Under the pieces are notes generated by a model. The model ran no database searches, was not told the DNA's origin, and was given only the letters and a program-made list of their open reading frames with translations. A DNA stretch of 38,375 nucleotides from Clostridiaceae bacterium (GTDB taxonomy: Bacteria > Bacillota > Clostridia > Saccharofermentanales > Saccharofermentanaceae): positions 1 through 38,375 of the forward strand of contig JAAYCT010000036.1 of the NCBI GenBank assembly GCA_012729635.1, written 5' to 3'. This document shows positions 1 through 38,375 of the stretch, one piece after another. Within the stretch, counting starts at the first letter, position 1. Every line of letters begins with the position of its first letter. The position numbers and the translations under genes were made by a program.

Positions 1-370
1 ACTATCCTGGTCATGAACCTGAAAAAGAGGGCGAGAGATCTCTTTGACTTCATTTTTCATTTGCTGGATCGCTGCGCCTCGGGTGGACTGGTTTTCAAAT
101 TGGCTCTTGAGCAGTAGTCCCTAATTATTGTTTTCTCAATGAGTGTGTAGCCCTTATCGTGAGTTAATCATAGAAAATAGACATTTCGCCCATAGGGACG
201 AAATAATTCGCCCCTTACATTGTTATGTATATTTTTGTATCCGGCGTATGCATTCATTTCTTTCTCTTGGAAGCCCGGTCGCTCCGTCATTTCTTATCTG
301 TCGCGCTGGTTTTTCGAAGTCCTGCTCTTTCGTTATGTCCATTATTTTTTCGAAGACTTTCTATGGGCCG
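1..370. other. Gene-poor left edge, no convincing gene
   Basis: I find no gene here that I can support. Bases 1-117 are open on both strands: the plus frame ends at a TAG at 115-117, and the minus frame has an upstream stop and no start with a credible ribosome binding site. Either could be the edge of a gene cut by the window or a decayed remnant. Bases 118-370 are AT-rich with many stops in all frames. A near-perfect inverted repeat (ATTTCG CCC ATA GGG A CGAAAT) lies at 183-204; its role is unknown. gyrA would be expected beyond gyrB in many Firmicutes, but nothing here resembles its start. Confidence 0.3.
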
Positions 371-409
371 AAAAAACGGGGCTTTCTCCGAAATTTCGGA
401 GAATGCCCG
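371..409 (-). terminator. Intrinsic terminator of the remB-gyrB unit
   Basis: Read on the minus strand, GGGC, a perfect 16-base palindrome CTCCGAAATTTCGGAG and GCCC form a long stem (plus-strand arms 379-382 and 405-408), followed by CG and six T (plus-strand A run at 371-376). It lies about 160 bases after the gyrB stop, so parS and one copy of the GTAAC palindrome are inside the predicted 3' untranslated region. A T run is present only on the minus-strand side, which fixes the direction. Confidence 0.75.
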
Positions 410-420
410 TGAATCCAACA

Positions 421-436
421 TTTGTAACATTGTTAC
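421..436. promoter_or_regulatory. GTAAC palindrome, copy 1
   Basis: TTTGTAACATTGTTAC, with an inverted GTAACA/TGTTAC core. It is one of four copies of the consensus TTTGTAACANTGTTAC found here (others at 2769-2784, 5714-5729 and, inverted, 9345-9360). This copy sits 25 bases from parS. The binding protein is unknown. Confidence 0.5.
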
Positions 437-460
437 TCGTGTGTTTTTGTGCTGGTTTCT

Positions 461-476
461 TGTTTCACGTGAAACA
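461..476. promoter_or_regulatory. parS: parS centromere site
   Basis: The 16 bases TGTTTCACGTGAAACA form a perfect palindrome identical to the chromosomal parS consensus bound by ParB/Spo0J. It lies between the gyrB stop and its terminator, about 5 kb from oriC, where parS sites usually cluster. By family knowledge, ParB loads here, spreads, and recruits SMC for origin segregation. parA and parB themselves are not in the window. Confidence 0.9.
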
Positions 477-569
477 GAATCGTCTTATCAAGCCGGTATC
501 GTCGATTTCGTTGCTCCTTTTTACTCAGATCCGAGTCGCTATCGCAGTTAACTCGAAAAAATCGATCCG

Positions 570-2684
<2,115 letters not shown>

Positions 2685-2768
2685 CTATTCCTTTTTTTGA
2701 TTCCGAGAAGAGTTCGGTCGGATTCTCATCCGCTTTCTCTGTTTCGGGATAATCCTGATTTATCAACG

Positions 2769-2784
2769 TTTGTAACAGTGTTAC
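2769..2784. promoter_or_regulatory. GTAAC palindrome, copy 2
   Basis: TTTGTAACAGTGTTAC, the most symmetric copy: TGTAACA G TGTTACA at 2771-2785 is perfect. It overlaps the stop codon of the RemB-type gene, ahead of gyrB. Its position suggests either control of gyrB or a chromosome-organising site. Confidence 0.5.
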
Positions 2785-3059
2785 ATAGATTTTGGGATCG
2801 TTTTCTCTTGATTTTCCGCTCCCTTTAGCATTCGTTGAACGATCGTCTGTGACGACAACGGCGATACAAACGAACGATCCATCGTTATGATCAGCGATTG
2901 TGGAAGCTCCGTTCCGATATATTCCATACGCCCGGATTTCTCCTGCGCCATCAGAAAACGCTTCATATCGGTCTGATGAGGATAGACGTGATCCAGATCG
3001 ATGATCGCTACGATAAAGCGATCGGAAACGACGTATTCTCCTCCGATGTGTACATACAT
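2781..3059 (-). CDS. remB: RemA/RemB family (DUF370) DNA-binding regulator
   Basis: A 92-residue protein starting MYVHIGGEYVVSDRFIVAIIDL. This is the pattern of the RemA/RemB (DUF370) family, small proteins that in Bacillus include RemA, an activator of biofilm-matrix and osmoprotection genes. The recF-[this gene]-gyrB order matches the position of remB (yaaB) in B. subtilis, which is the main basis for the symbol. The start has the ribosome binding site GGGAGAG. An extended -10 promoter (3117-3125) and a stem-loop in the leader lie just upstream. The C-terminal tail after about residue 75 (KGAENQEKTIPKSM) is charged and probably disordered. Its targets here are unknown. Confidence 0.8.
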   Translation of the reverse strand: MYVHIGGEYVVSDRFIVAIIDLDHVYPHQTDMKRFLMAQEKSGRMEYIGTELPQSLIITMDRSFVSPLSSQTIVQRMLKGAENQEKTIPKSM

Positions 3060-3116
3060 GCTTTGTCTCTCCCGCGAGATATTTCAATCGGCGACCGATG
3101 CCTCGCGAACAATGAT

Positions 3117-3125
3117 ATTATACCA
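3117..3125 (-). promoter_or_regulatory. Extended -10 promoter for remB-gyrB
   Basis: The minus strand reads TGGTATAAT, an extended -10 (TGnTATAAT) with a perfect hexamer, in the 99-base gap between recF and the RemB-type gene. No good -35 is visible, as is common for extended -10 promoters. The leader between it and the start can fold: CGCGAG pairs with CTCGCG around an inner ATCGG-TCG-CCGAT hairpin (about 3075-3113). The same TGGTATAAT string occurs ahead of carA. Confidence 0.6.
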
Positions 3126-3158
3126 CAGCGTGCTTTATGACGCGTGCAATACCGTCAC

Positions 3159-4388
3159 TTACTCGTTTTGTTCCGGATATACTTCTCCGTTTTCGATCCG
3201 AAAGAAAGAAACCTCCTGTTTTTCGGTATACCGCTCCGGGAATAACGGCAAAAGTTCCCCGGAAACAAAGTCTTTATCGGTACAGGTAATGAACACCTGT
3301 GCCGGCCCGAATCCGGATAAAAGAGCCGCACGTCGGTGATGATCCAGCTCGCTGAACACGTCGTCCAAAAGGAGAACGGGCGTCTCTCCCGTTTCCTCCC
3401 TCAGAATGTCCAACTCCGCCATCTTCATGGCAAGGGCCGCGGATCTTTGTTGTCCCTGGGAAGCAAAGGGGCGAAGACCTTCTCCGTCCAAGGAAAGTTC
3501 GAGGTCGTCACGATGCGGTCCGACGGTAGTGATTCCTTTTTCAAAATCCTCATGATGCGTGCTCTTCCACTTTGCGGTCAGGTGCTTTTCGATCGTTTCC
3601 GTTACCGGTTCGTTTTCAACCCTTTCGGCAATTTCCGAAAGAAGTCCTCCGACCGTCCGGTATCTTACAAACAGATTCTCTGTTTCCGAAGAGATTCGTC
3701 CGTGATGAGTCTTTGCGGCCGCCGCAATTTTTTCCGAAAAATGAATCCGCTCCGAAATAATCTCGGCGGCTGTCTTTGCCATCGATAAATCCCAGATTTC
3801 AAGTTCCGCTTCCTCTTCCGGTCGGAGCACGGCCGCTCCTCTTGACGAACGAATGATCTTAAGCGTCCTGTTTCTTTGTTGAAGAAGCTTAGAATATCGC
3901 TGAAGTGCAAAAAAATACATCGGGCGAATCTGGGAAATAAGCAGATCCAGATATCTTCTTCGAACGGACGGACCTTCTTTTATGAGAAGCATGTCCTCCG
4001 GGGCAAAGATGACCGCGTTAAAAATACCGACGTATCGACTCAATTTATCGACCGGTATATCATCGTGCTCCGCAATCCGTCTCGATTTTTGTGCGAATTC
4101 CGGGTGATTTTCATCATAAAAGGATAGGGAGACGCTTTCCTCGTAATCCTTTCTTCGATCGCAAGAGAGCAGAAGGCGAACCTTATAAAAGGTCGCATCC
4201 CGCATAATCAGTTCTCGATCTCTGGATGTTCTGTGTGATCGGGCACAAGCGCAAAGATAAATCGCCTCGAGTAAATTGGTTTTTCCCTGAGCATTCGATC
4301 CGTAAAAAACGTTAACCGAGGACCCGACCTCCAGGTCAAGCCCTCGAAAATTACGGAATTGAGTTAAATGAACGGAGCGAATACGCAT
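3159..4388 (-). CDS. recF: DNA replication and repair protein RecF
   Basis: An SMC-like ATPase that loads or stabilises RecA at single-stranded gaps together with RecO and RecR. The 409-residue protein begins MRIRSVHLTQFRNFRGLDL, has Walker A GSNAQGKTNLLEA at about 30-42, the SHRT segment shortly after, and the signature and Walker B region LLLDDVFSELD near the C terminus. I chose the start at 4388 by alignment with the family; an upstream in-frame start would overlap dnaN. The gap to the dnaN stop is 20 bases and the ribosome binding site is weak, so translation may be coupled to dnaN. The S4-domain gene (yaaA type) often found between dnaN and recF is missing. Confidence 0.95.
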   Translation of the reverse strand: MRIRSVHLTQFRNFRGLDLEVGSSVNVFYGSNAQGKTNLLEAIYLCACARSHRTSRDRELIMRDATFYKVRLLLSCDRRKDYEESVSLSFYDENHPEFAQKSRRIAEHDDIPVDKLSRYVGIFNAVIFAPEDMLLIKEGPSVRRRYLDLLISQIRPMYFFALQRYSKLLQQRNRTLKIIRSSRGAAVLRPEEEAELEIWDLSMAKTAAEIISERIHFSEKIAAAAKTHHGRISSETENLFVRYRTVGGLLSEIAERVENEPVTETIEKHLTAKWKSTHHEDFEKGITTVGPHRDDLELSLDGEGLRPFASQGQQRSAALAMKMAELDILREETGETPVLLLDDVFSELDHHRRAALLSGFGPAQVFITCTDKDFVSGELLPLFPERYTEKQEVSFFRIENGEVYPEQNE

Positions 4389-4408
4389 GAATTTAGACGA
4401 ATTACCCT

Positions 4409-5515
4409 TTATCGCCGCAAAGGAAGAACGAGGTAGGCAAATTCCTCTCCTTCCGTCGGCTTCAAAACACAAGGTCCGTTGCTGCCGCTGAATTGAATCG
4501 AAATTTCCTCTTCGTCAATCGCACGCAATGCGTCGATAAAATATCTCGGATTAAAGTCAATATCGACCTTTTCTCCGCGAATCGATACCGCAATCTCCTC
4601 CCGAAGCGTTCCGAGCTCCGTGCTGGCGCTGATGACAAGAACCTCATCGCTCGGCATCGACAGTTGAACCGGACATCTTCTGTCCTCCGAAAGAATAATC
4701 AAAGAAGCTCGCTCAATCGCGCTGAGCATGGCAGCGGTGGAGATCAACATCTCCGTTTCTCCGGATTTGGGAAGAATTGCTTTATAGTTCATGTATTCTC
4801 CCTGAATCAACCGGGAAACAATCCGTACCTTCCCCGTGTCGAAAAGAATATGATTCTGAGAGGAGTACACCACTAATTCCGTATCTTTTCCGCCCAAAAT
4901 TCTTCCGGCCTCATGTAATGCTTTGCCCGGAACGATAAATTTCATGATCGGAAGGTCACTTCCGACTTCTTTCTTGCGTAATGCCAAGCGAAAACCGTCA
5001 ATCGCCACCATCTCTACCGAGGTTCCGTCACATACGAAAAAGCATCCGTTCAGTGTCGGTCGGCTCTCATCCGTGGAAACGGCGAATATCGTCTGTCGAA
5101 TCATTTCCTTGAGAATTCCTTGCATGAGGATCACCTTCTGAGCATCCGTTACCTCCGGAATTTTCGGATATCCCTCCGCGGAAAGACCTTTAATAGAAAA
5201 AACAGACGGACCGCTTTCAATATTTATCGTCATTTTCTCGTCTGTTTCGATAACAACATTCTCTTCGGGAAGCTTTCGTACAATTTCTCCGAAAAGCTTC
5301 GAATTAATAACGATGGCTCCGTTCTCGCGAATATCGGACTCAAGCTGAGCCTCTATACCGGTTTCCAGATCATATCCGGTTAACTTCACTCCGTCATCCC
5401 GGGAAGCCTCAATCAGTATCCCGTCAAGAATCGGTAACGTCGACCTTGTCGAAACCGCCTTCTGAACGATCGATATCGCGTCGTTGAGTCGATCTCTGGA
5501 ACACATAAATTTCAT
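4409..5515 (-). CDS. dnaN: DNA polymerase III beta sliding clamp
   Basis: The ring-shaped processivity clamp of the replicative polymerase. The 368-residue protein starts MKFMCSRDRLNDAISIVQKA, shows the three-fold clamp architecture, has SMPSDEVLVISASTELGTLREEI in the last third, and ends in the typical LVLPLRR. The start at 5515 is set by a strong GGAGGTGG ribosome binding site 6 bases upstream; a longer in-frame extension upstream would run into oriC and is not credible. It is separated from dnaA by the 505-base oriC region and is followed closely by recF. Confidence 0.97.
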   Translation of the reverse strand: MKFMCSRDRLNDAISIVQKAVSTRSTLPILDGILIEASRDDGVKLTGYDLETGIEAQLESDIRENGAIVINSKLFGEIVRKLPEENVVIETDEKMTINIESGPSVFSIKGLSAEGYPKIPEVTDAQKVILMQGILKEMIRQTIFAVSTDESRPTLNGCFFVCDGTSVEMVAIDGFRLALRKKEVGSDLPIMKFIVPGKALHEAGRILGGKDTELVVYSSQNHILFDTGKVRIVSRLIQGEYMNYKAILPKSGETEMLISTAAMLSAIERASLIILSEDRRCPVQLSMPSDEVLVISASTELGTLREEIAVSIRGEKVDIDFNPRYFIDALRAIDEEEISIQFSGSNGPCVLKPTEGEEFAYLVLPLRR

Positions 5516-5552
5516 AAAGGCCACCTCCGATTCAAAAACAGATAACACTACT

Positions 5553-5558
5553 ATTATA
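5553..5558 (-). promoter_or_regulatory. Candidate -10 box for dnaN
   Basis: The minus strand carries a perfect TATAAT 38 bases upstream of the dnaN start. The -35 region at 17-base spacing is poor, so this is a suggestion only. A perfect 12-base palindrome GACCGATCGGTC lies further upstream at 5617-5628 and may be an operator. Confidence 0.35.
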
Positions 5559-5713
5559 CAGAAAAAATTAAGAATTTCTACGAATTTACGACGATCCGGG
5601 ATGAAAAAGGAGAATAGACCGATCGGTCCTTGTAACATAAATGAAATATAACGACAATATATATGAAAGAAAAGTTTTCCACAATACGGATTTTTTGTAA
5701 AACCGAAAAAATG

Positions 5714-5729
5714 TTTGTAACAATGTTTC
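5714..5729. promoter_or_regulatory. GTAAC palindrome, copy 3 (in oriC)
   Basis: TTTGTAACAATGTTTC, one mismatch from the consensus TTTGTAACANTGTTAC. It lies inside the AT-rich part of oriC, upstream of dnaN. A weaker half-site (CTTGTAACATA) is at about 5629-5639. Confidence 0.45.
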
Positions 5730-6020
5730 ATCTCAAACGATCGATGAAATATGTAAGAAAGATATCCCCCTTCTTATTATGGTGAGTGAAAAGAGTGAAT
5801 AAGCCTGAAAAGCCATGAATACAGGCATTTTCGGTGTGAATAACGGGCGCATAAGTTGGGGGAAAAGAGGGGGGGAAAGGCCGGTAGAATCACACGGTTT
5901 TCATCCACAGGATCCGAACACGATATCCCGATGAAATTATCCACATATCGACAGAAAAAAGTGGAAAACCTTTTTTGGAAAAAGTGTTTGTCATAATCGA
6001 AAAGGGATCCGTCGATAAAA

Positions 6021-7400
6021 TCAGCCGGACAGACGTTTTTTGATTTCTTCGACATCGGCGATCAAATCCGGCTGAGAAGAGGAAAGGTCGGTAGAAACCT
6101 TATTGCAGGCATGAATCACCGTCGTATGATCCTTTCCTCCGAAAACCTCTCCGATTTTCGGAAAGGTCATATTGATTACGTAGCGACACAAGTACATGGC
6201 AACCTGACGGGGAACGATGATATCCTTGCTTCTCCGATTGGAAAGGATCTCACTGACGGTAATATTGTAGTACCGGGCGACGACCTCCATGATAAGCTGA
6301 GCGGTGATTGTTTTTTCCGGACGGGGCAGAATAATATCCTTAAGCGCCGATACGGCAACCTCCAGATCGAGCGCGCCCGAAAGAAGACTGTAGGCAAGGA
6401 CGGTGTTAAACGCGCCGTCGAGCTCACGAATATTGGTTGCGATATTGGAGGCGATATAATCCAGAACCTCCTCGGGAACCTGGACTGCGTTCTGTTGGGC
6501 GCGCTTTTGCAAAATGGCGTAGCGCGTTTCATAATCCGGCGGTTGAATATCGACAATCAGGCCGGATGAAAAGCGTGTTCTCAGTCGTTCTTCCAAAGAT
6601 GCAAGGCTTTGCGGCGGTTTATCACAGGTCATGACGATGTGTTTTCCGGATTCATGAAGGGCGTTGAAGGTATGGAAGAACTCGATCTGCATCTGTTCTT
6701 TTCCCTCGATAAACTGAATGTCGTCAATCAGCAGAAGATCCGCGGAACGGTATTTGTCCCGAAATTCGTCATAGGAGGTTTCCTTAATCGCGGCGATGAA
6801 TTCGTTAACGAACTGCTCGCATTGAACGTAAATCACCTTTTTTTCTTTTCGCTTGCGGGTGACATAATTTCCGATGGCGTGCATCAGGTGCGTTTTTCCG
6901 AGTCCGGAGCCGCCGTACAGAAACAGAGGATTATAGTTGCGACCGCCCAATTTTTCGGCGACGGCGACGCAAGCGGCGTGCGCGAACCGATTGCCGGAAC
7001 CGACGACAAAGGAGTCGAAGGAATATTGAGGGTTCAGCTGAGAGTACACAATCTCGGAATCTCCCGAAATACCGGGAAAAGAGATCGGAGCGCCCGATTG
7101 CGAAGCCGCGGATCCGCTCATATTTCGCATCGCGTCCAGAAGCTCGCCGGAGCCGCTGACCTGGATCTGAACATCAATCGAACGGGCGAGGACCTGAGAA
7201 AAAGAATTGGCAATCAGCGGTTGGTACGGCATCACGTATGAATACGAAAAATCGTCCGGTACCGAAAGAATAAAGGTCTTATCGTCGCCGAACAGCGGAA
7301 CCATCGGATCGATCCAGGTCTTAAAACTGACCTCGGACATCTCTTTTGAAAGAACATCGCGAACTTTTTTCCAGACAGACCGAACTTGCGCCTCTTGCAT
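6021..7400 (-). CDS. dnaA: Chromosomal replication initiator DnaA
   Basis: The AAA+ ATPase that binds DnaA boxes and melts oriC. The 459-residue protein has an N-terminal helicase-loading domain (MQEAQVRSVWKKVRDVLS), a variable linker at about 85-120, Walker A GGSGLGKTHL with the GKT at about 168-170, Walker B LLIDDIQF, an arginine-finger region, and the domain IV signature GKDHTTVIHACNKV near the C terminus. I chose the ATG at 7400 by family alignment; an ATG five codons upstream (7415) is equally possible, and neither has a strong ribosome binding site. It is divergent from carA, with about 130 bases between them. Confidence 0.97.
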   Translation of the reverse strand: MQEAQVRSVWKKVRDVLSKEMSEVSFKTWIDPMVPLFGDDKTFILSVPDDFSYSYVMPYQPLIANSFSQVLARSIDVQIQVSGSGELLDAMRNMSGSAASQSGAPISFPGISGDSEIVYSQLNPQYSFDSFVVGSGNRFAHAACVAVAEKLGGRNYNPLFLYGGSGLGKTHLMHAIGNYVTRKRKEKKVIYVQCEQFVNEFIAAIKETSYDEFRDKYRSADLLLIDDIQFIEGKEQMQIEFFHTFNALHESGKHIVMTCDKPPQSLASLEERLRTRFSSGLIVDIQPPDYETRYAILQKRAQQNAVQVPEEVLDYIASNIATNIRELDGAFNTVLAYSLLSGALDLEVAVSALKDIILPRPEKTITAQLIMEVVARYYNITVSEILSNRRSKDIIVPRQVAMYLCRYVINMTFPKIGEVFGGKDHTTVIHACNKVSTDLSSSQPDLIADVEEIKKRLSG

Positions 7401-7483
7401 ATAACCCGCTTTCATTTTCCCGAAAAAATCGAACTGAAAAAGTAAATTTATGATAGCAGAAAATATCCGATACGAACAGTATT

Positions 7484-7492
7484 TGGTATAAT
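7484..7492 (+). promoter_or_regulatory. Extended -10 promoter for carA
   Basis: TGGTATAAT is a perfect extended -10 located 52 bases before the carA start. No strong -35 is seen. A TTGACA string just downstream (7493-7498) has no -10 at a workable distance and is probably chance. The predicted leader of about 45 bases shows no pyrimidine-responsive attenuator. Confidence 0.55.
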
Positions 7493-7544
7493 TGACAATC
7501 GATGATAATATACTTTTCAAAAAGAAAAGCGACGGTGAACGAAT

Positions 7545-8744
7545 ATGAAAAAAGCCTGTCTTGTATTGGATGACGGAACCGTTTTTCCCGGAATTCGATT
7601 CGGAGCCGATCGGGAAACGGTCAGCGAGGTCGTCTTTTCTACGGGATTAACCGGGTATGTCGAACTGTTGACCGACGCCTCTTTTTGCGGACAGGCGGTG
7701 ACGATGGCACATCCGGTCGTTGGAAATTACGGTGTTTTCGAGGATGTATCGGAATCGGACCGTCTTTGGGTCGGGGCCCTGATCGTCCGGGACTTGACGA
7801 AGGTTGAAAAGGATGAGCGCGGCGCCGAGGATTTGGATGAGTACCTGAAAAGAAACGATATCCCGGGAATCCGCGGGATTGATACACGGGCGTTGACGCT
7901 CAAAATTCGCGAAGAGGGTACGCGCGTCGGTGTGATTGCGGACGGAACCCCCGAAACATTGGATATGGAAAAGATTTTCGAGAAGATTCAAGCGTATAAC
8001 GCATCCAATCTGGTTGCCGTCGTCAGTCGGAAGGAGAAAATATTCTTCCCCGCTTGGAAGGAAGGCTGGCGAGAAGAGGAGATATCGGATCGACGGGAAC
8101 GGGGAGAGCAATCCAGGCACCGTCACGATCCGGAGCCCATGGCGGGAATGCCCGCAAAATATCGCGTCGCCCTGATGGATTTCGGCGTCAAGCAACATAT
8201 TATCTGGAATCTGACGAGAAGGGGCTGTGATGTGACGACCTATCCGTGGGATACGAAAGCAAAGGACATCACGGCGGACGATCCCGACGGAATTTTTCTG
8301 TCCAACGGCCCCGGAGATCCGAAAAATTGCGGACCCGCAATCGAAGAAATTCGGAAATTAACGGAATCGAGCATTCCGATGATGGGCGTTTGTCTCGGAC
8401 ATCAGCTCATCTCATTGGCCATCGGCGCGAGGACCGAAAAACTGAAATACGGTCATCGCGGCGCGAATCATCCGGTCAAGGATCTACGGACCGGAACGGT
8501 AAAAATGACCGCACAAAATCACGGGTATGTCGTCGTTAAAGAATCCCTTCCCGAGGAAGGGTGCGAGGTGTCTCACATCAACGTAAACGACGGATCCGTT
8601 GAGGGAATCCGTCTAACGGATCGCCCGGTATTTACCGTCCAATATCATCCGGAGGGCTCTCCGGGCCCCCGGGACAACAATGAGTTGTTTGATGCGTTTA
8701 TTGACCGGATTTCCGCGTATCGGGATCAGAGGAATAAAAAATGA
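7545..8744 (+). CDS. carA: Carbamoyl-phosphate synthase small subunit
   Basis: The glutaminase subunit, which hydrolyses glutamine and passes ammonia to CarB to make carbamoyl phosphate for pyrimidines and arginine. The 399 residues comprise an N-terminal CarA domain (LDDGTVFPGIRFGA, STGLTGYVE, NPGIRGIDTR-type segment) and a class I amidotransferase domain with the nucleophile C283 (GVCLGHQ) and H368/E370 (QYHPEGSPGP). A charged linker of about 25 residues (KEGWREEEISDRRERG and onward) between the domains is longer than usual. The stop overlaps murT by 4 bases (ATGA). carB is not adjacent, so the large subunit must be elsewhere. Confidence 0.96.
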   Translation: MKKACLVLDDGTVFPGIRFGADRETVSEVVFSTGLTGYVELLTDASFCGQAVTMAHPVVGNYGVFEDVSESDRLWVGALIVRDLTKVEKDERGAEDLDEYLKRNDIPGIRGIDTRALTLKIREEGTRVGVIADGTPETLDMEKIFEKIQAYNASNLVAVVSRKEKIFFPAWKEGWREEEISDRRERGEQSRHRHDPEPMAGMPAKYRVALMDFGVKQHIIWNLTRRGCDVTTYPWDTKAKDITADDPDGIFLSNGPGDPKNCGPAIEEIRKLTESSIPMMGVCLGHQLISLAIGARTEKLKYGHRGANHPVKDLRTGTVKMTAQNHGYVVVKESLPEEGCEVSHINVNDGSVEGIRLTDRPVFTVQYHPEGSPGPRDNNELFDAFIDRISAYRDQRNKK

Positions 8745-10180
8745 AATCCTTTCGAACCACTGCCGCCCTGGTTGTTGCCGGAACAATCCGTACCGTCTTA
8801 CGGCTTGCCGGCAAGGGCGCGACCAACCTGCCCGGTAAAATCGCGCTTCGAATCTGTCCGTCATTTCTTTCGAAGATCGCTTACGGAAAAAACGTCATTA
8901 TGATTACCGGAACGAACGGAAAAACGACGACGACGCACATGATTTCCGAGATGCTTCGAAAGTCGGGGTACATGGTCGCGACCAATGTTTCGGGCGCAAA
9001 TCTCGCGGCGGGGCTGGCAACGACCTTTGCGGAGTACCGATCCAGAGAGCGGCGCGCCGTGAAAAACCGGGTGCCGGCCGTCTATGTTTTGGAGACAGAC
9101 GAAGCCGCATTTGCCAAGACCGCAGGCGAACTGAATCCGAGCGTTTGCGTGGTGACCAATCTGTTCCGCGACCAATTGGATCGTTTCGGGGAGCTTCTTA
9201 CCACGAGAAAATGTATCGAAAAGGGACTGGATTCCTGCAATGCGCGAATCCTTTTGAATGCGGACGATTCAATGATTTCCGCACTTCAAAAGGACAGGGA
9301 GGAGCGGGTAATCTTTTTCGGACTCGATGAAGCCGGGATGACGCGTAACATAGTTACAAACACCGAAGATTCAGGGTCTATGAAGCCTTCGTCTGACGCT
9401 GAATATTGTCTGAAATGCAAGAAAAAGTTTATTTATACCGCTCGAAGCTTCGGACATTTCGGGATTTTCGAGTGTCCGTCGTGTAAGGATCATCGCAGGT
9501 TGCCGCAGTATGCCGCATACTGCGAACAAGAAAAAGCTCCGAACGACGAATCGACGATGATACTGAAAAAAGGCGAGCATATCGTTCGCACCTCACTTCC
9601 GATTATGGGGGTGCATAATGTCTATAATTCGATTGCCGCCGCCGCGGCATGCGTCACGTTCGGGGAGGAGGTCGGAGACGAACGTCTGACCATCGATTTT
9701 TGTGCAAAAGCCCTGCCCGATATTCGTCCCGCATTCGGACGAATGGAAAAAATAAACGTCGGCAGCAAGAGCTTTTGTATTCTGCTGGTAAAAAACCCGG
9801 TCGGTCTGGACCGGGCTCTATGCATGGTATCGGAGGCTTCCGATGTCGGCGGACTGTATCTTCTTCTGAACAGCAATATCGCGGACGGAACCGATGTTTC
9901 CTGGATATGGGACGTTGATTTTGAAAACCGCACCTTTCCCGATCGGCTGTATGTTTCCGGAGAGCGTTATGCGGAGATGCTTTTGCGTCTGATCTATTCC
10001 GGGGCGGCGCCCGAGAATATAAGAAGTGCAGAGATGAGCCAATGCGAAAAGCTTTTCGAGGAAGCTCTTGCGGCATGCCCCGACGGAAAATGTTTGTATG
10101 TTCTTCCCAATTACACGGCGATGCTGGCGCTTCGGAAATATCTGGTCGGCCGCTTTCGACTCAGAAATTTCTGGAAATAG
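8741..10180 (+). CDS. murT: Lipid II isoglutaminyl synthase, MurT subunit
   Basis: The Mur-ligase-like subunit that, with GatD, amidates the D-glutamate of lipid II to D-isoglutamine. The 479 residues start with a hydrophobic helix (AALVVAGTIRTVLRLAGKG), followed by the ATP loop ITGTNGKTTTTHM at 55-67, the ETDEA motif, and a four-cysteine zinc ribbon (C223, C226, C245, C248) in an insert that is diagnostic of MurT. The C-terminal DUF1727-type region contains LVKNPVG and the YTAML segment. It overlaps carA by 4 bases and is followed 10 bases later by gatD. The complex consumes glutamine, fitting the surrounding nitrogen genes. One GTAAC palindrome falls inside the coding region at 9345-9360. 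Confidence 0.95.
   Translation: MKSFRTTAALVVAGTIRTVLRLAGKGATNLPGKIALRICPSFLSKIAYGKNVIMITGTNGKTTTTHMISEMLRKSGYMVATNVSGANLAAGLATTFAEYRSRERRAVKNRVPAVYVLETDEAAFAKTAGELNPSVCVVTNLFRDQLDRFGELLTTRKCIEKGLDSCNARILLNADDSMISALQKDREERVIFFGLDEAGMTRNIVTNTEDSGSMKPSSDAEYCLKCKKKFIYTARSFGHFGIFECPSCKDHRRLPQYAAYCEQEKAPNDESTMILKKGEHIVRTSLPIMGVHNVYNSIAAAAACVTFGEEVGDERLTIDFCAKALPDIRPAFGRMEKINVGSKSFCILLVKNPVGLDRALCMVSEASDVGGLYLLLNSNIADGTDVSWIWDVDFENRTFPDRLYVSGERYAEMLLRLIYSGAAPENIRSAEMSQCEKLFEEALAACPDGKCLYVLPNYTAMLALRKYLVGRFRLRNFWK
9345..9360. promoter_or_regulatory. GTAAC palindrome, copy 4 (inside murT)
   Basis: On the minus strand this reads TTTGTAACTATGTTAC, one mismatch from the other copies. It is inside the murT coding sequence, in a poorly conserved stretch just before the zinc ribbon, so it could be a real site or chance. 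Confidence 0.3.
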
Positions 10181-10190
10181 GAGGATCGGA

Positions 10191-10967
10191 ATGAAACAGA
10201 GTCTTCGAATCTGTCATTTATATTCGGATCTGTTGAATTTATACGGAGACCGGGGCAATATTCTGGCACTTATGTACCGGGCCGGATTACGCGGGATCGA
10301 CGCAAACGTATACACACTCACGATCGGGGAACGGTTCGAGGCGGACCGTTACGACATTGTCTTTTTCGGCGGCGGACAGGACGCCGAACAAAATATCATA
10401 CGCAGGGATTGGGTCGGAGTAAAGGGTGACGCGGTGAAAGCCGCCGTCGAAAACGACAAGGTCTTCTTGTGTGTCTGCGGCGGGTATCAGATGATGGGCA
10501 AGTACTACCGGGAGTTTGAAGGGGAACAAATCGATTGCCTCGGCGCAATCAATGTCCATACGGTCGCTCAGAAGAAACGACTGATCGGAAATACCGTTTA
10601 CCGGTGCGATTTTCTGAATGAATCGCCCGCGAAAGAAGTATTTGAACCGCAGAAACTGTACGGATTCGAGAACCACAGCGGAAGAACTTTTTTGGGAGAA
10701 GGAGTCAAACCTCTTGCAAAAGTGTTGGCCGGCTCGGGGAACAACGGTGAAGACGGGACCGAGGGAGCCGTTTTTCGAAACGTCTACTGCACATACTCCC
10801 ACGGGAGCTTCCTTCCGAAGAATCCCGGAATAACGGATCATCTAATCGAAAAGGCGCTGAAAAACAGACTCGGTGAAGAGTATTGTCTTGAGCCGGCGGA
10901 ATGCAAAACGGAAAATATTGCAAGAAAGCAAATAGAAACTTGCAAAAAGGGGTTGACAAGAGCATAG
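10191..10967 (+). CDS. gatD: Lipid II isoglutaminyl synthase, GatD glutaminase subunit
   Basis: The glutamine amidotransferase partner of MurT, supplying ammonia for lipid II amidation. The 258-residue protein starts MKQSLRICHLYSDLLNLYGDRGN, the conserved GatD/CobQ-like opening. The nucleophile is C96 in VCGGYQ and the catalytic histidine is H204 in YSHGSFLPKNP. The ATG at 10191 has the ribosome binding site GGAGG, partly overlapping the murT stop. The 3' end of the gene contains the glnA operator (10919-10944) and -35 box, so its last codons double as regulatory DNA. Confidence 0.95.
   Translation: MKQSLRICHLYSDLLNLYGDRGNILALMYRAGLRGIDANVYTLTIGERFEADRYDIVFFGGGQDAEQNIIRRDWVGVKGDAVKAAVENDKVFLCVCGGYQMMGKYYREFEGEQIDCLGAINVHTVAQKKRLIGNTVYRCDFLNESPAKEVFEPQKLYGFENHSGRTFLGEGVKPLAKVLAGSGNNGEDGTEGAVFRNVYCTYSHGSFLPKNPGITDHLIEKALKNRLGEEYCLEPAECKTENIARKQIETCKKGLTRA
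10919..10944 (+). promoter_or_regulatory. Nitrogen operator upstream of glnA (TGCAAG-N14-CTTGCA)
   Basis: An inverted repeat TGCAAG-N14-CTTGCA (extended to TTGCAAG/CTTGCAA here) ends exactly 8 bases before the -35 box TTGACA. The same arrangement with identical 14- and 8-base spacings precedes amt at 23187-23226. The half-site centres are 20 bases apart, two helical turns, as expected for a dimeric protein on one face of the DNA. It lies inside the end of gatD. The cognate regulator is not known. Confidence 0.7.
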
Positions 10968-10982
10968 GAAACGAAATACAAT
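10953..10982 (+). promoter_or_regulatory. glnA promoter
   Basis: Consensus -35 TTGACA (10953-10958), an 18-base spacer and -10 TACAAT (10977-10982). Predicted transcription starts near 10989, giving a leader of about 87 bases that contains a terminator-like stem almost at its 5' end. Confidence 0.75.
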
Positions 10983-10993
10983 AACATCGACCG

Positions 10994-11021
10994 AAAGGAG
11001 ACGGGTTGTCCGTCTCCTTTT
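10994..11021 (+). terminator. Leader terminator/attenuator ahead of glnA
   Basis: A perfect 11-base-pair stem AAAGGAGACGG / CCGTCTCCTTT around the five-base loop GTTGT, followed by a short T tract (TTTT counting the stem end, then GCGTTT). It starts 12 bases after the -10 box, so it is in the glnA leader rather than only ending gatD. It could be an attenuator, or a terminator for gatD read-through. The next promoter-like gene of the same type (amt) has the same layout. Confidence 0.65.
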
Positions 11022-11075
11022 GCGTTTAAAAATGGATTCAAAATCGAAAAAGTATGGAATACGGGGAGGATCAAG

Positions 11076-12407
11076 ATGGCAAAGTATACGAAAGAAGACA
11101 TTATTCGGCTGGTTAAGGAAGAGGACGTTCATTTTATCCGACTTCAATTTACGGATATTTTCGGCATCCTGAAAAACGTGGCGATTACGCCGAGCCAACT
11201 GGAAAAGGCACTGAGCAACGACTGCATGTTCGACGGTTCATCGATCGACGGGTTTGCCCGGATTCATGAATCCGATATGTATCTGTACCCGGATCCGGAC
11301 ACCTTCGTCATCTTTCCGTGGCGTCCGCAGATCGGAAAAGTCGCCCGGTTGATTTGCGATGTGTATACGCCGGACGGTAAGCCTTTTGTCGGAGATCCGA
11401 GATATGCGTTGAAGCGGGTCTTGGAGCGAGCCCAAAAAATGGGTTACACCTTTTGCGTGGGGCCGGAGCTGGAATTTTTTATCTTTCATTTTGATGAGCA
11501 GGGAAAACCCACGACATTCTCCCATGATCAGGGCGGGTATTTTGATTTGGAGCCGGTCGGTCAGGGAGAGGATATCCGAAGGGAAATTACATTCGCGCTT
11601 GAATCGATGGGCTTCGAAATCGAGGCGACGCATCATGAGGTGGCACAAGCCCAGCATGAAATCGATTTTAAATTCGGCGATGCGCTGAAGGTTGCGGACG
11701 ATATCATGACCTTCCGTCTCGCGGTCAAAACGATCGCCAAAAAATACGGAATGCACGCGACATTCATGCCCAAACCGATTTTCGGAATCAACGGCTCGGG
11801 AATGCACACCAACATGTCCCTCATGAAGGACGGCGCAAACGCATTTTACGATCCGGAAGGGGAGCTCGGGCTTTCCGATACGGCCGGACAGTTTATCGCG
11901 GGACTCTTGCGGCACGTAAAGGAATTTACGGCGATCAGCAACCCGCTGGTGAACTCGTACAAGCGACTGGTTCCCGGATATGAGGCGCCCTGTTATCTCG
12001 CATGGTCGGCCGCGAACCGTTCGGCGTTGATTCGTGTGCCCGCGACACGCGGGAAAGGAACGCGTGTCGAGCTTCGTTGTCCCGATCCGGCATGCAACCC
12101 GTATCTTTCTCTGGCAATGTGCCTGTCGGCGGGTTTGGACGGAATCGAGAATCATTTGACACCGCCGCCGCAGATCGTGACCTCGATTTTTGAGATGACA
12201 ACGGAGGAAAGAAAGGCGCATCAAATCGATAATCTTCCGGGAAGTCTCGAAGAGGCGCTGGATTTGTTTGAGCAAAGTGAAATGGCCAAAGAGACGCTCG
12301 GAGATCATATTTTTTCCAAGTATTTGGAGGCCAAGAGAAAAGAGTGGAACGAGTATCGCATGACGGTCGGCGCCTGGGAACTCGACCGGTATTTACTTCG
12401 GTATTGA
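11076..12407 (+). CDS. glnA: Glutamine synthetase, type I
   Basis: ATP-dependent synthesis of glutamine from glutamate and ammonium. The 443-residue protein is of the GSI-alpha length seen in Firmicutes. Visible motifs: FDGSSIDGF in the N-terminal domain, PELEFFIF metal-binding glutamates, [10 protein letters not shown], and the [19 protein letters not shown] region (the C in RCPDP replaces the commoner S/V). The end is [11 protein letters not shown]. The ribosome binding site is GGGGAGGA. It is preceded by the operator, promoter and leader stem described here and followed after 33 bases by the ANTAR regulator. Confidence 0.97.
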
Positions 12408-12440
12408 TGATCGATTGATGCAAAGGGCGGGAGAAGAACG

Positions 12441-13034
12441 ATGAGGGGTATTATCCTGGCATTTTCCGACATAGGGACGTCCGCAAGAATCCGTGACGCG
12501 CTTATGCGAAACGGACTTGCGGTTCGGGGAATCGCTCGTGACGGAGCGGCGGCCCTGCGTCTCGCGCTTCTTCAGGACGGCGGCGGCGTCGTGCTTTGCG
12601 GACCGGTTCTTTCGGACATGACGGCTCCGATTCTGTTTTCGAATTTAACCGAGGATTTTGACATGCTGGTGTTAACGACCGGAGCGGAAACGGATATGGG
12701 CGAGTATCAAAAGGAAGGGTTGTACCGGATTTCACTTCCCGTACTCTCCGAGGATCTGGCTTTCTACACGAGCGCACTTCTGGAAACCCGGCAATTTCCC
12801 GGAATCGGAAATCCGGGGGCCGGAACCGGAACGCCGTCCGTACCGAAGGATGTGTTTTCGGAAAAGCCGGCGCGTACCCCGGAGGAACGAAGACTCATCG
12901 AGACGGCCAAACTGCTTTTGATGAGAAAGGAGCGGATGTCCGAAGCCGAAGCCCACCGATATCTCCAAAAAGAGAGCATGATCAAAGGAATCAAGATGTC
13001 GGAACTTGCGGGACAGCTTCTGCGGGATTCCTGA
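12441..13034 (+). CDS. ANTAR-domain response regulator (NasT-like antiterminator)
   Basis: A 197-residue protein with a degenerate receiver-like N-terminal domain (residues 1-115, alternating hydrophobic strands) and a C-terminal ANTAR domain (about 148-192) containing RRLIETAKLLLMRKERMSEAEA and AHRYLQKESM. ANTAR domains bind paired RNA hairpins and prevent intrinsic termination; in Clostridia such a gene commonly follows glnA. The residues between the domains (about 116-147) are rich in Gly and Pro. The usual phosphorylatable aspartate is not obvious, so signalling may not be by a classic kinase. It lies 33 bases after glnA and 11 before dapF. Candidate targets are the leader stems of glnA and amt, although these do not show textbook paired hexaloop ANTAR hairpins. 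Confidence 0.85.
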   Translation: MRGIILAFSDIGTSARIRDALMRNGLAVRGIARDGAAALRLALLQDGGGVVLCGPVLSDMTAPILFSNLTEDFDMLVLTTGAETDMGEYQKEGLYRISLPVLSEDLAFYTSALLETRQFPGIGNPGAGTGTPSVPKDVFSEKPARTPEERRLIETAKLLLMRKERMSEAEAHRYLQKESMIKGIKMSELAGQLLRDS

Positions 13035-13045
13035 AGGAGAAAGCG

Positions 13046-13900
13046 ATGCGGATACCTTTTACCAAGATGCAGGGAATCGGAAACGATTACATCTATGTCG
13101 ACTGCACCGAAACCGATTATTTCCCGGCGGGCACGGCGTCGGATTTTTCCAATCGTTATTCCGATCGTCATTTCGGGATCGGGAGCGACGGACTCATCCT
13201 GATTCGCACGTCCGAAAGTGCGGACTTCCGGATGGAGATGTACAACGCGGACGGAACCCCGGGGAAGATGTGCGGAAACGGAATTCGTTGTCTTGCGCGT
13301 TATGTCCGTGAAAGATGCGGGATGAATCGAGACGAAATTTCGGTGGAAACGCCCGCCGGAATCCGAAAAATCCTTGTCGGAAGAGATTCGGCCGGCATGT
13401 TTTTCGCAAAGGTGAACATGGGAAAGCCGTCATTTCATCTTCGGGACATTCCGGTGATTCGGGAAGCGGACACGATGATTAACGAGCCGATGCATGCAGT
13501 CGGCACGCTGTACAACGTAACCGCCGTATCGATGGGCAATCCGCACGCGGTTCTTTTCACCAGAGATGTCGAACGACTGGAGATTGACCGGATCGGAAAG
13601 TTCTTTGAGCGACATCGGATGTTTCCGGAAGGAGTGAATACGGAATTTGCGGAAATCATGGATCGAAAAACCATTCGCATGCGCGTTTGGGAAAGAGGAT
13701 CCGGGGAGACGATGGCGTGCGGGACCGGTGCGTGTGCGACCGTCGCCGCGGCGGTTGTCAACGAGCTTTCCGACCGAACCGTCACGGTTCGACTGAACGG
13801 CGGAGACCTGCGGATTGTCTGGGATCCGAAAACCGATGAAATCGAAATGACCGGCCCCGCGGAATTCGTATTTGACGGAGAGGTCGAATACGAAGCGTGA
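13046..13900 (+). CDS. dapF: Diaminopimelate epimerase
   Basis: Converts LL- to meso-diaminopimelate for lysine and peptidoglycan. The 284-residue protein starts MRIPFTKMQGIGNDYIYVDC and has the two catalytic cysteines C76 (MCGNGIRC) and C225 (MACGTGACAT) in the two halves of the pseudo-symmetric fold. The start has the ribosome binding site GGAGAAAG. Next to dapL it completes an aminotransferase-route DAP pathway step pair. It is apparently co-transcribed with the ANTAR gene. Confidence 0.97.
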   Translation: MRIPFTKMQGIGNDYIYVDCTETDYFPAGTASDFSNRYSDRHFGIGSDGLILIRTSESADFRMEMYNADGTPGKMCGNGIRCLARYVRERCGMNRDEISVETPAGIRKILVGRDSAGMFFAKVNMGKPSFHLRDIPVIREADTMINEPMHAVGTLYNVTAVSMGNPHAVLFTRDVERLEIDRIGKFFERHRMFPEGVNTEFAEIMDRKTIRMRVWERGSGETMACGTGACATVAAAVVNELSDRTVTVRLNGGDLRIVWDPKTDEIEMTGPAEFVFDGEVEYEA

Positions 13901-13976
13901 AAGCAAAGACTATCGTTTAGAGAATCCCGGGACCGCAGGCGGATCCGGAGACGGACCGAAATCCGAAGGAGGACAT

Positions 13977-16902
<2,926 letters not shown>

Positions 16903-16926
16903 AGATATATGCGAAAGGGCGTTTTA

Positions 16927-19900
16927 ATGAAACAGACATATCCGGAAGCACAGGGGCTTTATCGGCCGGAATTTGAACATGATGCGTGCGGAATCGGTGT
17001 CGTCGCCGACATCAACGGAAAAAAATCCCACGAAATCGTCCGGGACGCACTCGATATTCTTGCGAACCTGGCGCATCGGGGCGGTGCGGGAAGTGACCCG
17101 CTGACCGGTGACGGTGCGGGAATTCTGCTGCAGATACCGGACCGGCATTTTCGAAAAATCCTTCCGGACGTTTCCCTTCCCGCTCCCGGAAAATACGGTG
17201 TCGGCATGCTTTTTATGCCCCGGATTTCTGAGGCTCGTGATGCGTGTATGAAGCTGATCCACGGAATCGCGAACGAGTTGGGGCTCAAGGTAATCTGCCA
17301 AAGAGATCTGCCGGTTAACGATTCGATTATCGGGGTGACGGCGCGCGACTGCAGACCGCATATCGCGCAGGTTTTTCTGGAGCGGCCGATAACGATCGAA
17401 AAGGAAGAAGAGTTCGAACGGAGTCTATATGTTATGCGTAAGCAGTGCGAGTCGCTCGCACCGGCGTTTCTGAAAAAATACGCGGAGGGCTTTTACTTCG
17501 CAAGCCTTTCTTCCCGGACCATCGTGTACAAGGGGATGCTGACGGCCAATCAGATTGATGCGTTTTACATGGACCTGGCCGATCTGGATTTTGAGTCCGC
17601 ATTGGCGCTCGTTCATTCCCGCTACAGCACCAACACCTTTCCGAGCTGGGAGCGCGCACATCCTTACCGGTATCTGATCCATAACGGTGAAATCAATACG
17701 CTTCGGGGAAACGTAAATGCGATGCATGCCCGGGAGTCGCATCTGGAACCGGATTGGTTCGGGTTCCGTTCGGAAATGATTCTTCCGATCATCAACGAAT
17801 CCGGAAGCGATTCCGCGATGTTTGATAACTGTCTTGAGTTTTTAACCCTGTCCGGCCGGTCGCTGGAGCATGCCGCCATGATGATGGTGCCCGAGCCCTG
17901 GTCGCGACACGAGGGAATGAGCGACGAACAAAAGGCATTTTATGAGTATCATGGGATGTTGATGGAGCCGTGGGACGGACCTGCGGCCATGGCATTTACC
18001 GACGGAAGGAAAATCTGTGCGCTTCTGGACCGGAACGGTCTTCGTCCGTCGCGATACATGGTAACCAAGGACGGACGGGTGATTCTGGCGTCCGAAACCG
18101 GCGTTCTGAATGTGCCGGAAGAGCGGATTGCGTACAAGAACCGTCTGCGTCCGGGCAGAATGCTGATTATCGATACCCAAGCGGGACAGATCATCAACGA
18201 TGAAGAGATCAAGGAACAGCTCGCGCGTGAAAACCCGTATCGGGAATGGTTGGAGACATATTCGGTTCCTTTGGCTGTGCCGACGACGGCATCGATGGCC
18301 GCACCGACGGAAAAACGCGAACGAAATCCGTTACAAGGGGCCGACCGTACCGAGTCCCTCGAAGCACTGCAAAAAGCATTCGGGTATACCGTCGAAGACA
18401 TTCGAATGACACTTGAACCGATGGCCGAAAAGGGCGTTGAACCCATCGGATCCATGGGCGACGATACCCCGCCGGCCGTACTTTCCGAAAAACCGTTGCT
18501 TCTTTTCGAGTATTTTCGACAGTTGTTCGCACAGGTGACGAATCCGCCGATTGACGCGATCCGCGAAAAGATTGTCGTTTCAGAGCGTGTATATATCGGG
18601 GCGGAGGGAAACGTGATTTGTCCCGTTCCCGAAGATGCCCAAAAAATAATCCTGACCCGACCGATTCTGTCAACCGGGGAAATGGACGCATTCCGGTCGC
18701 TTTATTCCGAAGCGTTCCGGGCGGAGACGCTCAGCCTTTTGTATCCGGCGGGGGGAGACGGAAGGGTGCTCGGGGAGTATTTGGATCGTCTCTGTGAAAA
18801 TGCGGAAAAGGCGCTGAAACGAGGCGCGAAAATTTTGATTCTTTCCGACCGGGGTGTCTGTCGCGAGAAAAGCGCGATGCCGTCACTGCTTTGTGTTTCC
18901 GCCTTGCATCAGCATATGACCCGAAAGCGGAAAAGAAAGGATTTCAGTCTGATTATCGAGTCCGGAGAGCCGAGGAACGCGCATCATTTTTCACTGCTTC
19001 TCGCATTTGGCGCATCTGCGATCCACCCGTATCTGGCACTCGAGTCGATCTCGGAAAGTGTATCGCGCCGTGTTGTAAGCGTCCCCGGTGAAAAAGCGGA
19101 GGAGAATTTCATAAGCGCATCGACAAAGGGCGTTGTGAAGGTGCTTTCCAAGATGGGCATTTCGACGGTACGAAGTTACCGGGGCTCACAAAATTTCGAA
19201 GCGCTCGGCATCGGTCCGGAAGTTATCGACCGATATTTCACGATGACGACGAGCCGGATCGGAGGCATCGGCCTTCGGGAGATTGCGGAAGAAACGGCAC
19301 GAAGACACGCCGCGGCATTTTGTAAAAACAACACCGATCCCGGCCTTGAATCGGGCGGATTCGCCCAATGGAGAAGCGACGGGGAATACCATCGAGTGAA
19401 TCCGAAGACGGTCGGACTTCTTCAGCGTGCCGTTCGGTCCGGTGATTATGCGTTATTTAAAAAATACAGCACCGAGATGAATGACATCGGCCGAAACGCT
19501 TGCACGATCCGGGGTTTGATGGAGTTTGTTCCGACAAAAGACTCGGTCCCGATCGAGGAGGTCGAACCGGTCGAGCGTATTGTTCAACGGTTCAAGACCG
19601 GGGCGATGTCCTACGGATCTCTGAGCAGGGAAGCGCATGAGACACTTGCGATCGCGATGAACCGAATCGGAGGAAAGAGCAATTCCGGAGAGGGGGGGGA
19701 AGACCCCGATCGATTTACGATTCTTCCGAACGGAGACCTGAAAAACAGCGCAATTAAACAAATTGCGTCCGGTCGATTCGGCGTAACGTCGGAGTATCTG
19801 TTCAGCGCCAAGGAACTTCAGATCAAGATGGCACAGGGCGCAAAGCCCGGAGAAGGGGGACAGCTTCCCGGAGAAAAAGTGTATCCGTGGATTGCCAAGA

Positions 19901-21597
19901 CGAGAAACTCGACACCCGGTGTCGGGTTGATCTCACCGCCTCCGCACCACGATATCTATTCGATCGAGGATTTGGCCGAATTGATTTTCGACTTAAAAAA
20001 TGCCAATAAATACGCAAGAATCAGCGTGAAGCTCGTATCGGAGGCGGGCGTCGGAACGGTAGCGGCCGGTGTCGCGAAAGGAAGGGCGGACGTCGTTCTG
20101 ATCAGCGGTTGTGACGGCGGGACCGGCGCGTCGCCGCGGACCTCCATCCGAAATGCCGGACTTCCGTGGGAACTCGGCTTGGCGGAGGTTCAGCAAACGC
20201 TTCTTTTAAATGATCTTCGGAGCCGGATTACGGTTGAGGTCGACGGTAAGCTTCTGACCGGCCGGGATGTTATTGTTGCGGCGCTTCTCGGAGCCGAGGA
20301 ATTCGGATTCGCGACCGGGCCGCTGGTTGCGATCGGATGCGTGATGATGCGCGTATGTAACCTGGATACGTGTCCGACCGGTGTGGCCACCCAAAATCCG
20401 AAGCTTCGCGTCCGATTTATGGGGAAACCGGAATATGTGGTCAACTTCATGCGATTCATCGCGGCCGAAGTTCGGGAGTATATGGCGGAGCACGGTTTCC
20501 GGACGATGGACGAAATGATCGGTCGGACGGATCTTTTGCGTCCGGTTCGAAATCATACCCGTCGGAAATCCGCGAACATCGATTTGTCGGCGATTCTGGC
20601 CGCTCCGTCTTTTTGCGGGGGAAAAGAGGTTCGCCGGACGCGGACACAGGAGCATCGACTGGAACGGACGCTCGATCATCGAATTCTGATCCCGCTTTGT
20701 GAAAAGGCACTTTCTTCGAAGACCCGAACGACGGCGTCGCTAACGATTCGAAACATAAACCGCGCGGTCGGTACGCAACTCGGAGCCGAGATAACCGCCA
20801 AGTACGGAAGCGCGGGACTTCCGGATGATACGATCGAACTGAAATTCACGGGCTCGGCGGGTCAGAGCTTCGGTGCGTTTATTCCGTCCGGGCTGACGCT
20901 CGTTCTGTGCGGTGACGCGAACGATTATGTCGGCAAGGGACTTTCCGGCGGACGAATCGTCGTTCGCGAGCATCCGTCCTCGGCGCGAACACAAAACGAC
21001 GGGGTAGCGGTCGGAAACACCGTCCTGTACGGAGCTACTTCGGGCGAGGCATTTATTCGCGGCACGGCCGGGGAGCGTTTTTGTGTAAGAAACAGCGGAG
21101 CGACGGCGGTTGTCGAGGGTTGCGGAGATCATGGTTGTGAGTATATGACCGGAGGAAAGGTTGTCGTATTGGGCAAAACCGGCCGGAATTTCGCGGCGGG
21201 GATGTCCGGCGGAATCGCGTATGTCTTCGATCCGGACGGATCCTTTTCCCGTTCGTGCAATACGGAAATGGTCTGTCTTGAACCGCTTGCGGATCCGGAG
21301 GAGATCCCTGTCGTGCAAAGCCTGATCGAAAAACATCTTCGATACACGGAAAGTCCGAAAGCGGTGCTGATTCTCAAGGATTTCAACCGGAACGCGAAGT
21401 TTTTCGTGCGGGTGGTTCCGACGGAATACGAGCAAATGCTGATGGCTCTGCGTCGGGCGGAGGATTCCGGAATGACCGGAGAGGACGCGATGATGGCGGC
21501 ATTCGAAGAGCGGTATTCCGCAGGCTCGGAGATTGTCGGATTCCCGCCCGTTGCCCCGGATAATAAGAGGAGTCGGGAGGAAAATAATAATGGCTAA
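16927..21597 (+). CDS. gltB: Glutamate synthase large subunit (GOGAT)
   Basis: Transfers the amide nitrogen of glutamine to 2-oxoglutarate, giving two glutamates, using electrons from the small subunit. About 1,556 residues. A short propeptide (MKQTYPEAQGLYRPEFEHDA) ends at the catalytic C21 of CGIGVVAD, the class II glutaminase nucleophile freed by processing. The central and FMN-binding synthase domains follow, with NSGEGGEDP and AKPGEGGQLPG, then the 3Fe-4S cysteine cluster C-x5-C-x4-C in CVMMRVCNLDTCPTG, and the C-terminal beta-helix with repeated GG motifs. I prefer the ATG at 16927, which matches other GltB starts, over one 6 codons upstream. It overlaps gltD by 8 bases. A G8 run at 19692-19699 falls in the conserved NSGEGGEDP codons. 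Confidence 0.96.
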   Translation: MKQTYPEAQGLYRPEFEHDACGIGVVADINGKKSHEIVRDALDILANLAHRGGAGSDPLTGDGAGILLQIPDRHFRKILPDVSLPAPGKYGVGMLFMPRISEARDACMKLIHGIANELGLKVICQRDLPVNDSIIGVTARDCRPHIAQVFLERPITIEKEEEFERSLYVMRKQCESLAPAFLKKYAEGFYFASLSSRTIVYKGMLTANQIDAFYMDLADLDFESALALVHSRYSTNTFPSWERAHPYRYLIHNGEINTLRGNVNAMHARESHLEPDWFGFRSEMILPIINESGSDSAMFDNCLEFLTLSGRSLEHAAMMMVPEPWSRHEGMSDEQKAFYEYHGMLMEPWDGPAAMAFTDGRKICALLDRNGLRPSRYMVTKDGRVILASETGVLNVPEERIAYKNRLRPGRMLIIDTQAGQIINDEEIKEQLARENPYREWLETYSVPLAVPTTASMAAPTEKRERNPLQGADRTESLEALQKAFGYTVEDIRMTLEPMAEKGVEPIGSMGDDTPPAVLSEKPLLLFEYFRQLFAQVTNPPIDAIREKIVVSERVYIGAEGNVICPVPEDAQKIILTRPILSTGEMDAFRSLYSEAFRAETLSLLYPAGGDGRVLGEYLDRLCENAEKALKRGAKILILSDRGVCREKSAMPSLLCVSALHQHMTRKRKRKDFSLIIESGEPRNAHHFSLLLAFGASAIHPYLALESISESVSRRVVSVPGEKAEENFISASTKGVVKVLSKMGISTVRSYRGSQNFEALGIGPEVIDRYFTMTTSRIGGIGLREIAEETARRHAAAFCKNNTDPGLESGGFAQWRSDGEYHRVNPKTVGLLQRAVRSGDYALFKKYSTEMNDIGRNACTIRGLMEFVPTKDSVPIEEVEPVERIVQRFKTGAMSYGSLSREAHETLAIAMNRIGGKSNSGEGGEDPDRFTILPNGDLKNSAIKQIASGRFGVTSEYLFSAKELQIKMAQGAKPGEGGQLPGEKVYPWIAKTRNSTPGVGLISPPPHHDIYSIEDLAELIFDLKNANKYARISVKLVSEAGVGTVAAGVAKGRADVVLISGCDGGTGASPRTSIRNAGLPWELGLAEVQQTLLLNDLRSRITVEVDGKLLTGRDVIVAALLGAEEFGFATGPLVAIGCVMMRVCNLDTCPTGVATQNPKLRVRFMGKPEYVVNFMRFIAAEVREYMAEHGFRTMDEMIGRTDLLRPVRNHTRRKSANIDLSAILAAPSFCGGKEVRRTRTQEHRLERTLDHRILIPLCEKALSSKTRTTASLTIRNINRAVGTQLGAEITAKYGSAGLPDDTIELKFTGSAGQSFGAFIPSGLTLVLCGDANDYVGKGLSGGRIVVREHPSSARTQNDGVAVGNTVLYGATSGEAFIRGTAGERFCVRNSGATAVVEGCGDHGCEYMTGGKVVVLGKTGRNFAAGMSGGIAYVFDPDGSFSRSCNTEMVCLEPLADPEEIPVVQSLIEKHLRYTESPKAVLILKDFNRNAKFFVRVVPTEYEQMLMALRRAEDSGMTGEDAMMAAFEERYSAGSEIVGFPPVAPDNKRSREENNNG

Positions 21598-23110
21598 GCC
21601 GGACGGATTTATGTTGTTTCCTCGTGAATTGCCCCTCGATCGCTCCGCCGATGAGCGTATTCGCGATTACGATGAGTTTCACCGGATTTTTTCGGATGAA
21701 AAACAGCGGAGGCAGGCGGCGAGATGTATGGATTGCGGAATCCCGTTTTGTCACGCGGGTCGAATCGTCGAAAAAGCGACGACCGGGTGCCCGATTCACA
21801 ACCTGATTCCGGAATGGAACGAGCTTTTGTATAAGGGCCGGTGGGAAGAAGCATACGCGCGACTGATGAAAACGAATAATTTTCCGGAGTTTACCGGCCG
21901 CGTATGTCCGGCTCCGTGTGAAGATGCTTGTACGGTCGGACTGTATGACCCGATGGTGACGATCAAACAAAACGAGGTTCACATCATTGAAAAAGCTTTT
22001 CTCGAAGGCTTTGTCGAACCGTACATTCCGCCGATTCGTACCGGCAAAAAAGTTGCGGTAATCGGTTCGGGTCCGGCCGGACTGGCCTGTGCGGATCAAC
22101 TCAATCGCGCCGGGCATACGATCGATGTTTTGGAAAAGGCGGATCGACCGGGCGGGCTTCTGATGTACGGAATTCCGAACATGAAGCTGGATAAAACAAT
22201 TGTGCTTCGTCGAATTCATCTGATGGAGAGCTCGGGCATCCGGTTTCTCCTGAATACGGAAGCGGGAAGAGACAAGACGATTGAGGAGCTGCTTTCCGAC
22301 TACGATGCGGTCGTTTTCTGTTGCGGTGCCGAGAAGCCCAGAGATTTGGACGTAGAGGGCCGGTCGCTGTCGGGTATATATTTCGCCATGGATTTTCTTA
22401 CGGAAAACACAAGGACGCTTTTGGCCGGCCCCGGCGCAGCCGGGGCGCCGGCCGACGCAATCGGTGCCGGCGGCTGCGCCGCCGATCTGCGCGCCCAAGA
22501 CAAAAACGTGGTGGTCATCGGAGGCGGCGACACCGGCACCGATTGCGTGGCGACGTGCGTACGGCACGGCGTCAAAAGCGTCCGACAGCTGGAGATCATG
22601 TCGAAACCTCCGGAGACCCGAACCGTGGATAATCCCTGGCCGCAATGGAGAAAAATACTCCGAACCGATTACGGGCAGGAAGAAGCGATATACCGGTTCG
22701 GCGAGGATCCGAGAAACTTCGAAACGACCGTGACCTCTTTTCTCGGGAAAGCAGGTCATGTTTCGGGCGTAAAAACCGTTCGTGTCGCTTGGAATCAAGG
22801 GGAAGACGGAGCCTTTCGCTTTACTCCCGTGCCGGGCACGGAAGAGCAATTAGAGGCGGACATCGTTCTTCTTGCGATGGGTTTTCTCGGACCGACGGAT
22901 GCAACCTTTGAAAACACAGGCCTTCGCCGAAATAATCGGGGAAACATCGCGACCGAAAATGACACCTATGCGACCGATATTCCCGGAGTCTTTGCGGCGG
23001 GAGATGCCCGTCGCGGACAGAGCCTGGTGGTTTGGGCCATCCGGGAGGGACGACAGGCGGCGCGAGCGTGTGACTGTTATCTGTCCGGACATTCCGAGTT
23101 GCCGCAGTAA
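21590..23110 (+). CDS. gltD: Glutamate synthase small subunit
   Basis: A flavoprotein that oxidises NAD(P)H and feeds electrons to the large subunit. 506 residues: an N-terminal iron-sulfur domain (C46, C49, C54 in CMDCGIPFC, then TGCPIHN), an FAD motif (VIGSGPAGLACADQ), and a nucleotide motif (VIGGGDTGTD) at about 306. The ATG at 21590 has GGGAGG. Between FLTENTRTLL and the second nucleotide motif there is an Ala/Gly/Pro-rich insertion at about 278-303 (AGPGAAGAPADAIGAGG), encoded by a GC-rich stem-forming stretch. The end, FAAGDARRGQSLVVWAIREGR, is canonical. Confidence 0.96.
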   Translation: MAKPDGFMLFPRELPLDRSADERIRDYDEFHRIFSDEKQRRQAARCMDCGIPFCHAGRIVEKATTGCPIHNLIPEWNELLYKGRWEEAYARLMKTNNFPEFTGRVCPAPCEDACTVGLYDPMVTIKQNEVHIIEKAFLEGFVEPYIPPIRTGKKVAVIGSGPAGLACADQLNRAGHTIDVLEKADRPGGLLMYGIPNMKLDKTIVLRRIHLMESSGIRFLLNTEAGRDKTIEELLSDYDAVVFCCGAEKPRDLDVEGRSLSGIYFAMDFLTENTRTLLAGPGAAGAPADAIGAGGCAADLRAQDKNVVVIGGGDTGTDCVATCVRHGVKSVRQLEIMSKPPETRTVDNPWPQWRKILRTDYGQEEAIYRFGEDPRNFETTVTSFLGKAGHVSGVKTVRVAWNQGEDGAFRFTPVPGTEEQLEADIVLLAMGFLGPTDATFENTGLRRNNRGNIATENDTYATDIPGVFAAGDARRGQSLVVWAIREGRQAARACDCYLSGHSELPQ

Positions 23111-23186
23111 AAACGAAATAACATACGACTAACCTTGCATAACGTGAAATGTGCACACCAATAAAAGGCTCACACAAGATTATTTA
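23111..23186 (+). promoter_or_regulatory. Upstream half-site region ahead of the amt operator
   Basis: An AT-rich gap after gltD. It carries a third half-site, CTTGCAT, at 23134-23140. Its start is 73 bases (close to seven helical turns) from the start of the downstream CTTGCA at 23207, so all may lie on the same DNA face. No terminator for gltD is visible before the amt promoter. Confidence 0.35.
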
Positions 23187-23212
23187 TGCAAGATAACAAC
23201 ATAAAACTTGCA
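23187..23212 (+). promoter_or_regulatory. Nitrogen operator upstream of amt (TGCAAG-N14-CTTGCA)
   Basis: The same inverted repeat as at glnA: TGCAAG, 14 A-rich bases, CTTGCA, then 8 bases to TTGACA. The spacers differ in sequence between the two sites while the half-sites and distances are identical, which argues for protein recognition rather than recent copying. Confidence 0.7.
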
Positions 23213-23220
23213 AATAACGA

Positions 23221-23249
23221 TTGACAGCCCGGTTTTCTCGAAGTAAAAT
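23221..23249 (+). promoter_or_regulatory. amt promoter
   Basis: -35 TTGACA (23221-23226), a 17-base spacer and -10 TAAAAT (23244-23249). Predicted start near 23256, about 70 bases ahead of the amt ATG. Confidence 0.8.
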
Positions 23250-23261
23250 AATCCCATAAAC

Positions 23262-23305
23262 AAAGACGTTGTGTCCGATATTCGGGCTCGACGTCTTTTC
23301 TTTTA
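23262..23305 (+). terminator. Leader terminator/attenuator ahead of amt
   Basis: AAAGACGT (23262-23269) pairs with ACGTCTTT (23291-23298), with an inner hairpin GTCCGA-TAT-TCGGGC, followed by TCTTTTAT (the T run starts within the stem). It begins about 12 bases after the -10 box, as at glnA, and is within the transcript that reads into amt, so it is a good candidate attenuator. It is 150 bases after gltD and could also end the gltBD transcript. Confidence 0.7.
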
Positions 23306-23324
23306 TCTAAAAGGAGGTGGAACG

Positions 23325-25061
23325 ATGTTATCGTCGGTAAGCACAATTTGGGTCTTGGTTGCGGCGGCGCTGGTGTTTTTTATGCAGGCCGGTTTTGCGA
23401 TGGTGGAAACGGGTTTGACCCGTGCCAAGAACGCAGGAAACATTTTGATGAAGAACGTGATGGACTTTTCGATCGGAACGCTCTTGTTTTGGCTTTTCGG
23501 ATTCGGGATCATGTTCGCGGGCTCCGGTGCGCTGTTCGGAGGCTTTGACATTTTAAGTCGGGGATTATACGCCGACATTCTTCCGGCCGGTGTATCCAAA
23601 TACGCGTTCATGATTTTTCAGACGGTGTTCTGCGCGACGGCTGCGACGATCGTGTCCGGGGCGATGGCGGAACGCACGAATTTTCTGGCGTACTGTGCCT
23701 ACAGCGCGGTGATCAGCGGTCTGGTCTATCCGGTCAGCGGTCACTGGATCTGGGGCGGCGGATGGCTCGCACAGCTCGGCTTTCATGATTTTGCCGGATC
23801 GACCGCCGTGCATATGGTCGGCGGTGTCGCCGCATTAATCGGCGCGATAATCCTGAAGCCCCGTATCGGGAAATACGATAAAAACGGAAAATCCAGAGCG
23901 ATCCCCGGACACAGCCTCACCTTGGCCGCGCTCGGCGTGTTTATTCTGTGGTTTTGCTGGTTCGGCTTTAACGGAGGATCGACGGTGTCCGCGGAAGGCG
24001 ACGGCGTATTGGCGTCCATGGGAAGCATCTTCGTGACGACCAATCTGGCGGCGGCAGCGGCGACCGTTGTTGTAATGATCATTACGTGGATCCGCTACAA
24101 AAAGCCGGACGTATCGATGACATTAAACGGAGCCCTCGCCGGATTGGTCGGAATCACCGCCGGATGTGACGCGGTCAGCCCGGCCGGTGCGGTATTGATC
24201 GGAATCATTTGCGGCGTGCTGGTTTTTGTCGGGATCGAGTTGATCGATAAAGTTGCCCGGGTCGATGATCCGGTCGGCGCGATCGGTGTGCACGGAGTCT
24301 GCGGCGCGGCCGGAACGATCATGGTCGGATTATTTGCCGTCGACGGCGGGCTCTTTTACGGCGGCGGCTTCAAGATGCTCGGTGTGCAGTCGCTCGGTGT
24401 CGTATCCGTAATGGGATGGGTCGCGGTCACCATGACCGTCGCGTTCCTGATCATCAACAAGGTGATTGGATTGCGTGTCTCGAAAGAAGAAGAGATGGTC
24501 GGATTGGATATTTCGGAGCACGGACTCGAGAGCGCGTACGGTGACTTCAGCATCATCGATCGAAGCGTTCTGGATTTGGTGACCGAAGGTGCGCCCTTGG
24601 CGGCCGCTGTTCCGGCAGGTGCGGTTCCGGCGGGAGCGGTCCATATCGATGAAGCGATTCCCGTTCAGATGAAGACCGCGCCTGCGACGCCGATCGCTTC
24701 GGACGTCCCGATCACGAAGATCGAGATCATCACGAAACAAAACAAGTTCGAGGTGCTCAAAGAAGCAATGGACAAGATCGGGATCACCGGCATGACGGTC
24801 ACACAGGTTCTCGGTTACGGGGTCCAGGGCGGACGGACCGAATATTACCGCGGGATCAAAATGGAGACGACGCTTCTGCCGAAGATCAAAGTCGAGATCG
24901 TCGTCAGCAAAGTTCCGGTCGACCTCGTGGTCGCGGAGGCCAAGAAAGTCCTCTACACCGGAAATATCGGAGACGGAAAGATCTTTATCTATCAGGCGCT
25001 CAATGTGATCAAGGTTCGTACCGGGGAGGAAGGGTACGACGCGTTGCAGGACGTCGAGTAA
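23325..25061 (+). CDS. amt: Ammonium transporter fused to a PII (GlnK) domain
   Basis: A 578-residue fusion. Residues 1 to about 400 form an Amt channel: multiple membrane helices starting STIWVLVAAALVFFMQAG, the ETGL and AERTNF motifs, and the pore histidines H163 (AVHMVGG) and H323 (GVHGVCG). After a linker of about 60 residues with AGAVPAGAV repeats, residues 463-578 are a complete PII signalling protein with T-loop QGGRTEYYRG (Y508 at the position of GlnB Tyr51), LLPKIKVEIVV and TGNIGDGKIFIY. Separate GlnK normally plugs Amt reversibly; here the plug is tethered. The ATG at 23325 has a strong AAGGAGGTGG. It is preceded by the shared operator and attenuator and followed by a terminator. 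Confidence 0.95.
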   Translation: MLSSVSTIWVLVAAALVFFMQAGFAMVETGLTRAKNAGNILMKNVMDFSIGTLLFWLFGFGIMFAGSGALFGGFDILSRGLYADILPAGVSKYAFMIFQTVFCATAATIVSGAMAERTNFLAYCAYSAVISGLVYPVSGHWIWGGGWLAQLGFHDFAGSTAVHMVGGVAALIGAIILKPRIGKYDKNGKSRAIPGHSLTLAALGVFILWFCWFGFNGGSTVSAEGDGVLASMGSIFVTTNLAAAAATVVVMIITWIRYKKPDVSMTLNGALAGLVGITAGCDAVSPAGAVLIGIICGVLVFVGIELIDKVARVDDPVGAIGVHGVCGAAGTIMVGLFAVDGGLFYGGGFKMLGVQSLGVVSVMGWVAVTMTVAFLIINKVIGLRVSKEEEMVGLDISEHGLESAYGDFSIIDRSVLDLVTEGAPLAAAVPAGAVPAGAVHIDEAIPVQMKTAPATPIASDVPITKIEIITKQNKFEVLKEAMDKIGITGMTVTQVLGYGVQGGRTEYYRGIKMETTLLPKIKVEIVVSKVPVDLVVAEAKKVLYTGNIGDGKIFIYQALNVIKVRTGEEGYDALQDVE

Positions 25062-25085
25062 TTTTTCCCGCTCCTTCATTCAGAG

Positions 25086-25117
25086 GCGCGGCTTCGGGAA
25101 ACCGGAGCCGCGCTTTT
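25086..25117 (+). terminator. Terminator after amt
   Basis: GCGCGGCTTCGG-GAAA-CCGGAGCCGCGC followed by TTTT: a 12-base-pair stem with one wobble and a GNRA tetraloop, 24 bases after the amt stop. It marks the border between the nitrogen block and the convergent accessory cassettes. Confidence 0.9.
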
Positions 25118-25137
25118 GCGTTGCCTCGGAAAGGTAA

Positions 25138-25325
25138 TTACAAGACAAACAGAACAATCCAATACCCGATCCCCACCGGATATGCGCGATCGAAAACAAA
25201 AGCCCGACGATCAGCACATTGATCGCGGAGGCGGTTTTCGAGCGGCTGCGCATCACATACGCCAGAAAAGCGATCGGCAGGGCGCGAAAAAGAATCTCTT
25301 CCGAAGGTCCGGAGAAAAGAGCTGA
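25138..25325 (-). pseudogene. Remnant of a CPBP membrane protease gene (copy 1)
   Basis: The minus strand still encodes the core of the CPBP protease found intact at 31558-32319: the SGPSEEILFR catalytic segment, RSRSKTASAIN and FSIAHIR, then the C-terminal GYWIVLFVL end with its TAA at 25138-25140. Compared with the intact gene, 154 bases are missing at the CCACCG junction (25173-25178), which breaks the frame, and the N-terminal part is absent. Bases 25173-25289 match 31747-31863 with one mismatch, while both flanks are diverged. It sits directly after the lipoprotein gene, the same place as the intact protease in copy 2. Confidence 0.85.
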
Positions 25326-25334
25326 AAGAAACTT

Positions 25335-27725
25335 CTATTTACCTTCGTCAAAGAAAGCCTGTAAGCGATTTTCGATGACCAGAACGGCTTCGTCCGTGCT
25401 TTTCTGACCGGTAAAAACCAAAGACAATTCTTCAAAAATAATGCGGGCGGCTCGGTCATTATGTGTTTGAAAATTTTGAGCGGAGCAGACCAGCGTTCGA
25501 AAAGCTTCGAGGGTTTCTTTTTGGGGGAGCGGATTCTGCGGGACCGGAGGACCGAGCGGGCCATCCGGAGTTTGTATATACGGGTCGGCTTGATTTATCC
25601 CCAAACCCGGAAGCATTTGATCAACAGTCCCATCCGATATCTGAAGATCGGAGACCGGAGGAGTCATGCCCTTGAGGTAATCCGAATAGTTTTTTTCGAG
25701 CATTAAATCAAAGGATGATGTGCGGATCGGCATACATCCGATACTATAGTCAATATCATCAAATCGATCCTGAATTTCCGGCGAAAGAATATATTTCACA
25801 AGTGTCCATGCCTCATCCGGTTGCCCGGACGCGGTCGGAATCGAGATTAACAGATTTGAGAAAATAATCGGGGCGCTTTTCGATACTCCCGGTGAGGATA
25901 TATAGCGCACATCCGATCCGAAATAGTGTTCCATATCATAAAGAAACGCAAGGTAACTTCGTAATTTCTTCTCGGAAAAGAGGATTTTTCCTTCCGCAAA
26001 TTGCTCTTGCAAAGACAGGGATTCATAATTGTTTGGTGTGCCGAAATTTCGTGCAAAGGAAACAATCGACCTTAAAAGATCAGTGTTAAGACATTGTCCT
26101 TCCGTGCCGGAAAGAATAATCTCGTTCATTTGAAGCGAAATGAATAATTCGGCGATTTCTTGAGGGGAATTTCTTTGGAGAATGTGCGGAGTTTCGCTCA
26201 TCGAGCGAAGATTATTTTCGAATTCGCCGAGTGTTTTTCCGTAAAAAGTATCGGATAAATGATTTTGGGCATACATGCCGTTGAGGCCGAAAAACGGAGA
26301 TATATGGCATCGGGTACCGTCGGTTTCACCCGCCGCCCAGACATTATCGAGAAAAACGGCGGCATCAAACGAGTCATCTTGTGCAATCAACTGATTCATA
26401 TCCGTCAATGCGTTCGTGGAAGCAATCCGCTCGTATTCCGAAGGATCAATGAAAAGAATGTCCGGAGGATGATCGGATAATAAGTCCACATACAAGGCAT
26501 CGATCGGTTTAACCGTTGCGGCGCTGTCCTTCGCTTGTGGTGCGTTATAGTCAATGAAATCAAAAATGTACTCCGGATGTGTTTTCGTAAAAAGCCGAAT
26601 ATAATGATTCACAATTTCCGGAGACTGTGTACACAATCCAACACGAACGGTTATCGCTGGTCGATCATCTTCTGAAAATGAGACGGAAAACAAACCATAG
26701 TTTTGCCGAACGGATTCGGCATCTGATAAATCGAGATCGGATATGTTTGTAATTCCGATAACGAGTATTTGATCTCCTTCGTTATGAAAGACAGAAGTAA
26801 CCGGAAAAAAATCATGAAGAGTCTTATCCAGATATTTGGAAAAGACGTTAATTTGTTTGTTATAGCAGTATATTGCGCTCTCGGTCTCGAGGAGAACACG
26901 GTCGGAATCGGGTTGCCGGGAAGCGATCAACTGAGCGCTATAAACTTCGGTACCCACAAATCCGATCAGTTGATCCTGTCGCTCGGTTTTTATCGGAAGG
27001 ATCGACAGTGTTTGCAGAAATAGATTCGAATTCGAATCCAAATAGAGTGTTTGGATCCGTGTTTTTTCGACGAAATTTACCGATTGGAAATAAGTTCCGT
27101 ATTCCGGCACGGTGGTTTTCTCAATGATTTGACCGGCGGTGTTCGTTAAAAAGAGTGTATCTTCCGTAAGGAAAGCAAAGGTATCAATCCCGTTAAAGGA
27201 AATATCGCAGATCGCCGGGGTACCGAGGCTTGATAAATCAATCGGAGCGGTTTCACCGGTTGCCGGAAGAAGTGTCACTCCGCCCAGTCCGATGTCCCAC
27301 GGCCCGCTACCTTGAGTCTCGTAAAAAATATAGGCGAAACCGTCCGTGCTCGAAAAAAGGTATGCCGGCGCCGCGTTCTTCGGCAACGCAACAGGACATA
27401 TTTCCCGGATCGATCCGTTTGAATCGAGAACCGCAACGAATGCTGAATTTGGGTCGGAACAAAGAAGATAAAGTTCAGAGGGCGTGGCGTCGAAGTCGAT
27501 GAAAGTCAGATTTCCGGGGATCATCTCGTCGGTTTCTCCCCAAAGAGAATTTGTTATATTCATGACAGAACAAAGGTTTTGAAAAACCGAAAAGTATCTT
27601 TTGGAAGAATCAAGGATGATCTCCGAAGCATCTTTTCTTTTGCACGCAGAAAATCCGAAACTCATGATCAGGAGCATTATTACGACCAATAAACTTAGTT
27701 GACGGAGTCCTTTTCTTCTGTTCAT
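25335..27725 (-). CDS. Large lipoprotein with a solute-binding domain (cassette 1)
   Basis: A 796-residue protein starting MNRRKGLRQLSLLVVIMLL with a hydrophobic segment and a plausible lipobox FSAC, so probably anchored outside the membrane. Residues about 45-350 are made of short beta-rich repeats (DSNGSIREI, DTFAFLTED and similar) that look like a propeller. From about 370 (ITVRVGLCTQSPEIVNHYIRLF) to the end it is an extracellular solute-binding domain of the sugar-ABC type, ending in SGQK-like FTGQKSTDEAVLVIENRL. The start codon overlaps the stop of the ATPase (TGATG). No sugar-type permease is present; the membrane partners are FtsX-like. Its homologue is at 32313-34685. Substrate unknown. 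Confidence 0.8.
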   Translation of the reverse strand: MNRRKGLRQLSLLVVIMLLIMSFGFSACKRKDASEIILDSSKRYFSVFQNLCSVMNITNSLWGETDEMIPGNLTFIDFDATPSELYLLCSDPNSAFVAVLDSNGSIREICPVALPKNAAPAYLFSSTDGFAYIFYETQGSGPWDIGLGGVTLLPATGETAPIDLSSLGTPAICDISFNGIDTFAFLTEDTLFLTNTAGQIIEKTTVPEYGTYFQSVNFVEKTRIQTLYLDSNSNLFLQTLSILPIKTERQDQLIGFVGTEVYSAQLIASRQPDSDRVLLETESAIYCYNKQINVFSKYLDKTLHDFFPVTSVFHNEGDQILVIGITNISDLDLSDAESVRQNYGLFSVSFSEDDRPAITVRVGLCTQSPEIVNHYIRLFTKTHPEYIFDFIDYNAPQAKDSAATVKPIDALYVDLLSDHPPDILFIDPSEYERIASTNALTDMNQLIAQDDSFDAAVFLDNVWAAGETDGTRCHISPFFGLNGMYAQNHLSDTFYGKTLGEFENNLRSMSETPHILQRNSPQEIAELFISLQMNEIILSGTEGQCLNTDLLRSIVSFARNFGTPNNYESLSLQEQFAEGKILFSEKKLRSYLAFLYDMEHYFGSDVRYISSPGVSKSAPIIFSNLLISIPTASGQPDEAWTLVKYILSPEIQDRFDDIDYSIGCMPIRTSSFDLMLEKNYSDYLKGMTPPVSDLQISDGTVDQMLPGLGINQADPYIQTPDGPLGPPVPQNPLPQKETLEAFRTLVCSAQNFQTHNDRAARIIFEELSLVFTGQKSTDEAVLVIENRLQAFFDEGK

Positions 27726-28390
27726 CAATGTAAACACCCGTCCTTTATTTGAAGAACGCGGTCCGCAATCGTTTCGATTTCATGATCATGCGTAACCACA
27801 ATAATCGTTTTCCCCTCCTGCTTCAATTTCTCAAAGATGGAGTAAATCTCCGCTTTGGTCGTCGAATCCAAAGCCCCGCTGGGTTCATCCGCTAAAATCA
27901 GTTTGGGCTGATTCATCAGCGCCCGGGCGATTGCCACCCGCTGTTTCTGACCGCCCGACATTTGGTATACTTTTCGGTTTTTGAGTTCTCCGATTCCCAA
28001 TTCATTCAATAATTCTTTGCCGCGGAGTATGCCTTCTTTTATGCTTCTTTTCGAAAACATGACCGGCACCATAACATTATCGATCGCGGTTCGGTGCGAG
28101 ATCAGGCCGAAGTCCTGAAGGACAAAACCGATGTGTTCATTGCGCAGGCGTGCAAGCTGTGTGTCTTTTTGAGTGTTCATGTCGATGCCGTCAAACCTGT
28201 ATTCGCCCGAACTCGCACGATCCAAGCCCCCGATAATATGTAACAGGGTTGATTTTCCGGAACCGGAAACTCCGTATATCGCAAGCATTTCTCCTTCCCG
28301 AACGGACATATTCAGACCGGAAAGAGCTTTTACCGGAACGTCTTTATGCGGATGATAGGTCTTGGTGATCTCCTTCATCTCAATGATCAT
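27725..28390 (-). CDS. ABC transporter ATPase, MacB/LolD type (cassette 1)
   Basis: A 221-residue ATPase with Walker A GVSGSGKSTLLHI, Q-loop LQDFGLI, signature MSGGQKQRVAIARAL, Walker B LILADEPSGALDS and the H-loop THDHE. This is the subfamily that works with FtsX-like permeases in MacB, LolCDE and bacteriocin or antimicrobial-peptide systems. It is preceded by permease B (9 bases away) and its stop overlaps the lipoprotein start. The Shine-Dalgarno GAAAGGACTGAG is identical in the cassette 2 copy. Confidence 0.93.
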   Translation of the reverse strand: MIIEMKEITKTYHPHKDVPVKALSGLNMSVREGEMLAIYGVSGSGKSTLLHIIGGLDRASSGEYRFDGIDMNTQKDTQLARLRNEHIGFVLQDFGLISHRTAIDNVMVPVMFSKRSIKEGILRGKELLNELGIGELKNRKVYQMSGGQKQRVAIARALMNQPKLILADEPSGALDSTTKAEIYSIFEKLKQEGKTIIVVTHDHEIETIADRVLQIKDGCLH

Positions 28391-28399
28391 TGTGATTAC

Positions 28400-29626
28400 T
28401 CAGTCCTTTCGTATGTATTCGACCGGCGAGGTCCGGATCGCGGCCAGATATTGAGGCAGTATTTGAATCGTACAGACAACCAGGATCAGCAGGAGAATCC
28501 ATCCCGTGTATCGACCGTTTTCGGATAACTTTAAGTTGGTAAAGTTAACATATAAAGCACTTCCGACCAACGTGCCAAGAAAAATCAAGGGGTAATATAC
28601 TCCGCAGAACAATAAAATGCATTGTCGCCACGAGGCTCCGCAAATATAATAGGTAGCCATCTCCTTTTTGCGTTTGCTCAGTTGGAGGAACACGGATGCA
28701 AAAAGACTGGTGACAGTAAGGATCAGAAGAAGCACAGAGAAGCGGACCAAGAGCAAAAAATCCTCCCGGTGATCGTTTTTGTATTTTTCGATCATTTCTA
28801 CTCCGCTGTGTACACGACCCATACCGAAAATGTTCTCCAATTCAAATGTAACAGAGGATAGATCCGCATAGGCTTCAATGCTCACAATGTATTTCGCACG
28901 TCGAGCGGATGTTCCGATGGCTTGACCGTTTGAACTTGTCGGACTCATGATGAACCCGTGCATTTCTTTGTTTTCGATCGAATTATCCTCGGTTGCCAGT
29001 AACGAAAGCGTTGTGGTCACATCCTGAAGGCCGGGGCGATTCGATGTTGTGTTAAAATAAAAAATTAGCGACTTCGCGTCCACAAATCCGACGATCGTAA
29101 TTAAGGCATCCGCAGATTCGATCGACATGTCTTTGTCGATCGTAATCAAAGATACGGGAATCTGATCGCCGATCTGAAGATATTCCCGGGCATATTCGGT
29201 CAGAACGACCTCATTGGGATTTTCCGGCCAAGATCCGGCAACCAGTTTGTAACGCACCGAGTGATACGTGTCGGAATGGATCGGATCCAGCCTCAACACT
29301 ACTTCCGAGGCATCGATCGGAGCAAAAATTCCGAAAGTGCTAATCGGCTGATAATCGTGAACCCCCTCTATTTCCATGACATTATTACGATATGTAAAAA
29401 ATTCCGGCGTATCGGTTCCCGGCAAAAGATCCGTGTTAACCGTGTGGACCAAAATCTTTTCTGTCAATTGTACGTTTTGTGCCATAATCAGGCGTTGGGA
29501 ATACGCGACATAAGATCCGGCTAATCCTTGCAGTAAATAGGCGAACAAAACCGCAAATACAAAAATCGTCAGATTGGACAAAAGATTATCCCCGATGATA
29601 TTCGCGGCTAAGATCCATTTTTTCAC
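28400..29626 (-). CDS. FtsX-like permease B (cassette 1)
   Basis: About 408 residues starting from a GTG at 29626 that overlaps the permease A stop (GTGA) and follows a GAGG binding site; longer upstream frames would lie inside permease A. Topology: one N-terminal helix (IFVFAVLFAYLLQG), a large outside domain of about 200 residues, then three C-terminal helices with FLQLSKRKKEMATYYICGASWRQ, the cytoplasmic segment typical of FtsX/MacB-family permeases. The last residues PVEYIRKD recur as PVEQTRKD in copy 2. It is the intact counterpart for judging the frameshift in copy 2. Confidence 0.85.
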   Translation of the reverse strand: MKKWILAANIIGDNLLSNLTIFVFAVLFAYLLQGLAGSYVAYSQRLIMAQNVQLTEKILVHTVNTDLLPGTDTPEFFTYRNNVMEIEGVHDYQPISTFGIFAPIDASEVVLRLDPIHSDTYHSVRYKLVAGSWPENPNEVVLTEYAREYLQIGDQIPVSLITIDKDMSIESADALITIVGFVDAKSLIFYFNTTSNRPGLQDVTTTLSLLATEDNSIENKEMHGFIMSPTSSNGQAIGTSARRAKYIVSIEAYADLSSVTFELENIFGMGRVHSGVEMIEKYKNDHREDFLLLVRFSVLLLILTVTSLFASVFLQLSKRKKEMATYYICGASWRQCILLFCGVYYPLIFLGTLVGSALYVNFTNLKLSENGRYTGWILLLILVVCTIQILPQYLAAIRTSPVEYIRKD

Positions 29627-30825
29627 TTCGAACCTCTTTCCGAAAAAAGAAACTTCTTTTCCAATCGCAGAAGCTTCATTCGAATAACAAATCCTAAAAG
29701 AACGATTCCCAGAAACGAAATCGCATTTCCGGTAAAAAAACACAAAAAATTTGCCCAAATATTTTCCGATATAAGAACTCGACTGAACGGAAGCAAAATC
29801 AAAGCACCTCCGATTATGGTTGAAAGAATGAAACAGATCATAATCTCCGATAATGCACATTTCCAAATTGTTTTTAGGGAGCCGCCACTTATCAGATAGA
29901 CTTGAAACTCATTCTTTCTCAGTGATACCAGATAATCAAAAAGAGACAAGACATTGACGGCGAGCAAAAGAATGACAGCGGCGATCGTGGTGTATTCCGT
30001 TAAGAAGACGGCCGCCTGATCGGGATTCGATTTCGTTTGAGCGGGTACAAATTCTACGGAGTAAACTCCTGCTTGAAGCATTCTTTGATTTAATCGCATC
30101 AGATCGCTATCGTTGAGCGGTTGACAAAATTGAATGCTAATACGGGTGCAAAGATCGGTCAACTCGAAGAATTGATCGTAAGATGATATTATATATGCTT
30201 CGGTATCTGCGGAAACCGAATGTTTGAAGTCGATAGAACCTTTTGATCGCCAGAGTTTTCCGTTGATGCGGTACGTTGCTCCCGGGATTCCCGGATTGCC
30301 CTCCTGTCCGTCCGATGTTATAGCGACCTCACTGGAATCCGGCGAAGATTCTTCGGGATAGATAACAAACCCCGACAATAAGCCATCCAAATATATGGTG
30401 TCCCTATCGTCGAAGAAGTGCATATCGCCTCCGTCAGTCAGGCGGTCCGAAGATATATTCGGATAAAAAGCGACGATCGATAATGCGGGGGACAATCCGG
30501 ATATGCGTTCATGTGTTTTGTAATATTCTTCAGGAATCAGACCACAAATATAAACATCCAAAATTTGATTGCGCAAAGGAAAAAGTTCGTTCAGAACTAT
30601 TTCGACTTGACCGGAATCAAGTGCATGATTCGATGAATAAAATAATCTTTTGCCCCATTCCGTGTGCGCAAAGCGGTTTTGATTGTACGAGAGGATGACC
30701 CCGGAAAAAACCAATTGGACAAAAAAAACCAAGGCCATCGTCAAAAGGAGGAGGCCGAAAATCATCTTATGAACCAACATATGCGTAATCGAAGAATGAA
30801 TAACGAAAAACTTGCGTCTGTACAT
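29623..30825 (-). CDS. FtsX-like permease A (cassette 1)
   Basis: A 400-residue membrane protein: one N-terminal helix (MIFGLLLLTMALVFFVQLVF), a long extracytoplasmic domain, then three helices including AAVILLLAVNVLSLFDYL followed by LRKNEFQVYLISGGSLKTIW, the FtsX-family coupling segment. Start at 30825 with a GAGG site. It lies 113 bases downstream of the secreted-protein gene, behind a strong stem-loop, and overlaps permease B by 4 bases. Together A and B would form a heterodimeric four-plus-four-helix ABC permease with the ATPase below. Confidence 0.82.
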   Translation of the reverse strand: MYRRKFFVIHSSITHMLVHKMIFGLLLLTMALVFFVQLVFSGVILSYNQNRFAHTEWGKRLFYSSNHALDSGQVEIVLNELFPLRNQILDVYICGLIPEEYYKTHERISGLSPALSIVAFYPNISSDRLTDGGDMHFFDDRDTIYLDGLLSGFVIYPEESSPDSSEVAITSDGQEGNPGIPGATYRINGKLWRSKGSIDFKHSVSADTEAYIISSYDQFFELTDLCTRISIQFCQPLNDSDLMRLNQRMLQAGVYSVEFVPAQTKSNPDQAAVFLTEYTTIAAVILLLAVNVLSLFDYLVSLRKNEFQVYLISGGSLKTIWKCALSEIMICFILSTIIGGALILLPFSRVLISENIWANFLCFFTGNAISFLGIVLLGFVIRMKLLRLEKKFLFSERGSK

Positions 30826-30859
30826 TCAAGAACCTCGGTAGATTTTGAAATTCTCCATC

Positions 30860-30903
30860 GCGTCCGGCCGATTCAACCGTCAGAACAGAAAGCGGCCGAA
30901 CGC
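30860..30903 (-). promoter_or_regulatory. Stem-loop between secreted protein and permease A (cassette 1)
   Basis: On the minus strand GCGTTCGGCCG pairs with CGGCCGGACGC (11 pairs, one wobble) around a 22-base loop. No T run follows, so it is a pausing, processing or stabilising stem rather than a clear terminator. A different stem is at the equivalent place in cassette 2. Confidence 0.5.
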
Positions 30904-30938
30904 AACGGAACGATCAACCTCATTATTTCATACAAATA

Positions 30939-31340
30939 TCAATTAGCATACCAATAATTACTGAGGCGACCGTGAGTGGATGTAAAGACATCCACGATAC
31001 CCAACCCATATGCACCGTCATTCGCCTCAGCGGAGATTCTGTATGTTCTTTGGGTCGAGTAATATTTTATTCCGTATGCTTCCTTCGTATTGGTCTTTAG
31101 TACAACGTGATTGTTCTGTTGATAAGTCCCAATAACGGAAGCGTATATTTTGTAGTCATATACTCCGGCTGTATCCGGTTGTGCGTTAAATATCAGCGTG
31201 GTTGTGGTTTTATCTTTGATCAACGTATGCGGGTAGTATTTTACATATCCGCCCGGATAAACAAAGGCAGCAGATAAAGAAGCGACCGAAATGAGGGTAA
31301 CAAGCAACATGCTTACCAATACAATAATGGCTTTTTTCAT
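30939..31340 (-). CDS. Small secreted protein, bacteriocin-like (cassette 1)
   Basis: A 133-residue protein with an obvious signal peptide (MKKAIIVLVSMLLVTLISVA, cleavage near SAA). The mature part of about 107 residues is rich in Tyr, Thr and Asn with alternating strand patterns (KTTTTLIFNAQPDTAGVYDY) and ends LSNYWYAN; it has no cysteines. The start has GAAAGGAG. It resembles the cassette 2 protein weakly over the C-terminal half (Y-x-ASV/RADV, a long strand, DGAYG, T-x-DG). Lactococcin-972-type precursors come with a similar operon (secreted protein, membrane protein, ATPase), so a bacteriocin or surface-active peptide is my best guess from context only. Confidence 0.6.
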   Translation of the reverse strand: MKKAIIVLVSMLLVTLISVASLSAAFVYPGGYVKYYPHTLIKDKTTTTLIFNAQPDTAGVYDYKIYASVIGTYQQNNHVVLKTNTKEAYGIKYYSTQRTYRISAEANDGAYGLGIVDVFTSTHGRLSNYWYAN

Positions 31341-31392
31341 GATGGAACTCCTTTCAAACAAATGACATAAAATGAAGCTGATCTTGTCAACA

Positions 31393-31419
31393 AACATATC
31401 ACTTGCCCCCCCCGGTCAA
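31393..31419 (-). promoter_or_regulatory. Poly-G promoter of cassette 1
   Basis: On the minus strand: -35 TTGACC (plus 31414-31419), then eight G, then CAAGTGA, then extended -10 TGATATGTT (hexamer at plus 31393-31398). The spacer is 15 bases, two short of optimal, and consists mostly of the G8 run, so changes of one or two G would alter promoter strength. The -10 is 53 bases from the start codon. Confidence 0.6.
31406..31413. repeat. Mononucleotide C8/G8 tract in the promoter spacer
   Basis: Eight consecutive C on the plus strand between the -35 and -10 of cassette 1. Runs of this kind are prone to slipped-strand length changes. A run of at least 13 occurs at the equivalent place in cassette 2. 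Confidence 0.8.
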
Positions 31420-31450
31420 GCATTTATGACAATATTTAACAATATTGTTT
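31420..31450 (-). promoter_or_regulatory. Candidate operator upstream of the cassette 1 promoter
   Basis: A perfect 12-base palindrome AACAATATTGTT (31438-31449) starts a pair of direct repeats ATATTGT spaced 10 bases on the minus strand, just upstream of the -35. Paired direct repeats one helical turn apart are a common activator layout. The same region is not available for cassette 2. Confidence 0.35.
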
Positions 31451-31557
31451 TTGCGCGTTGGTGCAGCGGTACGGTGAAACTGAACACAAAGGGGGTAGAA
31501 ATCAGACACAGTGATCGGATCGGACAATTCAGAACAGGGACTCCAAAAGTATTTTAA

Positions 31558-32319
31558 TCACGCCACTAACAGAACAATCAAATACCCTCCACCCACCGCG
31601 AGAACATTGCTGATGCTGTGGATCGCCATCGAATAATATACGCTCTTAGTCTTCAAAAAAACGAAGCCCTGCACGGTACCGAGCGCGAACGCGAAGATCA
31701 GCTGGATCACGTCGTAGCGGAAGGACAAGCCGGTCGGGCCGAACGACCACCGGATATGCGCGATCGAAAACAAAAGCGCGACGATCAGCACATTGATCGC
31801 GGAGGCGGTTTTCGAGCGGCTGCGCATCACATACGCCAGAAAAGCGATCGGCAGGGCGCGAAACAGGATCTCCTCCGACGGGCCGGTGAAAAAGAGCTGA
31901 AACGCCATCGTACCCGCGATATTACGTGCGTTCAGCGGATAGCCGTACGGGCGGATCAAATCAAACGCGTACCCGATGATGTAGGAAAGGATCGTATACA
32001 CGAAGAGCACGGCGCTCATGATGCCGACGATCTTCATGCCGAGCCGGACCTCGCCTTTTCGAAAGCCGAAATCGATGCCGAAGAGCTTGGCCAGAATCAG
32101 GATCGGTACGAGTGCAATCAGCGCCTGAATGACATGATGGACACCATTTGCCATAAACGCCCGGTCCGGATCGATCACCCCATAGTCGATCGGATCCGCG
32201 ATGATCGCGCCGACCTTACTCGCGAATTGCTGAAAAGCAAAGATCCCAAGGATTGCAAGGACGATCCCGATAATCCGTGCCGGGCTGAGCTTCGAAGGCG
32301 ATTCCGATGGCTTTACCAT
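31558..32319 (-). CDS. CPBP family intramembrane protease (cassette 2)
   Basis: A 253-residue membrane protein with about eight hydrophobic segments and the CPBP/Abi catalytic motifs: EEILFR (EExxxR, in TGPSEEILFRALP), FSIAH (FxxxH) and IHSISN. The family includes CAAX-prenyl-protease-like enzymes, and members next to bacteriocin genes act in immunity or processing. Its start overlaps the end of the lipoprotein by 7 bases. Base composition is visibly GC-richer than the rest of the cassette, closer to the backbone. A shortened, broken relative follows the lipoprotein of cassette 1. Confidence 0.88.
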   Translation of the reverse strand: MVKPSESPSKLSPARIIGIVLAILGIFAFQQFASKVGAIIADPIDYGVIDPDRAFMANGVHHVIQALIALVPILILAKLFGIDFGFRKGEVRLGMKIVGIMSAVLFVYTILSYIIGYAFDLIRPYGYPLNARNIAGTMAFQLFFTGPSEEILFRALPIAFLAYVMRSRSKTASAINVLIVALLFSIAHIRWSFGPTGLSFRYDVIQLIFAFALGTVQGFVFLKTKSVYYSMAIHSISNVLAVGGGYLIVLLVA

Positions 32320-34685
32320 CCGGCTTCTCTGTTTTCGGCGATATAAGTTTGAAGACGATTCTCAATAATGGACAAACAATCTTCTTTTGTTTTGTGTCCG
32401 GAAAAAAATGCTTTCAACTCTTCAAATACAATTCCGGTAATATCCGGATTTGCACTCAAAGGAATCCGGGCGGAAAGAACGATCTCCATAAACGCTTGCT
32501 TCGCTTCCGTTTCCGAAAAAGGATATACCGAGGGACGATTATCCGGGGGAAGGGCGCCGGTGTTTCCGGTCTCTTCCGCAAGAAGGATCTGCTCGTCCAT
32601 GATCTCAGTCTCCGAATCCGAATAAAGATAAATTCGTATGGATTCACCTTTCAGGTATCGGTCATAACCGGAGTGGATCATCTTATCCAACGAGGATCGA
32701 AGTACGGGCATCATATCCCCGCTGACTTCGCTTGCCGAGTATCGGTCTTGTATGTTCTCGGAGAGAAGAAATTTAAGAAACATCCAAGCGTCGTCGGGAA
32801 CGTTGGTTTTCGCAGAAATACCAAAGTATTGGTCCGACCGAATAATCGGGGACCCCTCTTTTATGCCGGGAGCACCCATATATCCGACTTCTTCGTTGAA
32901 ATATTCAGCGAAACACAGAAAATACTCACAATTGAAAATAATCTCATTCAACAGGAGAATGTCATGGTCTTGAAGTTGCTCGGCGATGGGTTTGCTGTCC
33001 TTATATGGAGGTTTTCCGAAATTTTCGCACAAGGTAAGGAGATTTATAAACTCCTGTCGGTCGAACGTTATCGCTCCGGAATCGCGATAAAATATTATTT
33101 GCTCGTAATACGGATAAAAAGCGCTAAAAAGGTTTTTATCCGTGTCGTGTCGGATGATGTGAGTATTCTCCGGCAAATTCCTCATAAAAGCTTCGAACCC
33201 CTTCGAATCATAGGTCTTGATTTTGGAAACCAAATCGTTTTTTCCCATAAATCCTCGGATGGAAAAGAAAGGTGCGAGCAAACGAAAGGAGCGCTCGTAT
33301 TCGCTTCCGCCCCACACGTTGGGTAAAAGGAGGTTTGAGTCAAATGACGTGTCCGTCTTGAAGCGTTCACCTAAATCAATAAAAAGATCGGAAAACTCGT
33401 ACCGGTAAATGTATTCCGAGCCCAAACAGACGATATCCGGCCCGTTTCCCGAGAGCAGATCTGCGTTCAGTCGTGTGATTGGATCCAAATCGGAGCCTCC
33501 GAGTGCGCGATAATCAATGAATTCGATCACGTACTCGGGATAGGATCGTTGAAAAATACCACCATACAAAGATACTCTTTCCGTGTCACCGCAACACAAG
33601 CCGATTCGCAGGATTGTCTTATTTTCGACTCCCGGCGACAGTACGATGGAATAAAAGCCATAATCCGCGAAATTCGTTTCAGAAAGACCGCCAGAAAAGC
33701 CTTGAACCCCGAAAGTCTCAAAAGTTTGAACTCCCGTACATAGAAGCGGCCATTCGCTGTAGAAACCCTCGGCTATTTTATCAATGCATCGTATAAGTTG
33801 CTTGAAATCCGGGTCACACTCATATACGTTTTTTTCGGTTTCCACGTAGCATCCCGCCGAATCTCCCTTTGCCGGACGAATCAGCCTTGCGTTGTACCAA
33901 TCGGAGGCTTCGATACCGGTTATTTGCATTTTGGACAGCACTTTATTCTTTGAGAGAGATCGGGTAATCAAATACGGTCGTCCCTCCAAGTCGATAGACA
34001 AGATCATTACAACATCGTCTTCGATCTTAAGCATTGACAGAAAAGTAGTTTTATCGGGAGAAGAAAATTGATTTTGAAGAATTCCCTCCGTGTCAAAAAT
34101 AAAGATATGTGAGGATGTTATCACATGAAAAAAATGATCGTTATCAAAATCTATCTCGCGAATAACCGTTCCGTCCAACTCCTCCAATTCGATTTGCGAG
34201 GAGAGTTCTCGTCCGTCAGCATCGAAATGCCGCAAAGCATATTTACGGCTCCAGAGGCCCTCTTCCGAGTTTTGGACCAGCAGGAAAACACTTTCGTCGC
34301 CAATCGGAAAAAAATGCTTCGTCAACCGCTCCCTTTTTTCGTCGAGCGAGACCACGGATTCAATTCCATACCCTTCATCCATACGGATTACGCTTGTTTT
34401 TGAATTGATCATGGCAAGAACGTATGTTGCATTCATTCCTTTTTTCATCGATATAAAATCAGTATCAGACTCGCGAATCGGAGCTCCGATTACGCCAGAC
34501 AAAGCTTCCGTCCAATTTGCCAGGGTTTTATTCATCTGAAACTTTACGATATAGCTGGTTGTGGATTTGATAGAAGTTTTTCTATTCCCGCTACAACCGA
34601 GCAACAGAAACAATTCCGCTACGAGCAGTATGGCAAGCGCGGAGCGGAGCAGAATCCGGAGCCATCTTTCAAAGCGCAAACTCAT
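32313..34685 (-). CDS. Large lipoprotein with a solute-binding domain (cassette 2)
   Basis: A 790-residue homologue of the protein at 25335-27725. Signal peptide and lipobox: RSALAILLVAELFLLLGCSG with C at about 31. N-terminal half: beta-rich, propeller-like repeats (DADGRELSSQIELEE, IFDTEGILQNQF). From about 360 (TILRIGLCCGDTERVSLYGGIF) it is a solute-binding domain with LNADLLSGNGPDIVCLG and the C-terminal FFSGHKTKEDCLSIIENRLQTY. ATGA overlap with the ATPase. The two copies are clearly related but divergent throughout, so duplication is old. Confidence 0.8.
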   Translation of the reverse strand: MSLRFERWLRILLRSALAILLVAELFLLLGCSGNRKTSIKSTTSYIVKFQMNKTLANWTEALSGVIGAPIRESDTDFISMKKGMNATYVLAMINSKTSVIRMDEGYGIESVVSLDEKRERLTKHFFPIGDESVFLLVQNSEEGLWSRKYALRHFDADGRELSSQIELEELDGTVIREIDFDNDHFFHVITSSHIFIFDTEGILQNQFSSPDKTTFLSMLKIEDDVVMILSIDLEGRPYLITRSLSKNKVLSKMQITGIEASDWYNARLIRPAKGDSAGCYVETEKNVYECDPDFKQLIRCIDKIAEGFYSEWPLLCTGVQTFETFGVQGFSGGLSETNFADYGFYSIVLSPGVENKTILRIGLCCGDTERVSLYGGIFQRSYPEYVIEFIDYRALGGSDLDPITRLNADLLSGNGPDIVCLGSEYIYRYEFSDLFIDLGERFKTDTSFDSNLLLPNVWGGSEYERSFRLLAPFFSIRGFMGKNDLVSKIKTYDSKGFEAFMRNLPENTHIIRHDTDKNLFSAFYPYYEQIIFYRDSGAITFDRQEFINLLTLCENFGKPPYKDSKPIAEQLQDHDILLLNEIIFNCEYFLCFAEYFNEEVGYMGAPGIKEGSPIIRSDQYFGISAKTNVPDDAWMFLKFLLSENIQDRYSASEVSGDMMPVLRSSLDKMIHSGYDRYLKGESIRIYLYSDSETEIMDEQILLAEETGNTGALPPDNRPSVYPFSETEAKQAFMEIVLSARIPLSANPDITGIVFEELKAFFSGHKTKEDCLSIIENRLQTYIAENREAGW

Positions 34686-35356
34686 CCGATCAGCACTCCG
34701 TCTTTCATATGCAATACGCGATCCGCCATATCGGCCACCTCTTGATCGTGGGTGACGATTACAATGGTTTTTCCGTTGTCACGTAAGTTTTTAAAAATAT
34801 TGTAAATTTCGATTTTGGTTGCTGAGTCAAGAGCGCCCGTCGGCTCGTCTGCCAGAATAAGCGATGGCTCGTTAATCATGGCACGGGCGATTGCGACGCG
34901 CTGTTTCTGACCGCCGGACATCTGATAAACCTTTCGCTTCGATAGTTCCGGAATACCGAAACAATCCAGAACTTCCTTAACCCGACCCTGCATATCGCGC
35001 AATTTTCCTTTCGAAAAAAGAAATGGAACCGAGATATTCTCATAGGCGGTACGATAAGGAATCAAACCAAAATCCTGAAGCACAAATCCGATTTCCGAAT
35101 TGCGGATCTGCGCCAGACGTCGATCCGGGCATTTTGCGATGTTTTGGTCTTTGAACATGTACAATCCCTCTGTCTGGCGGTCCAGGCAGCCCAGGATATG
35201 AAGCAAAGTCGATTTGCCGGATCCGGAAACACCGAAAATTGCAAGCATTTCACCCTCGAAAACCTTCAAATTCAAGCCGCTTAAGGCTTGAACCGGCACA
35301 TCCTTATGCGGATAATATACTTTTGTAATATTTTCCATGCGTATAAGCGTATTCAT
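34682..35356 (-). CDS. ABC transporter ATPase, MacB/LolD type (cassette 2)
   Basis: 224 residues with GVSGSGKSTLLHI, LQDFGLI, MSGGQKQRVAIARA, LILADEPTGALDS and THDQE. It is the best conserved gene between the two cassettes; both start YYPHKDVPV or YHPHKDVPV shortly after the N terminus. Start at 35356 with GAAAGGACTGA, three bases after the permease B stop. Confidence 0.93.
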   Translation of the reverse strand: MNTLIRMENITKVYYPHKDVPVQALSGLNLKVFEGEMLAIFGVSGSGKSTLLHILGCLDRQTEGLYMFKDQNIAKCPDRRLAQIRNSEIGFVLQDFGLIPYRTAYENISVPFLFSKGKLRDMQGRVKEVLDCFGIPELSKRKVYQMSGGQKQRVAIARAMINEPSLILADEPTGALDSATKIEIYNIFKNLRDNGKTIVIVTHDQEVADMADRVLHMKDGVLIG

Positions 35357-35359
35357 CGG

Positions 35360-36582
35360 TCAGTCCTTTCTGGTTTGCTCAACCGGAGATGAGCGACGGG
35401 CAAGAATGTATAACGGAAGAATAAACAGAAAAGAAACGGCGAACAGAATCAACAGAATCAACCATGAATCCTTCCCGTCAAACCACCGGGGGTTTTTATT
35501 GAAGACCATGAATACCGTACTGCCGGAAATAAAACTCAGTAATAAGATCGGGAAATATACGACACAGAAAAAACCGATACTCTGTTGCCACGTAACACCG
35601 CATATGTAATAGACGGTCATCTCCAACTTCTTTTTTCGCAATTGAAGAAACACGGAGGAAAAGAAAGTGGATATTGCCAGAAAGGAGACGATGAATAGAT
35701 TGCGCAATACCCGGATCAGTTCGAAACGATGGGATACATGATAGCGCTCAATCAACTCTTTTCCGATCTGGATATGATCCTCCGGGAAAAGACCGGATAA
35801 CGCATGCTTGATTTGTTGCGGAGGGATACCCTGTTCCACCGTAATGATTAAGGAATGTGCTATCGGATCAAATCGCATCGGTTTTCCGGAGGCATCCGTC
35901 GGAGGAACACCTACGCCGGTCGCAACGTTATTTTCATCGCCGTCCGGGGAAATGTTTGACAAGGTAGTTGACATATGCGAAAGATCACGGTGATCGCCCA
36001 CACAAGAGAATTTAATCATCTGCGCGTCCATATGTAAAAAGCCCGTAACCGTCAACTCTCCGTCGATTACTTCGTAATTCATATCCTTGGGAGTTCCCGA
36101 AAAAGAAAAAAGGCGAACCGGAATTTTATCTCCGATTCGATAGTAGCGCGTCATGTTTTCAGAAAGCGCAACTTCGCAAGGGGCGCTCGGCCATTTTCCG
36201 GAGACGAGCGGGTAGCGCATATTGCCATATACGTCATCAAGAATCGGATCGAGATGAAAGGGGAGCCCATTGGTACGATCAATAGAAAAAAAGATCCAAA
36301 AGCGGTTGCGGCACAGGATTTGACACCCGGCAAATCCGAAATGGTCTCCAGTGTCTGTTCAAAGTCATCATCAAAAGAAAATTCGCAAATCAAACTTTTG
36401 CTAACCAACACTTTATGAGTAAGACCGGAGGTCTCCGCCAAGTCGACGGCTTCGTAATAGGAGCGAACCAAACTTGAAGTCCCTTGCAACAGATAAACAA
36501 TGATGGCCCATAATACAAAACTGAGCACAAATGACAAGATATCATCGCAAATAATCGAAGCAATCAATAATGCTTTTTTCAT
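35360..36582 (-). pseudogene. FtsX-like permease B, frameshifted (cassette 2)
   Basis: Two overlapping frames together match the intact permease B of cassette 1. The first frame (ATG at 36582, ATGA overlap with permease A) reads normally to AATAFGSFF, then runs off into unrelated residues. The homologous continuation, SIDRTNGLPFHLDPI, is in the -1 frame and continues to PVEQTRKD and the stop at 35360. The switch point is a run of seven U in the mRNA (plus-strand A run at 36286-36292) read as UCU UUU UUU C. A one-base length change in the run, a sequencing error, or -1 ribosomal slippage on this run would each restore a product of about 407 residues, the same length as copy 1. Confidence 0.85.
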
Positions 36583-37751
36583 ATCTTACCGCCATTCACA
36601 TAGGAGAACCGTGTTCGTCCTTTTCCGATTGTCATTCGAAACAAGAACCCCAACCATGTGATCAACAATAAGACCATCGCATTTCCCATGAAAAAGAGAG
36701 GTGAAACATCCCAAAAGAGAATGCCTTCAATACGAGGGCGAATAGGCAGAAGGGAAACCAGTCCCCCGATTAGAACGGACAGTGTCGTCACAATCGTAAG
36801 TTCAAGCAACGCATATCTTCGAATTGTGCCGATTGTCGCGCCGGATAACCGATAAACTTGAAATTCCTTTGTTCGAAGGGATAGTAGATAATCAAACAGG
36901 GAAAGAATATTGATGATCAACAAGAACACGACGGCAACCGTTTGTCCGATACCCGCAAACAAATCGATCGGAACGTTTTCATGCGAAGCGACCGATGAAA
37001 AAGAGTTTTTCACAGGAAGCATACGCTCAGCAAGCTGATTGAGCTGAAGAAGCGTGGTCTCCGAAGGCGGCGACGAAAAAACAACACTCACCTGATCGCA
37101 GGTTTCGGAATAAGAAAAAAACAGCCGGTAATCAACAGCGGTAAAACTTCTTTGCAGAGAGGGAGGAAGAGAAGAGATTGAACCGATTCCGGTGCAGTTC
37201 CACTGCATGCCTTCGATCGACAGTGAAAAAAACGTGTCGGCCAAGAGATCGGGGCGAACATTATATTCCAGTATTAACAAGTCAAACAATTCATCACTAA
37301 AAAATAGACCCGGTGTCATCTCCTCGAAACTCCAATTTCCGCGACTACAAGTAAAAGTTCTTCTGTCGCTGATTTTAGGAAAAAACGAAACTAAAGTTAA
37401 CGATGAAATCGAATAAAATGAATCGGAATCAGCGGATATTTCTGCTTTCTTCGGCAGAGGAACTTCAGCGGAAATAATAATTTCGTCAATCCTATCCTGA
37501 TATTCCTGAAGCTCGGAGATAAAAGAATAAACATTTTCCTTTCGCGCATCGAGCAGAGAACAAACATAGGTGTTCGGCATTAATTCACCGCTTTCGTCCT
37601 TTTTCTCAACAAGTCCCTGCAAATTATCGGACAACAAGAGCTGAACAAGAAATACCACCGATATCATCAGGATGAGGACGGTGACCAATGTCCAATGATT
37701 TATCATATGGCTGATCGTTGATACGAGCGCAGAAGTTTTGAGTCGATGCAT
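36579..37751 (-). CDS. FtsX-like permease A (cassette 2)
   Basis: 390 residues with an N-terminal helix (LVTVLILMISVVFLVQLLL), an outside domain of about 230 residues and three C-terminal helices. VVFLLIINILSLFDYLLSL followed by RTKEFQVYRLSGATIGTIRR matches cassette 1 permease A. It overlaps permease B by four bases. It starts 165 bases after the secreted-protein stop; the gap holds a strong stem-loop and an AT-rich stretch with a possible extended -10 (TGATATTCT on the minus strand), so the transporter genes may have their own promoter. Confidence 0.82.
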   Translation of the reverse strand: MHRLKTSALVSTISHMINHWTLVTVLILMISVVFLVQLLLSDNLQGLVEKKDESGELMPNTYVCSLLDARKENVYSFISELQEYQDRIDEIIISAEVPLPKKAEISADSDSFYSISSLTLVSFFPKISDRRTFTCSRGNWSFEEMTPGLFFSDELFDLLILEYNVRPDLLADTFFSLSIEGMQWNCTGIGSISSLPPSLQRSFTAVDYRLFFSYSETCDQVSVVFSSPPSETTLLQLNQLAERMLPVKNSFSSVASHENVPIDLFAGIGQTVAVVFLLIINILSLFDYLLSLRTKEFQVYRLSGATIGTIRRYALLELTIVTTLSVLIGGLVSLLPIRPRIEGILFWDVSPLFFMGNAMVLLLITWLGFLFRMTIGKGRTRFSYVNGGKI

Positions 37752-37859
37752 TTTATCCTCTATTTCTTCGTTCGAAAGCGAGACAAAAATACTTTCTCAC
37801 ATATTTCTTACACGATTAAGAATATCACATTTCGACGAAACGTCTGTTGAGTGCAAAGA

Positions 37860-37894
37860 AGAGGCGGATCGGCACATAAGCATAATCCGCCTCT
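37860..37894 (-). terminator. Stem-loop after the secreted protein (cassette 2)
   Basis: On the minus strand AGAGGCGGAT pairs perfectly with ATCCGCCTCT around a 15-base loop, 22 bases after the stop of the secreted-protein gene, followed by TCTTTG. It is probably a partial terminator giving more secreted-protein mRNA than transporter mRNA. Confidence 0.6.
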
Positions 37895-37915
37895 GAAGCA
37901 AATGAGTTTGGCAAG

Positions 37916-38302
37916 TCAACGCGCAGTTCTTGAACCGGCGACAATAACATACCCGTCTGAGGTTTGTTTTGCGCGAAAATATCCCCATCCGTGGTCCCCG
38001 TAGGCCTTTGCTACTTTTTCCGCATTGCCGCAGCCAACGACTGTTATATATCCGTCGGTTTCCTGTTTGTCAAGAACGATACCGTTTTCATCCCGGACGT
38101 CCGCACGCAAATAGTAAGAAAACATATAGGAATCATCCAAATCCAGATTAACGGATAATTTCGTCTTGCAATTATCCCTAAAAGGCCATGCCCAGGCGTT
38201 ATAAGTTATGGTTCCATAGCCATAGGACTCTGCCAACAAAAGAGACGTGGATAAAGAAACGATGAGAAGCAGGGCAGTCAAAACGGATAACAGTTTTTTC
38301 AT
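37916..38302 (-). CDS. Small secreted protein, bacteriocin-like (cassette 2)
   Basis: A 128-residue protein with a signal peptide (MKKLLSVLTALLLIVSLSTS, cleavage near LLAES). The mature part starts ESYGYGTITYNAWAWP, has two cysteines (DNCKTK and VVGCGN) that could form a disulfide, and a Gly/Tyr-rich end (DHGWGYF, DGYVIVAGS). The ATG at 38302 has AAGGAGG. It differs strongly from the cassette 1 protein in its N-terminal half but shares a weak C-terminal pattern. A bacteriocin or toxin of the lactococcin-972 type is possible by organisation; I cannot confirm family membership. Confidence 0.6.
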   Translation of the reverse strand: MKKLLSVLTALLLIVSLSTSLLLAESYGYGTITYNAWAWPFRDNCKTKLSVNLDLDDSYMFSYYLRADVRDENGIVLDKQETDGYITVVGCGNAEKVAKAYGDHGWGYFRAKQTSDGYVIVAGSRTAR

Positions 38303-38356
38303 TACAAATACCTCCTTCTTAATGACATTCATTTGAAACAGTCAACGATATTGGTG

Positions 38357-38375
38357 ATTATACCCCCCCCCCCCC
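38357..38375 (-). promoter_or_regulatory. Truncated poly-G promoter of cassette 2
   Basis: On the minus strand a perfect TATAAT (plus 38357-38362), 55 bases from the start codon, is directly preceded by at least 13 G (plus-strand C run 38363-38375) where the contig ends. The -35 is outside the window. The location matches the G8 promoter of cassette 1. A poly-G sequencing or assembly artefact at the contig end cannot be excluded. Confidence 0.5.

What the first reader, a model, noticed from the sequence alone, without database searches (positions are those of the whole stretch)
25138..38375. Tandem six-gene cassette: secreted protein, two FtsX-like permeases, ATPase, propeller plus solute-binding lipoprotein, CPBP protease
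Seen: the same gene order and overlaps occur twice, about 6.6 kb apart, with old divergence. Known: MacB/LolD-type ATPases with FtsX-like permeases handle antimicrobial peptides and lipoproteins; lactococcin-972-type loci combine a secreted bacteriocin with a membrane protein and such an ATPase; CPBP proteases are linked to bacteriocin immunity. A large surface lipoprotein with a sugar-type binding domain is not part of those described sets as far as I know. Inference: a contact, bacteriocin or peptide export-and-immunity system in which the lipoprotein binds the secreted product or its target.
Basis: partly seen in the sequence, partly recalled or inferred. Interest (0 to 1): 0.75.

Follow-up and report, generated by a model that had tools for sequence, protein, structure and literature searches.

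The report
Phase-variable bacteriocin-like secretion and immunity cassettes
An uncultured clostridial bacterium carries several related operons that each make a small secreted protein beside a pump and a large surface lipoprotein, probably a toxin with its own protection, and their promoters contain slippery runs of a single base that could switch the toxin on and off at random.

Summary
The repeat is real, but it is a five-gene cassette, not six: Sec-signal protein, two FtsX-type permeases, LolD/MacB-type ATPase, SBP-type lipoprotein. It occurs twice here (B's second permease is frameshifted) and twice more in this genome, and in about 29 loci of the family, about 20 with the lipoprotein. The CPBP gene is not part of it: it is intact once, a remnant once, and in a congener it sits at the same amtB site without any cassette. 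New: the secreted-protein promoters carry homopolymers between the -35 and -10 (G8, G13, T12, G7). A genome-wide pattern search found a further secreted protein of the same size class behind such a promoter, and one such promoter differs between two assemblies only by A11 versus A12. This indicates slipped-strand phase variation, rare in 112 family genomes outside the genus. A 10-18 bp hairpin separates the secreted gene from the transporter. Best reading: phase-variable antagonism modules, a bacteriocin-like effector with an ABC-plus-lipoprotein immunity set, working like lactococcin-972 loci but not members by sequence. Supports: transporter-only loci, an empty site in a congener, exchange with an NlpC/P60-plus-lipoprotein module. 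No activity is shown; both structure models were too poor to use.

The parts
38363..38375 (-). Poly-G run (at least 13 G, cut by the contig end) directly 5' of a TATAAT -10 box: promoter spacer of cassette B
38357..38362 (-). -10 box TATAAT of cassette B secreted-protein gene
37916..38302 (-). Cassette B secreted protein, 128 aa, Sec signal, no known family
37860..37894 (-). Hairpin between secreted gene and perm1, cassette B
   Evidence: z -2.6
36579..37751 (-). Cassette B perm1, FtsX-type permease, 390 aa
   Evidence: PF02687 27.6 bits, over cut-off
35360..36582 (-). Cassette B perm2, FtsX-type permease, broken by a frameshift at a T7 run (about 36288-36294)
34682..35356 (-). Cassette B ABC ATPase, LolD/MacB type
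32313..34685 (-). Cassette B lipoprotein, 790 aa, lipobox LLGC, C-terminal SBP_bac_1-like domain
31558..32319 (-). CPBP intramembrane protease, intact; resident of this chromosomal site, not a conserved cassette gene
31393..31419 (-). Promoter of cassette A: TTGACC-G8-CAAGTGA-TATGTT, spacer 15
30939..31340 (-). Cassette A secreted protein, 133 aa, Sec signal, no known family
30853..30910 (-). Long hairpin (18 bp outer stem) between secreted gene and perm1, cassette A
   Evidence: z -3.6
29623..30825 (-). Cassette A perm1, FtsX-type permease, 400 aa
28400..29626 (-). Cassette A perm2, FtsX-type permease, 408 aa, GTG start overlapping perm1 stop
27725..28390 (-). Cassette A ABC ATPase, LolD/MacB type
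25335..27737 (-). Cassette A lipoprotein, 800 aa, C-terminal SBP-like domain
25135..25330 (-). Decayed remnant of the CPBP gene

Best explanation
Each cassette is a bacteriocin-like antagonism module. The first gene makes a small Sec-secreted effector (shown: signal peptide, own promoter; inferred: acts on competing cells, perhaps at the envelope). The two FtsX-type permeases and the ATPase form a MacB/LolCDE-like mechanotransmission transporter, and the SBP-type lipoprotein sits on the outer face and hands the effector, or its bound target, to the transporter, so that the producer is protected (inferred; logic like LanI plus LanFEG). A homopolymer in the spacer of the effector promoter slips in length and changes the -35/-10 distance, so cells in a clone switch production on and off (shown: tracts, and a one-base difference at one sister locus; inferred: switching). 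A conserved hairpin after the effector gene lets effector and transporter be made in different amounts (hairpin predicted, effect inferred).
For: Operon recurrence in about 29 family loci, about 20 with the lipoprotein, most with a 110-170 aa signal-peptide protein first. ATPases match the lactococcin-972 export model TIGR03608 at 213 bits, first or third among all models. Loci that kept transporter and lipoprotein but lost the secreted gene (G010) or carry a stop in it (G006), as with scbBC-only pneumococci (PMC11796350). Gain or loss: the C25 cassette is absent at the matching site in G001, and the amtB site carries an NlpC/P60 plus same-family lipoprotein module in G001 and none in G002. 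Homopolymer promoters: 4 of 4 assessable secreted-gene promoters against 2 of 268 other TTGAC sites in 137 kb, plus G13-TATAAT in B; pattern search 5 hits in this genome, 0 in the reversed control, and 4 hits in the 112 family genomes outside the genus; the L047 secreted gene was found by the pattern; A11 versus A12 at the C38 promoter between G000 and G001. Hairpin present in 7 of 7 loci folded.
Against: No secreted protein matches a bacteriocin family, and their fold is unknown. No activity data. The homopolymer promoters were first noticed after the fact, and they are absent from most of the more distant cassettes, so they are a trait of this genus and near relatives rather than of the cassette. 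Variation in tract length was seen only at a sister promoter, not at A or B. The secreted proteins do not diverge clearly faster than perm1, so an arms-race signature is not demonstrated. About 9 loci lack the lipoprotein.
Confidence: 0.5

Rival explanations
1. A surface-sensing or nutrient module: the lipoprotein binds a cell-wall glycan or sugar, the FtsX-type ABC complex signals or removes it, and the small secreted protein is a phase-variable adhesin or glycan-binding protein, not a toxin.
For: The C-terminal half of the lipoprotein is a genuine SBP domain closest to cellodextrin/sugar-binding proteins, and the same lipoprotein family serves ordinary sugar importers in this bacterial family (L035, L042, L044). 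Phase variation is common for surface proteins (general knowledge).
Against: There is no MalFG-type permease in the cassettes, so canonical uptake is unlikely. Transporter-only loci and empty sites fit an effector/immunity system better.
Confidence: 0.25
2. A lipoprotein- or exported-protein-handling machine of the LolCDE/MacB type: the ABC complex extracts or releases the secreted protein or lipoprotein as cargo, unrelated to competition.
For: ATPases match LolD and MacB models as strongly as TIGR03608; two different FtsX permeases plus one ATPase resemble LolC-LolE-LolD.
Against: The secreted proteins carry Sec signals; multiple divergent paralogues per genome with gain and loss are unusual for housekeeping. 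No MacA-like partner was recognised in the gene maps.
Confidence: 0.15
3. The homopolymers are incidental (assembly or compositional) and the promoters are not phase-variable.
For: Tracts of 7-8 G are not extreme; the B tract lies at a contig end.
Against: The longest tracts in 137 kb sit mostly in these promoters, the reversed-pattern control is 0 in this genome, B's run lies 5' of TATAAT so it is not the 3' no-signal read artefact, and G000 and G001 differ by one A in an otherwise identical promoter.
Confidence: 0.15

Closest known systems
Lactococcin-972-type bacteriocin loci (Lcn972, streptococcin B scbABC, mediterrocin)
   Same: Small Sec-secreted protein first, then membrane protein(s) and a TIGR03608-like ATPase; natural transporter-only loci exist
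   Different: Secreted proteins do not match Lcn972 or mediterrocin models; two separate 4-TM permeases in place of one 7-TM DUF1430 protein; extra SBP-type lipoprotein; homopolymer promoters
MacB / LolCDE / BceAB (type VII) ABC transporters
   Same: PF02687 permeases with one N-terminal TM, a large outer domain and three C-terminal TMs; LolD/MacB-type ATPase
   Different: Paired with a solute-binding lipoprotein and a small secreted protein; no MacA partner recognised
Lantibiotic immunity LanI + LanFEG
   Same: Proposed logic: outer-face lipoprotein plus ABC transporter protecting a producer
   Different: Permease type differs (FtsX, not ABC-2), lipoprotein is SBP-derived, no lantibiotic enzymes
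Phase-variable promoters with poly-G/poly-C spacers (e.g. Neisseria porA/opc; from general knowledge)
   Same: Homopolymer between -35 and -10 changes spacing
   Different: Here in a clostridial MAG genus, driving secreted-effector cassettes; switching not observed directly

Membership tests
Lactococcin-972-type bacteriocin system | Secreted precursor matches Lactococcin_972 / mediterrocin family models | tested here: not met
   12 secreted proteins in Pfam and NCBIfam: no Lcn972 match; mediterrocin model only 8.3 bits against a cut-off of 40
Lactococcin-972-type bacteriocin system | Sec signal peptide and small size | tested here: met
   N-terminal hydrophobic segment and 110-170 aa in about 20 loci, by hydropathy and sequence reading; SignalP not available
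Lactococcin-972-type bacteriocin system | Single 7-TM DUF1430 / TIGR01654 membrane protein | tested here: not met
   Two FtsX-type permeases, no DUF1430 match
Lactococcin-972-type bacteriocin system | ATPase of TIGR03608 | tested here: inconclusive
   213 bits over the whole model, below the curated cut-off of 254.85
Lactococcin-972-type bacteriocin system | Antibacterial activity and immunity | not testable with these tools
   needs bench work
FtsX/MacB-type ABC transporter | PF02687 domain and 4-TM layout in the permeases | tested here: met
   A perm2 28.3 and B perm1 27.6 bits over the 25.5 cut-off; A perm1 22.0 in the scan of the called protein, 25.6 in the genome search; TM layout 1+3 in relatives
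Sugar uptake ABC importer | MalFG-type permeases next to the SBP | tested here: not met
   absent from cassettes; 6-TM permease pairs stand next to other members of the lipoprotein family
Homopolymer phase-variable promoter | Homopolymer between -35 and -10 | tested here: met
   A, C39, C25, C34; B lacks its -35 because the contig ends
Homopolymer phase-variable promoter | Tract length differs between relatives | tested here: met
   C38 promoter A11 (G000) versus A12 (G001), otherwise identical; the cassette promoters themselves have no counterpart in the relatives searched
Homopolymer phase-variable promoter | Switching within a population alters expression | not testable with these tools
   needs reads or reporters
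Lantibiotic immunity LanI/LanFEG | ABC-2 type permeases and lanthipeptide genes | tested here: not met
   FtsX permeases; no lanthipeptide enzyme recognised among the genes mapped

The most novel reading that the evidence does not exclude
A clostridial genus keeps a switchable set of secreted effector / lipoprotein-immunity modules. Solute-binding lipoproteins derived from sugar importers act as immunity receptors for small effectors (with an FtsX-type ABC pump) or for NlpC/P60 hydrolases. Each module sits behind a homopolymer-spacer promoter, and modules swap at fixed chromosomal sites.
Probability: 0.3. Interest if true: 0.8.

Novelty: new variant of a known kind. Interest (0 to 1): 0.6.

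Why it matters
If right, it shows random on/off switching of bacteriocin-like production by promoter slippage in uncultured Clostridia, and a new job for solute-binding proteins (immunity rather than uptake). It also gives a simple search pattern (homopolymer between -35 and -10) that can find new effector genes with no sequence similarity to known bacteriocins; in this genome that pattern already found one candidate.

Tried and rejected
AlphaFold2 of lipoprotein A (mean pLDDT 34.9) and secreted protein A (44.7): too poor with only two sequences in each alignment, so no fold search was run. Profile searches of perm2 and of the secreted proteins against PDB: none, or weak matches mostly over the signal peptide. 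CPBP as cassette gene: rejected. Arms-race signature (secreted protein evolving faster): not supported by pairwise identities. Pattern hits in G015/G033 lie in front of a CsoR-like repressor and a metal ATPase with inverted repeats, so they look like operators, not slippage tracts.
Full report
What is there. The window is contig C35 of a 2.15 Mb, 44-contig genome and ends in a poly-G run. On the minus strand two cassettes follow each other: B (38302 to 32313) and A (31340 to 25335), each secreted protein, perm1, perm2, ATPase, lipoprotein. Identities A to B: secreted 30%, perm1 32%, ATPase 63%, lipoprotein 27%, so the split is old. Gene joins are tight: perm2 of A starts with a GTG overlapping the perm1 stop, B perm2 with an ATGA overlap, and the lipoproteins overlap the ATPases. 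B's perm2 is out of frame after a T7 run; whether this is decay, a switch or an assembly error cannot be told.

The CPBP gene. An intact copy follows B and overlaps its lipoprotein stop. After A only a remnant is left, 95% identical over 146 nt to the intact copy. None of the other cassettes examined has one. In the congener G001 an intact CPBP gene lies near amtB, followed by a secreted NlpC/P60 protein (PF00877, 4.5e-14) and a 749-aa lipoprotein of the same family as in the cassettes; in G002 amtB is followed directly by unrelated HTH/HipA-like genes. So CPBP marks the site, and modules change at it.

Survey. A lipoprotein search found the same operon in this genome on C39 and C25 and in G006, G010, G008 and others. 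A perm2 profile over 188 genomes of the order, with neighbourhoods read by script, gives about 29 loci in the family. About 20 have an SBP-type lipoprotein in the operon, and most start with a 110-170 aa protein with a Sec signal. Outside the family hits are rare: of 391 genomes drawn from the class, 9 match at E 1e-10, 4 of them in this family; G270 has secreted protein, perm1, perm2 and ATPase without lipoprotein. G010 has a cassette without secreted gene, and G006 a secreted gene with an in-frame stop. The C25 cassette is missing at the corresponding site in G001.

Proteins. Permeases are FtsX-type, with one N-terminal and three C-terminal hydrophobic segments. ATPases match LolD, MacB and the lactococcin-972 export ATPase TIGR03608 about equally. 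Lipoproteins carry a C-terminal solute-binding domain (profile against PDB: CbpC 7x0o, 7.5e-17; SBP_bac_1 in 9 of 10). The N-terminal half gives only marginal propeller matches, and the C25 version (421 aa) lacks it. The secreted proteins match nothing convincing in Pfam, NCBIfam or PDB. Both structure models were of low confidence and are not used.

Promoters. All assessable secreted-gene promoters in this genome have a homopolymer between TTGAC and the -10: A TTGACC-G8-CAAGTGA-TATGTT (spacer 15), C25 TTGACAAATGGCA-G7-TAAAAT (14), C39 with T12 (15), C34 with G7 (18); B has G13 directly before TATAAT. The spacers, read by eye, fall on both sides of the 17-bp optimum, as expected if loci are in different states. 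In 137 kb of this genome's sequence, 6 of 272 TTGAC sites are followed within 22 nt by such a run; four are secreted-gene promoters, one precedes an ABC transporter (C32), and one (C38) precedes a secreted protein with a weak NlpC/P60-like match (E 0.018) and a lipoprotein of this family. The naive probability is 6.7e-8, or 3e-6 without C34; the pattern was noticed after the fact and the 137 kb were not chosen at random, so these are guides only. Prospectively, the pattern search turned up the C34 gene, a 167-aa secreted protein followed by two lipoproteins. Over 115 family genomes the pattern gives 5 matches in G000, one place in G001 and 4 elsewhere (two of them metal-repressor-like operators by inspection), against 1 in reversed controls. 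At C38, G000 has A11 and G001 A12 in an otherwise identical promoter, the only direct sign of slippage. G006, G010 (second locus) and G017 show A/T runs at the same place; most more distant cassettes do not.

Hairpin. Between secreted gene and perm1 a hairpin with a different sequence in each locus is predicted in 7 of 7 loci (z -1.9 to -5.8). The A and B hairpins are not followed by clear T runs, so read-through with reduced expression, or mRNA stabilisation, is more likely than full termination (inference).

Mechanism. Sec secretion means the ABC complex is not needed for export, as argued for mediterrocin (PMC12345188). Immunity or removal by an FtsX-type transporter, helped by an outer-face lipoprotein, is the simplest reading and resembles LanI plus LanFEG in logic. 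It is inferred. The same lipoprotein family standing next to an NlpC/P60 hydrolase at the same genomic site supports a general effector/partner role, but also leaves open a glycan-binding role.

Novelty. The literature searched holds no paper that names lactococcin 972, FtsX and lipoprotein together (three hits for solute-binding protein, listings only), and no listed paper evidently links homopolymer promoter slippage to bacteriocin operons in Clostridia (listings only). The library covers open-licence papers only, so this is weak evidence of absence.

Noticed in passing
window 23271-25061 (+): Ammonium transporter fused to a C-terminal P-II regulator domain (PF00909 plus PF00543), next to gltB and gltD.
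   Followed up: partly
L150 3748-6621 and L031 4788-8256: Secreted NlpC/P60 protein (L150; weak match in L031) directly followed by a large lipoprotein of the cassette family, without FtsX permease genes in the same run.
   Followed up: partly
L134 3361-7391 (G001 C72): A small lipoprotein (about 114 aa) behind TTGACA-TAA-G7-CAAAGA-TATAAT, followed by a second lipoprotein, an ATPase and two membrane proteins of FtsX size: possibly a further cassette type.
   Followed up: partly
L136 about 5343-7354 (G000 C32): An ABC transporter operon behind TTGACA-G8-TATGAT, possibly also phase-variable.
   Followed up: no
L133 3541-7408 and L132 6133-9545: Shortened operons: a perm2-like protein with only two hydrophobic segments, next to the lipoprotein and (L133) a secreted protein, but no adjacent ATPase.
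   Followed up: no
window 36288-36294: T7 run at the frameshift in perm2 of cassette B; could be a second, coding phase switch.
   Followed up: no
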